Shown here one piece after another: positions 1 to 64,000 of a DNA stretch of 64,000 bases. The notes below the pieces were generated by a model that searched no databases, was not told the origin of the DNA, and saw nothing but the letters and a program-made list of their open reading frames with translations. The translations under genes were made by a program, and so were the position numbers. Numbering within the stretch: position 1 is the first letter of the stretch; every line of letters starts with the position of its first letter. This stretch comes from Methanothrix harundinacea 6Ac (GTDB lineage Archaea; Halobacteriota; Methanosarcinia; Methanotrichales; Methanotrichaceae), in NCBI RefSeq assembly GCF_000235565.1, contig NC_017527.1, forward strand, positions 1,984,001-2,048,000. The letters run 5' to 3'.

Positions 1-1794
1 GAGGATCGCCTTTCTTATTCCGTCGTTCTCGTAGAAGTCGCCCTCCGCCTCGGGGAAGATCACCGCCGCCTCGGCGCCGTCTTCGGACCCATTCCTATCC
101 CGGTAGCTGACCGATAGGGCGATCCTCGGGTCGTCGGAGACCCGGTAGAGCTTGATCAATATGGTCCCGCCCTTCACCTCCCCCTCCTCCGCCCTGGAGG
201 GAAAGAGGGTGTTCACCCTCATGATCTCCCCCGTAGCCTCATCCGCCTCCGGAGACCCGTAGACCTTATCTATCCTGTATCCGGGAGCCTCGATCCGGAG
301 GAGGAGGTCGAAGACCAGGGGAGTCACCATGAAATCGAACTCCTCGTCCATCCTCTCTTCAAACTCCTTCGCCGAGTGGACCGAGTAGTAGTTGGCTCCC
401 CGGACCTTGGAGATCTCCTCCACGAGCTCGGTGTTGAAGTCCACCCCCACCCCGATGAAGGTGGTGTAAATCCCCTTTCGGGCGTTCTCCCGGAGGATCC
501 TCAGGAGTCCTCCCTCCCCCGTCTCCCCCAGGTTCGGCATGGCATCGGTGATGAAGATGATCCTGTTCTCCTCCTCGGCAGGGTCGATCTCCCCATACTT
601 GCCGAAGGCGGCCGTTCCCTTCATCATCCCCGCCTCCATGTTCGTCCCGCCGTACTCCTCGATCTCGATTATGGCGGCCTTGAGGGCATCCAGATCCTTA
701 TCGTCGATCCTGGTGAGGGGATCGACGAGGTAGGCCTCGTCGCTGAAGACTACGAGGCCGAACCTGTCCTCCACCTCCAGATGGCCCAAGAGCTCCACCA
801 CCGCCCGATCGGCGATCTCCATCTTCGACTTGCTGAGGCCGGAATCCACCTCGACATCAACCCGGCTCCCGAAACGGTCGTAGTAGTATTCGTTGAAGGG
901 GCTTCCCATGGAGCCGGAGTAGTCGAGGACGACGACCAGGTTCAGCTTCTTTCTGGCAAAGTCGGAGATCCCCGAGTTGAGGCCGACAGATAGGTATCGC
1001 TGCGGCTCGCCGGAGATGGGATCCCTCGATATGGCAGAGCTGTAAGTGGGGCAGAAGAGCTTCTGGCATTCCTCCTTCTGGCCGGTCTCAAAGCTGTAGT
1101 CGTAGAAGAGCCCCTCGTAGGTGACGTCCGTCGGGAGGGGGAGGTAATCCAGCTCTATGTTCTCCCGGAAGTTCTCGATGTCCTTGGCCCCCCCGACGGC
1201 GAAGCCTATTGACGGGCTCGCCGCCGGGGCCGCGTACATGGCAGGTCCCCCAAGCCCCGGACCTCCGGCTGCATAAGACCCCGGCGCCGCCGGTCCAGCC
1301 CCCTCAAAGACGATCAGCTCCTCCTGAACGTCGAGCTGGACGGGTTCGCTCTCCTCCCCGTCCAGGGAGAACCAGATCAGGTACTTCCCCGGCCATTCGG
1401 CCTGGAACCAGCTGGAATAAAGCCTGCCCGTCTCCACAGACTCAGCCGGTATCTTCTGGACCGTTCCCGTGGGGTACCCTATGAGGAGCTCGAGATCCCC
1501 CTCCGATGAAGGGGCGATCATCAGCCTAGCCCACGCCCCCATGGGGATCTCCAGGGCCGTCCTCCTCTCCTTCCCGTCCAGGTCGGTTATCCAGATGCTT
1601 TCGCCACCGCCTTCGTCGGCGGAGGGGCCCTCGGGGGAGAGCCCCTCCGGGGAGGAAGGAGGAGCAAATCTGTACCAGTCGCCCTTGTCATCTCCTGAAA
1701 GCGCTCCAGTATCGAGCCCCCAGGCGGAACCCAGGGAGATGATGACGGCGGCTCCGAGGCATATGACGGATATCATCGTCGAGGGGATCTTCAT
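1..1794 (-). CDS. Secreted von Willebrand factor A domain protein (C-terminus outside window)
   Basis: The frame is open from an ATG at 1794 to the left edge (598 codons) with no stop, so the C-terminus is missing. The N-terminus MKIPSTMISVICLGAAVIIS is a clear signal peptide, so the protein is probably exported. Near residue 290 the motif VVVLDYSGSMGS supplies the D-x-S-x-S of a metal-ion-dependent adhesion site; a GGTNMEAGM segment and FITDAMPNLGE complete a canonical vWA fold. The 200 residues before it contain a Gly/Pro/Ala-rich linker. vWA proteins bind protein or surface ligands through a divalent cation. A TATA-like box lies 20-29 bases before the ATG, so the message may be nearly leaderless. 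The exact partner cannot be read from sequence. Confidence 0.85.
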   Translation of the reverse strand, partial: MKIPSTMISVICLGAAVIISLGSAWGLDTGALSGDDKGDWYRFAPPSSPEGLSPEGPSADEGGGESIWITDLDGKERRTALEIPMGAWARLMIAPSSEGDLELLIGYPTGTVQKIPAESVETGRLYSSWFQAEWPGKYLIWFSLDGEESEPVQLDVQEELIVFEGAGPAAPGSYAAGGPGLGGPAMYAAPAASPSIGFAVGGAKDIENFRENIELDYLPLPTDVTYEGLFYDYSFETGQKEECQKLFCPTYSSAISRDPISGEPQRYLSVGLNSGISDFARKKLNLVVVLDYSGSMGSPFNEYYYDRFGSRVDVEVDSGLSKSKMEIADRAVVELLGHLEVEDRFGLVVFSDEAYLVDPLTRIDDKDLDALKAAIIEIEEYGGTNMEAGMMKGTAAFGKYGEIDPAEEENRIIFITDAMPNLGETGEGGLLRILRENARKGIYTTFIGVGVDFNTELVEEISKVRGANYYSVHSAKEFEERMDEEFDFMVTPLVFDLLLRIEAPGYRIDKVYGSPEADEATGEIMRVNTLFPSRAEEGEVKGGTILIKLYRVSDDPRIALSVSYRDRNGSEDGAEAAVIFPEAEGDFYENDGIRKAIL

Positions 1795-2246
1795 AATAAC
1801 ACCATCCAGCCTGATTTTATATCACGATTACCCAAATTATTTTTTGATCTACCAAGGCGTCCCGCTGCCAGACCTCCGATGGCAGATCCTCGTCATTATT
1901 GCCCCTATTAATCTAATAAGATTTCGATCCTGTTCAAATATTAGATGGGGAGATGAATGAACCTCCCATAGCCACCCTGGGACGGATCGAGGTCCCGCCG
2001 GCGAAGAACCCCGAGGGCCCAAACCGCCGGTGAAAGGGTTATATATGAACAGATCGTGAGAGGCCGGAAGTTCTATTCCGACCGGGAAGATCAGGTAGCC
2101 TCGACGCTTGGTGGATCCCGACCCTGCCTCGGCCGTCTGGATAGATGAGCCGCTTTTATCGGGAAGGCTAGAAGGAAGCGGGGCGGCCAGAGACCACCTG
2201 CCAGAAGAGAAGCCGCCGGGAATCGGATCGGAGAGGAGATGATGCG
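1795..2246. other. Intergenic region between divergent vWA and citrate synthase genes
   Basis: 452 bases without a convincing gene. It holds the vWA TATA box, an AT-rich stretch around 1830-1950, and a TATA-like ttatata near 2039-2045. If that box drives citrate synthase, the message would have a leader of roughly 180 bases. I see no recognisable riboswitch fold in that leader. GGAGA at 2234-2238 precedes the citrate synthase ATG as a ribosome site. Confidence 0.4.
1814..1823 (-). promoter_or_regulatory. TATA box for the vWA gene
   Basis: On the minus strand this reads gatataaaat, centred about 25 bases before the ATG at 1794. That spacing puts transcription start at or very near the start codon. 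Confidence 0.5.
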
Positions 2247-3154
2247 ATGGAGAGGACGAAGAGATATGTCACGGAGCTGATCCTGGGCGCCAAAGGTGAG
2301 GCGCCCGCGGCTCCCAAAGGGACGAATCCCATCTTCGACCAGATGAGGGGGATTGACTGGCCGATAAGATGTACCGTGGGGCCTGGCCTTGAAGGGGCGA
2401 TAGCCTGCAAGAGCCGGGTGGGCTTCGTCAACGGCTCTGAAGGCACCCTCATCTACCGCGGCTACGACATCTTCGATCTCTGCGCCCACTCCACCTTCGA
2501 GGAGGTCTCCTACCTCCTCCTCTACGGCGACCTCCCGACGGAGAGCGAGCTAGCCTCCTTCGAGAGCCGACTGAATGAATACCGCTTCCTTCCCAACACC
2601 CTCCGGACGCTGATGAACGCCCCGGTGGAGAGGATGAACCCCATGGCAGCCCTGAGGCTGGGGACGAACTTGATGCATCAGAGGCAGACCTGGCGGGACA
2701 GCGAGGACGCGAGGCCATCCCTGGAGGACGCCATAGCCTCCGACGAGGACTCGATCCCCATGGAGACCCGGCCGACAGGGGAGAGGCATGCGATATACGA
2801 GTTCCAGAGGCGGCACCTCCGACGGCCTACAGACCCGAGACTGGCCCCCGACGACGCCGAGAGCATGGATAGCTGTATCCACCTGATCGCAGGGATGGCG
2901 ACCCTGGCGGCCGCCATCGGTCGGCTGAGGAGGGGCCGCCTGCCCATCGAGCCCGATCCAGAGCTCGGCCACGCCGCGAACCTCCTCTACATGATGACGG
3001 GGCGAAGGCCGACGCCGGTGGAGGAGAGGGTGATGGACGTCTCCCTCATCCTCCACGCCGACCACGGGATGAACGCCAGCACCTTCGCCTGTCTTGTCGT
3101 CGCCTCCACCATGTCAGACATCTACTTCTCCGTCGATGCGGGGATAGGGGCGCT
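2247..3154 (+). pseudogene. gltA: Citrate synthase, 5' part (interrupted by IS66 element)
   Basis: This encodes the N-terminal 302 codons of a citrate synthase (oxaloacetate + acetyl-CoA to citrate, feeding 2-oxoglutarate and glutamate synthesis). Family hallmarks include GFVNGSEGTLIYRGYDI and HADHGMNASTF. Position 3154 is the last genomic base before an insertion sequence; translation then runs into the element and stops at 3197 after 14 foreign residues. All three catalytic residues lie in the other fragment, so this piece cannot be active. Joining bases 2247-3154 to 4589-5081 restores one frame of 466 residues with IGALNGPLHGGANE exactly reconstructed. The protein carries an extra segment of roughly 50 residues (about residues 150-200), rich in acidic and basic residues, compared with usual ~375-residue prokaryotic enzymes. 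Confidence 0.92.
3147..3154. repeat. Target-site duplication, left copy
   Basis: GGGGCGCT, identical to 4581-4588 on the other side of the element. An 8-base duplication is what IS66-family transposition makes. Confidence 0.93.
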
Positions 3155-4580
3155 GTATGTGTTTAGCTCCATCCTCAATTCATGCGAATTGACCTAGAAT
3201 CCACCTCGACCAGAAAAATTATATAATTCTTTCGCTATACCTGCTAGTTGGGAGTATGCACGAAGAAGAGATAATCAAGCAACTTAAAGCTGAGAATGAA
3301 CGATTAAAGCGTGAGAATGAGTTTCAAAGAGAACAGATAGCGAAGCTTGAAGCTCGACTAGCTAAATATGAGAATGCCCATACTCCGCCGAGCTTGAGAC
3401 GAGGTCGCAAACGGAAAAAAGGGTATGACGAAGGGTTTAATGGGAAACCAGGCCAAAAAGAGGGTCATAAAGGGGTATCAAGACCTCGTGCCAATCCTGA
3501 TAGACAAGTCGAAGTCGCCATAGATCTTTGCCCAGATTGCGGAGCCAAGCTTGGCGATCCTATCAGAAAAGAGTCAAAGATCATCGAGGAAATCCCTGAA
3601 CCCCAGCCGATAATCGTCACCGAATACAAGATTGCTCATTACAGATGTCCATCTTGTCAAAAGGAAGTTGTAGCCAGCGATCATGATCTTCCTGCAGAAG
3701 GCAGATTCGGAAACAATGTAATTGCGCAGACAACGTTACTGAAATACGAGGATAGGCTACCCCACAGGAAGATCCAAAATGCACTGAAGCGATTGCATGG
3801 ACTGACCATATGCGCAGCTACGGTCCTCGATCTGACTCGCAGAGCTGCTGATGCGGTTCAGTCTCAATATGATGCAATTTTAAACAGCGTTCGGAATGCA
3901 CCAATCCTGTATGTGGATGAAACGTCGATAAAGGTCCAAGGAGAGCGTCACTGGATCTGGGTATTTACCACACCATCTGAGACGTTTGTTGTGATACGAA
4001 AGAGTCGTGGGATGAAGGTCCTGATGGAAGTTCTGACAAGAAGATTCGATGGCATCATAGTGTGCGATGGTTGGAAGCCTTATGCCAAATTCACAAAACG
4101 GTTACAGCGATGTTGGGCACATCTACTCCGAGAATCAAAGGACCTTGCTGATAAGATTGAGGAGGCGGTTCCTTTACATGGGGATCTCAAGGATCTATAT
4201 GAAGAACTTACTGATGCTCTAGAAAACGATCCACCACCCGAAGTCAGGATGGGATTGTTGGAAATGGCACGATCAAAGCTCCACCAATGGATTATGAAAG
4301 AATACATGAGTGAGAAAGTCAAAAAGCTAATCGGCAAAATTAGTAACGGCTTCGAGTACTGGTTCACGTTTATCATCCAGCCCGCCGTAGAGCCGACCAA
4401 TAATAGAGCAGAGAGGGCTCTCCGGGAGCATGTCGTTCTGAGAAAGATCATTGGTACACTGCGAAATGAAAAAGGGACTTCGATTCATGAACGAATTATG
4501 ACCGTGCTGGCGACATGGGAGCAAAATGGACTCGATGGCCTAAAGATGCTAAGATCGAGCCTGGTCAGCTAAACACGTAC
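3155..4580 (+). mobile_element. IS66-family insertion sequence (single-transposase type), 1426 bp
   Basis: Terminal inverted repeats are GTATGTGTTTAGCT at 3155-3168 and the reverse complement GTACGTGTTTAGCT at 4567-4580, 13 of 14 bases matching and beginning with GTA as is usual for IS66 ends. Perfect 8-base duplications (GGGGCGCT) flank it. There is only a TnpC-type transposase and no TnpA or TnpB, resembling the compact ISBst12-like branch. It sits inside citrate synthase, and nothing around the junctions has decayed, so the insertion is very recent. Confidence 0.93.
3256..4572 (+). CDS. tnpC: IS66-family transposase (TnpC type)
   Basis: 438 residues, full length for the family. An N-terminal coiled coil (residues 1-45) precedes a basic TPPSLRRGRKRKKG stretch, then a zinc-binding CPDCGAK...CPSCQ segment (about residues 92-135). 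The DDE catalytic triad is visible: Asp in LYVDETS near residue 220, Asp in VCDGWKPY near 271, and Glu in NNRAERALREH near 384. A TATA-like box (attatataat, 3218-3227) 29-38 bases before the ATG suggests a short or absent leader. The stop codon lies inside the right inverted repeat. Its base composition is more AT-rich than the interrupted host gene. Confidence 0.95.
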   Translation: MHEEEIIKQLKAENERLKRENEFQREQIAKLEARLAKYENAHTPPSLRRGRKRKKGYDEGFNGKPGQKEGHKGVSRPRANPDRQVEVAIDLCPDCGAKLGDPIRKESKIIEEIPEPQPIIVTEYKIAHYRCPSCQKEVVASDHDLPAEGRFGNNVIAQTTLLKYEDRLPHRKIQNALKRLHGLTICAATVLDLTRRAADAVQSQYDAILNSVRNAPILYVDETSIKVQGERHWIWVFTTPSETFVVIRKSRGMKVLMEVLTRRFDGIIVCDGWKPYAKFTKRLQRCWAHLLRESKDLADKIEEAVPLHGDLKDLYEELTDALENDPPPEVRMGLLEMARSKLHQWIMKEYMSEKVKKLIGKISNGFEYWFTFIIQPAVEPTNNRAERALREHVVLRKIIGTLRNEKGTSIHERIMTVLATWEQNGLDGLKMLRSSLVS

Positions 4581-4588
4581 GGGGCGCT
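4581..4588. repeat. Target-site duplication, right copy
   Basis: GGGGCGCT, identical to 3147-3154; marks the right junction of the IS66 element. Confidence 0.93.
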
Positions 4589-5081
4589 GAACGGCCCCCT
4601 CCACGGCGGAGCTAACGAGGAGGTAACGAGGGTCCTCCGGGAGATCGGCTCCCCGGAAGGGGTGAAAGAGTGGTACAACACGGCCCGAAGTTCGGGGCGG
4701 AAGGTCCCGGGATTCGGCCACCGGGTCTACAGGACCTACGACCCTCGGGCCCGGGTCCTCGGACCCCTGGCGGGGATGATGGCGGAGTCAAACCCCAACT
4801 GCGATAAGATGTATTCGATCGCAAAGCGGCTGGAGGAGGAGGTCGTCTCGGACCTGGGGATGGAGAAGAAGATCTTCCCGAACGTCGACTACTACTCCGG
4901 CATCGTCTACCACGCCATGGGGGTCCCCGGCGACCTCTACACCGTCCTCTTCGCCGTCAGCCGGGTGGCGGGGTGGACCGCGAGGGTGATGGAGTACCTC
5001 GAGAACAACCGGATCTTCAGGCCCCGGTCCCTCTACGTCGGGGAGTTCGACCGGGAGTACGTACCGCTGGAGAACCGATAG
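4589..5081 (+). pseudogene. gltA: Citrate synthase, 3' part (catalytic residues)
   Basis: This is the C-terminal 164 codons of the interrupted citrate synthase. It carries GPLHGGANEE and GFGHRVYRTYD, with the two catalytic histidines, and NVDYYSG with the catalytic aspartate. An open frame could begin at an ATG inside the transposase gene (4515) and read through the element end into this fragment, giving a 188-residue product. That product lacks the N-terminal large domain and most of the dimer surface, so activity is unlikely. The frame rejoins the 5' part exactly if the element and one target copy are removed. Confidence 0.92.
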
Positions 5082-5132
5082 TCTTAAGCCGTCCGGAGCT
5101 GCTGGCAAGACTCCTTTAGGGAAAAATAGGCC

Positions 5133-5160
5133 GATGGGGGCTTTGAAATCCGCCCCCATC
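5133..5160. terminator. Inverted repeat between convergent genes
   Basis: GATGGGGGC (5133-5141) and GCCCCCATC (5152-5160) form a perfect 9-base stem with a 10-base loop. It lies between the convergent citrate synthase 3' fragment and alkylsulfatase gene. A role in ending transcription is inferred from position. Confidence 0.45.
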
Positions 5161-6910
5161 ACTTGAATAGGTCCATGAACCCGTAGAACTCCTCCGGCCC
5201 GGCTCCGCCCACCTCGACGGCTCCGCCGGCGACCGCCTCCTCAGGGTTGAGCTTTCCCAGGACCAGGTTCTTCATCGAGAGGGAGTCGGTGTCGATGGTG
5301 AACTTCGGGTCCTCGGGGACCCCCTCCTGGACCTCTACGATCCCCCTCCGGACGTACAGGGCATATTCTGCAGATTCCGAATCGTCCGAGAGGCTGAGGC
5401 CGACGGCGTACTCCTCGTCCAGGGCCTTGGTGGCGTTGAGGCTCACCGCCATGATCCTGAATATCGTCGCCATCGGCATGTAGACGACGATATTCTCGTC
5501 CATGAGGCTGAAGCCGCGTTCGATGGGGATCCTGATCTGGCCCGTCTCTTCGAGGTACTCGGAGAGGATGTAGTTTCTCACCTGGGCGTTCTTGGTCTCC
5601 TCGGCCAGGTATAGCATCGACGAGTTCTTGACCTCTCGGGCCTCGACGTTCTCAGGATCGAGGAGGAGGACGTGGTCGGAGAAGATCATCGCCCATTTAA
5701 CATCACCTTCATCGAGAGACGCTTTCGCTTTTTCTGCCAGCCCGTCGACGCCGCCGGCGAGGTATGCCATCTTCTCAGCCTCTTCCCGCGGAGATGTCGG
5801 GAATATGTCTCTGCTCCTGCCCGTGAACCATCCCATGTACTGCTGGAATATCTGGAAAATGTCCCGATCCATCTCGCCGAAGTACTCCTGCAGATTGGGG
5901 TCTTCGGCTAGGTGGGGAGGCAGCTCGAGGACCTCAATGATCTCGCCGGGGGTCAGCCCCTGGTTCATCAGGCGGACCGTCTGGTCGTGGACGTACTGGA
6001 GGGCGTCCCGGGCGTTGGTGAGGGTCTGGCTGATGTTTTCGGCGCCGACGATTGGTCCACCGCCGCTGTGGATCAGGACCATATACTCGGCGTCCAGGGT
6101 CCTCATATCGTCAATGCTCGCGATGTAGTTCAATGGGTCCCGATGCGAAGCTCCCCGGAGGGTGTTGATGGCGGGGAAGGACTTGTAGAAGATGCCGATC
6201 TGAACGATCACCTTCTTATCCGGCAGCCAGACGTAGTTTATATCCGTCGTCTCGGCGGGGGCGTGGACTATCGTCAGGTTCACCCCGGCTATGTTAGTCT
6301 CCAGCCTCTCCCCAACGGTCAGGGTGGGGGGGAGGTATCCCGAGGGGCCGGGGACCGAGAAGGGGAAGATTCCACCATTTACAAAGTAGCCCGGATCGTT
6401 CTGGAAGCGTATCCCAGCATACTTTACGGCCCGGTATACCTTGATAGGGAAGATCTGGCTCACCACTTCCCTGGGCCCGAAGAGGTGCTCCTCAAAGGTC
6501 TCGTGGGCGATGACCTCCGGAGAATCGTTTCCCGCAAAGACCGAAGCTCCGTTTATGTGGCAGTCGTGGTGGTGGGTGTAGATGATCGCCTTGACGGGCT
6601 TTCTCGAGAATATGTCGTCGAGATGCTCGTTGTAAGCCGCCTTCACCATCTCTGCGGAGGTGGTGCTCTCGCCCGGATCGATGACGATCAGCCCGTCGGT
6701 CCCCTCTATCAGGACCGGGTTTGCGCGACCGTAGCCGACGGCGACGTAAACCCCATCCGTCACGTCGTATACGGTGGGTGGAAACCATCCCGCGTTGAGG
6801 GCGACGAGGTCGGGGTTTGCGCCGACCGCCTCAGGCTCGAAGGCCGATGCCGACGATAACCAGAAGAACAACAATAAAATTATCGCCTTGAAAAATTTTC
6901 CAGCATTCAT
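5159..6910 (-). CDS. Secreted alkylsulfatase-like metallo-beta-lactamase protein
   Basis: 583 residues from the ATG at 6910, chosen because it starts a good signal peptide (MNAGKFFKAIILLLFFWLSSASA) and has GGGAG 9-10 bases upstream; an upstream ATG at 6988 is less likely. The architecture matches SdsA1/BDS1-type alkylsulfatases: a metallo-beta-lactamase domain (about 40-310), the alkylsulfatase dimerisation region (LTNARDALQYVHDQTVRLMN, GLTPGEI, YMGWFTGRSRDIFP) and a C-terminal SCP2-like domain (about 460-583). Such enzymes release sulfate from alkyl sulfates using two zinc ions. Here the usual H-x-H-x-D-H reads HHHDCH: Cys sits at the Asp ligand position, and Asp is one residue earlier. The acidic ligand normally found before the SFPxxxTLRG stretch also appears lost. 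Substrate is therefore uncertain. Confidence 0.85.
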   Translation of the reverse strand: MNAGKFFKAIILLLFFWLSSASAFEPEAVGANPDLVALNAGWFPPTVYDVTDGVYVAVGYGRANPVLIEGTDGLIVIDPGESTTSAEMVKAAYNEHLDDIFSRKPVKAIIYTHHHDCHINGASVFAGNDSPEVIAHETFEEHLFGPREVVSQIFPIKVYRAVKYAGIRFQNDPGYFVNGGIFPFSVPGPSGYLPPTLTVGERLETNIAGVNLTIVHAPAETTDINYVWLPDKKVIVQIGIFYKSFPAINTLRGASHRDPLNYIASIDDMRTLDAEYMVLIHSGGGPIVGAENISQTLTNARDALQYVHDQTVRLMNQGLTPGEIIEVLELPPHLAEDPNLQEYFGEMDRDIFQIFQQYMGWFTGRSRDIFPTSPREEAEKMAYLAGGVDGLAEKAKASLDEGDVKWAMIFSDHVLLLDPENVEAREVKNSSMLYLAEETKNAQVRNYILSEYLEETGQIRIPIERGFSLMDENIVVYMPMATIFRIMAVSLNATKALDEEYAVGLSLSDDSESAEYALYVRRGIVEVQEGVPEDPKFTIDTDSLSMKNLVLGKLNPEEAVAGGAVEVGGAGPEEFYGFMDLFK

Positions 6911-7131
6911 ATTTTTGCTCCCATTCGTTATATTTCGTCTCATCAAATTGCTCTCCGGCGAAGATAAGGAGGATGCTGGGTTCAGCATACCGATTCTGTC
7001 ACCGAGATTTTTTACATCCTGCGGAAGCCGAGAGCTAATTTACAGGACGATGGTAAATGTATGGCGATAGCATCCGATAAAAGCTTTTTGTCGAGCTGGA
7101 GCCCTCGGAAAAAGGAGGAGGCAGCCTGCCC

Positions 7132-8262
7132 CTAAAAAATATATTTCCAATCTTCCTTCATGCTCACCACCTCCCAACCCCACTCTCCCGCCAGCTCCAG
7201 CCCCTCCTCCAGCCCTCCGATGGAGGAGCCTATATCGTAGGCGTACTCCCGGATGGGGTCGTCGTGGTGGTTCAAGAGGCCCAGGGATGGACCCTCGCCC
7301 CCAGTGGCGAATTTGAGCATGGGGATATCCCCATCCGAGTTGCCGTAGGCGAGGATGGGGCGAAGGCCTACGATCTGCTGGATCTGCTCCGCCTTCACCC
7401 GGCCGTCGGTGACGACCTGGACCTCAGGAAGCTTCACCACTGAGGTGTTGCCGTCGACTTCGATGAACTGGTGCTTGACCGCCGAACCGATCACCTGCTC
7501 CGGGGGGATGCCGTACACCTCCTGGGAGAAGGCCCGGACGAAGTCCTGATCTCCCCCCGTCACTATGTAGACCTTGAACCCCTGGGATCTCAGATAGCTG
7601 AGGAGCTCCAGCATCGGCTTATAGACGCATTCTGTATAGGGGAGGCCATGGTCCGGATGGGAGGATCTATCGAGCCAGTCTCTTGCGAGAGCCATGTACT
7701 CCTCAGCGGTCATATTCGAGCTGGTGGCGACGTAGATCTCCAGCACCTCCCCCGGGCTGAAGCTGCCGGCCCCGGTCCGCTCGCCAGAGAGGATGGAGCT
7801 GAAAGGCTCGGTGGAGTTCCACTCGGGGTGATATGATGCCATATCATAGACCCGGTCGAAGATGAAGAGATACGGGACGTAATTTGGATACTCGCACCAG
7901 AGAGTCCCGTCGTTGTCGAAGGTGGCGATCCTATCTTCGGGGGCTACGTAGTTCGGACCGCCCTCGGAGGTGACATCTGAAACGAAACTGAGGATGGCCC
8001 TCTTTGCCGACCCCTCGTTCCAGGAGGGGAGGGGGTCCACATCTCCCCGGGCAGCCGACCCCTCCCCAATCCCATAGAGTTTTTGATTTGGCGGCAGGGA
8101 TGAACCGAGGTCCAGCGAGTCAGCTCTAATCCACAGTCCTCCAAATCCCCCCTCAAACCGCATCTCCGCGGTCGCTCCTCCCGATCGCATCTCCCCAGCC
8201 CCCACTGATGACGACCCCATCAAAGATATCATGAGGGCGATCATGATGGCCATCTTATTCAT
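7132..8262 (-). CDS. Secreted HAD-superfamily hydrolase
   Basis: 376 residues from the ATG at 8262, which has a strong GGAGGT 8 bases upstream; a further upstream ATG (8310) lacks one. The N-terminus MNKMAIMIALMISLMGSSSVGAG is a signal peptide. HAD motifs are present: DNDGTLWCEY (nucleophile Asp, about residue 105), VTGGDQDF (motif II) and YGNSDGDIPML (motif IV). The Asp-Asn-Asp order is D-x-D, consistent with phosphatase chemistry, and the fold resembles the phosphoserine-phosphatase branch. An exported HAD phosphatase beside an exported alkylsulfatase-like protein suggests work on extracellular esters; this is inference. It lies 221 bases upstream of the alkylsulfatase, both on the minus strand, with separate ribosome sites. 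Confidence 0.82.
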   Translation of the reverse strand: MNKMAIMIALMISLMGSSSVGAGEMRSGGATAEMRFEGGFGGLWIRADSLDLGSSLPPNQKLYGIGEGSAARGDVDPLPSWNEGSAKRAILSFVSDVTSEGGPNYVAPEDRIATFDNDGTLWCEYPNYVPYLFIFDRVYDMASYHPEWNSTEPFSSILSGERTGAGSFSPGEVLEIYVATSSNMTAEEYMALARDWLDRSSHPDHGLPYTECVYKPMLELLSYLRSQGFKVYIVTGGDQDFVRAFSQEVYGIPPEQVIGSAVKHQFIEVDGNTSVVKLPEVQVVTDGRVKAEQIQQIVGLRPILAYGNSDGDIPMLKFATGGEGPSLGLLNHHDDPIREYAYDIGSSIGGLEEGLELAGEWGWEVVSMKEDWKYIF

Positions 8263-8332
8263 CCCGCGCGACCTCCTTCTCCATTGTTTATTTACATGAA
8301 TGAGGAACATCTTCCCAACCCAACGGCGACAT

Positions 8333-9514
8333 TTAATGCCCCTTCTCCAGCTTCTGGATCTCTTCTTCGCCTTTGGCCGCCAGCTCCTTGAACTGATTTA
8401 TGGTATCCCGCATTATGGGCAGAGCCTCCTGCTTATAGGTGCTGATGGATTCGAGGGCCTCCATCACATCGGCGAAGGCGGCCTTCATCCCCTCGACGGA
8501 GATGCTGGTCGCCATTGATCGCCTCTGGATCTCCGCCCCCTGATCCTTCAGCATCTGAGATGTGCCCCTGATGATGCCGTTCGTCGTATCATTGAGCATT
8601 TCGATCTTCTTCAGGGCGACCTTCTGATGATAGAGGGCGCCGGCCACCGTCACCGAGGTTCTCAAAGCCGATATGGTCACCGTTTTGGCCCTATCCACCC
8701 CGCGGATCAGCTCCCGGTTATTTCTGATCACAACCTCCATCGCCATTACGCCCTGCTGATTTACCACCACCATCTGCTCCATATCCATAATCCGCTGCCG
8801 CAGAGGAAAGAGGATCTCTTCAGCGACAAATCTGACTTTCTCCGGATCTTCGTTCCTGGCTTTTGCCGCCTCTATCTCCATCTCGATCGATCTGTCCATC
8901 AGAATCCCGAGCTGGATCTCTTTCATCAGCTTCTTGGTCAGACTCCGCAGTGCCTGCTGCTCGATCTCGAGAGTGGTGTTGTCGTTTCTCAGGATCGCCT
9001 TCCCTCTCTCCAGCGAGGCGATGATGTCCGCAATGGCCGAATCTGCCTTCTGGTATCGTGCAAAATAGGCCCTCACCGGATCGAAGACCTTCCCCAAAAT
9101 TCCCGTCTTGGTGAAGTCGATGAGGCTGGGGTCCAGGTCTCTCAGCTCCCGGTTCAGCTCCATCAAGCCCCTCGCCACCACGCCGCCTTCATCGCCGTCT
9201 CTGGCCAGGTTGCCGACGGTCACCTGCAAAAGTGAGTTCTTGGCGGCCGAGGTCGCCATCGACTCGCCGCCAAAGGACTCGATCGACTGGAGGATATGCA
9301 TCTTTTTGGGAGCCACATCGAGATCCAGGGTCAGAATTTGCGCGACGTTCTTCTCCGCCAGAGCCTGAAGCTCGCCCACCTCCTCCGGGGCCGGCTCGAC
9401 CTGTTCCTGCACCTCCTTCTTGATCGCCGCTTCATCAGGAATATCCATGGTGAAAGGTTCCTGGACCCTATCTTCCATAGCCGCCTCATCGGCCACTTTC
9501 ATCGCTAATGGCAT
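8333..9514 (-). CDS. telA: TelA-family (toxic anion resistance) protein
   Basis: 393 residues, typical for TelA (PF05816). A charged N-terminal tail of about 45 residues precedes the helical core, recognisable by IDFTKTGILGKVFDPVRAYF, KADSAIADIIASLERGK, and the C-terminal VTVAGALYHQKVALKKIEML. No signal peptide or membrane span is visible, so it is likely cytoplasmic or membrane-peripheral. TelA proteins are linked to tellurite, colicin and envelope stress and co-occur with vWA proteins and TerD-type modules, but the biochemical activity is not settled. Here it is the last gene of a three-gene minus-strand operon, 16 bases after the vWA gene. GGTGA precedes the start. Confidence 0.9.
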   Translation of the reverse strand: MPLAMKVADEAAMEDRVQEPFTMDIPDEAAIKKEVQEQVEPAPEEVGELQALAEKNVAQILTLDLDVAPKKMHILQSIESFGGESMATSAAKNSLLQVTVGNLARDGDEGGVVARGLMELNRELRDLDPSLIDFTKTGILGKVFDPVRAYFARYQKADSAIADIIASLERGKAILRNDNTTLEIEQQALRSLTKKLMKEIQLGILMDRSIEMEIEAAKARNEDPEKVRFVAEEILFPLRQRIMDMEQMVVVNQQGVMAMEVVIRNNRELIRGVDRAKTVTISALRTSVTVAGALYHQKVALKKIEMLNDTTNGIIRGTSQMLKDQGAEIQRRSMATSISVEGMKAAFADVMEALESISTYKQEALPIMRDTINQFKELAAKGEEEIQKLEKGH

Positions 9515-9530
9515 CTGCTCTTCACCCGTG

Positions 9531-11192
9531 CTACAGCTCAGCGTTGAACAGCTGGCTCAGCTTATAAATCACGTCTTCGGTATCGGCGTTGATGCTCGCA
9601 GCCTCATTGATGTTAGATATGGCATTCAGGGCCTTGATATTCGCATTGTAGCCGATTGTGTATATGGGTATTCCAAGATCCTCCACGATATCTCTAATAT
9701 CGTTCAGGGAATGGCCTTTGTTGGTTTCACCGTCGCTGAGGACGAAGATCCTCGGTTTGAGGTTTGGATCTTTATCGGGGCCTGCAGCCTTCTGATCTAT
9801 GAGCATCTTCATGGCGACAGCTATCGCATCGAAGGTCGCTGTTCCGCCGCCGGCCTGTAGCTCATCGACCGCTCCGACGAAAGAAGCTCTCTGCTTCAGA
9901 TCGAATTTGGAGATAGGCAGATCTATGTTGACATCATTGGAATACGATACCAGGCCGATCAAATTGTTCTCGCCGATATAGTATTGACCATCAATCAATG
10001 AGCGCTTCAGATTATTCAGCGGCCTGCCTTCCATGCTGCCGGAGACATCGACCACAAAGACTGCACAATTATGTCTACCAGTGTCTTTTCTATCTTTCCA
10101 GACCTTTTGAGCCTGAATTATAACACCGTCGCTGACCAGTACAGCTTCAGATTGATATTCTTCGAAGCCGTTGAAACCATATTTAGCTGCCAGGTTCTGA
10201 TACTTCTCCTGTTGGGAGAACTTGACGAACTCGTTCAGGATCCTACTTTCCTCTCCCGACAGCTCGCCGATCGCATAAATCGGATTGTCATGCCTCACCC
10301 CAAAGGGGGTGAAATTGTAGTGCCTGATATCCGGATCGTTCAAATATGTCTGGTATTCCAGGACGAAGCCTTCGAGAAATCCCGATTTGGCAGCATCCCT
10401 CATCTGCAGAGTGGTATAGGCGACGAGGGGGATATTGGCCTGGAAGCTCTCAAACCCTGCGACGGCTTTATCGCTCAGTAAGTCGCTTTTGTCGAAGGCG
10501 TATAAAGTCGAGATCAGGAAGTTCAGCCCGGTGGAGCTGGCAAGGGGATTGGTGTAGCCTATCGCCAGTTCCTGGTTCGCGACTGCATCTACGATTGTCT
10601 TGGTATTTATCGCCCCATATTTGCGCTCCAGCTCGTCTTTCTTGGACTTCGTGAGGAGGATCCCGGCCACGTTGCCGACAAGCCTTCCTTCCACCAGCTC
10701 GGCGTCGACCCCTTTGGAGATGATCATCTCGCCCCAGAAGTCATTCGACGGCGTATAGGCTTCTGGCATATACTTGCCGGAAGTGATATAATCGGCGCCT
10801 AAACCGGAGGGGATAGCTCTGAGCCTTACAGATACCGGCTTGCCGTCTATCTTTATTCCTGCATTGTTGAAGTCTTCTGCGACCTCTGTCAGCCAGCCGT
10901 CGGTGCCGGAGCCGGCTTTCTCTGGTGAGGAAAATATTTCGATGTAGTTGGATGTGATTTTTTCTACCTGCGGCGGGTACTTGGAGATATCGGGCAAGGT
11001 GTTGTTCAGGTCTGGGGGGAGAAACTCGATATGGCCCATAGGATGTTTCACTTGATTCACATCGACGTCCTCGATGATGGACTCCAGCGTCATTTCTGAT
11101 GGCGGGACGATCACCAAATATACCAAGATAAATACTCCAACTGATGCTGCCAATATCTTCCAAATTACTTTTCTGTCGGCATCTTTGAGCAT
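9531..11192 (-). CDS. Membrane-anchored substrate-binding / vWA fusion protein
   Basis: 553 residues. An uncleaved N-terminal membrane anchor (about 11-30, KILAASVGVFILVYLVIVPP) is followed by a periplasmic-binding-protein-like region (about 80-345, with EIFSSPEK, ELAIGYTNPLASSTGLNFL and TPFGVRHDNPIYAIG) and a C-terminal vWA domain. The vWA metal site is complete: FVVDVSGSMEG near residue 380, GGGTATFDAIAV and FVLSDGETNKG. The fold order suggests a sensor that binds a solute outside the cell and presents a vWA surface. It sits between an anchored coiled-coil protein and telA with gaps of only 15 and 16 bases, so all three are probably one transcript and one complex. Confidence 0.85.
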   Translation of the reverse strand: MLKDADRKVIWKILAASVGVFILVYLVIVPPSEMTLESIIEDVDVNQVKHPMGHIEFLPPDLNNTLPDISKYPPQVEKITSNYIEIFSSPEKAGSGTDGWLTEVAEDFNNAGIKIDGKPVSVRLRAIPSGLGADYITSGKYMPEAYTPSNDFWGEMIISKGVDAELVEGRLVGNVAGILLTKSKKDELERKYGAINTKTIVDAVANQELAIGYTNPLASSTGLNFLISTLYAFDKSDLLSDKAVAGFESFQANIPLVAYTTLQMRDAAKSGFLEGFVLEYQTYLNDPDIRHYNFTPFGVRHDNPIYAIGELSGEESRILNEFVKFSQQEKYQNLAAKYGFNGFEEYQSEAVLVSDGVIIQAQKVWKDRKDTGRHNCAVFVVDVSGSMEGRPLNNLKRSLIDGQYYIGENNLIGLVSYSNDVNIDLPISKFDLKQRASFVGAVDELQAGGGTATFDAIAVAMKMLIDQKAAGPDKDPNLKPRIFVLSDGETNKGHSLNDIRDIVEDLGIPIYTIGYNANIKALNAISNINEAASINADTEDVIYKLSQLFNAEL

Positions 11193-11207
11193 GCTGATTT
11201 TTCCTCC

Positions 11208-11939
11208 TCAATTCTTATAGTTTGTCGTCTGCTTGATCAGGTTATCGATCTCGACCATCCCGGGCATCTTCTCCAGCTGGCCGCTCTCCACGCTGTTCAG
11301 CCCCGAGAGCTCCAGAAGGAGCTTGTCAAGCTTCAGCAGGATCGCCTCATTATCTTCGGCGGCCTCCTTTACAAAAGTAATATATTTGTTATAAACTTCG
11401 ATCTTTTCATCCATGAACTGCTCGGAAAAGTCTCCAGAATTGCTTTTGTTTCTGATGAAATTATAGTCTTCTTCATCAAAAGCATCCAATTTATTAATTA
11501 TGCTACGCATATTCATGAAGAATATCCTCTCCACCTCTGAGATGACGCCGTCAAATTTCTGGTAGCTGATCTCAGAGGAGCTGAAGATCTGCAGAAGGAT
11601 CTCCCGGATTATCTTATTCTTCTTCTGCAGCCGATCGATCTGATCAAGCATCAGGTCGATGGTTTTTTCGAATGTTTTCAGCTCTCTCCGGTCTTTCAGC
11701 GCATCAATATAATCCTCCACCGTCATGATCTTTTGAGCTGGAGTTCCCCTCTCATCAGGCTCGGCGAGGAGCCTGTAGTTCCCGTAGATCAACCCGGCGC
11801 CGCTCAAGAAGATGAAGGCGATGCCAAAGGCCGTTGCCGGTGCAACGCCCAAGACGAAGACCTCCGGCAAGACGATTATGTTGGCTGCGGCGATCCCGAG
11901 ATTCAGGCCCAGGAGTTTGATCTGCTTCTCTCTTTCCAT
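11208..11939 (-). CDS. Two-span membrane protein with coiled coil, TelA partner (XpaC-like?)
   Basis: 243 residues. Residues 8-60 form two hydrophobic segments (LGIAAANIIVLPEVFVLGV and FGIAFIFLSGAGLIYGNYRL). The rest is helical and charged, with predicted coiled coil (IDLMLDQIDRLQKKNKIIREIL). In bacteria telA homologues are often paired with XpaC-family proteins, which also have an N-terminal membrane hairpin and helical cytoplasmic tail; the resemblance here is in layout, not in a motif I can certify. It is the first gene of the telA operon, so it may anchor TelA at the membrane. Confidence 0.6.
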   Translation of the reverse strand: MEREKQIKLLGLNLGIAAANIIVLPEVFVLGVAPATAFGIAFIFLSGAGLIYGNYRLLAEPDERGTPAQKIMTVEDYIDALKDRRELKTFEKTIDLMLDQIDRLQKKNKIIREILLQIFSSSEISYQKFDGVISEVERIFFMNMRSIINKLDAFDEEDYNFIRNKSNSGDFSEQFMDEKIEVYNKYITFVKEAAEDNEAILLKLDKLLLELSGLNSVESGQLEKMPGMVEIDNLIKQTTNYKN

Positions 11940-12334
11940 CTGCTATCGCCCTCACATTTGCTCTGCCCGGCTCCTCGGAGAGGCTGGAGGTCGAACCCCT
12001 ATCCTCCCTTCTGAAGCGTGTCGGAGATACGAGGCCAGGACAATCCGGTCGTCCTCCCTCCAGCGCTTTTTTAGTGTACGTTCTAGGATTTAGGACTTAC
12101 GCACTTGGCAGTACCTTCTTATGTTTCGCGACCCTCATTAAGATGAACAAGTCGAATTGGTCGACGCACCCTAGGGTAGAGCTTTGGAGGCGATAATTAA
12201 AATTAATTTGAAATAGTTGTATTAAGAACTTCATAGATAAATTTATTTAGCTGTTCGAACTTATGAACGCGACGAAGATCGATAAGCCAAGTAAAGATTT
12301 GACCTATCGATGAAGACGAAGGTTGCGCTTCCAG
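11940..12334. other. Intergenic region upstream of telA operon and sulfatase island
   Basis: About 395 bases with no gene I can support. Near 12091-12108 the sequence ggatttaggacttacgca resembles the tip of several DDE-type insertion sequences, but no matching second end or transposase is visible. The stretch 12190-12260 is unusually AT-rich. This looks like a region scarred by past insertions, leading directly into the maturase remnant at 12335. Confidence 0.35.
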
Positions 12335-12520
12335 GCTTTTCGGATCTCCGATGAGCTTCTGGAGAGCTAAATCCTCCAGTACGCCGAGGCTCAGAAGAAA
12401 CTCCAGGTCACCATCCCCTGGAGGTGGCAGAGCCAGCCCTCATGGGGCAGGAGTTCTTCTCGAGCTCTATCGCGCTCTAGGAGGAAGGCCGCTCTCCTGG
12501 ACTCATATTCCAGGATATAA
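12335..12520 (+). pseudogene. Decayed fragment of anaerobic sulfatase-maturating enzyme
   Basis: This short stretch is clearly related to the intact maturase at 18935-20311 (around 19054-19240). Reading it gives DELLES-stop-ILQYAEAQKK, matching [17 protein letters not shown]; then after a frameshift AEPALMGQEFFSSSIAL-stop-EE, matching [19 protein letters not shown]; then SPGLIFQD, matching QPGISFQN. It has at least two in-frame stops and one frameshift, and lacks the radical-SAM cysteine motif and all the C-terminal part. It lies directly upstream of the first sulfatase, the place where a maturase would be expected in a sulfatase operon. It is the remnant of a second maturase gene, not an active one. 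Confidence 0.8.
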
Positions 12521-12595
12521 CCCTAGCAAGGATTCGATTTCGAAAATCAATTACGCAAAGTCAAAATATTCGGGACCACGCATTTCAATGCAAAA

Positions 12596-12607
12596 GTTTA
12601 TTTATAC
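12596..12607 (+). promoter_or_regulatory. TATA-like box of first sulfatase gene
   Basis: gtttatttatac, about 25 bases before the GGAGGT ribosome site at 12627. Spacing fits an archaeal promoter giving a very short leader. Confidence 0.4.
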
Positions 12608-12638
12608 ATGATAACAGGATATTATAGGAGGTTTCAAT

Positions 12639-15194
12639 ACGCGTAGAAGGGATTTTACCAGTGCATTGACTGTTTTTATTATATTGTTCCTTTCCGGGAC
12701 GACGTTTGCTGCGTCGGAAGAAGAATATGAAGGTTTCGAGACGAAAACGCCTCTACTATCCGCTGAGTCCGATGACCAAGCCGATGGCGCCCTGAGCAGA
12801 TCCAGCAATGAACAATTGACGAACAGAAGAAAGGTTCTGGCCAGGGACGCCGACCTGGAATCGGTGGCCGAAGAGGACGTCGTCGCACCCCGGGGGGAGC
12901 CCCGCCTCGTGGTCATGGCTGCCGGTGCCAGCGTCCGAGAGGATGAGGGCGGCCAAGAGGGCACAAGAACCGCCGCAGATCTCATCCAGGCAGAATCGGG
13001 TTCAATTTCGACCTCCGGCTGCGAGCCTGTCATCGGCATCTCCTATCGGGACTCGACCCCCTGCACCGCGGAAGTGGCGCAGCCACCAAAAGAAGCTCCC
13101 AACGTCGTCTTCATCGTCCTGGACGACGTGGGATTCGGCCAGATAGGCTGCTTCGGCGGCCCCATCGATACCCCCAACATCGATCGGCTGGCGGTTGGTG
13201 GACTTCGATACAACAACTTCCACACCACCGCCATGTGCTCTCCGACGAGGGCCTGCCTCTTGACGGGGAGAAACCACCACTCCGTCGGAGTAGGGGCGGT
13301 CATCGAGCTGCCCGCGGGCTACCCCGGCTACAGCATGACCCTCTCTAAGAACGCGGCCACATTGCCGGAGATCCTGCTTGAAAGCGGCTTCAACACCTTT
13401 GCCGTGGGCAAATGGCACCTCTCAGATCACCTGAACGCAGCAGGGCCCTTCGATAACTGGCCGACGGGCAGGGGCTTTGAAAAATACTACGGGTTCATCG
13501 GGTCTGAGACCAACCAATGGTATCCTGATCTGGTCAGTGGCACCACCAGGGTCGATCCTCCCAAAACCCCCGAGGAGGGGTATCACATCTCCGAGGACCT
13601 GGTGGACCGGGCCATAGGGTTTATAAAGAGTCAGCAGGCCGCAGAGCCGGGCCATCCCTACTTCCTCTACCTATCCTTCGGAGCCTGCCATGCTCCCCAT
13701 CACGCTCCCAAAGAGCAGATAGATATGTACAAGGGTAGGTTCGATCAGGGCTGGGATGAGGTCAGGAACGAAACCCTGGCGCGGCAGAAGGCGATGGGAA
13801 TTGTCCCCGAAGATGCAGAGCTTCCGCCGAGGAACCCGGATATCCCCGCCTGGGTGGATCTGAGCGAAGATCAGCAGAGGGTCTTTGCGAGGGAGCAGGA
13901 GGTCTACGCAGGATTTTTGACCCACACCGACGCCCAGATCGGGAGGTTTTTGGACCATCTCGAAGATATGGGCCAGCTGAACGACACCTTGATCGTCCTC
14001 ATATCGGACAACGGCGCCAGCCGGGAGGGCGGATTCAACGGTACCTCGAACAACTACCTCTACTTCAACCGCATCATTCAGAACGTGACCTCCGTCCTCG
14101 CCCATATCGACGAGCTCGGGGGAACAGAGACCTGGAACCACTACGCCGAGGGATGGGCGATGGCCGGGAACACCCCCTTCAAAAGGTACAAGCAGAACAC
14201 CCATGAGGGCGGGATCCACGACCCCATGATCATCTACTACCCGGCGCTGATAGAGGACGGGGGCAGGATAAGGGAGCAGTACACCCACGCCGTAGACATC
14301 GTCCCCACGGTCCTGGAGCTCCTGGGCCTCTCGGCGCCCGAGGTCTACAACGGCCATCCCCAGAAGCCGATCGAAGGGGTGAGCTTTGCCGCAAGCCTCT
14401 CAGACCCGGATGCGGAGACGGGCAAGTACGTCCAGTACTATGAGATGGTCGGCAGCAGGGCCCTCTGGTACAACGGCTGGAAGGCCACCGCTTACCATAC
14501 GCCAGAGTCCGGCGGCGACTTCATGAACGACACCTGGGAGCTTTACAACACCGACGAGGACTTCTCCGAGGTCCACGACCTGGCCTCCGAATATCCCCAG
14601 AAGCTCCAGGAGATGATAGACCTCTGGTTCTTTGAGGCCGGAAAGTACCAAGTCCTGCCTCTGGACGACCGCCAGAAGGCCAGGTTCCAGCCGGCCCCAA
14701 AAACCGGCGTCTTCACCTACTATCCCGGAACGGAGAAGATCCTCGAGCCGGAGCTGCCCGACACATTGAACCACTCCTACAGGATTGCGGCCTACGTGGA
14801 CATTCCAGAATCGGGCGCCGAGGGAGTTCTCTTCTCCATAGGCGGCCGTTTCGGCGGCCTATCGCTATTCGTCATGGATGGCCATCTCGTCTGCGACTAC
14901 AATTTCGTGGGAATGAGACATTATACTGTATCGTCGACTTCTGAGGTCCCAGCCGGTCGCTCCGCTCTATCCATGGCCTTCGACCTGACGGGAAGCCACC
15001 AGGGCGTCTGTACTCTCTACATAGACGGCCAGGCCAGAGGCCGCGCCGAGGTGATGATACAGCCGTACCGCTACTCCTTCGAGGAGGGGCTTGAGATCGG
15101 CAAGGACCCCCAGACCCCGGTGAGCGAGAGCTACGAGAGCCCCTTCCGGTTCACAGGGACCATCGAGAAGGTGGTAATGGAGGTCGAGGGTTAG
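12639..15194 (+). CDS. Secreted Cys-type sulfatase with C-terminal beta domain
   Basis: About 850 residues. The formylglycine motif CSPTRACLLTGR (Cys near residue 200) marks a type I sulfatase needing Cys-to-formylglycine maturation; metal and sulfate residues are seen in VFIVLDDVGFGQIG, VGKWHLSD and LISDNGASREGG. A hydrophobic leader (LTVFIILFLSGTTFA) indicates export. A C-terminal all-beta-looking region (about 700-850) resembles accessory domains of large arylsulfatases. Start: no ATG or GTG is available. A GGAGGT at 12627 points to 12639, where the codon is ACG and translation would include the basic residues TRRR that a signal peptide wants. The only standard alternative is a TTG at 12666, which has no ribosome site and removes those residues. 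Residues 50-90 share a TNRRxVLA...EDV segment with the next sulfatase. Confidence 0.85.
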   Translation, partial: TRRRDFTSALTVFIILFLSGTTFAASEEEYEGFETKTPLLSAESDDQADGALSRSSNEQLTNRRKVLARDADLESVAEEDVVAPRGEPRLVVMAAGASVREDEGGQEGTRTAADLIQAESGSISTSGCEPVIGISYRDSTPCTAEVAQPPKEAPNVVFIVLDDVGFGQIGCFGGPIDTPNIDRLAVGGLRYNNFHTTAMCSPTRACLLTGRNHHSVGVGAVIELPAGYPGYSMTLSKNAATLPEILLESGFNTFAVGKWHLSDHLNAAGPFDNWPTGRGFEKYYGFIGSETNQWYPDLVSGTTRVDPPKTPEEGYHISEDLVDRAIGFIKSQQAAEPGHPYFLYLSFGACHAPHHAPKEQIDMYKGRFDQGWDEVRNETLARQKAMGIVPEDAELPPRNPDIPAWVDLSEDQQRVFAREQEVYAGFLTHTDAQIGRFLDHLEDMGQLNDTLIVLISDNGASREGGFNGTSNNYLYFNRIIQNVTSVLAHIDELGGTETWNHYAEGWAMAGNTPFKRYKQNTHEGGIHDPMIIYYPALIEDGGRIREQYTHAVDIVPTVLELLGLSAPEVYNGHPQKPIEGVSFAASLSDPDAETGKYVQYYEMVGSRALWYNGWKATAYHTPESGGDFMNDTWELYNTDEDFSEVHDLASEYPQKLQEMIDLWFFEAGKYQVLPLDDRQKARFQPAPKTGVFTYYPGTEKILEPELPDTLNHSYRIAAYVDIPESGAEGVLFSIGGRFGGLSLFVMDGHLVCDYNFVGMRHYTVSSTSEVPAGRSALSMAFDLTGSHQGVCTLYIDGQARGRAEVMIQPYRYSFEEGLEIGKDPQTPVSESYESPFRFTGTIEKVVMEVEG

Positions 15195-15375
15195 GAGCGA
15201 TGCAAGTAGACGATGCGGGAGATCCTGGGATGAATGGGACGAAAGAATGGCTCGTCGGGATCCTGGGTTCGGCCAGGATTCCGATATATCTTTTTAAGAT
15301 TTCGACCGCCCTTTCGGCTTGATGAGACGGCCCTATTCTATTCAATCCATCCGATGTTTGTCTCAAGAAAAAATA

Positions 15376-15385
15376 GTTATATAGG
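15376..15385 (+). promoter_or_regulatory. TATA box of second sulfatase gene
   Basis: gttatatagg, centred about 25 bases before the GGAGGAG ribosome site at 15407; predicts a leader of about 15 bases before the start at 15419. Confidence 0.55.
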
Positions 15386-15418
15386 AAAAAAAACATTAAT
15401 CAAATCGGAGGAGTCTGT

Positions 15419-17047
15419 ATCAAAATTGGGCTTCTAATCAAATTGGCTATAGCGGCATTTTTTCTTATCTCAATTGCCGCAGGCGGCCTCGATTCTGCAA
15501 ACACTGGACTGTCCGTCATTCCGTTGGATCTGAAAGCAGGCGGCTTCGGCAATAGTGGGAGAAGCGACGATCACGCCGAGACGCCAGAAGATATCGGAGC
15601 AGACGTTGTAACGAACAGGAGGAACGTTCTCGCAAATAACTCCAGCCTTCATCAGGCGATGCACGAGGACGTGGCCCCGGCCCCAAGGCCGAACATCGTG
15701 ATCATGCTCGCCGACAACATGGGGTACATGGACCCCGGCTGCTACGGCGGCGGGGCTGTATTGGGCGCTCCGACCCCCAGGATGGACCAGATGGCAAAAG
15801 AGGGCCTGAGGCTGACATCCTTCTACTCAGAGACCCAGTGCACCCCCACTCGGGCGGCGATGCTGACGGGAAGGCTGCCGATCAGGACGGGGATGGCTCT
15901 CGCCTCGGAGACGGGCTCCAATGCGGGGATATCTCCCGAAGAGAGGACCCTGGCGAGGGTGCTCTCCGATGCCGGCTATAATACAGCCATCTTCGGCAAG
16001 TGGCATCTCGGGGACATCCGCGAGAGCGAGCCTCAGAATATGGGATTCGACGAGTTCTTCGGGCTGTTATATCACCTCAACTCCTATACTCAGAGCGAGC
16101 GGATCGGCTTCGATCCTCGCTGGGAGGCGGGAGAGCCCCTGGGACTGGTGGAGGCCAAGAAAGGCGAGAACCTCACCGAAGTCTCGCCCCTGAATGTGAG
16201 CTCTCTCGCATATGTCGATGAGCAGTCGATGGAGAGGGCGCTTGCCTACATCAAGAGCCAGTCCAGCTCCGCCGACCCCTTCTTCGTATACATCCCCTTC
16301 GTCCGGACCCACTTCCCCAGCGTTCAAAACCCGAGATGGGCGGGGAAGTCGAGCAAAGGTCCGTACGGCGACGGGCTTATGGAGATGGACCATCACGTCG
16401 GCATGGTTCTTGACACCCTCAAAGAGCTGGGGATCGAGAATAACACCATCGTCGTTCTGACGAGCGACAACGGACCGACCCTCGACCAGTGGCCGGACTC
16501 GGGCTTCTCTCCGTTCCGGGGAGGGATAGGCACCACTTATGAGGGAGGCGTCCGCGTCCCTTGCATCTTCTGGTGGCCTGGAATGATAGAAGCCGGTAGA
16601 TCGTCCGACGAGATCATCTGCACCCTGGACCTCTTCACCACCCTGGCCGTCCTCGGCGGCGGGGAGGTTCCCGCCGACAGGCCCATCGACGGCATCGACC
16701 AGTCGGAGTTCATCCTGGGTAGACAGGAGAACTCAAACCGTGAATGGGTGGTCTGGTACATCGGAACTGGGAGTGCGGCCAACACCATCCCCGCGGCGGT
16801 CCGCTGGCATCAGTTCAAGGTTCACACCAGAGCGTATGACTCCTTCCAGGGGCCCGAGAGCTATTACGGCCAGATCCCCGCCGTCTACAACATCGAGATG
16901 GACCCAAGAGAGGAGCATAACATCGCCGGGGAGCACGATTTCGTCATCAGCGCCTTCACCAAGATCTATCGAGGGCTTGTGGCCAGCATGATCGAGTATC
17001 CGAATACGCCTTCGAGGGCGTATCCAATCTCGGCGGGAGCGAGCTGA
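15419..17047 (+). CDS. Secreted Cys-type sulfatase
   Basis: About 542 residues, the usual size for an arylsulfatase. The motif CTPTRAAMLTGR (Cys near residue 141) is the formylglycine site; NIVIMLADNMGYMDPG, FGKWHLGD and VLTSDNGPT provide calcium- and sulfate-binding residues. The N-terminus (KIGLLIKLAIAAFFLISIAAGG) is a good signal peptide. Start: GGAGGAG at 15407 with TATA box upstream places the first codon at ATC 15419, followed by AAA, so the chain would begin (Met)-Lys-Ile-Gly. The first standard codon in frame is TTG 15443, which has no ribosome site and deletes both lysines of the signal peptide. Co-located with another sulfatase and a maturase, so it is likely matured by the 18935 enzyme. 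Substrate is unknown. Confidence 0.87.
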   Translation: MKIGLLIKLAIAAFFLISIAAGGLDSANTGLSVIPLDLKAGGFGNSGRSDDHAETPEDIGADVVTNRRNVLANNSSLHQAMHEDVAPAPRPNIVIMLADNMGYMDPGCYGGGAVLGAPTPRMDQMAKEGLRLTSFYSETQCTPTRAAMLTGRLPIRTGMALASETGSNAGISPEERTLARVLSDAGYNTAIFGKWHLGDIRESEPQNMGFDEFFGLLYHLNSYTQSERIGFDPRWEAGEPLGLVEAKKGENLTEVSPLNVSSLAYVDEQSMERALAYIKSQSSSADPFFVYIPFVRTHFPSVQNPRWAGKSSKGPYGDGLMEMDHHVGMVLDTLKELGIENNTIVVLTSDNGPTLDQWPDSGFSPFRGGIGTTYEGGVRVPCIFWWPGMIEAGRSSDEIICTLDLFTTLAVLGGGEVPADRPIDGIDQSEFILGRQENSNREWVVWYIGTGSAANTIPAAVRWHQFKVHTRAYDSFQGPESYYGQIPAVYNIEMDPREEHNIAGEHDFVISAFTKIYRGLVASMIEYPNTPSRAYPISAGAS

Positions 17048-17286
17048 CGGAGACGAAATCGTCTCCATTCTTCTTTTTTTAATATGAATAATAAATATAA
17101 CAGATTTATATTGTCAGGCAATATGAGTCCTGTTTTAGGACTTTGAACGCACGCGTTCGATCTGAACGCCATGGCAAATACGCTTTGAATTGCTGCAAAA
17201 AATGAGGGACCTGATTCGCCTGGTCATAGCTGCCAAGGCAAATCATTTCCAATTCGCGAGAGGGCGGCGATGTGCGCCCTCCGCGG

Positions 17287-18813
17287 TTAGCCGAACTTGA
17301 TGACCCTATCGTAGGCGATCTCGGAGTAAGATGGGCCCACATTCGTCCCATTCTCTACATATGCCCTGAAGGCCACGAAAGCGGTCTCGTTCAGCCCTAT
17401 GCCATAGGATCCGGGACCCTTGGGGACCTCTGTACAGTTTACTTCGCCATTGCAGTCCCGGGCCATCTTCCAAACGTAAAGGTATTTGGCTGCCGGATTA
17501 TCGGGGATGTACTCCACTGCAGTTCCCTCGAACCTCCTGTTGTTGACAGAGGCAACGCCGTTATCCAGTTTCGCTCCATAGATGCCCAGGTTGGAATAAG
17601 TCGCCTTGCCCGTTGCTGCGTGATTCACCCCATAGATTATCAGGAACTGGTCGGGATCGTCGCCCAGCACAAAGGGCGTGGTGTTGAGGTAGGTAGTATC
17701 TCGGGTAACGCCGATGACGTCCATCCCCCTCTGCATGGCGTCGTAGCCCTCGGTTATCCAGACCCCGGTGACCAGCTCCGCGGCGTTCTCCTCTCCATAC
17801 TTCTCAAGGATCGCCGCCCTCAGCTCGAAGAGAGCAGGCATCAGATCGAGCTCCGTGGCGTCGCCATTCCCCCTCACCCTCAGCTCCGGCATGGGGAATG
17901 GATCCGGCTCCACGGACTGGTTGGGAGTTATGCGAAGGACAACTCCTGGGGTCTCCTTGAGGTAATCCGCTCCCGAAGTCTCATTTTGGAAGTAGGTCAT
18001 CCTCTGAAGGAATATGAATGCGTCAGAGTATGCGTCCAGGCCCATCCTCAGAATGCTAGAAGGCAGGATCTCGGTGTTGAAGATCTCGGGATCGTAACCT
18101 GCGGAAATGGCTGCGGCTTTGACCCTTTCATCGACTCCCCTGTCGGCCGTGCTCACCATCATTATGGCCTCATCGAAGGGAGAACCTTCCGATTCCCTGC
18201 TGATATTGGCGGTCAATAGATTGATGGTATCTCCAACGTTTCCAAATATCTTCTTGAACTTGCCCTCGATGGGATAGTAATGGAAGTACTGGAAGGTCTG
18301 ATAGCTGAAGTAGGTACAGCTGGGCGGAGTCTTCCCGATGTAAACAATGGCTTCATCCGGCCCGAGCCTGTAGCCTATGGACAGGTTCATCTTATCTTCG
18401 AAGGGATTGGGCGCGATCTGTCCCGGCGCCCGGGGCAGGACGTAAGCCTTGTAGAAGGCTCCGGCGTTGTTGCCGTTACAGGAGAAGACTATGCCCTCAT
18501 TGACCAGGTCGAAGACGTTCTGGGTCTTCAGCTCTCCCAGCTGTACGGTGAACCCATCCTCCTCCAGAGCTTCAATGAAGGCGAGGATGTCACCGCCTCC
18601 AAGGTCGCCCCTGGCCATGCCATCTTCCGGGGATGTGCCGTTGAGCCAGGTGAAGTTCATAGATTTCACCTTCGCCATATGCTCCTTGAACTGCTGGAGG
18701 CTGGCTTGTTTCTCGTCGGTCATCCCCGAGGTCGAGGTCTGTGCCAGACACAATCCGGCCAGGATGGTTGTGGCCAGAAACATGGCCGCAAGTTTTTGAC
18801 AATACGTCTTGAT
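17287..18813 (-). CDS. Secreted protein of unknown function
   Basis: About 508 residues. I do not recognise a characterised family. Predicted mature protein is acidic, with several Asn-Xaa-Ser/Thr sites and a Cys pair (ARDCNGEVNCTEV) near the C-terminus; repeated phrases such as YSNLGIYGAKLDNGVASVNN suggest a beta-rich extracellular domain. Start: the frame has a TAA at 18816-18814, so the first sense codon is ATC at 18813, followed by AAG. GGTGGGATC lies 4-12 bases upstream, and ATC would give a classical signal peptide (xKTYCQKLAAMFLATTILAG). The first standard codon, ATG 18783, has no ribosome site and leaves a leader without positive charge. It lies between the sulfatases and the maturase on the opposite strand. 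Confidence 0.75.
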   Translation of the reverse strand: MKTYCQKLAAMFLATTILAGLCLAQTSTSGMTDEKQASLQQFKEHMAKVKSMNFTWLNGTSPEDGMARGDLGGGDILAFIEALEEDGFTVQLGELKTQNVFDLVNEGIVFSCNGNNAGAFYKAYVLPRAPGQIAPNPFEDKMNLSIGYRLGPDEAIVYIGKTPPSCTYFSYQTFQYFHYYPIEGKFKKIFGNVGDTINLLTANISRESEGSPFDEAIMMVSTADRGVDERVKAAAISAGYDPEIFNTEILPSSILRMGLDAYSDAFIFLQRMTYFQNETSGADYLKETPGVVLRITPNQSVEPDPFPMPELRVRGNGDATELDLMPALFELRAAILEKYGEENAAELVTGVWITEGYDAMQRGMDVIGVTRDTTYLNTTPFVLGDDPDQFLIIYGVNHAATGKATYSNLGIYGAKLDNGVASVNNRRFEGTAVEYIPDNPAAKYLYVWKMARDCNGEVNCTEVPKGPGSYGIGLNETAFVAFRAYVENGTNVGPSYSEIAYDRVIKFG

Positions 18814-18934
18814 TTAGATCCCACCTTACTTTATCGGGTATAGGAGAGCCTACGTTATTAACTTTAGGTATTCAGCATATCGAAGTTCGGGCGGATAAGA
18901 AGGTTAATTAGCTCTGAACAGAGAACTGCGGTCG

Positions 18935-20311
18935 ATGAGCAAGAAGGGCCCACTTCCCGGCTTTCATCTCATGGCCAAGCCCACGGGGGCGATCTGCAAT
19001 CTGGGATGCAGATACTGCTTCTTCCTCTCCAAGAAGAACCTCTACCCTGATGGCAGCTTCCGGATGTCCGACGAGGTTCTGGAGAGCTACATCCGCCAGT
19101 ACATAGAGGCCCAGAAGAACCCCTCCGTCACCGTCGCCTGGCAGGGGGGAGAGCCGACTCTGATGGGCCTCGAGTTCTTCAGGCGTTCCATCGAGGTCGA
19201 GGAGAAGTATCGGCAGCCGGGAATTTCGTTTCAGAACACCATGCAGACCAACGGCATCCTCCTCGACGACGAATGGTGCGAGTTCTTCTCTGAGAACGAC
19301 TTTCTCATCGGCCTCAGCCTCGACGGGCCTCGGGAGCTCCACGACGCCTACCGGGTGGATAAGGCCGGCGGGCCCACCTTCGACCGGGTGATGAGGGCTG
19401 CCCGTCTCCTCCGGAAGCACCGGGTCGAGTTCAACATCCTCGCCACCGTCCACGCCGCCAACCAGGACCACCCCCTGGATGTCTACCGATTCCTTCGAGA
19501 CGAGGTGAAGACCGACTTCATCCAGTTCATACCGATAGTGGAGAGAAAGAACGATACGGGGTTTCAGGAAGGGGATAGGGTCACCGACCGATCGGTGGAC
19601 CCCGAGAGGTACGGCCGATTTCTCATCTCCATCTTCGACGAGTGGGTCAGAAGAGACGTGGGAAAGACCTTCGTCCAGATCTTCGACGTCGCCCTGGCAG
19701 CCTGGTCGGGGGCTCCGCCAGGGATATGCGCCTTCTCGGAGACCTGCGGGACGGCGATGGTGATGGAGCACAACGGCGACGTCTACTCCTGCGACCACTT
19801 TGTAGAGCCGAAGTACCTGCTGGGAAACATCCACGAGAGGCCCCTCGCTTCGATCGCCGGCTCAGCAAAGCAGCGAAGGTTCGGCCGCGAGAAGCTCGAC
19901 CTCCTCCCCGAATACTGCCGCAGGTGCGAGGTGAGGTTCGTCTGCAACGGAGAGTGTCCCAAGAACCGGTTCATCAAAACGCCCGACGGCGAGCCGGGCC
20001 TCAACTATCTCTGTGCCGGCTATAAGGAGTTCTTCAGGCACATCGACGGCTCGATGCGGTTCATGGCGAGCGAGCTGCGGTGCGGCCGCAGTCCTGCCAA
20101 CATCATGAGCTATACGGGATCTCAAGAGGGAAAGGTGGTCAGAGCATTTTTGAGGCCGGGTCGAAACGACCCCTGCCCCTGCGGAAGCGGGCTGAAGTTC
20201 AAGAAGTGTCATGGCAGAGTCGACCATCAAAGGGACGAGCCTCCCGCCGAGGAGGCGCTGTCGAAGAAGATCGGGGACCGTTGCAGGAAGCTCTCCGACC
20301 TGCTTAAGTGA
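18935..20311 (+). CDS. Anaerobic sulfatase-maturating enzyme (radical SAM, SPASM)
   Basis: 458 residues. The radical-SAM motif CNLGCRYC (Cys21, 25, 28) is followed by [12 protein letters not shown] and the typical anSME core. The SPASM part shows cysteines in [36 protein letters not shown] for two auxiliary clusters. A SEC-C zinc motif ([17 protein letters not shown]) forms an extra C-terminal tail near residues 405-425. These enzymes oxidise the Cys of CxPxR sulfatase motifs to formylglycine without oxygen, matching the two Cys-type sulfatases just upstream. The ATG at 18935 gives the normal family N-terminus. A dead fragment of a second copy remains at 12335. Confidence 0.93.
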
Positions 20312-20478
20312 AGATTGCAGGAAGTTATCTCGCCTGCCTAAGGGGAGGTCAAAGATCTTCATCGGACCTTTCCGAGGCGGATCTCGTCGAGATGAACGAA
20401 TTGCTGGTCCCTTGCCGCCTCTGGATAGCTGCCGCCAGTTGTACGATAATTTAAATAGAATGATATTATCTAATTATT

Positions 20479-21602
20479 GAGGATTCCTAAAAACCTAGCA
20501 TGTCTATGGAAAACATTATATACTAATATATACATGAATAGTGTATGAGTTCTTTTACTGCCTGGGGCCTTCGAGAAGCTTACAAGAACGTAGAGAAGCT
20601 GGGCGATAGGCTTTCAAAGATAACGAACTTGATCGAGTGGGAACCATTTCGACCAATTCTTGAAGAGATGTATCATAATAAAACCGAACGAGGCGGAAGG
20701 CCGAACTTTGATGTTATCCTGATGCTCAAGGTGCTTTTGCTCCAGCAGTGGTACGGGTTGAGCGACCTCGAGACTGAAAAGCAGATTTCGGATCGAATAT
20801 CTTTTATGAAATTCTTAGGATTTCCTGATTCTATACCCGATTCCAGGACGATATGGCTTTTTCGCGAGCGGATGGCCCAGACGGGAAAGGATGAGTCCGT
20901 TTGGGAAGAGCTCCAGAGACAGCTCGATTTTAAAGGGCTTCAGGTAAAAAGAGGAACCATTCAGGATGCAACGTTTATAGAGGCCGACCCAGGAGGTTCA
21001 AAGAAACCAAGAAGAGAGACCGCTAGGACTCGTCGGAGCAGGGATGGAACTTGGGCTAAGAAGGGTGAGGAACTCCATTTTGGTTATAAACTTCATTCTA
21101 AAGTCGATATCGATTACGGCCTGATAAGGAGCATCGAATCGACAACTGCTTCGGTGCACGATAGTCGGGTTGATCTATCGGTTGAAGGAGAGGTGGTCCT
21201 CAGGGACAAAGGATATTTCGGTGTGAAGGCTAAGGGAAACGACTTCACAATGAAACGTGCAGCAGCGGGTCATCCTCTAAGCGATCTCGATAAGCTGCGA
21301 AACCGCTTGATTAGCAAACTGAGATTTCCGGGCGAACGTCAGTTTGCTGTTATTAAAAGAGTGTTCCGAAGCGCGCATGTAATGGTAACGACGATCCCGA
21401 GAGTTCACGTTAAAATGGTATTCACTGCCTTTGCTTTCGACTTATACCAGCTATGTACACTTAAAAATGCTGAAATCGTCTCAAAATAGCGGTAGCTATC
21501 GACGAAAAACGAGGAAAAGGATCGAGAATCGATTAAGAGCGGAGAACGAGCTAAAATAAGAGACGGATCCGAGATAATTAAAGAATGGGCAATGGTAAAT
21601 AG
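20479..21602 (+). mobile_element. IS5-like insertion sequence (ends not firmly defined)
   Basis: The element is inferred from the transposase at 20545 and the abrupt resumption of foreign coding sequence at 21603. Candidate ends are gaggattccta (20479) and taggaatactc (21600-21610, reverse complement gagtattccta), 10 of 11 matching, but the right one overlaps the start of the TPR frame and I find no target duplication. Treat the limits as approximate. Confidence 0.4.
20545..21489 (+). CDS. IS5-family transposase
   Basis: 314 residues, complete. The N-terminal DUF772-like region includes MLKVLLLQQWYGLSDLETEK, and the DDE core has QDATFIEADPG near residue 142, VVLRDKGYFGVKAKG near residue 218 and GERQFAVIKRVF near residue 262. 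A basic ETARTRRSRDGTWAKK segment precedes the second catalytic block, as in archaeal IS5 relatives. The GC content is lower than the flanking maturase gene. The upstream AT-rich stretch (ttatatactaatatatac) can act as its promoter. Confidence 0.9.
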   Translation: MSSFTAWGLREAYKNVEKLGDRLSKITNLIEWEPFRPILEEMYHNKTERGGRPNFDVILMLKVLLLQQWYGLSDLETEKQISDRISFMKFLGFPDSIPDSRTIWLFRERMAQTGKDESVWEELQRQLDFKGLQVKRGTIQDATFIEADPGGSKKPRRETARTRRSRDGTWAKKGEELHFGYKLHSKVDIDYGLIRSIESTTASVHDSRVDLSVEGEVVLRDKGYFGVKAKGNDFTMKRAAAGHPLSDLDKLRNRLISKLRFPGERQFAVIKRVFRSAHVMVTTIPRVHVKMVFTAFAFDLYQLCTLKNAEIVSK

Positions 21603-21689
21603 GAATACTCTATAGATTGCTTTATAAAAGTATTAAATATAAATCCAAACCAAACCTCTGCATTAATCGGTGTTGGCTATCTTCTGTAT

Positions 21690-23099
21690 ATGAAATACGA
21701 ATATGAAAACGCCATTCAATATTTTGATGAGGCGATAAATAGACATCGAAAAAGCATAATGGCATTAATAGGTAAGGCTTTTTGCCTCTTCGATCTAAAA
21801 AAATATGAAGAATCGGATAAGTACTATGATATGGTATTGGTTATAGATCCGAATCATGCATCTGCGTTAGTAGGTAAGGGAAAAATTTTTTATGAAAAAC
21901 GTGATTTAAATAAAGCCATTGAATATTTTACGAAAGCTTCAAATTCTGATCCAAAATTCATGGTACCTTTACTCAATAAAATATATGTTTTTCAGGAACT
22001 AGGAGAACACGATAGAGCAAATGCTTGCTACAACAATATAAGAAAATCAGATAAAAAATTTTATTTATTAAGCAAAATCGTAGATGGAATCGAACTATGC
22101 GAGAATGATAGATTCGAGGATGCCATAGACATTTATTCTGAAATTGTGCAAAAGGATCCTAATTTAATCAGTGCCTGGATCAACATGGGCCTAATATATT
22201 ATTTGCTAGGCATTTATGAGAAATCAAATGCATGTTGTAATAGGGCTATAGCTATCGACCCAAAATCTACCATGGCACTTTACTGTAAACGCGTTATTTA
22301 TTACAAACAAAATGAATTTAATAAGTCAAATGAATATTATCAGCGCGTCCTAGAAATAGATCCGAATTTTTTCTCATTGAATTGGATCAGCGATACAGTT
22401 TATGTTAAACACAATAAAGCTGTCGAATACTTCACGTTTTTCGGAACATATAATAAAAATATTATTATTAAAATAATAAATAGTACTGCTTCAAGTGACG
22501 CTCAATTATTGCGCTTACAACAATCAGACGATAGAGATCAACATTCAATAAGCGACTCAAATTTAGATACGATTGAGGAGTCATTGCTAAAATTTGCTGG
22601 GCAGAGAATAGACCAAAGAGTATATTTCGAAAAAAATATATGCAATATGGACCTCGAATTTAAAATTGGAAATTTGGGGGAGAAATATGTTAATAATTAC
22701 CTAACTCAATTAGAACGAAATGGTTCGATTAAACGTTTTTGTTGGGTGTCTGACCAACATGCCACATCACCATTCGATTTTTATGTAATAAATGATAATT
22801 TAGATGTTATTCTTATTGATATTAAATCGACAAATAATCATTTTAATAATAAATTTTATTTATCGTCCAACGAATTAGAACAGATAGCATCAAGCGAATA
22901 TGAGTATCGCATATACAGAATTTATGAGATGAGCGATTCGACCGCAAAATTACGGATTTCTGAGGATATCCGAGATTTTATAAAGAGCGTTTTCGAATTG
23001 TTAAATCGACTCCCTGAAGGTGTCCGCCCAGAGAACATTTCGATCTCTCCATCGGTTTTGACCTTTCAATCAGAAATAATAATCGAACGTGGCTGGTAA
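21690..23099 (+). CDS. TPR-DUF3883 nuclease-like protein, probably 5'-truncated
   Basis: 469 residues from ATG 21690. Residues 1-250 are tandem tetratricopeptide repeats (for example YEYENAIQYFDEAINRH and FEDAIDIYSEIVQKDPN). Residues 325-410 match the DUF3883 / PD-(D/E)XK-like fold: GNLGEKYVNNYL, SPFDFYV and LIDIKST, with Asp-x-Lys in place of the more common Glu-x-Lys. The same frame stays open upstream to 21603 and encodes another half repeat (FIKVLNINPNQTSALIGVGY) but with no start codon; a stop at 21600 coincides with the likely end of the IS5-like element. So the 5' end was probably removed by that insertion. Base composition is very AT-rich, unlike all neighbours, indicating transfer. 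A defence role is inferred from the neighbouring restriction operon. Confidence 0.7.
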   Translation: MKYEYENAIQYFDEAINRHRKSIMALIGKAFCLFDLKKYEESDKYYDMVLVIDPNHASALVGKGKIFYEKRDLNKAIEYFTKASNSDPKFMVPLLNKIYVFQELGEHDRANACYNNIRKSDKKFYLLSKIVDGIELCENDRFEDAIDIYSEIVQKDPNLISAWINMGLIYYLLGIYEKSNACCNRAIAIDPKSTMALYCKRVIYYKQNEFNKSNEYYQRVLEIDPNFFSLNWISDTVYVKHNKAVEYFTFFGTYNKNIIIKIINSTASSDAQLLRLQQSDDRDQHSISDSNLDTIEESLLKFAGQRIDQRVYFEKNICNMDLEFKIGNLGEKYVNNYLTQLERNGSIKRFCWVSDQHATSPFDFYVINDNLDVILIDIKSTNNHFNNKFYLSSNELEQIASSEYEYRIYRIYEMSDSTAKLRISEDIRDFIKSVFELLNRLPEGVRPENISISPSVLTFQSEIIIERGW

Positions 23100-23242
23100 G
23101 CTGTAATATATTCGATTATCTGATAAAAATAAAAATTGCCTAAGCCGGTCGCCGCCCCCCTTTTCCATCCTCCTCCCCCAGTTCGCTATTGCGATCACTT
23201 CGCCCCGGAAGTCTTCGGATGATTCTTGTTTACAAATACGAA

Positions 23243-23254
23243 AATAATTATATC
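23243..23254 (+). promoter_or_regulatory. TATA box of VapB-like antitoxin
   Basis: aaataattatat is centred about 28 bases before the ATG at 23277, which predicts a leaderless message. Confidence 0.45.
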
Positions 23255-23276
23255 CTCAATAAACAACAGGAATATC

Positions 23277-23507
23277 ATGTCTACAGGAAGCGTGGTATTC
23301 AGCGTCAGGATCCCTCAGGATCTGAGGAGGATGATGGAGGAGATGAAGGAGGTGAACTGGCAGGAGGAGATAAGGATGAAGATCGAGGAGCTGGTGAGGG
23401 AGAAGAACAGGGAGAGGATCCTCGCCGAGGCAAGATCGGTGAGGGCTGAGATGAAGGGCGGGGGGAGAGCCTCAGAGCTGATCAGGGCGGATCGAGATGA
23501 GAGGTAG
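23277..23507 (+). CDS. VapB-like ribbon-helix-helix antitoxin, orphan
   Basis: 76 residues. The start SVVFSVRIPQDLRRMMEEM is a ribbon-helix-helix DNA-binding strand and helix, and the middle (VNWQEEIRMKIEELVREKNRERILAEA) matches archaeal VapB antitoxins. The C-terminal tail (RASELIRADRDER) is the usual toxin-binding end. No PIN-domain VapC follows: the 197 bases to the hsdR stop hold no reading frame with PIN acidic residues. It may have lost its toxin or act on one elsewhere. A leaderless promoter fits the ATG at 23277. Confidence 0.7.
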   Translation: MSTGSVVFSVRIPQDLRRMMEEMKEVNWQEEIRMKIEELVREKNRERILAEARSVRAEMKGGGRASELIRADRDER

Positions 23508-23704
23508 GGCGCCATACTATGAAGGAAAATAAGCACGATAATTCGTAGATCGATCTAACCGAGTGTAAATTAGTATATTAATAAGTAATCACGTACCAAT
23601 TTACGAGAGTAATCGAGAATGCTTCGGAGGAGGAAAACCTAAAGAATGTGGGAGCAATCGAGCCTCCTAATAGTGAAGCCTTGATCGATTAGACTCCGGG
23701 CGCT

Positions 23705-26650
23705 TTAACCCGTGGCCTCATTATAAGTGACCAAGAAATTCATATCAGATAGCCACTTTCTGAATGTTGGATTGTCGCTGAACAGCTTGAAAAGTTCAGT
23801 CTGATCATTCAATAACTCGATTATAACTCTTTGTAGGGCCTTATCATGTTCAATACGAGCATTCTGTTTGTCTGAGTTCTTCATTGCGTTCTGATATGCT
23901 TTGTCAGCTGAAACCTTTGCTGGAATCTCTTCGCTAATTATCTTGTGAATTCGATCGATGTCTTTCCACTCGATATTGCCGAACTGGTCATTAAATGCTT
24001 TGATGATATTACTTAGCAGATCGAGTTCCGGCTCTGGTTTATGCCCACCAGCACTGGTGGGAACTGGGTCAACCACTCCATCCTTGTCTTCCAGGATAAT
24101 ATCAATCGATGACCGCACTTCAACCCTGTAGCTATCCATATCGATTGCTTCGATGATGCCTTTAGAAAGGTCTTCCTCTTTGGGCGCAGGCAGCTTTGGG
24201 GTGAGGAAGTTCAGAAAGATCGAAAGCTTTTCCCATTCAGCATTCGTAAATGGCAAAATGGAGGCTAAAAATCCGTAGGTTCGAATGAATCCCTTGGCCT
24301 TGCTCTTGAAGTCTATCTGGCCATCCTCATCCAGCTGTTCGTTATATGTGGCGACGCATGTGTCGAGAATCGGATCTAGCTTTTCTCTATCCACACCATC
24401 AAGATATAAATTGACAAAATGCTCGACCTGTTGCGGGTTGTATACCTGGTAGCCGTCCAGATCCGCCTTCAAATCGTGCAGCTTATTGGGGTCAGTTTCT
24501 TCGCTCAATATCGTGGTCCGGTAGTACGGCTCGAACGCTTTCATGATCGTATCCGCATCATTGAAGAAATCGAGCACGAACGTATCATGCTTTTGTGGAT
24601 GAGCCCTGTTGAGGCGGGAGAGGGTCTGTACCGCCTTTATGCTTGATAGAGGCTTATCCACGTACATGGTGTGCAGAAGGGGCTCGTCATAGCCTGTCTG
24701 GAATTTTTCGGCGACTACCAGGAATCTGTACGGTTCATCCTGAAAAGTTTCCGGAATCTTGTTGCTGGCAAAACCGTTGAGTGAAGCTTCGGTTACATTC
24801 TGTCCGCCGTATTCATGCTCGCCTGAAAAGGCTACTATCGCCTGCCAGGGACTCTTGCGCTCTATCAGGTAGTTGCTGATGGCGTGGTAGTATTCGATGG
24901 CCAGAGCGATACCGCTTGTGATAACCATAGCCCTTGCCTGACCGCCGATCTTTTTCTTGGCCAAGACTTGATCGTGGAAATGGTCCACCATGATCTCGGC
25001 CTTCATCTTTATGGCGTGCTCATTGTGCTCCACGTAGCGGCGCAGCTTCTTCTGGGCTTTCTTCGTATCGAACTCCGGGTCGTCTTCAACTTTCTTGACC
25101 AGGCGGTAATAGCTATCAACCGGAGTGTAGTTCTTGAGCACGTCCAGGATGAAACCCTCCTGTATGGCCTGTTTCATGGTGTAGCTGTGGAAAGGACGGT
25201 GCTTGACATCATCGCCTTCCATGTAGGCCTCGCCGAAAATCTCCAGGGTCTTGTTTTTGGGAGTCGCGGTGAAAGCGAAATAACTGGCATTGGAAAGCAT
25301 CTTTCGAGATTCCATAATGCGGTTGATCCTATCCTCTGGCGTCTCGGCTTCCTTTTCGCCGCCCTCTTTTGATAAGACCATGCTCATCTTGGCAGAGGTT
25401 CGGCCTCCCTGGCTGGAGTGGGCTTCGTCGATGATTATGGCGAATGAATGTCCTCTGTGTTCGTCCCCAATCGCCTTCAGAACTACAGGGAACTTTTGAA
25501 CTGTGGTGATGATGATCTTCTTGCCACCAGCTAGGTATTGCCGCAAGTCTGCCGAGCGCTCTGCATGCCCCACGGTGGCAGAGACCTGAGCAAACTGCTT
25601 GATGGTGTCTTTGATCTGCTTGTCGAGGACGCGCCTGTCGGTGACCACGATGATCGAGTCGAAGATGGTCTTGCCATCTCGCTCCAGTCCGATGAGCTGA
25701 TGCGCAAGCCAGGCTATGGAATTGCTCTTGCCGCTTCCTGCAGAATGCTGGATAAGATAGCGCTTTCCAGCACCCCGATGTTGAGCACTGGCAAGCAGCT
25801 TGCGAACCACGTCGAGCTGATGGTACCGGGGGAAGATCTGTTCGAGCTTCTTTCTGCCTGTCTTCTCGTTCTTCTTTTGAACAACTTGAGCATAGGTCTC
25901 AAGGATATCGGTCAAGCCCTCGCGAGTGAGGATCTCGCGCCAGAGGTAGTCGGTCTTGATGCCGTTTGGATTTGGAGGGTTGCCTGCACCGTCATCGTAG
26001 CCTTTGTTGAAAGGCAGGAACCAGGAGCTTTTGCCCTGGAGATGGGTGCACATGCGCACCTCATGGTCATCAACTGCGAAATGAACCGCGCAGCGTCCGA
26101 ATTGGAAGAGCAGCTCCCGAGGGTTGCGGTCCCGTTTGTACTGCTGGACCGCGTCTTCGACGGTCTGCTTGGTCAGGCTATTTTTCAGCTCAAAGGTGGC
26201 TATGGGCAGGCCGTTGATGAAGAGGCACAAGTCGAAGGCGAGCTGGGTCTCGTCCTTGCTGTAGTGGAGTTGGCGCGTAACGCTGAAGACGTTGGCGGCA
26301 AAGAGTTCGGCCGCTTTCAGGTTTCCTGGAGAGGGCGTGCCGTAGAATACGTCTATATGGGCAGGACCGTGGTTTATGCCGTTGCGGAGGACGTCTATGA
26401 CACCACGTTTGGCTATCTCTCCCTGGAGGCGAGCTAAGAATTGCTGGAGCTTGAGCCCCTCTCCATCGAGGCCCAGCTGGTTCACCGCTTGAGGCTGGGT
26501 GGAGAGGAGAAACTCCAGGAGCTTGATGAGATCCACCGCATGATCCCGGTCGTAATCCTTGGAATCGCCTTCCACATATCCAGCCTCGCTTATCAGGCTC
26601 TGCACGATTAGGGATTCCAGATTCTTCTCCGAGGTATCGGTGGGGCTCAT
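23705..26650 (-). CDS. hsdR: Type I restriction enzyme, R subunit
   Basis: 981 residues, full length. The N-terminal nuclease domain shows D140 and FELKN (Glu154-x-Lys156) with a following QxxxY-type QQYKRDRNP. The helicase motor has Walker A HSAGSGKSNSI, DEAH box IIDEAHSSQG, and FTATPKNKTLEIFG; KFQTGYDEPLLHTMYVDKPL is a conserved HsdR motif. It translocates DNA and cleaves away from the recognition site together with HsdM and HsdS. It is the last gene of a five-gene minus-strand operon and overlaps rhuM by four bases (ATGA), which suggests translational coupling. Confidence 0.95.
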   Translation of the reverse strand: MSPTDTSEKNLESLIVQSLISEAGYVEGDSKDYDRDHAVDLIKLLEFLLSTQPQAVNQLGLDGEGLKLQQFLARLQGEIAKRGVIDVLRNGINHGPAHIDVFYGTPSPGNLKAAELFAANVFSVTRQLHYSKDETQLAFDLCLFINGLPIATFELKNSLTKQTVEDAVQQYKRDRNPRELLFQFGRCAVHFAVDDHEVRMCTHLQGKSSWFLPFNKGYDDGAGNPPNPNGIKTDYLWREILTREGLTDILETYAQVVQKKNEKTGRKKLEQIFPRYHQLDVVRKLLASAQHRGAGKRYLIQHSAGSGKSNSIAWLAHQLIGLERDGKTIFDSIIVVTDRRVLDKQIKDTIKQFAQVSATVGHAERSADLRQYLAGGKKIIITTVQKFPVVLKAIGDEHRGHSFAIIIDEAHSSQGGRTSAKMSMVLSKEGGEKEAETPEDRINRIMESRKMLSNASYFAFTATPKNKTLEIFGEAYMEGDDVKHRPFHSYTMKQAIQEGFILDVLKNYTPVDSYYRLVKKVEDDPEFDTKKAQKKLRRYVEHNEHAIKMKAEIMVDHFHDQVLAKKKIGGQARAMVITSGIALAIEYYHAISNYLIERKSPWQAIVAFSGEHEYGGQNVTEASLNGFASNKIPETFQDEPYRFLVVAEKFQTGYDEPLLHTMYVDKPLSSIKAVQTLSRLNRAHPQKHDTFVLDFFNDADTIMKAFEPYYRTTILSEETDPNKLHDLKADLDGYQVYNPQQVEHFVNLYLDGVDREKLDPILDTCVATYNEQLDEDGQIDFKSKAKGFIRTYGFLASILPFTNAEWEKLSIFLNFLTPKLPAPKEEDLSKGIIEAIDMDSYRVEVRSSIDIILEDKDGVVDPVPTSAGGHKPEPELDLLSNIIKAFNDQFGNIEWKDIDRIHKIISEEIPAKVSADKAYQNAMKNSDKQNARIEHDKALQRVIIELLNDQTELFKLFSDNPTFRKWLSDMNFLVTYNEATG

Positions 26651-27696
26651 CTGTCATCCTCCCGGTCTTTGGGGAGCATCCTTTTTACCTCCTCTTCAAA
26701 TTCCTTCTCGGCTATAGCGTCGCCCTCCTCAATTCGTCGCTGGTTGAATGCCTGGTACTGCTCCAGGGCCAGGCGCTTGGCCTCCTCCATTGATATGCGC
26801 CCGCTGTGCTCCAGGATGGCCCTCTGGTTGAACTGCAGGAAGGCATCCAGCTTTTCGCGCCAGTCCTTCATGCAAACTGGTTTTCTGCGGTTGGCCTGGT
26901 CCTCGGCGTAGTCGAGCCACATGGTCACCAGGCGGTTGAGCTGCCCAATCTCGTCGGCCAGGAGGTAGTTCTTGGCCACGAGGACGTCTGCCTGGCGAAC
27001 CTTCGCCCCCTTCCAGGCTGTGAGCCCCATGTTCGGCTTGCTGGCATCGGCCCGCTCCGAGATGAGCTCGGCTGCGGTATGGCCGGTTATGGCCCAGTGC
27101 AGCTTGTTCTGAACTATTCTGAAGAACTCTTGAGTACTTTGTGCTCGGGAATCGTAGTCGATGGAAAGGGCATAGATATCTCGGACCTTTTGGTAAAAGC
27201 GCTTCTCCGAGGCCCGGATATCGCGTATGCGCTCTAGAAGCTCGTCGAAATAATCCGCACCGAGAGCCCGCTCCCCTTTCAGCCTCTCGTCATCCAGCAC
27301 GAAGCCCTTGACGATGTACTCCCTGAGTCGTTCAGTAGCCCAGCGGCGGAACTGCACGCCGCGATGGCTGCGCACGCGATAGCCGATGGCCAGGATCATT
27401 TCCAGATTGTAGAAGTCCACCCGCCTCTCGACCTGGCGGCTGCCCTCGGTTTGAACTAACCGGAATTTCCGGGTAGTTGCCTCCGGGATGAGTTCATGGT
27501 CGCTGTAGATGTTGATGATATGCTCGCTGATGGTTCGGGTTGACACCTGATAAAGCTCCGCCAAAAGCCTCTGGCTGAGCCAGACGGTGCCGTCCGAAAG
27601 GCGCACCTGGATGCGGGATTGGCCGTCTTCCGTCTGGTAGAAGAGCATCTCGGTATTCGGCGCAGGAGTTCCTAGCTCGTCGGTCGTATCAATCAC
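26647..27696 (-). CDS. rhuM: RhuM-family protein within type I restriction operon
   Basis: 349 residues. The N-terminal half has the RhuM signature: VRLSDGTVWLSQRLLAELYQ, the helix-turn-helix-like STRTISEHIINIY, and VDFYNLEMILAIGYRVRSHRG. A Fic/DOC-like or nuclease motif is not apparent. RhuM was first noted as a virulence-associated protein in Salmonella; homologues are common inside type I restriction loci, where their role is unsettled. It overlaps hsdS by eight bases and hsdR by four, so it is an integral operon member rather than an insertion. Confidence 0.88.
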   Translation of the reverse strand: MIDTTDELGTPAPNTEMLFYQTEDGQSRIQVRLSDGTVWLSQRLLAELYQVSTRTISEHIINIYSDHELIPEATTRKFRLVQTEGSRQVERRVDFYNLEMILAIGYRVRSHRGVQFRRWATERLREYIVKGFVLDDERLKGERALGADYFDELLERIRDIRASEKRFYQKVRDIYALSIDYDSRAQSTQEFFRIVQNKLHWAITGHTAAELISERADASKPNMGLTAWKGAKVRQADVLVAKNYLLADEIGQLNRLVTMWLDYAEDQANRRKPVCMKDWREKLDAFLQFNQRAILEHSGRISMEEAKRLALEQYQAFNQRRIEEGDAIAEKEFEEEVKRMLPKDREDDR

Positions 27697-29113
27697 CTGC
27701 CTCTTGGGCCAATTCGGGCAGCTCCTGATCCAGAATCAAATCCGATTCGGCATCAAATGTGCCGTTCCACTCGTCCTGAATTTGAACATCTTCTGCCGCC
27801 GGAAGCGTCACGCACCGCACGTCCAGCTTGCCCGTGACGACGTCGGAGATGAGGCGGGTGCGATATTCAACAACCATCTTGAGGCTATTGCTAGCTGCTG
27901 CGATTAATGCGTCATGAACCGCAAGTTTCTGATCTAATGTTTCAACAATCAGTTCCATTTCATTTGCAGGAATCTTTAAAAAAGAAAGGTTTCGTATTTG
28001 ACCTAATGCAAGAAATCCTTGAGCCCCTCCTTTGCTTAACATTGCTATCTGAATATCCAATAATCCACTTCTCAAATAGTACAAAATAAATCTGGCTAAG
28101 TGAGATGAATTGCATGTTTTAAAAAGAGCCACGTTCTTTATCGAAAACTCGCGGTTGGTGTCAACTATCAGCGCTTTTCCAATATTACCGCCGATCATTG
28201 ACATCAGGACATCGCCGCGTTTAGTATTAGATCGCTCTACAATCTCGAAGTGGTCTTTTGCTGATATGTGATTCACATTATCAAAACATATTGATGAAGG
28301 TCCGAAGTCTTTGGACATGACCAATGGGAAGGATGTATCCGAAGGCTCAACGTATGACGGCGTGTCATGTGTCCCATCCTTAACCTCAACGAGTTTTCTT
28401 AAGGGCACAACGTTCCAGTGCACCGGTATGTCGCCCAGCCATTCCACGCCGGAGGGCTTGAGGCGGACGTTGGGATCGAGGCCGCGCGTGACAGCGAGGT
28501 GGATGATGACCTGCTTCTGCTCCTCAAGCAGCTTGATGAGCTTCTGCTTGGCGTGGATGTAGCGGCGGATGCGCCCGTCGATGTGGTCGAGGAAGCGGAC
28601 GATGGCGGCTTGCTCGGGGAGGGGTGGGAGAATTTGCAGCATTCCTCCAATGAACTGCCAATCCGCGCGAGGCATTTTTGCACCAAAGGTTGAAGCATCG
28701 ATCACGTCAATGATCGGTTTCGATCGAAGAAAATGTTCGAAGTAATCCGATGACAAGCAGCCATCACGGGGTCGTAATACCAAGAATTCGCCTACGCAAA
28801 CTCCATTTCGATTCGGTCGAGTGACCTTTGCCAAGTAGGGTCGCAGTTTGCCGAAAAGCACATCGTTGGCCAGGAATCTCTTTACTTGACTATCGAAGCT
28901 CACATTAGGTTCGGCGTCTCGAATTCTTCCTGTCCAACTTTCAACATTTTCGAGAGCTATATAGATTTCATCGGTCCGACATTTGCTTGTTTGGTCAACA
29001 ATGTTCGCTACGTGCACCTTGAGACGTGATACTTCCCAGTGCTCCGGCACCTCTCCCAGCCACGGCGCGCCGGAGTCCTTCATTGCAGGATAGGGCTTGA
29101 GGTCGGAGATCAC
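27689..29113 (-). CDS. hsdS: Type I restriction enzyme, specificity subunit
   Basis: 474 residues with two target-recognition domains, each entered through a W-L-G-x-[VI]-P-x-H-W motif (WLGEVPEHWEVSRLK near 18 and WLGDIPVHWNVVPLR near 226) and separated by a conserved coiled-coil spacer (LPEQAAIVRFLDHIDGRIRRYIHAKQKLIKLLEEQ). The second spacer near the end is shorter and more divergent. It sets DNA recognition for both methylation and cleavage. It starts one base after the TIGR02391 gene ends. Confidence 0.93.
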   Translation of the reverse strand: MISDLKPYPAMKDSGAPWLGEVPEHWEVSRLKVHVANIVDQTSKCRTDEIYIALENVESWTGRIRDAEPNVSFDSQVKRFLANDVLFGKLRPYLAKVTRPNRNGVCVGEFLVLRPRDGCLSSDYFEHFLRSKPIIDVIDASTFGAKMPRADWQFIGGMLQILPPLPEQAAIVRFLDHIDGRIRRYIHAKQKLIKLLEEQKQVIIHLAVTRGLDPNVRLKPSGVEWLGDIPVHWNVVPLRKLVEVKDGTHDTPSYVEPSDTSFPLVMSKDFGPSSICFDNVNHISAKDHFEIVERSNTKRGDVLMSMIGGNIGKALIVDTNREFSIKNVALFKTCNSSHLARFILYYLRSGLLDIQIAMLSKGGAQGFLALGQIRNLSFLKIPANEMELIVETLDQKLAVHDALIAAASNSLKMVVEYRTRLISDVVTGKLDVRCVTLPAAEDVQIQDEWNGTFDAESDLILDQELPELAQEAGD

Positions 29114-29114
29114 G

Positions 29115-29918
29115 TTACTTGCCTCCTGGCCGAGTTGACACGCAGTCGTCTAGCTTTCGATGAAGCAGCGAGATCAACGATAAATAATCTGCAGCATCAT
29201 CTTCCCCTTCCCAGAGAATCTTTGGCTCGTGGGCCAGAGGGTTGCGAACAGCGGCGAAACAGCCTTTGAGCAATGCAGCGAATCCTTTGTGTTCCGACTT
29301 CTCTGTTTCAGTCCGAAGTGTGTTGAATGCGAGGAGGGGCTGCTCTACTAAAAAAACCCGATCAACCAGAGCGGGGCCATCTGCTTGAACGCCTGACATA
29401 TCTCGGATTCTCTGTGCTAGGCCTTTCGTGGCCTCGAAAACGGCGTGAAAGTAATTCTGCTGCATAAGTTCGGTTCGACAGTACTTGAGCACTTCGGGAT
29501 GTATGCGCCTGCTTTGGAACTTGCTTTGGATGGTCCTAACGCGCCGTTCTGCATCGCTGAGCGTTTTCGCCACTTCCCGGTGCCTGAACCGCCCATCTGC
29601 GCCGAACTCTATTCCAGAAAAGGCAAGTATGGTGTTGAGTTCGCTGCGTTGTATTTCGAAAATCTCGCCTCGTCCGACAAAACGGGCAGGTGCAAGAAAG
29701 GCCTGAATAAAATCGAGTATCCTGTTGGCGCATTTGTAATTGCGCTGAGTATCCAAGAATACCCAATACAGCCGCCGCCATTTCGTGGACTGGCCGGAAT
29801 TGTCCACCAACTCCCGATCATTAAGCACGCGGGTAATATCTGATCCAGATCCACACTCACCAAGGAGTTTGGCTAGGGCATCAATTTGGGCTTCAGATAG
29901 CGGAGGAATTTTACTCAT
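29115..29918 (-). CDS. TIGR02391 (Hypoth_Ymh) family protein in restriction operon
   Basis: 267 residues. The C-terminal half carries the Hypoth_Ymh signature: NYFHAVFEATKGLAQRIRDMSG, SEHKGFAALLKGCFAAVRNP, LAHEPKI and DAADYLSLISLLHRKLD. The RNP-LAHE motif with conserved Arg, Asn and His resembles HEPN-type RNase motifs (R-x4-6-H), so RNase activity is possible but not shown. The N-terminal half is a separate domain (about 1-120) without a family I recognise. The start overlaps the hsdM stop by four bases, and hsdS follows immediately; it is locked into the operon. Confidence 0.8.
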   Translation of the reverse strand: MSKIPPLSEAQIDALAKLLGECGSGSDITRVLNDRELVDNSGQSTKWRRLYWVFLDTQRNYKCANRILDFIQAFLAPARFVGRGEIFEIQRSELNTILAFSGIEFGADGRFRHREVAKTLSDAERRVRTIQSKFQSRRIHPEVLKYCRTELMQQNYFHAVFEATKGLAQRIRDMSGVQADGPALVDRVFLVEQPLLAFNTLRTETEKSEHKGFAALLKGCFAAVRNPLAHEPKILWEGEDDAADYLSLISLLHRKLDDCVSTRPGGK

Positions 29919-32050
29919 GAAACCTCTCCCCCGATTATCTCATCGAGCAGCCCTTCAGTCTCCTTCTCTAACGACAAGATGTCGGCCCGGATCTCTTCTA
30001 AAGTGCGAAGAGGCGTTGGCTTATAGAAATAGCGAGTGAAGGAGATCTCATACCCGATCTTAGCGGACGTTTCATCGATCCAGGCATCGGGAACGTGGGG
30101 CAGCACCTCACGAAGGAAGAAAGCTTCGATGCCGCCTTCTTCGAGTAGCGGAACCTGTTCAACATCTCGAAGTTCGCTATCTGCCTCGTACTCGACAATT
30201 TGTGATCTCCCGTTGACCTTCACCTCAAAGCGGCCATAGAGGGGATTTGGCTCGGTCTTTCCGGGCCTATATACTTTCTTGATAATTGGAGCAGCATCTT
30301 CATCCTTCTCTGCCAAAGCAGTTTGTATCAGCTTTTGCCTCTTGGCGGTAATCTTGATGCCCTGCTTCTTGGCGCGTTGCTCAGTGGCTGCCATGAAAGC
30401 GTTGAAATCGAGGTGCGGACCTGGACCAAGTGACTCTGCTACATGATCCATCAGGCTTGACAGTGCTTCATCCTTGGCTTCAACACATGCTTTGCGGAAC
30501 CGTGCCCTGGCAGCATCGGAGAGTTCGACCTGCAACCGCAATGGGCGCTCGACGGTTACTTTGGAAAAACCGAATGACTCATTGGCGAAAATCTTGGACT
30601 GCTCACTCTCTTGGAAGGACAGAAATAGATCTACTATGCGCTGAATATCCTCAGCAGAAAGCTCGCAGTTCTTCTTGCCCAGGTTCTTGCGGAGAGGTTT
30701 GAACCACGAGGTGGCATCGATCAGCTGCACCTTGCCTTTTCGATGGTCCGGCTTTCGGTTGGTGAGCACCCAGATATAAGTCGCTATGCCGGTGTTGTAG
30801 AACATATTCAGCGGTAAGGCGATGATCGCCTCCAACCAATCATTCTCTATGATCCAGCGGCGGATATTGCTCTCCCCCTGACCAGCATCGCCGGTGAAAA
30901 GCGACGATCCGTTATGCACCTCTGCGATGCGACTGCCAAGAGGCGTTTGGTGCTTCATCTTGGAGAGCATGTTCACCAGAAACATCATCTGGCCGTCGCT
31001 TGACCGGGTGATGAGCTTGAAGTCCGGATCTCCTGCATGTTCAATTACAAAACGCAGATCGAGGATGTCGGCCTTCCCTCCCATCCGCTCCATATCGGCC
31101 TTCCAGCTCTTGCCGTAAGGTGGATTGGAGAGCATGAAGTCAAACTCCCGAGATGCAAATGCGTCTTGCGACAACGTGGAGCCCAAGAAGAAGTACTCAG
31201 CTTCATCACCTTCGCCTTTGATCAGCAGGTCGGCCTTTGTAATGGCGTAGGTCTCTGGATTCACCTCTTGGCCGAAAAGATGGATAGACACGTCCTTCCC
31301 ATGCTCCTGGGCAATTTGCTTCAAGCGCTCATCTGCGATCGTGAGCATGCCGCCAGTACCGCAAGCACCATCATAGAGGAGGTATGTGGCGGATTCGATC
31401 TTGTCAGCTATGGGCAAGATGACCAGATCAGCCATCAGCCTCACCACATCCCGGGGTGTGAAGTGCTCGCCAGCCTCCTCGTTATTTTCTTCATTGAAGC
31501 GGCGGATCAACTCCTCGAAGATGGTGCCGATGGCGTGGTTGTCGAGGGGAGGAAGACGAACGTTGCCAGCCGGGTCATAAATTGGGTTCGGGCTTAGGTT
31601 GATGGAGTTATCGAGAAACTTTTCAATCAAATAGCCCAGGATATCGGCTTCTACTAGTGTAGGGATCTGGTTTCGAAACTTGAACTTATCCAGAATATCT
31701 TGGACATTTGGCGAGAATCCGTCCAGGTAGGCTTCTAAGTCGGCCTTGAGCTGTTGCGCCTTGGGACGGGCTTTGAGATCACGGAGCAAAAAGGGCGACG
31801 TGTTGTAAAAGGCTTGGCCTGATGCCTGACGCAGGGCGGCATCCTGATTGGTGATGCCCGCCTCATCAAGCTGTTTTTTCAGATCCAGGACTGACTGTTT
31901 CGTCGGCTCCAATACGGCATCTAGCCTGCGAATAACTGTCATAGGAAGAATAACATCGCGATATTTGCCTCTCACGTAGATGTCGCGCAGTACATCATCC
32001 GCGATGCCCCAAATGAAATTGGTTATCCAATTTAAGTCTCCATTACTCAT
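29915..32050 (-). CDS. hsdM: Type I restriction enzyme, methyltransferase subunit
   Basis: About 711 residues from ATG 32050, chosen because AGGAGA precedes it and the chain then begins MSNGDLNWITNFIW, normal for HsdM; an upstream ATG at 32080 is less likely. It has the N-terminal helical HsdM domain, AdoMet motif I (DGACGTGGML) and the adenine-N6 catalytic NPPYGKSWK. A long C-terminal extension follows. It methylates host DNA and forms the core complex with HsdS. It is the first of the large operon genes; a small frame overlaps its start by four bases. Confidence 0.94.
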   Translation of the reverse strand: MSNGDLNWITNFIWGIADDVLRDIYVRGKYRDVILPMTVIRRLDAVLEPTKQSVLDLKKQLDEAGITNQDAALRQASGQAFYNTSPFLLRDLKARPKAQQLKADLEAYLDGFSPNVQDILDKFKFRNQIPTLVEADILGYLIEKFLDNSINLSPNPIYDPAGNVRLPPLDNHAIGTIFEELIRRFNEENNEEAGEHFTPRDVVRLMADLVILPIADKIESATYLLYDGACGTGGMLTIADERLKQIAQEHGKDVSIHLFGQEVNPETYAITKADLLIKGEGDEAEYFFLGSTLSQDAFASREFDFMLSNPPYGKSWKADMERMGGKADILDLRFVIEHAGDPDFKLITRSSDGQMMFLVNMLSKMKHQTPLGSRIAEVHNGSSLFTGDAGQGESNIRRWIIENDWLEAIIALPLNMFYNTGIATYIWVLTNRKPDHRKGKVQLIDATSWFKPLRKNLGKKNCELSAEDIQRIVDLFLSFQESEQSKIFANESFGFSKVTVERPLRLQVELSDAARARFRKACVEAKDEALSSLMDHVAESLGPGPHLDFNAFMAATEQRAKKQGIKITAKRQKLIQTALAEKDEDAAPIIKKVYRPGKTEPNPLYGRFEVKVNGRSQIVEYEADSELRDVEQVPLLEEGGIEAFFLREVLPHVPDAWIDETSAKIGYEISFTRYFYKPTPLRTLEEIRADILSLEKETEGLLDEIIGGEVS

Positions 32051-32181
32051 TCTGCGCACATCTCCTGCAAAAAGAAGCATATTCGGAGCCAGGCAGCATT
32101 TTTTCCATGATCGAGCGATTTTTTTATTGGGATTACGATTGGTTTTTCCATATTATCTCTTGCCTCTAAATAGGCATCCAT
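32047..32181 (-). CDS. Small ORF coupled to hsdM (possible remnant)
   Basis: 44 residues from ATG 32181 (MDAYLEARDNMEKPIVIPIKK...), ending in a TGA that overlaps the hsdM ATG (ATGA). The frame continues open upstream for another 23 codons to a TAA, with protein-like composition (AAFYSEIQRNVYDTLL) but no start codon. It may be a genuine leader protein, translated before hsdM, or the 3' remnant of a truncated gene. I recognise no family. Confidence 0.4.
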   Translation of the reverse strand: MDAYLEARDNMEKPIVIPIKKSLDHGKNAAWLRICFFLQEMCAE

Positions 32182-32293
32182 GAGTAAAGTATCATAAACA
32201 TTACGCTGAATCTCGGAATAGAACGCTGCTTGTAGTTGGAGTGAATATTAGATGAATAAATAAAGATAAAATTATGGAGCTCCAACTGAGCCC

Positions 32294-33061
32294 CTACTCC
32301 ATCCTCCGCCCCCAGTTCGTCTTCACCATCATCGCCATCCGGGGGTTCTTGAACTGCTTGTAGATGGCCATATCCCTGGGATAGCCGATGAAGGGGTCGA
32401 TCGTCCCCTCCTCCATGTTGGCGACCCAGACCTTGATCTCCGCCAGCTCCGCCTCCTTCCCCTTCTCCTGGAAGAAGGCGATGAAGGGGCCGGGGCTCTC
32501 GGCGTGGGGGACGATGACGACGGAGCCCTCCATCCCCTCCACCAGCTCCACATCCTGGATCGATGGGAAGATCCAGAAGTCGAGCCGCTTCTCGCCGGAG
32601 CCGACGAAGGTGAGCTTGCCCGACCCCGGCGCGCCGTCGGCGACGGCGTAGCCGGCACCGGCCATGAACTCGACCAGGAGGTCTCTCAGGTTCAGCAACA
32701 CCAGCTCGCCGATTTCTTTCTCGGATTCCTCAAACTGATTGAAGGCCCGGGCGAAGTCGGGGTCGGCGTAGGATCCGGTGTGGACGAAGTGGAAGACCCG
32801 GTCGTTGATATTCATCACGCTGTCGAGCTTGGGGAGGTTGATGAAGATCGGCTCGCCACTTAGGACGTTGAAGAATATCCCCGAGGCGACGTTCCTCTTC
32901 CCCAGGGTCTCCTCAAGCTCCTCCTTCTCTTCGGGGGAGAGGTCCGCCCTCCGGACGCAGTCGTAGACCCGCTGGAGGAGCTCGTACCTGGCTATGATCT
33001 CCTTTCTGGTCAGAAGGTCAGAAAGGCAGCTTCCTATGAACTCGATCTTCTCTGCGGTCAT
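32294..33061 (-). CDS. Conserved-looking protein of unknown function beside mptA
   Basis: 255 residues, cytoplasmic, no signal or membrane segment. The N-terminal third is helical and charged ([17 protein letters not shown]). A middle segment [20 protein letters not shown] and a C-terminal [28 protein letters not shown] look constrained, but I cannot assign a family. Its start overlaps the mptA stop (ATGA), so it is translationally coupled to it and may serve pterin metabolism or only share regulation. Confidence 0.7.
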
Positions 33062-34020
33062 TTTTTAGGCACCTCGCAAGAGGCGGATAGGGCTTCGGCC
33101 CCCAGCTCCGCCCGGAGCTCCCCCATGGTCGCGCTCCTCTCGGCGAAGGCGTTGTGCTGGTGGATGCTCTCCTCGTTCACCTGCTTTAAGACGACGACGG
33201 CGTCGTCGGGGAGGTCTTTGAACGACTCCACCACCTTCTGGGCCATCGTCCGGACGCAGTCCTCGACGAACTTGGGGTTGCTGTGGGCCCTCTGGACGAC
33301 TAGCGCCTCGTCGGGGCGCTTGAGGAGGCCGAAGACCCGGGAGCTCATCGACCTCTCGATTATCCTGATGATGTCGTCCAGGGAGACGCACCGGCGGTCG
33401 CAGACCTGGATCGAGATCATCCCCCGGCCGCGCTGGTTGTGGGTGGCGACGGGGAGCCTCGCCGCAAAGTCGCGGGCCTCCTCGGGGCCGAGCCCCAGGG
33501 TCGATAGCTCCCTTCTGACGAGGTCCCTCATGATCTCCTGGGCACAGGGGCAGGCGGTCATCCCCACCACCTCCGCCCCCACCAGCTTCCTGACGGTGCC
33601 GGCCCTCGCCACCGCCTCGGCGAAGATGTCCACCACCTCCTGCCCCGCGGTCTTGGTGACGGGGGAGCTCCTCTCGACGATGTACTCGCTCTTCATCTTC
33701 ACCTCGGCCCGGGTGGCGTACTCGTGCTTTGATAAAACCCGGCGGGCGATCTCGCCGCAGAGCTCCTCGATGACGTAGACCGGCTCATTGATCGCCTCCT
33801 CCAACACCTCGTCTATCACCTCGAAGTTCCGGGAGAGGTTCGCCCCCTTCCGGTCGGAGGGGAGGTCCACAAAGACCTCGAAGTTCGATATCAGAACTAT
33901 GGGCCGCTCCTCGTCCTCCCGGAGGACCTTCACCAGCTTCTTCACCCCGGTGAGGCCGACCCTGGTGAGGTTTATGGGGTACTCGGGTTGACAGGCCTGA
34001 ACGTCTGGCAGCGTCTCCAA
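33058..34020 (-). CDS. mptA: GTP cyclohydrolase MptA (FolE2 family)
   Basis: 320 residues, normal length. The N-terminus [25 protein letters not shown] is the family signature; metal and substrate residues are in [14 protein letters not shown] and [13 protein letters not shown]. MptA converts GTP to 7,8-dihydroneopterin 2',3'-cyclic phosphate, the first step to tetrahydromethanopterin. The start is a TTG at 34020, supported by GGTGATCC four to five bases upstream and by the family N-terminus. It sits 12 bases after a small acidic protein gene, and its stop overlaps the next gene. Confidence 0.93.
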
Positions 34021-34032
34021 CGGGGATCACCC

Positions 34033-34290
34033 TCAGATATCTTCCTCAGACTCCATCTCTTCGGAGAGGGCCATGAGCCCCTCCACCTCCTCGAGGAGGG
34101 CGTCCAGGGTCTCGGATATCTGACGATCCCGCTCCTCCAGAGCCTTGAGGAAAGCCTCCAGATCGATGGATAGCTCTTCATCGTCCAGATCGAGGAGGTC
34201 GCCCTCAAGACCTCTCTCAATCTTATCCAACTCCAGCATGAGAGGATCAGAGGGACCAAATTCTATTTCAGCCTTTGCCCGCGGGCCCAA
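34033..34290 (-). CDS. Small acidic helical protein upstream of mptA
   Basis: 85 residues, strongly acidic, almost wholly helical and coiled-coil-like (SIDLEAFLKALEERDRQISE). No known domain recognised. It precedes mptA by 12 bases in the same direction, which supports a real gene in that operon; the GC-rich background leaves some doubt. Confidence 0.5.
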   Translation of the reverse strand: MGPRAKAEIEFGPSDPLMLELDKIERGLEGDLLDLDDEELSIDLEAFLKALEERDRQISETLDALLEEVEGLMALSEEMESEEDI

Positions 34291-34413
34291 GAGCCCTCGG
34301 CCCGGAGGGCAGGATCGAGGGATAGGGGCCCGATTCCGCCCTCCGGGACGGCGGATCCAGAGTCAGCTATATCTATCTGGAGGGCAACTTTAATTTCAGC
34401 CGGAGGCTGAATC

Positions 34414-35055
34414 GTGATCAAGAGATGTCCAGAACACGGATTTTTCCGGGGGGAGAGCTGCGCCTGCGGCAGCGCTGGTCAGATCGTCCTCGAAGAGGAG
34501 AGAAGCGAGAGGCTCGGCAGGCTGGTGGCGGGCGCCCTCAGGCACTTCCCCGACGATCTGGGCCTGGTGATGGACCCTCGGGGATGGGTGGACCTGGACG
34601 CCCTCTCCGAGGCGATCGGGACGAGGTACCGCTGGGCGAATAAAAGGCTGGTGATAGCCCTCGTCCAATCCGACCCCAAGGAGAGGTACGAGATCCGGGA
34701 GGGGAAGATCAGGGCGAAGTACGGCCACTCGGTGGGGGTAAGCCTCGACTACCCAAAAAACCGGCTGGCTGCCCTCTACTACGGGGCGAACGAGGAGGAG
34801 GCGGACAGGATCCTGGAGGTGGGGCTGAAGGCGGCGACCCAGCGTTACGTCCACCTCTCCACGACGCCGGAGAAGGCGTGGCACGTCGGGACCTTCAGGA
34901 CGAACAGCCCCCGGGTGATCAGGGTCGATGCCGAGGCGGCGATGAGGGCCGGGGTCAAGATGATGACCGTGAGCCCGGACATCGTCATCTCCGAGAACGT
35001 CCCCCCCGAGCACCTCAGCCCCGTCCCCTTCTCCCATCCGAGCTCCGAGGGGTGA
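34414..35055 (+). CDS. kptA: RNA 2'-phosphotransferase KptA/Tpt1
   Basis: 213 residues. The N-terminal CPEHGFFRGESCACG is the zinc-binding extension seen in archaeal KptA. The core has RYRWANKRLV, IRAKYGHSV (substrate-binding), LYYGA and HLSTTPEKAWHVG (ADP-ribosyltransferase-like NAD site). The enzyme transfers a 2'-phosphate from RNA to NAD. It diverges from the mptA group and converges with the cis-prenyltransferase-like gene, the two ending one base apart. Confidence 0.93.
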   Translation: MIKRCPEHGFFRGESCACGSAGQIVLEEERSERLGRLVAGALRHFPDDLGLVMDPRGWVDLDALSEAIGTRYRWANKRLVIALVQSDPKERYEIREGKIRAKYGHSVGVSLDYPKNRLAALYYGANEEEADRILEVGLKAATQRYVHLSTTPEKAWHVGTFRTNSPRVIRVDAEAAMRAGVKMMTVSPDIVISENVPPEHLSPVPFSHPSSEG

Positions 35056-35667
35056 TCATCTCCCAAACCGCCGCTCTCTCCTCTGATAGTCCCTGACGGC
35101 CAGGAGAAAGTCGACCTTCTTCAGACCCTCCCAGGACCGGTCGATGAAGTAGAGCTCCGAGTAGGCCGACTGCCAGATCATGAAGTCGCTCAGCTCCCGA
35201 GGGCCGAGGCGTATCAGAAGGTCGGGGCGGAGCTTCAGCCGGAGCCTCGCCTCGATGGCTGCCTCGTCGACGGCCTCCGGGTCGAGGAGCCCCACCCTCA
35301 CCTCTTCGAGGAGGGACCTGATCGCCCCCGTCACCTCCTCCCTTCCTCCAGGCCCCGCGGATACGACGAGGTGGAGGGGGCCACCTCTCCCAAACCTCGC
35401 CTCGCCTTCTCGATAGACCACCCTCCCCTCCGCCGGTACCTCCGCCATATCCCTCACGAGATCCTCGATGTCATCGGGAACGGGATCCTCCGAGAAGATG
35501 GCGGCCTCGCGGACCCCCAGGGAGGTGCACCAACCCGCCACCTCCCCGACCCTCCGCCACCAGCGGCCCCCCACCGCCTCGGCAGAGATGACCAAGGCTA
35601 TGCAGGAGGGGACCTCTCCCCCCCGGATATCCCTCTCAAGGATCCTTTCGCGGAAGCGGTCGAGCAT
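35056..35667 (-). CDS. Degenerate cis-prenyltransferase (UppS-like) subunit
   Basis: 203 residues, shorter than catalytic UppS enzymes (about 250). The C-terminus is convincing: RPDLLIRLGPRELSDFMIWQSAYSELYFID and VRDYQRRERRFG match the conserved cis-prenyltransferase end. The N-terminal catalytic motif, normally I-x-x-x-M-D-G-N-x-R-W-A, reads ALVISAEAVGGRWWRR and has lost the catalytic Asp. It may be a non-catalytic partner like NgBR/Nus1; a two-subunit cis-prenyltransferase has been described in Methanosarcina. A head-to-head DUF92 gene begins 63 bases away. Confidence 0.75.
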   Translation of the reverse strand: MLDRFRERILERDIRGGEVPSCIALVISAEAVGGRWWRRVGEVAGWCTSLGVREAAIFSEDPVPDDIEDLVRDMAEVPAEGRVVYREGEARFGRGGPLHLVVSAGPGGREEVTGAIRSLLEEVRVGLLDPEAVDEAAIEARLRLKLRPDLLIRLGPRELSDFMIWQSAYSELYFIDRSWEGLKKVDFLLAVRDYQRRERRFGR

Positions 35668-35730
35668 AGGGGCACCAGGACGGTCTCTCGGAGAGAAAGT
35701 ATTTTTGCGATCGGCTTCATCTAGCGGCCC

Positions 35731-36960
35731 ATGAAGAGAGAGGCGGTGGCGAGGGCGTGCGTAGGGATGACGGTCCTCCTCTTCCCTTACGCTGGGGTCT
35801 ATTCCATCCTCCCCTTATCCGCCTTATTCCTGATGGAGAGGGGGGTCCGGGTCCTCGCCGCCTCCCTCGCCTTCCTCCTAACCTTGAGCTTCGCCCTGGA
35901 GGCGACGAGCTTCCACCTCCCCCTTTACCTGGTGGCGGTATCCTTCGTAGCCCCCACCTTCGGGGCCCTCGTCTCGGATAGGTTCAAAGATCTCGCCAAG
36001 AGCCTCGCCTACCTGGCGACGACGACGGCTCTGGGGTACGTCGCCATCCTCTGGACGACCCTTCCCCCGGCCTTGGGGGCAGGTCCTGCCCTCGGGGCCG
36101 GGATAGAGCCGGAGAGGATCCTCTTCCTCGCGACCCTGGGGGGGCTCTCCGGCGCCTTCCTCCACACCGCCTCCACCTCCCGGGACTTCGCCGTCCCCTT
36201 CGGCTCCTGCATGGTGATGTGGCTCTTTTGCTTCGACTATCCTCTTCCGGATCTCCAATACATGGCTGGCATATACCTCTTCGCCCTGGCTCTGGGGATC
36301 GGCGCCTACAGGATGAAGGCCGCCGACGCCGAGGCGGTCATCAGCGAGGTGATAATCTGCCTCCTCGTCATCTTCTTCGCCGATATCTTCTGGTTCCTCC
36401 TCCTCCTCTCCTTCTACCTTTTGGGGAGCGGCTTCACCCGCTACAAGTACGCGAAGAAGCAGGAGCTTCGGATCGCCCAGGCCCGGGGCGGGGTCCGGGG
36501 GTACAAGAACGTCTACAGCAACAGCCTCGTACCCCTGGCGATGGCGGTCCTCTACGGGGTCTACGGGTCAGACCTGTTCGCCTTCGCCTTCCTGGGGTCG
36601 GTCGCCACCGCCACCGGAGACACCCTGGCGAGCGAGATCGGCGAGACGGCCCGATCCAAGCCGAAGATGATCACGAACCTCCGCTCCGTCGAGCCGGGGG
36701 TCGATGGAGGCGTCACCCTCCTCGGCGAGGCCGCCTCCCTCTTCGGCGCCCTCTTCACCGGCGGCCTCGCAATCGCGACGGGGATGGCCGGGTGCGGCGG
36801 CTTCGCCGCCGCCCTCCTGGGGGGGTTTCTCGGGACGAACTTCGATAGCCTCCTCGGCGCCACCCTCCAGTCGAGGGGCCTCCTCAGCAACAACGGCGTC
36901 AACCTCTTCGCGACCCTCTTCGGCGCCCTGGTGGGGGCGGCGGTCTGGGCCATCATCTGA
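35731..36960 (+). CDS. DUF92 (TIGR00297) integral membrane protein
   Basis: 409 residues with about ten membrane segments. The DUF92 part (about 215-409) shows GSVATATGDTLASEIGE, LRSVEPGVDGGVTLLGE and GTNFDSLLGATLQ, as in the plant phytyl-phosphate kinase VTE6. An extra N-terminal membrane block of about 200 residues precedes it, common in archaeal members. A role in polyprenol or phytyl phosphate handling is inferred from family and from the head-to-head cis-prenyltransferase-like gene. Confidence 0.85.
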   Translation: MKREAVARACVGMTVLLFPYAGVYSILPLSALFLMERGVRVLAASLAFLLTLSFALEATSFHLPLYLVAVSFVAPTFGALVSDRFKDLAKSLAYLATTTALGYVAILWTTLPPALGAGPALGAGIEPERILFLATLGGLSGAFLHTASTSRDFAVPFGSCMVMWLFCFDYPLPDLQYMAGIYLFALALGIGAYRMKAADAEAVISEVIICLLVIFFADIFWFLLLLSFYLLGSGFTRYKYAKKQELRIAQARGGVRGYKNVYSNSLVPLAMAVLYGVYGSDLFAFAFLGSVATATGDTLASEIGETARSKPKMITNLRSVEPGVDGGVTLLGEAASLFGALFTGGLAIATGMAGCGGFAAALLGGFLGTNFDSLLGATLQSRGLLSNNGVNLFATLFGALVGAAVWAII

Positions 36961-37003
36961 AATCCCCTGGAGTTCCCAAAGGCCGTGATACCTCAGCCCC
37001 GCC

Positions 37004-37669
37004 TCAAAGCTCGATTTTCTCCCTCTCCGATCCGCCGCCCTCTTCGCTGGGGACGACGACCCGGATCGAGTTGAGGAGGCTCTCGGTCACCGCCACCGAC
37101 GCCTCGGAGGCGATTGTGCAGTCCACCTGAGCATAGAGGGTCCCGTTAACCTCGCGCATGTCGGGCCAGTAGACGGCGCAGACGAGGATCGCGCCGCTGG
37201 GCCTCTCCCCGAGGCCCAGGATCGCGGGCTTTCCGTCGATCTGGACCTCATGGGTCTGGATGCTGGTGCAGTTGGCGTTGTTCAGGTAGTACGTCACAGC
37301 CCTCCTGGTGAGGGAGCTCGTCGCCTCCATCGGGACGCCGTAGTCGGTGAGGGCGATCATCATCGGACCGTCCGCATAAATCCAGCATACATGAGCAGGA
37401 TACTCCTCGCCGTCGACGGTGGCGTAAGGTACCTCCTCAAACCCCAGGGAGTACCCCTCATAATCGCCGAGGTCGAAGGAGACCTCGTACCCCCCCAGGG
37501 TGACGTTCTCTCCGGCGGCGGAGGCGGCCGCCGCCAGGAGGAGGCCGGCGAGGAAGATCGAGAGGACGGTCCGACCCCCCTTTCCTCTGCCGCAGAAACC
37601 GCCCTCGATGCTCCATAGATCGACGATCCGCTTCGACCCAGGCTCCAAAACCCGATACAATCCAGTCAT
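37004..37669 (-). CDS. Secreted protein of unknown function
   Basis: 221 residues from ATG 37669, chosen for GGAAGG about eight bases upstream; a start at 37711 lacks a ribosome site. A hydrophobic run (TVLSIFLAGLLLAAAASAAG, about residues 33-52) acts as signal peptide or anchor after an unusually long N-terminal tail. The rest is an acidic beta-rich domain with Cys residues (HVCWIY, NNANCTS, ILVCAVYW, VDCTIAS). No family recognised; probably an extracellular protein of this lineage. Confidence 0.65.
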   Translation of the reverse strand: MTGLYRVLEPGSKRIVDLWSIEGGFCGRGKGGRTVLSIFLAGLLLAAAASAAGENVTLGGYEVSFDLGDYEGYSLGFEEVPYATVDGEEYPAHVCWIYADGPMMIALTDYGVPMEATSSLTRRAVTYYLNNANCTSIQTHEVQIDGKPAILGLGERPSGAILVCAVYWPDMREVNGTLYAQVDCTIASEASVAVTESLLNSIRVVVPSEEGGGSEREKIEL

Positions 37670-37899
37670 CGAACCCTTCCTTCCATTTTCAGGGAGGGGG
37701 ATTGATTGCATCTATAATAAGTGTTATATCGGAGGCTCTAGAGACCCCTCCTCCGAGCCGACGGATCCGGTCATACGTCCCGGGTCAGGCCGACGGATCG
37801 GACCTTCGCCCTTGGACCGAGGGGATCGATCGCGGCGGCCGAAACCTATGCCGAAGAGCCGACGGATCCGATCGAGCCCCGAAGATGGAGGACGAAGAG

Positions 37900-39192
37900 A
37901 TGACCCTGAGAAAACACGTCAGCCTGAACATCAACGTCCGGGGGGTCGAGCCCTCGCCGACCCTGGCGATCAACGAAAGGTGCAAGCTCCTCGAAAGCCA
38001 GGGGGAGAGGGTCGCAAACCTCGGCCTCGGCCAGTCCCCCTTCCCCGTCCCTACGCCGGTCGTCAACGCCCTCCGCCTCTACGCCTCCGAGAAGGACTAC
38101 CTCCCGGTGAAGGGGCTTCCTGCCCTGAGGGAAGCGGTGGCCGACTTCCACCGGCGAAAGGACGGCGTCAGCGCGAGCCCCGAGAACGTCCTCGTCGGCC
38201 CCGGCTCCAAGGAGCTGATGTTCCTCCTCCAGCTCGTCTACTACGGCGAGATCATCGTCCCCACCCCCGCCTGGGTCTCCTACGTCCCCCAGGCCCAGAT
38301 CCTGGGGAAGAAGGTCCGCCTCCTCCACACCACCTTCGACGACAAGTGGCACATAACCTCCGAGAGGCTGGCCCGTTTCCTGGAGGGGGAGCAGGACGTC
38401 TACCGGCCGAGGATCCTCGTCCTGAACTACCCGGGAAACCCCGACGGCCTCACCTATTCGCCGGAGGAGCTGGAGGAGATCGCCAGCGTCGCCCGGGAGT
38501 ACGAGCTGGTCCTACTATCCGACGAGATCTACGGCCAGCTCCACCACCGGGGCGAGCACGTCTCTGTCGCCCGGTTCTACCCCGAGGGGACGATCATAAG
38601 CTCGGGCCTCTCCAAGTGGTGTGGCGCCGGGGGGTGGAGGCTCGGAACCTTCACCTTCCCCCCGGATATGGACTGGCTCCTGGAGGCGATGGCCGCCGTC
38701 GCCAGCGAGACCTACACCTCCGTCTCCGCCCCGATCCAGTTCGCCGCCGTCCAGGCCTTCCGGGGCGGGATAGCCATCGAGAGGTACCTCTGGCACGCCC
38801 GGAGGATCCTATCGACCCTCGGCTCGGAGTTCTACGCCGTCCTCAGGGAGGCGGGCGCCCGGGTCCACGCCCCGGAGGGGGGGTTCTACCTCTTCGTCGA
38901 CCTCTCGCCCCTGGCGGATCGCCTCTCGAGACGGGGGATCCAAGACGGCGCCACCCTCTGCGAGCGGCTCCTCGCGGATCGAAAGGTGGCGATCCTCCCG
39001 GGGTCGGCCTTCGGCCGCCCTAATAGGGAGCTATCGGCCCGGATCGCCTACGTCAACTTCGACGGCTCCAAAGCCCTCGCCGCCAGCGAGACGATCCCCC
39101 TCCACCAGAAGCTCCCCGAGGATTTCATGAACCAGATCTGCAACGAGACGATCAGCGCCGCGGGTGAGATGGCGAGCTGGCTTGGAGAATAG
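37900..39192 (+). CDS. PLP-dependent class I/II aminotransferase
   Basis: 430 residues. The start at 37900 is picked because GGAGGA lies seven bases upstream; another ATG (37885) precedes the ribosome site. Fold-type I features include NLGLGQSPFPVP, GPGSKELMF, LNYPGNPDGLTYS, LSDEIYGQL and the PLP-binding lysine in SSGLSKWCGAGGWRLG. The sequence is closest in style to aspartate/aromatic aminotransferases, but the substrate cannot be fixed. It stands alone, converging with secD across a strong inverted repeat. Confidence 0.88.
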   Translation: MTLRKHVSLNINVRGVEPSPTLAINERCKLLESQGERVANLGLGQSPFPVPTPVVNALRLYASEKDYLPVKGLPALREAVADFHRRKDGVSASPENVLVGPGSKELMFLLQLVYYGEIIVPTPAWVSYVPQAQILGKKVRLLHTTFDDKWHITSERLARFLEGEQDVYRPRILVLNYPGNPDGLTYSPEELEEIASVAREYELVLLSDEIYGQLHHRGEHVSVARFYPEGTIISSGLSKWCGAGGWRLGTFTFPPDMDWLLEAMAAVASETYTSVSAPIQFAAVQAFRGGIAIERYLWHARRILSTLGSEFYAVLREAGARVHAPEGGFYLFVDLSPLADRLSRRGIQDGATLCERLLADRKVAILPGSAFGRPNRELSARIAYVNFDGSKALAASETIPLHQKLPEDFMNQICNETISAAGEMASWLGE

Positions 39193-39259
39193 ATCGCGCG
39201 GCTATAAACCGCAAGGGCATTCCACCCCCGGAAGGGTAAGAATACGAAATAAAATTGGA

Positions 39260-39285
39260 GGGGATGGGCGAATCGGCCCATCCCC
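39260..39285. terminator. Strong hairpin between convergent genes
   Basis: GGGGATGGGC (39260-39269) and GCCCATCCCC (39276-39285) form a perfect 10-base stem with a 6-base loop, between the aminotransferase gene and secD. Termination is inferred from position and symmetry. Confidence 0.5.
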
Positions 39286-39314
39286 GGAGAGCGCCTCGTC
39301 TCTTTTTCGTCTCT

Positions 39315-40943
39315 TCACTCGCCCGCCTGCATGATCCTGCCGATGATCCTGCCGTAGGCGGGCCTGGCTATCAAGACGCCGATGAGGACCCCCGCTATGG
39401 TGACCAAGGCGAAGCTCTTGAAGGCTCCAAAGCCCATGGCGAATAGCGGGAGCATCGCTACGATCGTCGTCGCAGCGGCGGCCATGATGATCCCGAAGGC
39501 GCTGGAGAGCCTGGCAAGGTAGATCTTGCCGCTGGGCATCTTCCCCTCGTAGAGGAGCTCGTCGGTGATGATGACGAGGTGGTCTACGCCGGTCCCTATG
39601 ACGGCGATGATCCCGGCGATGGCAGCCAGATCAAGCTGCCACTTCAGGAGGGCCGCCAGGGCGAGCATCATCAGGACCTCGCTGAAGGAGGTGGCGACCA
39701 TCGGGATTACGATCCTGGGATCGCGGTACCGGTAGTATATCACAAGGCCCACCGCCAGGATCGCTATGATCCCGGCTATCAGGACCTGCTTTTTGAACTG
39801 GTCCCCCAGGGCGGCCGTCACCTGGCCGGATCCGATGATCTCCACGTTGACGGGCAGAGCCCCCTCCCTCAGGTGGATGTAGAGCTCGTGAGCCCTCTGG
39901 CTGTCCCCTCCCACCTGGGCCACCATATTCCTCATGGGGGCCACCTCCAGGCTCGCCGCCAGGTCCTGGGCGAGGGGGGCGGAGAAGATCAGCTCGTTGT
40001 CCAGGTTCATCGAGATCTCGTGCTCCATCCGGTTCCTCGTAGCCCCCGTATCCAGGGCAGCCTTCTGGAAGGCCACCGCCCCCTCATCCGAGAGGGTGAA
40101 GGGGACGCCCCAGTTTCCAGACTGGTCTCCCGTAGGGAGGGATACGTCGGCGATCTGGTCGCCGTAGAGGACGTGCATCGACTCGTTGCCGGTGGTCTGG
40201 ATCCTGATCTCGAAGACCCCGGGCTTGCCGACGATCTCCTGGGCGTCGTGGACGCTGACCCCTGCAAGATCGATGAGGATGAACTTGTTGTCCACCACCC
40301 TGACCTTGATGTCCGCAAGGCCGAGGCGGTTCAGCTTCCTGTCCAGGACCTGCTTCGTCTCGTCGACCGTCTCCTCGGTCACCCCCTCAGAGAAGCCCGC
40401 CTCCCCGGGGGCGAGGGTCCCGCCCACATCGGCCAGGATGGCCTCCAGGGCCTCCCTGGTGACGTTCGACCTCACCTCGAAGGATATGGGGTCCGACTCC
40501 AGGTACTTGACGTCCGAGTCGAGGGAGGTCTTGAGGTAGTTCATGATCACGCCGATCGGCGAGGCCTCGAGGGTCACGGCGGTGGCGTTGCCCCGCGGGG
40601 TGACGGTCGCCTGGGGATATCCCAGATTCTCGGCGACGGTCCTCGCCGCCCTCCCCTCGAAGGTGATCTGATAGTCGTAGCTACTGGGGCGCCACTCCAC
40701 CTCGACGGGCTGGCCGAGGGAGTCGCTGAACTGCTTCTTCAGGATGTTGACCGGATCGACCTGGGGCTGGACTATCGCTCCCTGAAGCTTGAGCTGCAGC
40801 CATGATCCGCCCTCCAGGTCGAGGCCGTACTTCAGCCTCGAATGGAAGCCGTCTTCCGAGGGCATGGGGATCAGGATCACCAGGGCCGCGGCCACCGCCA
40901 CGAAGAAGATCATGATCCTGGGGTCTTTTGTGATCTCTGTCAT
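39315..40943 (-). CDS. secD: Protein-export membrane protein SecD
   Basis: 542 residues from ATG 40943, which has GGAGGA upstream and overlaps the secF stop (ATGA). Six membrane segments: one at the N-terminus (IMIFFVAVAAALVILIP) and five in the C-terminal block, with a large extracellular domain between. GLDLEGGSWLQLKL is the SecD D1 motif, and AGIIAVIGTGVDHLVIITDE the D4 motif. With SecF it uses ion flow to help translocated proteins leave the Sec channel, relevant to the many secreted proteins here. Confidence 0.95.
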   Translation of the reverse strand: MTEITKDPRIMIFFVAVAAALVILIPMPSEDGFHSRLKYGLDLEGGSWLQLKLQGAIVQPQVDPVNILKKQFSDSLGQPVEVEWRPSSYDYQITFEGRAARTVAENLGYPQATVTPRGNATAVTLEASPIGVIMNYLKTSLDSDVKYLESDPISFEVRSNVTREALEAILADVGGTLAPGEAGFSEGVTEETVDETKQVLDRKLNRLGLADIKVRVVDNKFILIDLAGVSVHDAQEIVGKPGVFEIRIQTTGNESMHVLYGDQIADVSLPTGDQSGNWGVPFTLSDEGAVAFQKAALDTGATRNRMEHEISMNLDNELIFSAPLAQDLAASLEVAPMRNMVAQVGGDSQRAHELYIHLREGALPVNVEIIGSGQVTAALGDQFKKQVLIAGIIAILAVGLVIYYRYRDPRIVIPMVATSFSEVLMMLALAALLKWQLDLAAIAGIIAVIGTGVDHLVIITDELLYEGKMPSGKIYLARLSSAFGIIMAAAATTIVAMLPLFAMGFGAFKSFALVTIAGVLIGVLIARPAYGRIIGRIMQAGE

Positions 40944-41833
40944 CTTCTCTTCCTCCCCGAGGTCGACTTCTTCGGACGGGCCAGATACCATCGAAGGGCG
41001 TTTGAGTTCATCACCCAGGTGTTCATCAGACCGGCGAGAAGGCCGAAGAGGAGGACCGTTGATATGTCAAAGAGGATGTTGATCTGGGTGAAGGAGGACG
41101 ATACTAGGTAGGAGAAGGTGGAGACGAGGAATAGGGCGAAGATGGCCGAGAAGGTGGTGCTGGTCATGGCGATCCCGGTCCTGAAGGCCCCCACCACCTT
41201 ATCCTCGGTCCTCCCCTTCCGCTTTAGAACCCTGTTGTTGAGGAGGATGTTGCTGTCCACTGAGTAGCCTATCAGCATCAGCAGGGCTGCCACCGTCCCC
41301 AGGGAGAGCTTCACCCCGGCGATGTTCATGCAGGCAGCGGTGATCATGATGTCAGAGAAGGCGGCGAGGATCACCGTCAGGGCGACGAAGGGCGTCCTGA
41401 AGATCAGGAAGATTACCACCGCCATGAAGAGGAAGGATAGCGGGATGTACTTCTTCGCCTGCTCCTGGAGGCGGGTGCTGTAGACCGGCCCCATGTACTT
41501 GATCTCGGGTTCCTCGTACTCAGCTTCTATCATCGCCGAAAGCTCCCGATATTTGGCTTCGTCCATGGGCCCCAGCTGGATCATGTACCGATGGCCGACG
41601 TCCCTGATGTCCGTCACCGGGTAATTCGCCAGCTTCGCGGCTATCTCGCCCTCCGATTCAGCTACGGGGACGGTGATTATCGTCCCTCCCGTGAACTCGA
41701 CCCCCAGGTTGACGGGGGATCCCGTCTTCAAGTAGGTGAAGCCCAGGATGGAGAGCGCCACCGCCAGCACGGCGAGGGAGATCGCCACCATCTTCTTGGG
41801 CTCGTATTTAGAGATGAAGGTCTCTGGATCCAT
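40940..41833 (-). CDS. secF: Protein-export membrane protein SecF
   Basis: 297 residues from ATG 41833 (GAGGA upstream, normal family start MDPETFISKYEPKKM); the longer frame to 41893 adds an unlikely tail. Six membrane segments, with GVEFTGGTIITVPV after the first and LIGYSVDSNILLNNRVL in the fourth, both diagnostic. Gene order secF-secD with overlapping stop/start is the archaeal arrangement. Confidence 0.95.
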   Translation of the reverse strand: MDPETFISKYEPKKMVAISLAVLAVALSILGFTYLKTGSPVNLGVEFTGGTIITVPVAESEGEIAAKLANYPVTDIRDVGHRYMIQLGPMDEAKYRELSAMIEAEYEEPEIKYMGPVYSTRLQEQAKKYIPLSFLFMAVVIFLIFRTPFVALTVILAAFSDIMITAACMNIAGVKLSLGTVAALLMLIGYSVDSNILLNNRVLKRKGRTEDKVVGAFRTGIAMTSTTFSAIFALFLVSTFSYLVSSSFTQINILFDISTVLLFGLLAGLMNTWVMNSNALRWYLARPKKSTSGRKRR

Positions 41834-41926
41834 ACTAGTATCCTCTTTCGCACAAACCGCATTCAACGTATTTACGGGTTGTCTTTTGTCCACATTTCTT
41901 CATAAATTCGGATCTACGGCGGGAGG

Positions 41927-43213
41927 TTATTTCTTCTCCCACCTCTTGAGGTTTGCCACCTCGGAGAGGGTCCTTCCCCGGAGGATCTCCTCCCGGAGCC
42001 TGCTCTCAGTCTTCTCGACCTCTTTCGCCCTCCGGGCGATCTCGTACCCCCTCTCCCTCGGGATGACGACGACCCCGGAGTCGTCGCCGACGATCAAGTC
42101 GCCGGGGCGGACCGAGAGGCCTCCGCAGGTGATCTCGGCGTTGATCTCCCCCATCCCCTTCGGCTCGCCGGCCATGGGGGTGATGGAACTGGCAAAGATC
42201 GGGTATCCCATCTCCCGGATCTCGTCGAGGTCCCGGACGGCGCCGTCGATGACGACCCCCGCCACCCCTTTGATCTTGCAGCTCTGGGTGGCGAGGCCGC
42301 CCCAGCAGGAGACGTACCTGCTCCCGTTGTAGATGACGATGACGTCCTCGGGGCCGGCGAGATCGATCGCCTCCACCGACTTCGCCCAGTCCCCCTCGAA
42401 GGTCTGGACGGTGACCGCCCTTCCGACGATCTTCTGGCCCGGGTTTATGGGCAGGACGTCCCGCATAGCCCCCTTCCGGTGCATGGCGTCGGAGATGTTC
42501 GGGGTCGATACCTCCCTGAAGATCTCGAACATCTCCTCGTCCATGCTCTTCCTCTCCCTCCTAATAACCCCTTCATGGGCCCGGTCCATCGCCTCCCGGA
42601 TCTTCCGGCCGGAGGCGGTGACGTCGGGGCTTCGGGCCACGCTCCCCCCGACGATGACGATGGAGGCCCCCGCGGCGATCGCCTCGGCGGCGGAGGGCGC
42701 ATCGATCCCGCCGGCGACGGCCACCGGGATCTTTACGTGGCCGAGGATCTCGTCGAGGAAGTCGATCGCCCTCCGGCCCATCATCTGCTGGTCGATCCCC
42801 ACGTGGACGCAGATGTAATCGACCCCCAGGGCCTCCATCTCCCGAGACCTCGTCACCGGGTCGGGGGAGCCGAGGAGGTCGACCATGACCTCGACCCCGT
42901 ACTTCCTCGCCGCCCGGAGGGCGTCGTGGACGGTCGAGTCGTCGGAGGAGGCGAGGATCGCCACGATGTTGGCCCCCGCCTTCGCCGCCATCTCCACCTC
43001 CATGGCGCCGGTGTCCACCGTCTTCATATCCGCCACGATCTTCTTAGCCGGCAGGGCCTTCTTCAGCTCGCGCACGGCGTCCATCCCCTCGCTCTTGATG
43101 AGGGGGGTTCCGGCCTCGATCCAGTCAGCACCGCCGTCGGCCGCCTCCAGAGCTATCTGAATTGCCCTGTCCAGCTCCAGCAGGTCCAGGGCAACCTGTA
43201 GAATGGGTTTAAT
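41927..43213 (-). CDS. Hexulose-6-phosphate synthase / RraA-like fusion, ATT start
   Basis: 428 residues. Residues 1-205 are 3-hexulose-6-phosphate synthase ([49 protein letters not shown]), used in archaea to make ribulose 5-phosphate from fructose 6-phosphate. Residues 215-428 are an RraA/demethylmenaquinone-methyltransferase-like domain ([44 protein letters not shown]), probably an aldolase-type metal enzyme. Start: GGTGGTGATC (43225-43216) sits two bases before ATT at 43213, whose next codons encode KPILQVALD, the standard Hps N-terminus. The only ATG (43255) would lie upstream of the transcription start predicted by the TATA box at 43258-43266. So ATT is the likely start. Confidence 0.88.
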
Positions 43214-43257
43214 AAGATCACCACCATAAAGCCGCGTTGTTAGAGAACAGACCATGG

Positions 43258-43266
43258 TATATAAAA
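43258..43266. promoter_or_regulatory. TATA box in divergent hps-rraA / dapF promoter
   Basis: tatataaaa on the plus strand and ttttatata on the minus strand. On the minus strand it predicts a start near 43235, giving a leader of about 20 bases with its ribosome site before the ATT at 43213. On the plus strand it could serve dapF only if translation begins at or after about 43281. Confidence 0.5.
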
Positions 43267-43280
43267 TGAAGCTGAAGGAG

Positions 43281-44168
43281 ATGACTGATGCGAGGGTGGA
43301 GGGTTCCCCGACCAGCTCAGGCCGGATCGCCTTCACCAAGCTCCAGGGGAACGGGAACGACTTCGTCCTGATAGACGAGCAGGATGGGGTGAAGGTGGCC
43401 GACCCCCTCAAGGGCTCCTTTGCCGTCCAGTGCTGCCACCGGAACTTCGGGGTCGGAGGCGACGGGGTTCTCTTCCTGGGGGCGTCGGAGCATGCGGACC
43501 TGAGGATGCGCCTCTTCCAGCCCGACGGCTCCGAGGCGGAGATGTGCGGAAACGGCGTTCGGTGTCTCGCCAAGTACGCCTGGGACTCCGGGATGGTGGG
43601 GGAGTCCTTCGAGGTGGAGACCCTGGCGGGGATCATCCCCCTGATGGTGAGGGGGATCGGGGGCGACTTCTGGGCCCGGGTCGATATGGGCGTCCCCTGC
43701 TTCGACCGGAGGGGGATCCCCGCCCTCGGCGAGGGGGAGTTCCTGATGGAGCCCCTGGAGGGGTTCGAGGTCTCGGCGGTGAACACCGGCGTTCCCCACG
43801 CCGTCATCTTCGTCGAAGACCTTTTGAACCTCCCCCTCGAGGAGGTCGCCCCCCACATCCGGCGGAGCAGCCTCTTTCCGGAGGGGGCGAACGTGAACTT
43901 CGTCAGGATAGGCGACGCCTTCCAGGTGAGGACCTTCGAGCGGGGGGTGGAGGGGGAGACCCTCTCCTGCGGGACGGGGTCGGTGGCCAGCGCCGCCGTA
44001 GCCCGGAGGATGGGGATGGTCGGCGACGAGGTCTTCGTCGAGACGAGGGGCGGCCCCCTCCTGATAACCTTCGACGGCGATAGGGCCTACATGGACGGGC
44101 CGGCGGCCACCGTCTTCGCCGGAGAGCTGAGCGACGAGTTCCACTGGGATATCTCGCAAGAGTTATAG
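43281..44168 (+). CDS. dapF: Diaminopimelate epimerase
   Basis: About 295 residues; converts LL- to meso-diaminopimelate for lysine. [16 protein letters not shown] opens the fold, and the two catalytic cysteines are in [14 protein letters not shown] and [15 protein letters not shown]. Start uncertain: in-frame ATGs lie at 43254, 43266 and 43281 and a GTG at 43296, and none has a convincing ribosome site. I chose 43281 because the TATA box at 43258-43266 makes upstream starts unlikely. It diverges from the Hps-RraA fusion gene. Confidence 0.92.
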
Positions 44169-44191
44169 GGGATTAGCTTCACAGGGTCTCC

Positions 44192-44641
44192 ATGATGAAG
44201 CCTGTAGTGGCGTTGGTGGCGGTTCTGCTCTTGGCGGGGACGGCCCTCGCCTTCCAGGGGCCCGAGCCGATGAGGCTTGGGAGCAAGAGCGACCCGGAGG
44301 CGTCCCTCTTCTCCTACGACCAGAAGTTCAGCGATACCACCACCCTCAAGAACTACTACCTGGGGATGTCCGCCTACAAGGACTTCGACGGGTGCGAGAG
44401 GCTCTCGTCGGATATCGCCCTCCAGAGCAATCCCGACTGGGTCGATATCGCCATCCAGGCGAACTTCAGCCGGGGCACCGGAAGGATGGGGTACCTCGTC
44501 CTCAACCAGGAGACGATGGACATCAGGGACGTGATGGTGGACGTCAGCCACGAGTTCATCGGCAACTTCAGCATAGACGAGAAGATCCTGGTGGTGAAGA
44601 GCGGGATGAACGAGACGAACCTCTTCGGCTGGCTCCGATAA
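44192..44641 (+). CDS. Secreted small protein of unknown function
   Basis: 149 residues. MMKPVVALVAVLLLAGTALAF is a good signal peptide. The mature part has a single Cys (FDGCERLSS) and a beta-rich pattern ending VVKSGMNETNLFGWLR. No family recognised. It begins 23 bases after dapF in the same direction and could be cotranscribed, though the products have no obvious link. Confidence 0.72.
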   Translation: MMKPVVALVAVLLLAGTALAFQGPEPMRLGSKSDPEASLFSYDQKFSDTTTLKNYYLGMSAYKDFDGCERLSSDIALQSNPDWVDIAIQANFSRGTGRMGYLVLNQETMDIRDVMVDVSHEFIGNFSIDEKILVVKSGMNETNLFGWLR

Positions 44642-44673
44642 ACCACCCCGGCCAGGAGCCGCCCTCCTCCCCG

Positions 44674-46104
44674 TCAAGGTCGGAGCTGCTCTCCGACGAT
44701 GGCGTCCAGAAACTCCAGAAACTCCGCCCTCGCCTCCGGGGGGATCGTCGCCCCAGCGGCGACGTTGTGCCCTCCGCCCACCCCCCCCACCTCTTCTGCG
44801 GCCCGGAAGATCGCCTCCGCCAGGTTCAGCCCCGCCCTCACCAGGTCCTGGGTCCCCCGGGCGGAGACCTTCAGCCTCCCGTCCTCGGCGGCGGCGAAGG
44901 CGATGATCGGCTTTCTCCTGTCGGCGGTCTGAAAGCTCATCCCGGCGACGATCCCGACGATGGTATCCAGGATCCTGTCTTTGGCATCGAAGTACTGGAT
45001 GTGGGATAAGGGGACGATCCCCTCCTCCTTCACCAGCTTCAGGCCGTTTACCAGGTTCTGCCGATGCTCGGCGAGAAGAAGCCTCGCCTCCTCCAGCCCC
45101 CGGCCCCGGTCCCCGAGGCAGACCGCAAGGCCGACCCCCGAGTGGCCGTACCGGGCGGTGGCGTTGAGGAGGGTCGAGTACTCGCTCGCGTCCCGGAGCT
45201 CCGTCCCCTCCTGCTCGGAGAGGAGGGTGTAGACCTCGCCGACGAGCCTCTCCAGCTGGGCGTTGGAGAGGCCGGCCCGCAGGCCCCGTCTCACCAGGGC
45301 CGAGGCGATCCTCCCCTTCTCCTCGGGGCTCATGTCGATCCACCGCCGCCACCTCTCTCCCTTCAGCCTGATCCCCTGCTCCTTCAGAAAGGATATGCAG
45401 GCGTCCTCGTCCCCCGAGAGGCCCGGTATATACGGATCGGAGGAGAACTCCAGCATCTTGAAGACCGGCCTCGTCTGCTTTCCGAAGAGCTTCAGGTCGC
45501 GGCAGTAGGAGAGGACCTCAGCCCCGACCCCCACCTCCAGGACCCACCGGTTGAGGCCGACGAGCCTTCCCCTCGCCATGTCCTGGAGGTCCCCGACGGC
45601 GCCCACTATCGCCAAGGCCGATAGGTCATCATTTCCGCCTCCGGAGCCGACGGCCCCGGCGAGGGCCCGGGCGAGGAGGAAGGAGGAGCCGCTCCCGGAG
45701 AGGTGGGTTGCGCCGTCGAGGCCGACTAGGTGGGGGTTTATGTGGAGATCCACCCCCGACCCCTGGGGGCGGTGGTGGTCGGCGACGACCGCCGATAGGC
45801 CCATCTCGAGGATCTCCGCCTGCATCCCGGACCCGAGGTCGGTGAAGATGACGAGGTCGGGGCCGAGGTCGGCGATCTCCTCCAGGGCGGGGAGGTCCAG
45901 CTGCCTGAAGAAGAGGGTCTTGCGGTCTACCCCCGCCCGATCGAGGGCGATCGAGATTATACCGGCGGAGGTGAGGCCGTCGGCGTCGACGTGGGAGGCG
46001 ACGACCACCTCCTTCTGGCGGATTATAGATTCAGCGGCCCTCTCCGAGATCCGGGCGAGGGTCGAGAGCTCGTCGTCAAACCCCGCCCCTTCTGCATCGG
46101 TCAT
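44674..46104 (-). CDS. DHH-family RecJ-like nuclease
   Basis: 476 residues. DHH-domain motifs are intact: SHVDADGLTSAGI, IFTDLGSG and VVADHHRPQG. The C-terminal DHHA1 domain ends with GGVGGGHNVAAGATIP. This matches archaeal RecJ-like single-strand exonucleases, including the GINS-associated nuclease GAN; which paralogue it is cannot be fixed from the sequence alone. It uses manganese ions at the Asp/His cluster for 5'-3' nucleic acid degradation. It converges with the secreted protein gene; a TnpB element lies just upstream. Confidence 0.88.
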   Translation of the reverse strand: MTDAEGAGFDDELSTLARISERAAESIIRQKEVVVASHVDADGLTSAGIISIALDRAGVDRKTLFFRQLDLPALEEIADLGPDLVIFTDLGSGMQAEILEMGLSAVVADHHRPQGSGVDLHINPHLVGLDGATHLSGSGSSFLLARALAGAVGSGGGNDDLSALAIVGAVGDLQDMARGRLVGLNRWVLEVGVGAEVLSYCRDLKLFGKQTRPVFKMLEFSSDPYIPGLSGDEDACISFLKEQGIRLKGERWRRWIDMSPEEKGRIASALVRRGLRAGLSNAQLERLVGEVYTLLSEQEGTELRDASEYSTLLNATARYGHSGVGLAVCLGDRGRGLEEARLLLAEHRQNLVNGLKLVKEEGIVPLSHIQYFDAKDRILDTIVGIVAGMSFQTADRRKPIIAFAAAEDGRLKVSARGTQDLVRAGLNLAEAIFRAAEEVGGVGGGHNVAAGATIPPEARAEFLEFLDAIVGEQLRP

Positions 46105-46144
46105 CCCTCCTCCATCGCCACCGGCCTCTTTAGACCTTTCGCTG

Positions 46145-46300
46145 AGGTGACTACTCCCCGCCCTGAAGGGCGGAGCTTCTAGCTTTTGGCAGAGACTGTA
46201 GCCCCAGTCTCAAAATGTTTATCGCCGCATTCTCATCACGGTCCATGACTAGCCCGCATTGAGGACATTCATGGACCCGATCCGATAGCGACTTGTTGAC
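46145..46300 (-). ncRNA. Candidate omega RNA at tnpB 3' end
   Basis: In characterised IS605-group elements the guide RNA overlaps the tnpB 3' end and finishes at the right end. Here the strong hairpin at 46158-46173 occupies that place, and the guide would be read from the sequence just beyond (below about 46145). The limits are inferred, not seen. Confidence 0.35.
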
Positions 46301-47290
46301 TTTAAGACCGCACCTGGAACATAGCTGACTTGTGTTCCTAGGATCTACTAGAACCACTTTCGAACCGGCGCTCTCAGCCTTGTACGATGTGGTTATTACT
46401 AGCATCCTCCAGGCAGCGTCTGATATGCCTTTAGCCAGGCAGTGGTTCTTAAGCATGTTCGTGATACTCAGATCCTCGAAAGCAATCAGCCCAAACCTTT
46501 CGACCAGGTTATGACTGACCTGATGGGCAAAATCGTATCTGCGGTTGGCTATCCGCTCATGGGTCTGCTGGACGACTTTGAGAGCTTTCCACCTCTCAGG
46601 AGTTCCCTTCTCATATTTGGATAGTCGTCTTTGAGCTTTGGCCAACGCCTTCTCCTCAGATCGAAAGAACCGGGGGTTATCGATCTTCTCTCCGTTGGAG
46701 AGCGTAGCGAAACTCTCCAGCCCCACATCGATGCCCGCCATCAACCCATCTTTCCAGGGAGGCTTCGGAGGATCATCGATCTCCACTGAGAAGCAGGCAA
46801 ACCATTTTCCGGTCGAAGATCTCCGAACGGTTAACCTCTTGATCTTACCTTCGATGGGTCGGTGGAGCTTGATCTTGATATCTCCGATCTTGGAGAGACG
46901 CAGCTTCCCTAAAGACAGTTTGAATCCCAGCTGTGGATAGGTGAACGAATCATACCATCCTTTCCCCTTGAACCTGGGATACCCCGGGGCCTCTCCTGCT
47001 TTGACCCTTCGGAAGAACGCTTTAAAGGCCAGATCTACCCGTTCTTGGACGTTCTGGAGGGTCTGAGAGAATACCTCCGTTAGTTCTGGTTTGTTTTTCT
47101 TCCACTCTGGCAGCAAGTTGTGAGTCTCATACTTAGATACGGATTTGCCTTCTTGTTCGAAAGAGTTTTTTCGATATGCTAAAGTCTCATTATAGGTCCA
47201 TCTGCACAGCTCCAAGGTCTGTTCCATCTTAGACCGCTGTGCTTTTGTCGGATAGATTCTATATTTGAAGGCTTTAAGCATTATACTCAC
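46151..47290 (-). CDS. tnpB: TnpB RNA-guided nuclease (IS605 family OrfB)
   Basis: 379 residues, complete. The RuvC-like triad is visible: GIDVGLESFA (Asp near 188), FEDLSI (Glu near 273) and MDRDENAAINIL (Asp near 351). The zinc ribbon CSRCGLKVNKSL...CPQCG lies just before the last Asp. TnpB enzymes cleave DNA guided by an RNA from the element's right end, helping keep the element in place. All key residues are intact, so activity is plausible. The C-terminal residues SSALQGGE are encoded inside the right-end hairpin. Confidence 0.93.
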   Translation of the reverse strand: MSIMLKAFKYRIYPTKAQRSKMEQTLELCRWTYNETLAYRKNSFEQEGKSVSKYETHNLLPEWKKNKPELTEVFSQTLQNVQERVDLAFKAFFRRVKAGEAPGYPRFKGKGWYDSFTYPQLGFKLSLGKLRLSKIGDIKIKLHRPIEGKIKRLTVRRSSTGKWFACFSVEIDDPPKPPWKDGLMAGIDVGLESFATLSNGEKIDNPRFFRSEEKALAKAQRRLSKYEKGTPERWKALKVVQQTHERIANRRYDFAHQVSHNLVERFGLIAFEDLSITNMLKNHCLAKGISDAAWRMLVITTSYKAESAGSKVVLVDPRNTSQLCSRCGLKVNKSLSDRVHECPQCGLVMDRDENAAINILRLGLQSLPKARSSALQGGE

Positions 47291-47375
47291 TTATGCTGCT
47301 ATAATATTTAAAGATTCATCGCTTAAGGCGGGGTACGATTCATCCCCGGCCTAAAGACCGGGGTTTTCTCTACCC

Positions 47376-47603
47376 CTGCACCCCGCCACTATAAAAGGAG
47401 GTGAGTGGGACCACTCCCTGCCGGAGGATGGAGGCCGATCCGTTGATCGAGGAGTCCAAAGGAGGCCTTCCTCTTGGTCGGCGCCTCCCTCCTGGAGGTC
47501 GGGCTCGTCTTTTGGGGATCGCTCTCCATCCAGGAAGAGGCCCCTTCTCCGCGCGGATGCAGCGCTATAGATCGAACTTCAGGCCAACGGTAGGAGGTAA
47601 AAG
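47376..47603. other. Non-coding stretch upstream of a small ORF
   Basis: With the element's left end (47291-47375) this makes over 300 bases without a convincing gene. It is GC-rich, and the open frame in it (47401-47685) shows no protein-like pattern. The only clear signal is a strong ribosome site at 47593-47598 belonging to the next ORF. Confidence 0.35.
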
Positions 47604-47789
47604 ATGGCGGCGATATCCCATAAGACCCAGGCCATGGGACCCGGCTCCACAGATCAGGAGAAGATCAAGGAGGAGGACCATCTGAGCCTCGAAGAGGCTG
47701 CAGAGTTCTTTGAGGAGGAGCGAGGGGCCGCCTCATGCATCTTTTTTCATGGTGGCCGGAGGTGGCTTGGGATGATCGCCGCAAAATGA
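47604..47789 (+). CDS. Small protein of unknown function
   Basis: 61 residues. A very good ribosome site (GGAGGT) lies five bases before the ATG, the main support. The middle is acidic and helical (EEDHLSLEEAAEFFEEERG), with one Cys and a basic patch near the end (FFHGGRRWLG). No family recognised. It precedes the dodecin gene by 125 bases, but dodecin has its own TATA box. Confidence 0.45.
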   Translation: MAAISHKTQAMGPGSTDQEKIKEEDHLSLEEAAEFFEEERGAASCIFFHGGRRWLGMIAAK

Positions 47790-47857
47790 GATGACTTCGC
47801 CCCCGGTCTCCGGGGTGGATGGGACGGATAGAAGCCTCGCCCCCTGACCCTGGAAAA

Positions 47858-47868
47858 ATTATATAAAC
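47858..47868 (+). promoter_or_regulatory. TATA box of dodecin gene
   Basis: attatataaac predicts a transcription start near 47890, with a leader of about 25 bases containing aaggaggt before the ATG at 47915. Confidence 0.6.
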
Positions 47869-47914
47869 TTTGACTTCAATAATTATAATTCACATTTCTA
47901 AGGAGGTATAACCA

Positions 47915-48133
47915 ATGACCGAGAGCGTATATAAGATTGTGGAGCTGGTGGGGTCCTCCCCGACCAGCTGGGAAGATGCGGCGAAGTCAGCCATCGAGAA
48001 GGCGGCCAAGAGCCTGAGGGACCTGAGGGTCGCCGAGGTGAGGGAGCTGGACGTGAAGCTCGAAGGCGGAAAGATCGTCGCCTACAGGGCTAAGGTGAGG
48101 GTCTCGTTCAAGATAGAGGGGGATGTGGACTAA
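47915..48133 (+). CDS. Dodecin family flavin-binding protein
   Basis: 72 residues, the normal size. SVYKIVELVGSSPTSWEDAA, AKSLRDLRVAEVRELDVKLE and AYRAKVRVSFKIEGD match the single helix wrapped by a three-stranded sheet of dodecins, which assemble as hollow dodecamers storing flavins. The conserved aromatic after SPTS is Trp (flavin-stacking). A clear TATA box and aaggaggt ribosome site support strong expression. Confidence 0.92.
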   Translation: MTESVYKIVELVGSSPTSWEDAAKSAIEKAAKSLRDLRVAEVRELDVKLEGGKIVAYRAKVRVSFKIEGDVD

Positions 48134-48274
48134 GGCCTCATAGCTAGCCCCTCGGTCATCAGGTCGATCGGCTTACCAGATCCCTCCGGAAATTCGGTGA
48201 AGCGATCGACCCATTTTAATTTTTTCTCTGTTCAAGGGATCGATCTCATATTCCAATTTATTATTGGTGATACT

Positions 48275-48658
48275 ATGACTAACATCGTCGAAGCGACGGA
48301 CATAAGCTGGGAGGAGGTGGTCGAGAGGTCCGTGGGGCCCACCCTCGTCATGTTCCACTCCCCCGCCTGCCCTCACTGCCGGATGATGATGCCCTCCTTT
48401 GAGGAGTACGCGAGGGAGTTTGAGGGCAAAGTGAAGTTCGTCCGGATCAACGTCATGGAGAACTCCTTCACCCCCGAGAGGTACGGCGTCATGGCCACCC
48501 CGACCTTCAAGCTCTTCTGCGGCGGAAGGCCGGTGCTGGAGATGGTGGGGGCCGCCGGCCCATCCCTCTTAAAGAAGATGGTGGAGGACGGCCTCACCTC
48601 CGGGGCGGAGTGCGCGCGTCGGTCGACCCCCATCGACTACAACGTCGGCTACGTCTGA
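48275..48658 (+). CDS. Thioredoxin-fold protein, CPHC active site
   Basis: 127 residues from ATG 48275, after GGTGATAC; an upstream ATG at 48197 gives an implausible tail. LVMFHSPACPHCRMMMP holds the redox motif CPHC, and GVMATPTFKLFCGG the cis-proline loop. The CPHC motif and the additional C-terminal Cys (SGAECARR) differ from classical thioredoxin (CGPC). No signal peptide, so cytoplasmic. Probably a disulfide reductase or oxidoreductase; partner unknown. Confidence 0.87.
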   Translation: MTNIVEATDISWEEVVERSVGPTLVMFHSPACPHCRMMMPSFEEYAREFEGKVKFVRINVMENSFTPERYGVMATPTFKLFCGGRPVLEMVGAAGPSLLKKMVEDGLTSGAECARRSTPIDYNVGYV

Positions 48659-48906
48659 GGCGGGACCGTCTTTTTCGCCCCCCTCTTCCTGCCCCCTCTT
48701 ACACCGCCGCTTCTCCTGCCGATTTTAATCCAGCAATCGGAGCCGACAATAATTCCAAACAATTAATCATTATGGGTATTATAAGATGATACAAATTTAT
48801 ATTAGATAGTTATAAATAACCATGCGCCTTAGGATCTATTTTGTGCGGACCCGTCGGATGCGAGAGGCCGCACCCCACGACCCGAGATGGCGGATTTCGG
48901 GGGTGC

Positions 48907-49245
48907 ATGAAGGTGCAGCAGGATTGTTTTGGAGTTAAGGATCAGAGAAGCCTGGAGAACCTGGTGAGTAAGGGGGCGGGGATCAGGATAGACTCCGACT
49001 CCCTGAGCCCGCCGGTCCTCTCTCTTCTGGCCGAGGTCTTCGCCGAAGAGGCGAAGCCTACCTATCGGGATCTGATGGAGATCGTCGCCGAGTTTCTCTT
49101 CAGCAGCAGCTACAGCCGCCGGGATCTTCGAATCCTCATGAGAAGACTTGGAGTCGAGGACTCGGAGATGCAGAAGAACCTCATCTACATGGCTCGGTCC
49201 TGGCACAACCGGGACCCCTTAACCCCCTACTCAGGAAACAGGTGA
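48907..49245 (+). CDS. Small protein of unknown function
   Basis: 112 residues from ATG 48907. The frame is open further back to a GTG at 48841, which would add a Cys-rich extension (CGPVGCERPH...GGFRGC). The helical core (SLSPPVLSLLAEVFAEEA, DLMEIVAEFLFSSSYSRRDLRILMRRLG) looks like a real folded domain. No family recognised. It converges with alaS. Confidence 0.55.
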   Translation: MKVQQDCFGVKDQRSLENLVSKGAGIRIDSDSLSPPVLSLLAEVFAEEAKPTYRDLMEIVAEFLFSSSYSRRDLRILMRRLGVEDSEMQKNLIYMARSWHNRDPLTPYSGNR

Positions 49246-49298
49246 GGAAGAGCGCCTCGGAGCCGAGATGGGCTGGTAAAAGAGGATAAGAGGATAGC

Positions 49299-52061
49299 TC
49301 AGGCCCCGGAGGCGGCCCGGACCTTCGCCAGACCCGCCTCCAGCGCCTCCGAGAGCCGCTCCGCCCGGGGACCGCCTCCCTGGGCGATCTCGGGCTTTCC
49401 GCCGCCCCCGCCGCCGACGACCTTGGTCGCGGCCTTGACGATCTCCCCGGCCGCAAGGCCTCTGGCTAAACCCGTCTTCCCCACGGCGGCGACGATCTTC
49501 GCCCCCTCCTTCTCGCTTCCCAGGATCGCGACGTAGTCCTTCCCCGAGATCATGGAGGCCGCCTTGATCAGCTCCTCGACGTCGGCGTTCTCCAGGGTCG
49601 CCACGACCACCTTGAGGTCGCCTGCTTCGATGGCCCTGCTGGTCAGGCTCTCCACCTGGGCCCGGGCCAGCTCCTCTTTGAGGCGGGCCGCCTCCTTCTT
49701 GAGGTCCTTCCACTCCTCGAAGAACCTGGTAGCGGTCCTGGGGAGCTGCTCCGCGGGGACGCTGAGGGCTTCGGCGGCTCCGAAGAGGAGGTCGTCTTTC
49801 TCCTGACCCCGGAGGACGGCGGCCTCGCCGGCCGCAAACTCGATCCTCTCCACCCCGTCCTGGACCCGCTCGGTCCTGAGGACCTTGATGGGGCCGACCA
49901 TCCCAGTGTTGGTGCAGTGGGTCCCGGCGCAGGCCTCGACGTCGGTCCCCATCTGGACGACCCGGATAGACTTCCCCGGCGGGACGCCCCCCTGGTAGAG
50001 CTCGAAGCCGAACCTCTTCTCCGCCTCGGACCTGTCGAGCCACCCCGTCGATATGGGGATGTTCTCCATCACCATCCTGTTCGCCAGGAGCTCGATCTCC
50101 TTCAGCTCCTCCCGGGTTATCCGCTTGTAGTGGGAGATGTCGAGGCGGGCCCGGTCCTCGGCCTTCTGGGCACCGGCCTGCCAGATGTGGCTTCCCAGGA
50201 CCTTCTTCGCCGAGTCGTGGATGATGTGGGCGGCGGTGTGGTGTCTGGCGAGGGCGAGCCTCCGGGAGATATCCACCTCCCCCTCGATGAAGTCGCCGGG
50301 CCGGACCTCGGCGGCGGCGGCCTCCGACTCCTCCTCGGCGATCCTGTGGAGGACGACCCTTCCCGCCGCCTGGACGTCGACGACCCTGAAGGCCCCCGAC
50401 CCCTTCCGGATCAGGCCGCGGTCTCCGGGCTGGCCGCCCCCCTCGGGGTAGAAGAGGGTCTGGTCCAGGACGACCGCCCCGTCGACGAGGCCGAGGACCC
50501 TCGCCTGGAACTTCCTCTCGAAGGGGCGCTCGTAGAAGAGCCGGCGGGTCTCGGGGAGGTCGATCTTCGACTCCTCCTTCTCCAACTTCTCGGCCTTGAT
50601 GTGGGTGCTCGCGACCCGGGAGTAGAAGTTGTCGGGGAGCTCGACCTCGACCCCCTCCTCCAGGGCCGCCTCCCTGGCGATCTCCGGCGGTATCCCGTGG
50701 GAGTCGTAGAGGGATATCATCTCCGAGAGGGGGATCGTCTCCCCCCTCTTCCCGCGCCCCTCGGCGATCCTCTTCACGAGGCGCCGGCCCTTCTCCAGGG
50801 TCTCGGCGTACCTCTCCTCCTCCTGGTCGAGGATCTCGACGATGGTTCCGAGCCTTCCATCGAGGTCGGTGTAGTCGAGCCTCGAGATCTGCATCGATAC
50901 CAGGTCGGATAGAGGCACCTCGATGGAGAGGTCCTTCATCTGCCGGAGGGTCCTCCGGATGACGAGGCGGGCGAGGTAGCCCGCCTTGACGTTGGAGGGG
51001 ATGATCCCGTCCCCGAGCATGTAGGCGAGGCACCTCGTGTGGTCAGCGACGGCGTAGATCCGCTCCAGAGGGGTGATGATCTCGTCGAGCTTCTCCGCCG
51101 AGATCCCTATCTCCTTTGCGACGCGCCCCCGGAGGTCCCGGAGGGTCGCATCCTCCAGGTCGACCATCCCGGCGAGGCGGGCGTTCGAGGCGAGGATCCG
51201 GGCCCGCTCCTCGTCGGATACAGAAGATTGAAGCCCCGCGAGATCCGTAATGGTGGCCACCACGTCGGGGAAGATGGCGTCGTATATCGTCGGGGAGCCC
51301 CTGGAGGCCCAGACGAACCTCTCCAGGCCGTAGCCGGTGTCGACGATGTAGTTATCCATCCGGTCGTACCGCTCTCCCTTGATCAAGTGCTCGCCCCGGG
51401 GCGAGAGCTTCATATCCATAAAGACGAGGGTCGCGAGCTCGAGGCCTCCCATCATCACCTCGACGGAGGGGCCGGCGTTCCCTCCTCCGGCCCAGGGCGA
51501 CTCCTTGTAGGTTATGGCCAGGGGATCGGCCCCCAGGCCCAGGAGGAGCTCGTCGCAGAGGGCGACGGTCCTGTCCTTCCAGTAGATCTCCTCCTCGGGG
51601 GTGTTGAAGACGTGGTGGGCCATCATCTCGAAGGTGGTGAGGTGGCGGCCGCTCCTCCCGACGGAGTCGAGGTCGTCGAGCCTGATGCAGGGCTGGGATA
51701 CCGTCAGGGGGTTTGCGGGCGGGGGTACCTCCCCCGAGGTGATGAAGGGCTGAAAGTCGGCGATGGAGGCTATGGTGAGGTAGATGTCGTCCCTCCACCG
51801 CGCTATCACCGGATACCTCTTTATCCGGGTGTGGCCCTTTCCCTCGAAGAAGGAGAGGTAGTGCTCCCGCATCTCGTCCAGGCCGATCTCCCGGCGGAAG
51901 ACCGGCGATCCTATGAAGGTGTAGGGATCGCAGGGAGGGTCTCCGCAGGTGGTCCTGGAGGGGTCCCTCGTCCAGAAGCTGCCGCCGCACCTCTCGCAGG
52001 TCTTCCGGGTGAAGCCCTCGTCTTTGAAGAACTCCAGATGGTAAGCGTCCTCGGGGAACAT
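49299..52061 (-). CDS. alaS: Alanyl-tRNA synthetase
   Basis: 920 residues, archaeal type. Class II core: the N-terminal CERCGGSFWTRD zinc site typical of archaea, FQPFITSGEVPPPANPL and ESPWAGGGNAGPS. The editing domain has HHTAAHIIHDSAKKVLG and CAGTHCTNTGMVG, with conserved His and Cys zinc ligands, and the C-terminal C-Ala domain ends in GGGGGGKPEIAQGGG. Start: ATG 52061 fits the family N-terminus (FPEDAYHLEFFKDEGF); a TTG at 52070 would add three residues. Confidence 0.95.
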   Translation of the reverse strand: MFPEDAYHLEFFKDEGFTRKTCERCGGSFWTRDPSRTTCGDPPCDPYTFIGSPVFRREIGLDEMREHYLSFFEGKGHTRIKRYPVIARWRDDIYLTIASIADFQPFITSGEVPPPANPLTVSQPCIRLDDLDSVGRSGRHLTTFEMMAHHVFNTPEEEIYWKDRTVALCDELLLGLGADPLAITYKESPWAGGGNAGPSVEVMMGGLELATLVFMDMKLSPRGEHLIKGERYDRMDNYIVDTGYGLERFVWASRGSPTIYDAIFPDVVATITDLAGLQSSVSDEERARILASNARLAGMVDLEDATLRDLRGRVAKEIGISAEKLDEIITPLERIYAVADHTRCLAYMLGDGIIPSNVKAGYLARLVIRRTLRQMKDLSIEVPLSDLVSMQISRLDYTDLDGRLGTIVEILDQEEERYAETLEKGRRLVKRIAEGRGKRGETIPLSEMISLYDSHGIPPEIAREAALEEGVEVELPDNFYSRVASTHIKAEKLEKEESKIDLPETRRLFYERPFERKFQARVLGLVDGAVVLDQTLFYPEGGGQPGDRGLIRKGSGAFRVVDVQAAGRVVLHRIAEEESEAAAAEVRPGDFIEGEVDISRRLALARHHTAAHIIHDSAKKVLGSHIWQAGAQKAEDRARLDISHYKRITREELKEIELLANRMVMENIPISTGWLDRSEAEKRFGFELYQGGVPPGKSIRVVQMGTDVEACAGTHCTNTGMVGPIKVLRTERVQDGVERIEFAAGEAAVLRGQEKDDLLFGAAEALSVPAEQLPRTATRFFEEWKDLKKEAARLKEELARAQVESLTSRAIEAGDLKVVVATLENADVEELIKAASMISGKDYVAILGSEKEGAKIVAAVGKTGLARGLAAGEIVKAATKVVGGGGGGKPEIAQGGGPRAERLSEALEAGLAKVRAASGA

Positions 52062-52179
52062 TTCGATCAAGTCCGAATTAACCGGGATGGATGAGCGAAT
52101 AGCCCGATCCCCTAAAAGGCTTTCTCAGGGAGAGGGATAATAGGATGAGAGGGATATGGGGAGGGAAAAAGGAGATAGG

Positions 52180-52434
52180 ATGGCCGAGTTTGATAAGGGG
52201 AGAAGACACCCCAGGGAGATCCTGAACGAGATCAAGTGGCGGGGCCTCGATATGGAGAGGTGCGAGATCGAGGTCCTCCACCGGGGGGCTCCGAAGGACA
52301 GGATCACCCTGAAGGGGAGCGAGATCTCCCTCGGCAGGTCCTTCTTCGCCCGAGGCGAGACGATGATCCCTTACCACCGGATCCTCCGGATCTGGTACGA
52401 CGGGAGGACGGTCTATTCGAGGGCTGCCAGATGA
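52180..52434 (+). CDS. UPF0248 / MJ1316-domain protein
   Basis: 84 residues from ATG 52180, preceded by GGAG; an ATG at 52156 is less likely. HPREILNEIKW, EVLHRGAPKDRITLKGSEI, GRSFF and MIPYHRILRIWYDG are the complete family pattern (PF04457, DUF504). Related domains have been proposed to recognise RNA cyclic-phosphate ends. The TGA overlaps the next gene's ATG (ATGA), so the two are coupled. Confidence 0.9.
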   Translation: MAEFDKGRRHPREILNEIKWRGLDMERCEIEVLHRGAPKDRITLKGSEISLGRSFFARGETMIPYHRILRIWYDGRTVYSRAAR

Positions 52435-53465
52435 GACCGGATGGAGCGGAGATGCAGGAGGCGGTCGCAGGCTTCTCGGAGCTTTACGACCTCCTCATCG
52501 CCCCCATCAAGACGAGGCTCCTCCTCACCGGGATCGAGCTTGGGGTCTTCGACCACCTCGGGGAGAGGAGGTCGTCGGAGGAGCTGGCGGAGATCCTCGG
52601 CGGCTCTCCCGAGACGACGAGGATCTTCCTCGACGGCCTTGCCGCCTTCGACCTCGTCGTCAAGGAGGAGGGGCTCTACCAGAACTCGGGGATCGCAGCG
52701 AACCATCTCGCCCGCGATGGCCCCGCCCCCGTCGGAGGGTATCTATTGGAGGTCTGGCGGCAGATAGAGTCGGCCCTTGAGGAGATGCCCCGGCTCGTCG
52801 TCGAAGGCCCACCGGGAGAGGGGATGGCGGCTGAGGCGACGTCGTCGGCGGCGGACCGTTGGGCGGCCGCCGTCGCCGAGTACCAGCGGGCCGGGGTCGC
52901 CGAGATGGTGGCGAGGGCGATCGGAGAGCTTCCGGAGGCGCCATCCTTCCGGAGGATGCTGGACCTGGGGGGCGGGCCGGGGCTGATCTCTGTGGCGGTG
53001 GTGGCCGCCCACCCGGAGATGAGGGGCGTCGTCTTCGACCTCCCGCCGGTGGCGGAGGCTGCCGAGAGGTTCGTCCGGGAGGCGGAGATGGAGGGGCGGG
53101 TGGAGGTGGTCGCCGGGGACTTCTCCCAGGACCCCATCGGAGGGGAGTACGACCTCATCCTCGCCTCCGCCTCCCTCTACTCCTCTCGGGGGAGGCTCGA
53201 TCCCCTGATGAAGAAGGTCTTGGACGCCCTGAACCCCGGCGGCGTCTTTGTGAGCCTCCACGACGGCCTCACCGCCGAGAGGACGAAGCCGACGGCGATG
53301 AAGCTCGGATGGCTCCCGGCGGAGCTTCTGAGGGGCGAGATCGCCTTCGACCGGGGGGAGATCGCCTCCTCGATGAAGAGGGCGGGCTTCAGGTCCATAT
53401 CCTCGAGGACGCTCTCCTCCCCCGCGGGTCCGATGGAGATGGACGCCGGGCGAAAGCCTGGATAA
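52431..53465 (+). CDS. SAM-dependent methyltransferase (O-methyltransferase-2-like)
   Basis: 344 residues. The N-terminal winged-helix dimerisation domain (IKTRLLLTGIELGVFDHLG...SSEELAEILGG) precedes a Rossmann methyltransferase with motif I MLDLGGGPGLISVAVV near residue 180 and VVAGDFSQDPIGGEYDLIL. The layout is that of acetylserotonin/plant-type O-methyltransferases (PF00891), which occur in methanogens with unknown substrates. The ATG at 52431 overlaps the UPF0248 stop. Confidence 0.87.
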   Translation: MRPDGAEMQEAVAGFSELYDLLIAPIKTRLLLTGIELGVFDHLGERRSSEELAEILGGSPETTRIFLDGLAAFDLVVKEEGLYQNSGIAANHLARDGPAPVGGYLLEVWRQIESALEEMPRLVVEGPPGEGMAAEATSSAADRWAAAVAEYQRAGVAEMVARAIGELPEAPSFRRMLDLGGGPGLISVAVVAAHPEMRGVVFDLPPVAEAAERFVREAEMEGRVEVVAGDFSQDPIGGEYDLILASASLYSSRGRLDPLMKKVLDALNPGGVFVSLHDGLTAERTKPTAMKLGWLPAELLRGEIAFDRGEIASSMKRAGFRSISSRTLSSPAGPMEMDAGRKPG

Positions 53466-53499
53466 GATATTTATCCCGGGTCCGATAATTTTTGACAGG

Positions 53500-53946
53500 A
53501 TGAAGACCGAGATCCAGCCCCCGACGATCTTCGCCGCCCTCCTCGTCCTATCCGCCGCGTTACACTACTCATATCCAACGCGACAGGTGGCGGATCCTCC
53601 ATGGGCTTTTGTTGGATTTCTGCTCATCGGCCTCGGCGTCATCTTGAACCTGTGGGCGGATTCTCTCTTCAAGAGGAGGAAGACCACGGTGAAGCCCCGG
53701 GAGATGCCCACCGCCCTCGTAATCTCAGGCCCCTTCCGGATCAGCCGCCACCCGATGTATCTGGGGATGGCCGCGATCCTCCTCGGGGAGGCGGTCGTCT
53801 TCGGCTCTCTTGCGAGCTTCTCCTTCCCGTTGATCTTCGCGGGCCTGATGGAGGCGCTCTTCATCCGAAGGGAGGAGGAGATGCTGGAGGAGGCCTTCGG
53901 CGAGGAGTACCTCGACTACAGGAGAAGGGTTCGCCGCTGGATCTGA
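53500..53946 (+). CDS. Isoprenylcysteine carboxyl methyltransferase-like membrane protein
   Basis: 148 residues with about four membrane segments. The C-terminal signature GPFRISRHPMYLGMAAILLG and FIRREEEMLEEAFGEEYLDYRRRVRRWI is that of the ICMT/PEMT family, which binds AdoMet at the membrane face. Prokaryotic substrates are mostly unknown and lipid or small-molecule methylation is possible. It follows the methyltransferase gene by 34 bases. Confidence 0.88.
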   Translation: MKTEIQPPTIFAALLVLSAALHYSYPTRQVADPPWAFVGFLLIGLGVILNLWADSLFKRRKTTVKPREMPTALVISGPFRISRHPMYLGMAAILLGEAVVFGSLASFSFPLIFAGLMEALFIRREEEMLEEAFGEEYLDYRRRVRRWI

Positions 53947-54164
53947 GGGGGCTCGTCCCGGGAGGGGCGGGCAGGAGGAGGTTTGGGAGACCCCCGGGCC
54001 TTCTGGTGAAGGGTATTAGAAAGTTTTTATTGATTTATAGTAATTAAAAATATACCGCCAAAAAGAGACGGGGAAAGGATCCGAGGAGGAGGGGCCGATC
54101 ATCTCAGCGATCCCGATCTCCATCGGATGCCGGATCAGATCAAGGCCTTTCCGCCCCCTCCATC

Positions 54165-54605
54165 CTACTCCTCGCCCTCCTCCTCCGGACTGATGAAGGT
54201 GGAGATGACGTTCCCGTCAGGGTCCAGCAGGGTGGCGACGTCGCCGCCGTTGTTCCAGATGGGGCTGGCCAGGTCCATGTAGAGGTCGGTGGCCGTGTCG
54301 TCACCGACGCCGGTATGAACCAGGACCGATACCCCCTCCATCAGGACGAAACCCTCGGGGAAGGTGTAGGTGTGGTTCTGCTCGTCCTTCAGAGTCCAGC
54401 CCGTCAGATCCTGGGCAGCCTCCCCGAGGTTCGATATCTCAACCCACTCGTCGACCCAGCTGACGTTCTCGATCACGACGCCGTAAACGCCCTCCATTTC
54501 AGCATCGATCCCGACTTTCTCATCCTCTGCCCAGGAGATCCCGACGGCCGAAATTGCCAGCGCCGATGTCAGGATCAGCCTCAGTACCATCGATACGGAG
54601 TTCAT
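54165..54605 (-). CDS. Secreted lamin-tail-domain protein
   Basis: 146 residues with a signal peptide (SMVLRLILTSALAISAVGISWA). The mature part is one lamin-tail (LTD) beta-sandwich: DEWVEISNLGEAAQDLTGWTL, YTFPEGFVLMEGVSVLVHTG and DVATLLDPDGNVIST. Prokaryotic LTDs are exported binding modules. The tail EEEGEE is very acidic. A paralogue lies at 54915. TATA box and CAGGAGGT ribosome site are clear. Confidence 0.9.
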   Translation of the reverse strand: MNSVSMVLRLILTSALAISAVGISWAEDEKVGIDAEMEGVYGVVIENVSWVDEWVEISNLGEAAQDLTGWTLKDEQNHTYTFPEGFVLMEGVSVLVHTGVGDDTATDLYMDLASPIWNNGGDVATLLDPDGNVISTFISPEEEGEE

Positions 54606-54914
54606 ATCTTCTATACCTCCTGAGAGAAGTACTCATTCTCAAAAGATATAAAGTTATCTCAAAAATTGTCCATTAGTCTAAAGAGGCGAGATCGAGGATA
54701 TATTGGCCATTATGGCGCTAAATGGCTCTAAAATCGACAGTTACTTCTTCTATTTTAGATATATTCAAGTTTTTAAATATAGTATTTCGATTGCTCAGAA
54801 GTTTGAAAGAAAAGCCGGACGCCCCCCGGAAACGGGAAGGGTGGAAGAGAACAACATCGCGCAACGGAGATGGGGAGAGGAAAAATAGGGAGGAGAGCGA
54901 GGGCTCTTCTGAGC
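54606..54914. other. Intergenic region between two lamin-tail genes
   Basis: 309 bases with the promoter of the 54165 gene on its left side and an AT-rich stretch at 54700-54800. I see no further gene. Confidence 0.45.
54644..54653 (-). promoter_or_regulatory. TATA box of first lamin-tail gene
   Basis: Minus strand tttatatctt; predicts a start near 54622 and a leader of about 17 bases carrying AGGAGGT before the ATG at 54605. Confidence 0.55.
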
Positions 54915-55331
54915 TCAGGCGCTCTCCGGATAACGGGCGACGATCTCGCCGGCGGCGTTCTTGAGGGTCGCCACCTCTTCATCATCCCATACCAGGTCGT
55001 CGCGACCCCAGTAGAGATCGGTCTCCGTCGCATTCCCCATGCCGGTGTGGACCTTCACTGCCGCTCCCGGCAGGAGGACGAAACCCTCGGGGAAGAGGTA
55101 GGTGTTGTTGTTCTCATCCTCCAGGGTCCAGAAGGTGAAATCCTGGCTCGCCATCCCGGGGTTCACCACCTCGACCCATTCGTCGTCGTCGGCGTAGCTG
55201 AGGCCGGTGATGGTCATGTTCGTCTCCATCTCCAGCATGATATCGTCGGGGGTCAGATCCTCGGCGGCCACGAGCCCTCCGAAGAGGGCGGAGGCCACAA
55301 GGGCGATTCCTACAAATCCAGAGTATTTCAT
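54915..55331 (-). CDS. Secreted lamin-tail-domain protein (paralogue)
   Basis: 138 residues with signal peptide (YSGFVGIALVASALFGGLVAA). The LTD pattern is DEWVEVVNPGMASQDFTFWTLEDE, YLFPEGFVLLPGAAVKVHTGMG and EVATLKNAAGEIVARYP. About half identical by eye to the neighbour at 54165, so the pair arose by tandem duplication. GGGAGGT precedes the ATG. Confidence 0.9.
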   Translation of the reverse strand: MKYSGFVGIALVASALFGGLVAAEDLTPDDIMLEMETNMTITGLSYADDDEWVEVVNPGMASQDFTFWTLEDENNNTYLFPEGFVLLPGAAVKVHTGMGNATETDLYWGRDDLVWDDEEVATLKNAAGEIVARYPESA

Positions 55332-55361
55332 GACTAACCTCCCACTTTTTGCCTTATAGGC

Positions 55362-55371
55362 GCTTTATATG
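55362..55371 (-). promoter_or_regulatory. TATA box of second lamin-tail gene
   Basis: Minus strand catataaagc, about 35 bases before the ATG at 55331; leaves room for a leader with GGGAGGT. Confidence 0.5.
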
Positions 55372-55600
55372 TCTCCGCGAATCGATTTAAGCTTTTCTTC
55401 CCGGGGGGGCCTTGCTGCAGGCAAAAGTCCCTTCAGGGCCCGGCGCCGGGAGGAACCCTCCGCGGTCCACCCGTCCAGCGACCTCTCCATCCTCCAGGAG
55501 ATCGCCCCCCGGACCATCCGAGGATTGGTCCTGCCTATATGAAAGAAAAGATAAATGAGGAGAGTATAGAGGGATTTAAGAGGCAAAAGAGGTGATCGCC

Positions 55601-57784
55601 TTGCTAAAATTCGGAAGATCGATCGGAACGGCGGCGGGGATCTTTGCCCTGATCCTCGCCGTGGCGGCTCTCGCCGCCAGCCCCGCCGGAGGAGGTCCGA
55701 TTCCCCCGGAGGTGTCGGACGGGGCTAGAGACTGGCCCCTCCCCAACGGCGACTATGAGAACACCAGGGCGGCCGCCGGCTCCGCCATAAACTCCGAGAA
55801 CGTCGGGGAGCTGGGCGTCGTCTGGTCGTTTCCCATACCGGGGATCGGGGCCTACGGCGCCGCGGCTTCTAACCCCATCATCGTCGGGGACGTCGTCTAC
55901 TTCCAGGACCTGAGGTGCAACGTCTTCGCCCTGGACCTGGAGACCGGCGACCCCATATGGTCGAGGTTCTACAACGTCACCGAGGTCGTCGGCCCCAACG
56001 GACCTGCCGTCGGCTGGGGGAAGGTCTTCGTAGCAAAAGACCTCTACAACGTCACCGCCCTCGACGCCGGGACCGGGGAGGAGGTCTGGACGACGAGGCT
56101 CTCGGAGGTCGCGACCACGGGGATCGACATTCAGCCCTCCGTCTACGCCGGCCTCGTCTACGTCTCCACCGTCCCGGGGACCGGGGACGTCTTCTACGCC
56201 CCCGGGGGGATCGGGGTGATCAGCGCCCTGGACGCCGAGACCGGGGATATAGTCTGGGAGTTCTCCACCGTGGACTCCCCCGACCTCTGGGGTAACCCCG
56301 GGGTTAACAGCGGCGGAGGCGCCTGGTATCCGCCCGCCGTTGACGTCGAGACCGGGATCACCTTCTGGGGTACCGGCAACCCGGCCCCCTTCCCCGGGAC
56401 CGAGGAGTGGCCGAGCGGGACGAGCAGGCCCGGACCTAACCTCTATACCGACAGCCTCGTCGCCCTCGATCACGCCACCGGCGATATGATCTGGTACCAT
56501 CAGGTCCTCCCCCACGACCTCTTCGACCACGACTTCCAGATCTCTCCGATACTGGCGGAACGGGATTCCGGTGGAAGATCCCAGAAGGTGGTCTACGGGG
56601 CCGGGAAGATGGGGAAGGTCTACGCCTTCGATAGAACCTCCGGAGAGCTCCTCTGGTCCGCGGTCGTCGGGAGGTACGACGAGGCCGCCCAGCTGGACGT
56701 CCTCCCCGAAGGGACTACGAGGATATACCCCGGAGTTCTGGGCGGGGTTGAGACCCCCATGGCCTACTCCGACGGCGTCCTCTACGTCCCCGTGGTGAAC
56801 TTGTTCACCGACTGGACGCCGACCTCCCTCGACACTTCGACGATAGACTTCAACAACGGGACCGGAGAGCTCGTGGCGATCGATGCCTCGACAGGCAAGA
56901 TCCTCTGGATCAGGTCCTTCGAGACGATGGCCCTCGGCGGAGCGACGGTGATAAACGACCTCGTCTTCGCCGCGGAGTACGACGGCACCATCCACGCCTT
57001 CAGGGCGGAGACGGGAGAGGAGGTATGGGAGATGAGGGCTCCGGCCGGGATCAACGGCTGGCCCGCCGTAGCCGGCGAGACGATCGTCTGGCCCGCCGGG
57101 GTCGGGGCCGACCCCAAGCTCGTGGCGTTCCGCCTCGGGGGAGCGGCGGAAGCCGCCGCGGGAGAAGACGAGACCGATGAGGGCGATGAAGACGAAGCCG
57201 TCCCTGGGCCCACCGCCCAGGTCGCCGGGAGCTCCGCCGAAGAAGCCCCCTCCACCGTCCTCACCGTCCACGAAATCCCCTTAGAGGCCGCCGGATGGGC
57301 AGCTGACGGCGTCATCTCCGAGGGGGAGTACTCGAAGAACCTCACCCTATCCGGCGGAAGGTACGTCGTCAGCTGGAGGAACGATGGCGAGACCCTCTAC
57401 ATGGGGCTCGCCGGCCAGGCCGAGGGGTTCGTGGCGATAGGCTTCGAGCCTACCCAGGCGATGAAGGACGCCGACATGGTGATGGGCTGGGTCAGCGGGG
57501 GTGAGGCTACGGTCCTCGACCTCTACTCGACGGGGGTCTACGGCCCCCACCCCCCGGACGAGGAGCTCGGCGGGACCGACGACATCCTGAGCTTCGGGGG
57601 AAGGGAGGCCGACGGCTGGACGGTGATCGAGTTTGAACGGAGGATGGATACGGGGGACCGGTTCGACCAGGCCTTCCGGCCGGGGGAGACCGTCAATATA
57701 ATCTGGTCGATCTCGTCCACCGACTCCCTGGAGATCAGGCACAACGTCGGGAGGGGTGGGGGGAGGATCTCCCTGGAGGGGTAG
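55601..57784 (+). CDS. Secreted PQQ-type beta-propeller fused to DOMON domain
   Basis: 727 residues from TTG 55601, chosen because GAGGTGATC ends three bases upstream; a GTG at 55592 lies inside that ribosome site. The signal peptide is SIGTAAGIFALILAVAALAA. Residues 40-520 form a quinoprotein-alcohol-dehydrogenase-like propeller with WGNPGVNSGGGAWYPPAVD, FWGTGNPAPFPGT, PHDLFDHDFQ and repeated DAxTGxxxW blades. An acidic linker (about 525-560) leads to a DOMON domain (about 570-727: YVVSWRNDGETLYMGLAGQ, FVAIGFEP, MVMGWV), which in other proteins binds heme or sugar. The vicinal Cys pair of classical PQQ dehydrogenases is absent, so redox activity is doubtful. Confidence 0.85.
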   Translation: MLKFGRSIGTAAGIFALILAVAALAASPAGGGPIPPEVSDGARDWPLPNGDYENTRAAAGSAINSENVGELGVVWSFPIPGIGAYGAAASNPIIVGDVVYFQDLRCNVFALDLETGDPIWSRFYNVTEVVGPNGPAVGWGKVFVAKDLYNVTALDAGTGEEVWTTRLSEVATTGIDIQPSVYAGLVYVSTVPGTGDVFYAPGGIGVISALDAETGDIVWEFSTVDSPDLWGNPGVNSGGGAWYPPAVDVETGITFWGTGNPAPFPGTEEWPSGTSRPGPNLYTDSLVALDHATGDMIWYHQVLPHDLFDHDFQISPILAERDSGGRSQKVVYGAGKMGKVYAFDRTSGELLWSAVVGRYDEAAQLDVLPEGTTRIYPGVLGGVETPMAYSDGVLYVPVVNLFTDWTPTSLDTSTIDFNNGTGELVAIDASTGKILWIRSFETMALGGATVINDLVFAAEYDGTIHAFRAETGEEVWEMRAPAGINGWPAVAGETIVWPAGVGADPKLVAFRLGGAAEAAAGEDETDEGDEDEAVPGPTAQVAGSSAEEAPSTVLTVHEIPLEAAGWAADGVISEGEYSKNLTLSGGRYVVSWRNDGETLYMGLAGQAEGFVAIGFEPTQAMKDADMVMGWVSGGEATVLDLYSTGVYGPHPPDEELGGTDDILSFGGREADGWTVIEFERRMDTGDRFDQAFRPGETVNIIWSISSTDSLEIRHNVGRGGGRISLEG

Positions 57785-57961
57785 AAGGATCATCCAAATC
57801 CTTCACCCGCCCAATTTTTCAGGATCTTTTTTGCCCAGATGACGGGATATAATAATCAGAATCCATCTAAAAGATCTCTTTGAGAAGGACTGCGGTCTTT
57901 CCACACCTCAACCTGGCACCCGTCTCTCAGGCTTCTCCGGGACCCTCCGGCATATCCGACC

Positions 57962-58120
57962 TCAGAGCCGGTATCGAGGGCAGCTCTCGTGGTGATGAGA
58001 CCCGTCCATGAAGGGGGTGGCGCCGCAGTGCCGGCAGACGTAGGAGCTCCTCTCTCCGGGGAGGAGGGCCTCCCCCTCCGGTATGGGGGAGCAATAAGGG
58101 GGTTGGTAATGATCGACCAT
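57962..58120 (-). CDS. Small putative zinc-binding protein
   Basis: 52 residues from ATG 58120. CRHCGATPFMDGSHHHESC contains a Cys-x2-Cys and a His/Cys cluster that could bind zinc. A TATA box (58159-58168, minus strand tttatatc) lies 45 bases upstream and would give a leader of about 15 bases. The frame is open further upstream (to 58246), but that part looks non-coding. No family recognised. Confidence 0.4.
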   Translation of the reverse strand: MVDHYQPPYCSPIPEGEALLPGERSSYVCRHCGATPFMDGSHHHESCPRYRL

Positions 58121-58211
58121 TCGATACACCAAACGGGCCTTACCTTTCCCTCTGATTAGATATAAAGGTTCTGGACCCCCGATCCGGAGATGCGAGAGAC
58201 GCTCCGGTCCG

Positions 58212-58694
58212 TCACGCCCCCGGGGCTGAAGGGGGCGATCCCCCATAGCCCGATCCAGAGGCTTCGGCCCTCTCCTTCAGGGCCCGGTCCATCTCCCTGA
58301 AGCCGGCGATGGTCTCCTCCCGGATCCGGCCTCTCGCCAGGGGTACGAGGAGGCCGGAGAAGATCTCCCGCTGGACGAGCCTCACCCGGTCGGGCCCCAG
58401 GGGCTCGATCTCGAAGATGTGCTCTCCATCCAGGATGCCCGGAAGCCATAGCCTCCCCAGCCACCGGAGCTCCCGGCCTCTCGCGACCCTCGTCACCCTC
58501 GGCCGGAAGGCCATCGCCCTTCCGCCCGGAGGCCTGATCTGGACCCGGAGCCTCGCCCCCTCCGACGCCACCCCCACCACCGGCCTGATGAAGGGGTTCC
58601 AATCCCTGTAGGCCTCGAAGTCCGTGAGAATCCGCCAGACCTCCTCCGGCGAGCCCCGGATCTCCACCTCGTCTCGGATCTCCACTCTGAACAT
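58212..58694 (-). CDS. START/SRPBCC-fold protein
   Basis: 160 residues. VEIRDEVEIRGSPEEVWRILTDFEAYRDWNPFIRPV is the typical opening of polyketide-cyclase/START-like domains; GEHIFEIEPLGPDRVRLVQREIFSGLL forms the later strands. Such proteins bind a hydrophobic ligand in a deep pocket. No signal peptide. It starts two bases after the DUF11 protein gene stops, so the two are cotranscribed, but why is unclear. Confidence 0.87.
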   Translation of the reverse strand: MFRVEIRDEVEIRGSPEEVWRILTDFEAYRDWNPFIRPVVGVASEGARLRVQIRPPGGRAMAFRPRVTRVARGRELRWLGRLWLPGILDGEHIFEIEPLGPDRVRLVQREIFSGLLVPLARGRIREETIAGFREMDRALKERAEASGSGYGGSPPSAPGA

Positions 58695-58696
58695 CT

Positions 58697-60415
58697 CTAT
58701 CCCCAGATCTCCTCCGCCTCGCCAAGCCCCCAGGCGGGGGGCTGCCAGCCGGGGCGGGGCCGCTCCCCCTCGAACTCCTCGACCTCGACGACGGATCTCG
58801 CCGTCGCCGGCCGGAGAGACGTGCCGTCCGCAGTCCTCGCCTCGACCCCGGCTAGGTTGACAAACCTCCCGCTCCAGAGAGCCTCGACGCCGTAGGCGAC
58901 GGTCTCGACCTCTCCGGGGGCGAGGTCGACCAGGTTCCAGGTCGCGACGCCGTCCTCGTAGGAGGCGAAGATCGGCGACGAGTAGATCAGCCTCATCCCG
59001 TCGGGGAGCCGGTCGGTCACATTAGCCACCAGGGGGCGATCTCCGAGGTTCTCAACCTCCAGGGTGTACCAGACGCGGTTTCCGACCGCCTCGTCCACAT
59101 CTCCGGCCTTGGAGATGGAGACGGCGCCGGGGGAGGAGCAGGTGAGCCAGTTGATCTCGATGCCGGAGAAGTTTGCGGCCGAGATCCAGGAGCCTTCGAG
59201 GCCGCCGAAGGCGACGACCCGGTTGACCAGCTCCTCACCCCGGAAGTTCGTCACGTCGAGGACGAGCTCGATCTCTCTCTCGTCCCCCGGCGAGAGGTGG
59301 GTGAGGGACCAGTTGGCCCCGTCGGAGGTGAGGGTCGGCCTCAGGCTCGACCGGACGAAGATCCCCCCCGGCGGAAAGACGTCCCTGACGAGGACCGGCT
59401 CCAGGGTCTTGCCGCCGTCGTTCTCCAGGGTGATGACGTAGCGGGCAAGGGTCCTATCCCCCTCATAGTCGATCGTACCCTCCTTCGCCACCGAGAGGTG
59501 GGGATCGCGGACCAGAGGCTGTTGGAGGGCGACGTTCCTCGATATGGAGTAGTCGCCGCGGTAGGATTCGTCCATCTCCAGCTCCTCCGACGAGATCAGC
59601 CGGTACCGGGCCGTCCCCGAGAAGTTCGCCTCCGTCTCCATCTCCCCGAGGCCCCGGACGATCGTCGTCTTATCGAGGCTCGTCAATCCGGAGTACTCCT
59701 CGCCGATGTAGCTTTTCCCCTCATTTCTGGAGTAGATCCCCTCCCTCCAGGGGATGGAGAGGTTCGCCGAGATCCCGAGAGCCCCGAAGGGCGTCGGCTC
59801 CGAGGAGAGGGAGACGGCCTTGGAGATGTAGCTCGTATAGGCGTCGATCCGCTCTTCGGAGGCGTAAGAGCCCGTCCCCGCCTCGTGGGTCCTCAGGTGG
59901 TCGCCGACCTTCTTATCCACCGCCACATACCCCCTCCCGGAGACGGACCGCTCGGAGGCGATAGAGGAGCCATAGTCGTCCACCTTCTCGTCGATCTTGA
60001 AGCTTCCATAGTAAGACTCGGAGGCCAGGAAGGCAGGGGCGCTCTGGGGGGTGGCGTTGGGGGTCGAGAGCTTGACCACCCCCAGGCTCGCCATCCCGTC
60101 GAACTCGGATGAGACGGCCATCACCGTCCCGTCCTCGTCCACCTCCATCCTCGCCTCCCGGCGGAGGGAGTCGCCGTAAAGGTAGGACTCCCGGGTCACC
60201 GTCCCCGTAGAGGGGTTTCTCATAACCGTTATCTTGGTGAAGCCTCCGAAGGAGGCCGCTGAGATGTTCAGGACCGGCCGGTGGACGGTGCTCTTCTCCG
60301 ATACCGTTATCGACGATTTGCCGTCCTGGCCCGCCTCCATCGCCGTCCCGGTGGAGGATACGGCGAGGAGGAGGACCGCCGCCCCGAGGGCCAGCCAGAG
60401 GAAGAGACTCTGCAT
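58697..60415 (-). CDS. Secreted DUF11-repeat surface protein
   Basis: 572 residues. Signal peptide SLFLWLALGAAVLLLAVSS. Residues 40-310 are a beta-rich region rich in Ser, Tyr and Glu without a known family; residues 315-540 hold two DUF11 repeats (YVITLENDGGKTLEPVLVRD, YTLEVENLGDRPLVANVTDR and LVDLAPGEVETVAYGVEAL). DUF11 proteins are common S-layer or cell-surface components in methanogens. No C-terminal anchor is seen. A GGTGG site precedes the ATG. Confidence 0.85.
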   Translation of the reverse strand: MQSLFLWLALGAAVLLLAVSSTGTAMEAGQDGKSSITVSEKSTVHRPVLNISAASFGGFTKITVMRNPSTGTVTRESYLYGDSLRREARMEVDEDGTVMAVSSEFDGMASLGVVKLSTPNATPQSAPAFLASESYYGSFKIDEKVDDYGSSIASERSVSGRGYVAVDKKVGDHLRTHEAGTGSYASEERIDAYTSYISKAVSLSSEPTPFGALGISANLSIPWREGIYSRNEGKSYIGEEYSGLTSLDKTTIVRGLGEMETEANFSGTARYRLISSEELEMDESYRGDYSISRNVALQQPLVRDPHLSVAKEGTIDYEGDRTLARYVITLENDGGKTLEPVLVRDVFPPGGIFVRSSLRPTLTSDGANWSLTHLSPGDEREIELVLDVTNFRGEELVNRVVAFGGLEGSWISAANFSGIEINWLTCSSPGAVSISKAGDVDEAVGNRVWYTLEVENLGDRPLVANVTDRLPDGMRLIYSSPIFASYEDGVATWNLVDLAPGEVETVAYGVEALWSGRFVNLAGVEARTADGTSLRPATARSVVEVEEFEGERPRPGWQPPAWGLGEAEEIWG

Positions 60416-60515
60416 AAACCACCCAACTCCCGGAGGCCCGACTAAACGGGCCGCCCGTCATATCTTTATCCTCTACCTTATTAAATCCATTTGAGGAGGG
60501 ATCGCATCCTCCGGG

Positions 60516-61133
60516 GTGGAGCAGGTGGCATGGATATCAGTTCTGGCGGAGGGGTACGCGGTGACCCTGGCGGGCGGGGGGTTCCGGGCATCGCCCTCGA
60601 CGGTCCTTTTGGAGGAGCCGGGGAGGAGGGTCCTGGCGGACCCCGGAGCCGACGGGAAGAGCCTCCTATCCGCCCTCCGGGAGCGGGGGCTATCGCCCTC
60701 GGATATCGACCTCATATTCGTCACCCACGGCCACCTCGACCATCTCCTCAACCTCAGGCTCTTTCCGGATGCCGAGGTCTGCGACGGAAGCTTCCTCTAC
60801 CGGGGGGACGAGGCCATCCCCTACGGCAGGTTCCTCCCGGATACGGAGATAGAGGTCCTCCCGACGCCGGGACACGCTCCCGACCACGCCTCCCTCCTCG
60901 TCCCTTCGGGGAAGGAGACCTGGCTGGTGGCGGGGGACCTCTTCTGGTGGCGGGACGGGGCCGTCCCCAGGACCGACCTTCCCAGCCTGCTGGACCTGGA
61001 GGATGAGCTGGCCACCGATCCCGAAGCCCTGAGGAGGAGCAGGATCGAGGCCTTGAGGAGGGCAACGGTGGTGATCCCGGGCCACGGTCCGCCCTTCCGG
61101 CCCGAGGGCCGGCCTCGGATGGTCACCTTTTAG
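60516..61133 (+). CDS. Metallo-beta-lactamase-fold hydrolase (MBLAC1-like)
   Basis: 205 residues. The metal motif THGHLDHLLNLRLF is canonical H-x-H-x-D-H; later ligands appear in TPGHAPDHASLL, AGDLFWWRDG and VIPGHGPPF. The short single-domain layout resembles MBLAC1-type proteins, which have been linked to RNA hydrolysis in animals, but substrate here is unknown. Start is GTG: 60516 or 60525, the latter with GGAG five bases before. It is followed 26 bases later by the zinc-finger gene. Confidence 0.87.
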   Translation: MEQVAWISVLAEGYAVTLAGGGFRASPSTVLLEEPGRRVLADPGADGKSLLSALRERGLSPSDIDLIFVTHGHLDHLLNLRLFPDAEVCDGSFLYRGDEAIPYGRFLPDTEIEVLPTPGHAPDHASLLVPSGKETWLVAGDLFWWRDGAVPRTDLPSLLDLEDELATDPEALRRSRIEALRRATVVIPGHGPPFRPEGRPRMVTF

Positions 61134-61159
61134 TAGTTTTTCGAGGAGGAGTTGTAACC

Positions 61160-61726
61160 ATGCAAGAGGAGATCTTCTGCCCCGAATGTGGCGAAGTCAC
61201 CGAACACGGAACCGTCAAGCTGGGACGGGAGCACCTCGTCAGGTGCGAGGCCTGCGGGACGGTCCACCCCCACCAGCTGGAGAGGACGAGGCTCACAGGC
61301 CTCAGGGTGATCGTCAGCGCCACCGAGAGCTCCTCGCGGCGGACGATCGAGCTCCCGGAGGAGGAGCTCCTCGCCGTCGGCGACGAGATCCTGGTGGACG
61401 ACGGGATCGGAGATGTCGTCATGGTCGAGGTGACCTCCCTGGAGCTGGCGGAGGGGCGGCGGGCGGAGAGGGCGAAGGCGGGGGAGGTGATGACCCTCTG
61501 GACGAGGGCGGTGGACGAGGTGGTGGTGAAGGTCTCGGTCCAGAGGCGGGGAAGGACCACATCCTTCGACGTCCCCGCCAGGGGGGACGAGCCCTTCGCC
61601 GTCGGCGAGGTGAGGACCGCCGACGGCCGAAGGTACAGGGTCGAGAAGATCAGGGTTCGCGACGGCCGATCTCCGGAGAGGGCCCTCGCCAAGGAGATCG
61701 TCCGGGTCTGGGGGGCTGCCCTCTGA
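61160..61726 (+). CDS. HVO_0476-family zinc-finger protein
   Basis: 188 residues. The N-terminal zinc ribbon is FCPECGEVTEHGTVKLG and VRCEACGTVH (four cysteines). The remaining OB/beta-rich body (RVIVSATESSSRRTIELPEEE, GDEILVDDG, GEVMTLWTRAVD, VRDGRSPERALAKEIVRVWG) matches the archaeal HVO_0476 family (COG1326) of unknown role. A GGAGG site lies before the ATG; the pcm gene follows by 11 bases. Confidence 0.9.
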   Translation: MQEEIFCPECGEVTEHGTVKLGREHLVRCEACGTVHPHQLERTRLTGLRVIVSATESSSRRTIELPEEELLAVGDEILVDDGIGDVVMVEVTSLELAEGRRAERAKAGEVMTLWTRAVDEVVVKVSVQRRGRTTSFDVPARGDEPFAVGEVRTADGRRYRVEKIRVRDGRSPERALAKEIVRVWGAAL

Positions 61727-61737
61727 GGAAGGAGGAG

Positions 61738-62349
61738 ATGCTGAGGATGCTCCGGGGGAGGGTCAGCGACCGGGTCCTGGAGGCGATGGAAGATACGCCC
61801 CGGGAGCTCTTCGTCCCCAATCGGGTGCGGCAGATGGCTTACCAGGACCACCCCCTCCCCATCGGCGACGGCCAGACGATATCCGCCCCCCACATGGTGG
61901 CGATCATGTGCGACCTCCTCGACCTCGGAGAGGGGATGAGGGTCCTGGACGTGGGGACCGGCTCCGGCTACCACGCCGCGGTGATGGCGAAGCTGGTGGG
62001 GCCCGAAGGCCACGTCTACTCCATCGAGCGGGTGGCAACGCTCGTCGCCTTCGCCCGGAAGAACCTCTCGGAGGCGGGGATCGAGAACGTCACCGTCGTC
62101 GAGGGGGATGGGAGCCGCGGCCTCCCCGACCACGCCCCCTTCGACCGGATCAACGTCGCGGCGACGGCGCCGAAGGTCCCCGAGCCCCTCCAGGCCCAGC
62201 TGAAGGTGGGGGGAAAGCTCGTCATCCCCGTGGGGACCTGCTACCAGGAGCTCCTCCTGGTCGTCAGGACCGAGGAGGGGTTTGAGATGGAGCAGCACGG
62301 CGGCGTCGTCTTCGTCCCCCTGATCGGCGACCACGGCTTTCAGGTCTAG
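61738..62349 (+). CDS. pcm: Protein-L-isoaspartate O-methyltransferase
   Basis: 203 residues. DTPRELFVPNRVRQMAYQDHPLPIGDGQTIS is the family signature with substrate loop; AdoMet motif I is VLDVGTGSGYHAAVMA near residue 72. It methylates isoaspartyl residues to start repair of aged proteins. Two ATGs (61738, 61747) are possible after the GGAAGGAGG site; 61738 is used here. It lies in a run with the zinc-finger gene and gpmI. Confidence 0.93.
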   Translation: MLRMLRGRVSDRVLEAMEDTPRELFVPNRVRQMAYQDHPLPIGDGQTISAPHMVAIMCDLLDLGEGMRVLDVGTGSGYHAAVMAKLVGPEGHVYSIERVATLVAFARKNLSEAGIENVTVVEGDGSRGLPDHAPFDRINVAATAPKVPEPLQAQLKVGGKLVIPVGTCYQELLLVVRTEEGFEMEQHGGVVFVPLIGDHGFQV

Positions 62350-62390
62350 GGGAGGAAAGGGTTATCTCGAACCGGGGAGACCGAAAGGCG

Positions 62391-63905
62391 ATGAAGCCAG
62401 TCACCCTCATCATCATGGACGGGTTCGGGGAGAGCGGCGAGGTGGAGGGGAACGCCATCGCCGCCGCGAGGACCCCCACCATCGACCGCCTCAAGGGCTC
62501 TTATCCGTTCACCACCATCGGCGCCGCAGGGCTGGACGTGGGCCTCCCCCCCGGCCAGATGGGAAACTCGGAGGTGGGCCACCTCAACCTCGGGGCCGGG
62601 AGGATAGTCTACCAGGACTACACCCGGATCAACCTCGCCATCGAGGACGGCACCTTCTTCGCCAACCCCAACCTCGCGGAGGCGGTGGACCTGGCCAGGG
62701 ATAGGGGGGGGACCCTCCACCTGATGGGCCTCTTATCCGACGGGGGGGTCCACAGCCACCAGGCCCACCTCTTCGCCCTCCTCAGGCTCGCGCGAGATAG
62801 GGGGCTCGGGCGGGTCCGGATCCACGCCATCCTCGACGGGAGGGACGTCCCCCCCCGGAGCGCCCTCGGCTACTTCCGGGAGCTGGAGGAGGTGATGGGG
62901 TCTTTTGGCCTCGGGAAGGTCGCCACCGTCGCCGGGAGGTACTACTCCATGGACCGGGACCGGAGGTGGGAGAGGACGGAGCTCGCCTACCGGGCGATGA
63001 CCTCGGGGGAGGGGCTGAGGGCCGATAGCCCCGCTGAGGCGGTCCAGGCCGCCTACGACCGGGGGGAGGACGACGAGTTCGTCAGGCCGACGGTCATCGA
63101 TCCCGACGGCCTGGTCAGAGACGGCGACTCCCTCATCTTCTTCAACTTCAGGCCCGACCGGGCCCGCCAGATCACCAAGGCCTTCCTCCTCCCCGACTTC
63201 TGCGAGTTCGATCGGAGGAAGGTCGAGGTCCACTTCGTCTGCATGACCCAGTACCAGGAGTCGATCGGGGCTCCGATCGCCTTCCCCGCCGACCACCTCA
63301 CCGAGACCCTGGGAGAGGTGGTGAGCAGGGCAGGCCTCCGACAGCTCCGGATCGCCGAGACGGAGAAGTACGCCCACGTCACCTTCTTCTTCAACGGCGG
63401 CCGGGAGGAGCCGAGCCCCGGGGAGGATAGGCTCCTGATACCGTCGCCGAAGGTCGCCACCTACGACAGAAAGCCGGAGATGTCCGCCTTCGAGGTGACG
63501 GACGCCGTCGTCGAGAAGATCCGGGGAGGGGCCTACGACCTCATCGTCCTCAACTACGCCAACTCCGACATGGTAGGCCACACCGGGATCTTCGAGGCGG
63601 CGGTGGAGGCGGTGGAGGCGGTCGACGACTGCGTCGGACGGGTCGTCTCGGAGGTCCTCGCCCGGGGCGGAGCCGTCCTCCTGACGTCGGACCACGGGAA
63701 CGCCGAGCAGATGGAGGACAGAAAGACCGGCCAGCACCACACCGCCCACACCACCAACCGCGTCCCCTTCGGCCTCATCGGAGGCAAAAGGCCGAGGCTC
63801 CGGGAAGACGGGATCCTCGCCGACGTCGCCCCCACCGTCCTCGACCTTCTCGGCCTCCCCGCCCCCGCCGCCATGACCGGGAGGTCTCTGATCGCCAGAG
63901 ATTAA
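62391..63905 (+). CDS. gpmI: 2,3-bisphosphoglycerate-independent phosphoglycerate mutase
   Basis: 504 residues, normal for the long bacterial-type GpmI rather than the ~410-residue archaeal ApgM. LIIMDGFGESGEVEGNAIAAA, GQMGNSEVGHLNLGAGRIVYQD (phosphorylated Ser near residue 60), RNxDxR-type FNFRPDRARQITKAF and TSDHGNAEQMEDRKTGQ carry the two-metal site of the alkaline-phosphatase fold. It interconverts 3- and 2-phosphoglycerate in glycolysis/gluconeogenesis. It begins 41 bases after pcm. Confidence 0.95.
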   Translation: MKPVTLIIMDGFGESGEVEGNAIAAARTPTIDRLKGSYPFTTIGAAGLDVGLPPGQMGNSEVGHLNLGAGRIVYQDYTRINLAIEDGTFFANPNLAEAVDLARDRGGTLHLMGLLSDGGVHSHQAHLFALLRLARDRGLGRVRIHAILDGRDVPPRSALGYFRELEEVMGSFGLGKVATVAGRYYSMDRDRRWERTELAYRAMTSGEGLRADSPAEAVQAAYDRGEDDEFVRPTVIDPDGLVRDGDSLIFFNFRPDRARQITKAFLLPDFCEFDRRKVEVHFVCMTQYQESIGAPIAFPADHLTETLGEVVSRAGLRQLRIAETEKYAHVTFFFNGGREEPSPGEDRLLIPSPKVATYDRKPEMSAFEVTDAVVEKIRGGAYDLIVLNYANSDMVGHTGIFEAAVEAVEAVDDCVGRVVSEVLARGGAVLLTSDHGNAEQMEDRKTGQHHTAHTTNRVPFGLIGGKRPRLREDGILADVAPTVLDLLGLPAPAAMTGRSLIARD

Positions 63906-64000
63906 GCCCAAGAGGTTTCAGTCTCTCCCTGATATGGATTCGTGCTGGAAACGGTTCCGGACCTACCTTCAGGTCAGCCAGGCCTTCAAGATAGCAAGAA

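Follow-up and report, generated by a model that had tools for sequence, protein, structure and literature searches.

An IS66-family insertion sequence interrupts the only Si-type citrate synthase gene of Methanothrix harundinacea 6Ac, an archaeon that probably makes citrate with ATP-citrate lyase

The only Si-type citrate synthase gene of Methanothrix harundinacea 6Ac is interrupted by an insertion sequence of the IS66 family. In the reading that we consider probable, a recently active element transposed into a laterally acquired gene, found in only a few Methanothrix species and redundant with the ATP-citrate lyase of the family, which is the enzyme most likely to make citrate. The two lyase subunits, ACLY-A and ACLY-B, would be run towards synthesis (acetyl-CoA + oxaloacetate + ADP + Pi to citrate + CoA + ATP), after which aconitase and isocitrate dehydrogenase would convert citrate to 2-oxoglutarate, the precursor of glutamate. 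The disruption itself is an ordinary insertion-sequence event; with its only Si-type citrate synthase broken, strain 6Ac is a natural knock-out.

The genome (records CP003117 and CP003118; PMC3349665) consists of two contigs of 2,559,043 and 11,991 bp, 2,571,034 bases in all. The window, the whole 64,000-nucleotide stretch that was analysed, lies in the 2,559,043-bp chromosome. In the literature searched, the genome paper included, no statement was found on the IS66 insertion or on citrate formation in M. harundinacea. The features of the locus are as follows.

2247–3154, plus strand: 5' part of the Si-citrate synthase gene, codons 1–302 and part of codon 303 (PF00285 profile positions 1–211, 213 bits)
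3147–3154, no strand: left copy of the 8-bp target duplication, GGGGCGCT, a perfect repeat
3155–4580, plus strand: IS66-family insertion sequence, 1426 bp, one of three identical chromosomal copies
3256–4572, plus strand: IS66 transposase, 438 amino acids, the sole gene-sized open reading frame of the element (PF03050, PF13005, NF033517)
4581–4588, no strand: right copy of the 8-bp target duplication, GGGGCGCT, a perfect repeat
4581–5081, plus strand: 3' part of the Si-citrate synthase gene (PF00285 profile positions 207–357, 189 bits), with the motifs LHGG, FGHR and NVDYYSG
5159–6988, minus strand: convergent neighbour, an alkyl-sulfatase-like protein of the metallo-beta-lactamase fold, which also adjoins the gene in G009 and G013

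When the flanks are joined with a single copy of the duplication, an open Si-citrate synthase frame of 466 codons results, with no other damage. The rejoined frame aligns end to end with the intact orthologues of relatives (G009, G011, G013 and G003), at 80–85% amino-acid identity, and the uninterrupted insertion site can be seen in G007, G009, G011 and G013. The G007 gene seems to have a frame break, but a stretch of N in its assembly, and no mutation, accounts for it. Both halves combined make up a full PF00285 domain, and on the 3' side of the break stand all three motifs, LHGG, FGHR and NVDYYSG, in which we place the catalytic His, His and Asp of citrate synthases. As it stands, the frame is divided at 3154/4581; that of the 5' part extends to 3197 and adds a 14-residue tail from the element. 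From its sequence, the interrupted gene appears to be a pseudogene of the Si-citrate synthase family and not a working member, and it should yield no active enzyme. The first-pass annotation, which had described a citrate synthase broken by an IS66 element between perfect 8-base repeats, with halves that rejoin in frame and all catalytic residues downstream, is borne out by the duplication, the inverted repeats, the transposase profiles and the presence of PF00285 in both halves. The sequence immediately before the window encodes a 649-aa protein (L145:3648-5597) in which an acetyl-CoA hydrolase/transferase is fused to a GNAT acetyltransferase domain; in several congeners, as in 6Ac, this fusion gene is located upstream of the citrate synthase locus.

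The same annotation expected the loss to block citrate and glutamate synthesis, unless a second enzyme, for example a Re-type citrate synthase, exists or only part of the population has the element. This expectation is not supported, as the genome carries intact ATP-citrate lyase genes. Another citrate synthase was looked for, as it had proposed: a PF00285 profile search found no second Si-citrate synthase in the 6Ac genome, and the only other match is ACLY-B, a subunit of the ATP-citrate lyase.

L040:11400-10123 and 10126-8279, minus strand: adjacent ACLY-A/ACLY-B pair (best PDB matches 6hxi and 6znw)

The best PDB matches are structures of the Methanosaeta concilii lyase, with identities of 68% and 75%. 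The pair contains the succinyl-CoA-ligase-like and citrate-synthase-like modules, with the phospho-His and the citryl-CoA lyase catalytic residues in place. The motifs GHAG, GHR and NVDG are kept; in the alignment, 6znw has Ala at the position of the Asp. The layout of two adjacent genes is the same in M. concilii, in both organisms an aconitase-family gene comes after the pair, and no difference of kind was found in the sequence. The 6Ac genome is thus predicted to encode an intact two-subunit ATP-citrate lyase, orthologous to the crystallised M. concilii enzyme. The presence of the lyase in some Methanosarcinales has already been published, as stated in a passage of PMC11237513 that cites the 2019 structure paper.

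The remaining genes of the pathway are present elsewhere in the 6Ac genome: a full-length aconitase (914 bits, with a cut-off of 612) and an isocitrate-dehydrogenase-like protein. A succinyl-CoA synthetase of the usual kind was not found in the genome, and for this reason the reductive route to 2-oxoglutarate looks incomplete and 2-oxoglutarate most likely comes from citrate, via aconitase and isocitrate dehydrogenase. The reductive route is weakened by this but not closed, as the genome has a 2-oxoacid:ferredoxin oxidoreductase whose specificity is uncertain.

The distribution of these genes was surveyed in 50 Methanotrichaceae genomes. An ATP-citrate lyase-type match is found in 45 of them (one of these matches is below the family cut-off) and an aconitase in 46, while a Si-citrate synthase is found in six only (6Ac, G003, G007, G009, G011 and G013). 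Most members of the family therefore have the lyase and no Si-citrate synthase, which again speaks against a block of citrate synthesis; among them are the closed genomes of M. concilii (G015, 3,008,626 bp) and M. thermophila (G046, 1,879,471 bp). ACLY-B was aligned for 23 genomes, and the other 22 sequences are 73–95% identical to that of 6Ac. Outside the family, nearly all PF00285-positive Methanosarcinia carry a Si-citrate synthase of the short form and lack a lyase match. The exception is G059, from another family of the class in which the lyase is otherwise unseen, with an ATP-citrate-lyase-type match at G059:C95:28240-28824. Within the Methanotrichaceae, G005 (97% complete) has no match for either enzyme; the gene may have dropped out of a fragmented assembly, or citrate may have another source here. 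All six g9 genomes gave weak 140-aa PF00285 matches that looked like possible citrate synthase relics; the G046 match, the one that was read, proved to be ribosomal protein S19.

With the only Si-type synthase broken, ATP-citrate lyase is the remaining candidate if citrate is formed on the Si face in 6Ac. The lyase direction in this strain is most likely that of citrate synthesis with a gain of ATP, and this would explain why the cell survives the break. The cleavage reaction is near neutral, at about +5.6 kJ/mol, and Desulfobacter postgatei makes citrate from acetate with its ATP-citrate lyase (PMC12743299). Like 6Ac, D. postgatei is an acetate-fed anaerobe in which the lyase is present and a citrate synthase is not obviously needed, but there a catabolic cycle was demonstrated by enzymology and labelling (PMC12743299), whereas in 6Ac the lyase would feed a short biosynthetic branch.

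The most serious competing explanation, which we consider unlikely, is that a Re-type citrate synthase, a homologue of isopropylmalate and homocitrate synthases, produces the citrate and that the lyase serves otherwise, for instance in citrate cleavage. Four PF00682 proteins are encoded in the genome, three of which fall, at the level of a subfamily classification, in the isopropylmalate/citramalate/homocitrate synthase group, and Re-type enzymes also arise from this group (Li et al. 2007, as cited in a passage of PMC3087415). However, a methanogen should require three enzymes of this kind, for leucine, for isoleucine via citramalate and for coenzyme B, which leaves no obvious spare, and the lyase is near-universal in the family.

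Synthesis by the lyase may extend beyond 6Ac. It seems slightly better than an even chance that the family Methanotrichaceae obtains its citrate for glutamate from a reversed ATP-citrate lyase, gaining ATP, and that imported Si-citrate synthases are dispensable for this reason and become lost. If so, they would gain ATP at a step where, in other organisms, the energy released by citrate synthase is lost. Labelling can test which way the lyase runs in methanogens fed on acetate, a test that we judge to be of moderate interest, with a possible saving of ATP near the energy limit at stake. A counterpoint is that purifying selection acted on the Si-citrate synthase up to the break and that five relatives retain it, from which it would seem to be of some use.

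The broken gene itself is of bacterial type and laterally acquired. Outside the family, bacterial enzymes come closest to it (54–64% identical), compared with identities of 32–43% to the citrate synthases of other Methanosarcinia. In the tree, the five Methanotrichaceae Si-citrate synthases used form one clade (100/100) inside a group of long-form bacterial enzymes (100/99). These come from Planctomycetota, Lentisphaerota, Omnitrophota, Spirochaetota and Deltaproteobacteria, are about 466 amino acids long and form one supported clade; the 6Ac copy differs from them in its archaeal host and in its interruption by an insertion sequence. The neighbouring genes of the locus are common to 6Ac, G007, G009, G011 and G013. 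In the ACLY-B tree, the species that bear the gene form one tight group, plus G003, so the gain was a late one. The G003 gene (L149, G003:C20), the sole member of the clade from outside the genus, is located on a 4.5-kb contig with different neighbours, and could reflect either a transfer between members of the family or an error of binning.

The element is bounded by 14-bp terminal inverted repeats, GTATGTGTTTAGCT and GTACGTGTTTAGCT, that differ by one mismatch; together with the perfect duplication they agree with the earlier description of its ends as intact. Its transposase is of the IS66-type DDE kind, and matches Pfam DDE_Tnp_IS66 (PF03050) with an E-value of 2e-42, PF13005 with 2e-6 and NCBIfam NF033517 with 305 bits (cut-off 180). 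Terminal inverted repeats and an 8-bp target duplication are found at all three copies. The element shares with IS66-family insertion sequences the transposase family, terminal inverted repeats that start with GTA and the length of the duplication. Canonical IS66 elements, the only subgroup with the accessory frames tnpA and tnpB, differ from it in this respect: one gene-sized frame is present in its 1426 bp, and neither accessory frame was found. On these sequence features, we class the element as a single-transposase member of the IS66 family and not as a canonical IS66. Single-transposase members are known within the family.

The three chromosomal copies are 100% identical and each is flanked by its own, different, perfect 8-bp duplication. 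Copy 2 (L005, G000:C2:98810-100235) interrupts another open frame, of about 300 codons across the flanks, for an unassigned protein, while copy 3 (L006, G000:C2:3583-5008), between perfect copies of GGCGGACG, does not clearly interrupt a gene. Divergent relatives of the element sequence are found in most congeners. In G010 there are 15 short matches to the element ends, many of them at contig ends, which suggests that this genome carries a related multi-copy element that breaks its assembly.

The ratio dN/dS between the interrupted gene and the intact genes of G009, G011 and G013 is 0.14–0.16, which matches the 0.11–0.17 among these intact genes; the break is therefore recent, and the gene had been under normal constraint until shortly before it. 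Together with the identity of the three element copies, this fits the first-pass view of a fresh insertion. The identical, recent copies show that the element is active, and it is conceivable, if improbable, that the culture was mixed, with an intact allele coexisting and supplying the enzyme while the assembly shows the interrupted one. Against this, the genome is closed, the duplications are correctly paired and the family lives without Si-citrate synthase, so that a coexisting intact allele is not needed. An assembly artefact, with a copy of the element misplaced into an intact gene, is hardly credible: three identical copies are the usual ground for misassembly, but both flanks here share a site-specific 8-bp duplication unlike those of the other two copies. 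As every copy has its own matching duplication, we reject misassembly among them, and the three copies are real insertions with correctly paired flanks. It is just as far-fetched that the two fragments, both translated, come together as a functional split citrate synthase. Each has an open frame, and the element contains a start codon at 4515 that reads in frame into the 3' part; however, the break falls within the enzyme core, directly ahead of the first catalytic His motif, the 5' fragment carries a foreign tail, the 3' fragment would have to start within the transposase gene in another frame, and there is no sign of adaptation to splitting.

Insertion is not the only way in which the gene has been lost. 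G012 is the sister of 6Ac in the ACLY-B tree (98/95), and at the same locus only the last 27 codons of its gene are left (L201:615-535), between the upstream genes, which are conserved, and an alkyl-sulfatase-like gene that is truncated. No element match was reported on the contig of this remnant, so the two species have lost the gene via different routes, by insertion in 6Ac and by deletion in G012. In genus g27 of the class, the short Si-citrate synthase is decaying: the G109 gene (L216) is interrupted by an in-frame TAG and its FGHR motif is altered, and in G106 (L219), G107 (L220) and G111 (L218) only carboxy-terminal remnants are left.

Follow-up and report, generated by a model that had tools for sequence, protein, structure and literature searches.

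A conserved TelA operon with a solute-binding/vWA fusion in Methanothrix harundinacea, a putative envelope-stress sensing module

We report that TelA of Methanothrix harundinacea 6Ac is encoded in a trio of co-directional genes on the minus strand (11939 to 8333 of the window, i.e. the 64,000-nucleotide stretch of DNA analysed here), which keep their order and their domains and occur together within the phylum of the host. The trio probably represents a real module, with the sensing of envelope stress as its putative function. TelA has been linked to tellurite, bacteriocins and envelope stress, and an operon that ties it to a binding domain predicted to face outwards offers a testable input. 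A first reading of this DNA, made from the sequence alone (the sequence-only reading), had considered the trio undescribed for methanogens, and we found no description of it in the open-access papers searched: none of them joins “toxic anion resistance” with “methanogen”, and the main text of the M. harundinacea genome paper contains neither “tellur” nor “toxic anion”. One of the carriers of the trio is Methanosarcina acetivorans (G380), a species in which genes can be removed routinely.

The tight three-gene operon that the sequence-only reading placed at 8333-11939 is borne out by the open reading frames, which lie at these positions and are separated by 15 bases (gene 1/gene 2) and 16 bases (gene 2/gene 3; Table 1). 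The downstream HAD gene (7132-8310) was rejected as a fourth operon member, being without a relative in the loci L033-L040. The scanned flanks in the window further contain an IS66 transposase, a split citrate synthase, hydrolases and sulfatases.

Table 1. Positions in the window of the three genes and their predicted features
Feature	Position	Strand	Basis
Gene 1, two-TM coiled-coil protein (P0001), 243 aa	11208..11939	-	ORF; relatives in L033-L039
Gene 1, two hydrophobic segments (residues 7-25, 27-45)	11805..11921	-	hydropathy scan
Gene 1, predicted helical/coiled-coil region (residues 71-240)	11220..11729	-	AlphaFold model
Shine-Dalgarno-like GAGGAGG stretch preceding gene 2 start codon	11193..11217	-	
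Gene 2, solute-binding/vWA fusion (P0002), 553 aa	9531..11192	-	ORF and Pfam
Gene 2, single N-terminal hydrophobic anchor (residues 13-31)	11100..11156	-	hydropathy scan
Gene 2, solute-binding domain (residues 81-342), PF13531	10167..10952	-	27.7 bits, cut-off 25
Gene 2, vWA domain (about residues 377-537)	9582..10064	-	PF00092 at 378-537
Gene 2, MIDAS motif DVSGS (residues 382-386)	10035..10049	-	invariant metal-site residues, 16/16 aligned members
Shine-Dalgarno-like GGGTGA stretch preceding gene 3 start codon	9515..9539	-	
Gene 3, TelA (P0003), 393 aa	8333..9514	-	PF05816 at residues 76-387

The fusion of a binding protein with a vWA domain, also claimed earlier, is indeed found in one open reading frame, as PF13531 and PF00092 both match within the 553-residue protein. 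The vWA domain was recognized in a Pfam scan of the whole protein (E 3e-17), a scan that did not list the solute-binding part up to E 0.1. If residues 81-342 are scanned alone, SBP_bac_11 (PF13531) appears with E 2.7e-6 and a score above the cut-off, and the match extends from position 6 to 226 of the 227-position profile. Of the 16 members of the fusion in the alignment, 15 match this family at E up to 1. In MIDAS-type vWA domains the metal site consists of the motif DxSxS together with a threonine and an aspartate; the corresponding residues D382, S384, S386, T451 and D487 are invariant in all 16 members, so that the MIDAS of the fusion is intact. The hydropathy scan indicates one hydrophobic anchor at its N-terminus, and a loose lipobox-like pattern in 5 of 10 bacterial relatives suggests that the family is exported. 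As the AlphaFold model of the fusion, computed from four sequences, reached a pLDDT of 33.8, its fold and site are judged from sequence only.

The PF13531 family, which includes the molybdate-binding ModA, leads to a different explanation of the operon, namely that a ModA-type domain binds tungstate, molybdate, tellurite or sulfate outside, as sensor or scavenger, and TelA resists the toxic anion inside. Apart from the family membership, this is supported by the top three solved-structure matches to a profile of the 16-member domain, which are sulfate- and molybdate-binding proteins with non-significant E-values of 0.014-0.024, close to unrelated ribosomal proteins at 0.027-0.031. The narrower profile of archaeal plus cyanobacterial solute-binding domains, in contrast, found Rab proteins only, and these matches (E 0.46 or worse) were rejected. 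Moreover, E91 of the fusion, next to the loop lining the site in ModA, is invariant in 16/16 members, and an acidic residue there would disfavor a bare anion. We consider an oxyanion sensor unlikely, also in view of the small tellurite effect in Listeria given below.

TelA scores 250.5 bits with PF05816 (cut-off 30; E 3.1e-74) and has no transmembrane segment in the hydropathy scan, which located two hydrophobic segments near the N-terminus of gene 1. In the AlphaFold model of gene 1 the remainder is helical, with block pLDDT values of 66-95 over residues 71-240 and values below 50 for residues 1-70; we infer that the helical region is cytoplasmic. A fold search with gene 1 turned up generic helical proteins only, of which the best had E 0.078 and none reached E 0.001, and a Pfam match to ALIX-V (E 0.076) was rejected as coiled-coil noise. 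Since PDB profile searches returned no match for gene 1 at 0.1, and for TelA SYNZIP2 at 0.074 only, neither protein has a solved relative that is recognizable by sequence.

These features can be combined into a mechanism in which the trio acts as one trans-envelope sensor and scaffold module for envelope stress. The fusion would be anchored by its one TM helix, with the solute-binding and MIDAS-type vWA domains outside the cell membrane, where the capture of a ligand or a change of the envelope could alter the binding domain. The vWA domain together with a divalent cation might then grip a partner, the two-TM coiled-coil protein might pass this change on through the membrane, and TelA on the other side could represent a submembrane helical scaffold that, under stress, stabilizes the membrane or its transport. 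We regard this as the most likely explanation, with about even odds for the complete scheme. Considering its parts, the binding/vWA protein is probably located outside and TelA inside, and gene 1 is a plausible link between both. This topology makes a direct hand-over of the ligand to TelA, as the sequence-only reading had it, unlikely: the fusion is N-terminally anchored, its relatives look exported, and TelA lacks a TM segment.

In bacteria, TelA is tied to envelope stress. The xpaC-yaaN genes of Bacillus subtilis are part of the core sigma-W regulon (PMC3498285), and in Listeria a telA mutant shows a 4-fold higher sensitivity to nisin and a 2-fold higher sensitivity to tellurite (PMC12791056). 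The study on Listeria states that the mechanism of TelA is not known (PMC12791056).

Our archaeal sample comprised 392 genomes of the host's phylum. Six of them carry a close relative of the fusion, five at full length and one (G299) over residues 320-553 only, and the next-best match beyond these genomes (4.4e-12) covers only the vWA region. In 46 other genomes the match is confined to the part of the fusion from residue 311 onwards (E 4e-12 or weaker), and we took these to be other vWA proteins and left them out. TelA exceeds the Pfam cut-off in the very same six genomes; matches below it in 11 more are probably coiled-coil noise and were disregarded. The exact overlap has a probability of 2e-13 if the draws are regarded as independent, a value that kinship renders far less extreme. 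The gene order, for which the sequence-only reading had suggested a search across archaea, is identical in eight complete loci, including the window, and a ninth archaeal locus (L040) is broken, which indicates that the module is dispensable. When eight related loci are compared in pairs, the identity of gene 1 correlates with that of TelA at rho 0.89, compared to 0.55 and 0.51 for the fusion with either of them; that gene 1 and TelA track each other more closely is expected of partners.

That the three genes are chance neighbors, or share one promoter without a joint function, is highly improbable. The shared order and the exact co-occurrence in 392 genomes argue against it, as the flanks of the complete loci are largely unrelated to one another (with some relations between non-window loci), and none of the eight window flanking genes tested has a relative among the 374 ORFs of L033-L040. 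TelA and the fusion are also paired separately in the bacteria Nonomuraea, Sphaerotilus and Variovorax. Chance would be in agreement with the occurrence of the parts on their own in other lineages: TelA operons without the fusion were found in Methanosphaera, where a gene-1-like TM protein adjoins TelA (a weak match, 37%), Arthrobacter, Curtobacterium and Pseudomonas, and the fusion without adjacent TelA in Stanieria (two records), Pseudanabaena, Miltoncostaea, Streptomyces, Thiodictyon and Deinococcus. TelA is absent from all seven of these plasmid records, to which, apart from the hosts' chromosomes, the search was confined. The association is therefore modular and not obligatory. Operons without the fusion, named in the sequence-only reading as a sign of chance adjacency, thus do occur outside the sampled phylum, but inside it TelA and the fusion coincide in the same six genomes, and here their link is too consistent for chance.

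The distribution is patchy, as only 4 of the 14 genomes sampled from the host's family have the fusion. This would also suit a defence-like module of the kind proposed for Ter/TelA in jumbo phages, with the outside fusion or TelA acting against phages, plasmids or membrane-attacking toxins. For Ter systems it has been proposed that TelA belongs to submembrane structures blocking entry (PMC7824862), the Variovorax locus (L070) adjoins a Wadjet system, and between two near-identical MAGs TelA is far more divergent than its neighbors (dN/dS 0.86 vs 0.31 and 0.30). In the Methanosarcina-family pair L036/L037, however, TelA is strongly constrained (dN/dS 0.16), scanning the three proteins with PADLOC up to E 0.1 yielded only a weak TerY match of the fusion (E 0.039), and no defence gene was seen among the scanned window flanks. 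On balance a defence function appears improbable to us.

Returning to the module for envelope stress, the XpaC-YaaN (TelA) pair of Bacillus and Listeria resembles it by a partner gene beside TelA and by an envelope-stress regulon, but the partner XpaC (PF10112) has no match at the archaeal trio loci: gene 1 does not match at E 0.1, and the four matches that two of the six trio genomes contain at E up to 1 are neither over the cut-off nor located at the trio. To our knowledge this pair has no extracellular binding/vWA protein. The kilA operon klaA-klaB(telA)-telB/klaC of IncP plasmids is a three-gene TelA operon as well, and L076 carries a klaA-telA-hypothetical set whose third product has several hydrophobic segments. 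KlaA and this third protein differ from the trio in that they align with neither gene 1 nor the fusion (hhalign probability 1.3% or less, with single sequences making this a weak test), and no SBP or vWA domain was found in the L076 set. Ter systems (TerD, TerC, TelA, TerF/TerY vWA) share TelA and a vWA protein with the trio; we know of no Ter vWA protein that is an SBP fusion. TerD, the sole Ter family searched, was found in 0/6 genomes with the trio, the control giving a signal in 2/14, and Ter-system membership was rejected on its absence. Among the scanned window neighbors there is no ABC importer permease or ATPase. An ATPase with an adjacent membrane protein lies 2-4 kb upstream of the trio in L037, and L039 has a related ATPase more than 6 kb upstream; ATPase genes are not conserved beside the trio.

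The arrangement of TelA with a binding/vWA protein recurs, and the M. harundinacea trio is its archaeal variant. Clusters of Variovorax (L070), Sphaerotilus (L069) and Nonomuraea (L066) likewise bring together, on one strand, TelA, a fusion of PF13531 with vWA, and a small N-terminal-TM protein, but in a different order, starting with an extra binding-protein-like gene (360-380 aa), followed by TelA, the fusion and the TM protein. For the bacterial fusion the NCBI product name “substrate-binding and VWA domain-containing protein” already exists. The archaeal fusion aligns with the set from Nonomuraea, Sphaerotilus, Variovorax and Deinococcus with an hhalign probability of 98.5% (columns 122-538), i.e. 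homologous along both domains, with the Streptomyces set at 99.6% and with cyanobacteria at 100%; the SBP part alone reaches only 61.6% over 48 columns against the first set. Gene 1 and the bacterial small TM proteins are alike in architecture by hydropathy and have no detectable sequence relation (0.2%), so that speaking of the same trio in bacteria partly rests on architecture. It is conceivable, though doubtful, that the binding protein was recruited as an outside sensor and not as a transporter part, and that archaea and bacteria have in common a sensing core made up of this protein, the MIDAS vWA domain and a TM helical partner, to which various cytoplasmic scaffolds were fitted, TelA being one. 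If true, this would represent a new class of kinase-free trans-envelope signaling, with the Methanosarcinia trio as its simplest TelA-type form.

A further point in favor of the envelope-stress module is that the DNA surrounding the fusion contains SPFH/flotillin genes in Stanieria (L061) and Pseudanabaena (L063) by Pfam, and in Variovorax (L070) by annotation. No relative was found in the viral contigs (232 pattern stretches). Lak phage TelA matches at about 20% identity, and further records, seen as matches only, come from Stanieria sp. NIES-3757 (H1), two Variovorax, one Curtobacterium and four Vibrio.

Gene 1, the fusion of a ModA-type solute-binding domain (PF13531) with a vWA domain, and TelA follow each other in this order in all eight complete archaeal loci, the window included, which come from five genomes (the six with close fusion relatives, less G299) and three further contigs. 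The arrangement that the sequence-only reading took for a tight operon holds in all of these loci, and we judge it a genuine, conserved unit of modular composition. The intergenic gaps within the window trio measure 15 and 16 bases, and relatives have likewise short gaps, with purine-rich stretches ahead of the start codons. Among TelA operons, we regard the trio as an archaeal variant in which the binding/vWA protein is a putative extracytoplasmic sensor.

Features of the window and of compared archaeal (L033, L034, L038) and bacterial plasmid (L070, L076) loci
Feature	Locus	Position	Strand	Remarks
Gene 1	window		minus	243 aa; two hydrophobic segments within residues 7-45, remainder helical
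Fusion	window		minus	553 aa; single hydrophobic anchor, binding domain, vWA domain
TelA	window		minus	third gene of the trio
TelA	L033/L034	7663-8856
ClpP-like SDH-type serine protease	L033	8933-9805		near trio
ClpP-like SDH-type serine protease	L034	8902-9795		near trio
ClpP-like SDH-type serine protease	L038	11220-12083		near trio
Second large vWA protein (PF13519, PF00092)	window	1-1794		cut by left window end; weak TerF-like vWA match, below cut-off
Citrate synthase, N-terminal part	window	2247-3197		PF00285 positions 1-211; gene apparently split
IS66 transposase	window	3256-4572		between the citrate synthase parts
Citrate synthase, C-terminal part	window	4515-5081		PF00285 positions 207-357
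Two sulfatases (PF00884), alkyl-sulfatase-type metallo-hydrolase	window	12666-17047, 5159-6988		around trio
Low G+C stretch	window	20001-24000		0.41 vs 0.51-0.67 in remaining 4-kb blocks
Wadjet (JetA-type) system	L070	10493-13446		few genes from Variovorax TelA/fusion cluster
KlaA	L076	3779-4546		upstream of TelA; TelA profile 30.1 vs 30 bits

A search with the fusion through 392 sampled genomes of the phylum (E 0.001) gave any match in 52; in 46 of these the match is weak and from residue 311 onward only, and we take them to be other vWA proteins. Near full-length fusions with at least 69% identity occur in G000 (the window's genome), G157, G275 and the trio carriers G375 and G380, while the match in G299 is limited to residues 320-553 (70% identity). 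TelA exceeds the cut-off in 6 of the 392 genomes, the same six that have close fusion relatives; 11 further genomes gave sub-threshold TelA matches, and a control search was positive in Methanosarcina acetivorans. At the G299 locus (L040) the fusion is reduced to its C-terminal part and TelA is spread over two frames; gene 1 was not found there. Within the window's own family, fusion and TelA are present in 4 of 14 sampled genomes, one being the broken copy, and G171, the other genome of the genus, has neither. The window fusion is 75% identical to that of G380 and 73% to that of G157, both from another family, and 69-72% to those of G275, G375 and two Methanothrix metagenome-assembled genomes (MAGs). 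Distribution and identities are compatible with sideways movement or with frequent loss, and prove neither.

The binding domain was absent from the listing of the whole-protein Pfam scan of the window fusion; residues 81-342 scanned alone passed narrowly (PF13531, 27.7 bits vs a cut-off of 25). At E up to 1, 15 of 16 fusion relatives match PF13531 (best 1.3e-21). Whole-protein scans found it in four bacterial fusions at E 1.3e-20 to 1.3e-10 and in the Miltoncostaea fusion at 5.3e-16, and left it unlisted at E 0.01 in those of Sphaerotilus and Stanieria (L061). In profile comparisons of the binding part alone, the archaeal set reached 100% (E 2e-51) with cyanobacteria, 97.9% (E 5e-13) with Streptomyces, Miltoncostaea and Thiodictyon, and a weak 61.6% over 48 columns with Nonomuraea, Sphaerotilus, Variovorax and Deinococcus; the latter two bacterial sets matched each other at 99.7%. 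Judged by its profiles, the predicted binding domain is real but remote. In the binding part, E91, P216, F250 and P304 are invariant across the 16 aligned members, as are the MIDAS residues of the vWA part. The alignment places E91 just after the loop which we take to hold the ligand serine in ModA, and this is a mild argument against a bare oxyanion as ligand.

Across the eight loci, which are few and related, pairwise identities of gene 1 and TelA correlate with a Spearman coefficient of 0.89, compared to 0.55 and 0.51 when these two are paired with the fusion. Between the two MAG loci L033 and L034, TelA differs at 22% of residues, the fusion at 2% and gene 1 at 4%, with a dN/dS of 0.86 for TelA vs about 0.3 for its two neighbours; recombination is perhaps the cause of this divergence. 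Methanosphaera carries a TM protein directly before a TelA that is 49% identical to the window's, without a fusion. This TM protein matches gene 1 weakly (hhalign 37%, E 3.5e-4), with K-[IV]-R ... F ... F..V as the common stretch. Our reading is that gene 1 and TelA form the core, for which the fusion would act as sensor.

Among plasmid records, some of which were examined per genus, the fusion was matched in 18 (four with at least 80% coverage, all cyanobacterial) and TelA relatives in 15, or 17 with the Sphaerotilus TelA as query. The fusion adjoins TelA in one Sphaerotilus and one Nonomuraea record, and in Variovorax (one record examined of three) a 46-aa ORF lies in between. In Vibrio (two records examined of six) the fusion is replaced by a split version, a vWA protein and OmpA-linked binding proteins standing apart beside TelA; the long TelA operon of its plasmids L068 and L075 holds several annotated binding proteins, one OmpA-fused, as well as the stand-alone vWA protein, an ABC permease and an ABC ATPase. 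Curtobacterium (two records examined of three) has TelA with TerD, and TelA occurs without fusion and TerD in Arthrobacter, Methanosphaera and Pseudomonas. No TelA was found on the seven fusion-bearing plasmid records tested (two Stanieria, Pseudanabaena, Miltoncostaea, Deinococcus, Streptomyces, Thiodictyon) in a search limited to the plasmids. Nonomuraea, Sphaerotilus, Variovorax and Deinococcus have small TM proteins that are mutually related (E 9.1e-10 or better); the upstream proteins of 350-380 aa are likewise related to one another and resemble the binding domain (hhalign 98%). SPFH/flotillin genes lie near the fusions of L061, Pseudanabaena (L063) and Variovorax (L070). By its profile score KlaA of the klaA-telA locus L076 may be a TelA relative; hhalign against our TelA set (0.2%) did not see this relation.

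A hint towards the mechanism arises from topology. As TelA has no TM segments, the fusion has an N-terminal anchor, and 5 of 10 bacterial fusion relatives show a loose lipobox-like motif, fusion and TelA are probably located on opposite sides of the membrane. Gene 1 would then be the natural bridge between them. Published work describes submembrane structures formed by TelA and TerF (PMC7824862), the membership of xpaC-yaaN in the core regulon of sigma-W (PMC3498285), a sensitivity phenotype of a Listeria telA mutant (PMC12791056) and tellurite resistance tied to the kilA operon (PMC12348037). No open-access paper joining "toxic anion resistance" and "methanogen" was found; the Ter comparative study (Anantharaman 2012), outside that scope, may mention the pairing.

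None of eight flanking genes of the window has a relative among the 374 ORFs of L033-L040. Comparing the other archaeal loci over 3.4-7.3 kb per side, we found common flanks in the near-identical pair L033 and L034, and the protease genes of the table. Downstream of the trio, L033, L034 and L036 have a NosD-type beta-helix protein. L037 and L039 carry related ABC ATPases at a distance of 3-6 kb upstream, and a repetitive short ORF gives a weak match between L035 and L037. The sulfatase surroundings of the window trio are unusual for an acetate-using methanogen, and the low G+C content of one 4-kb block suggests a foreign stretch.
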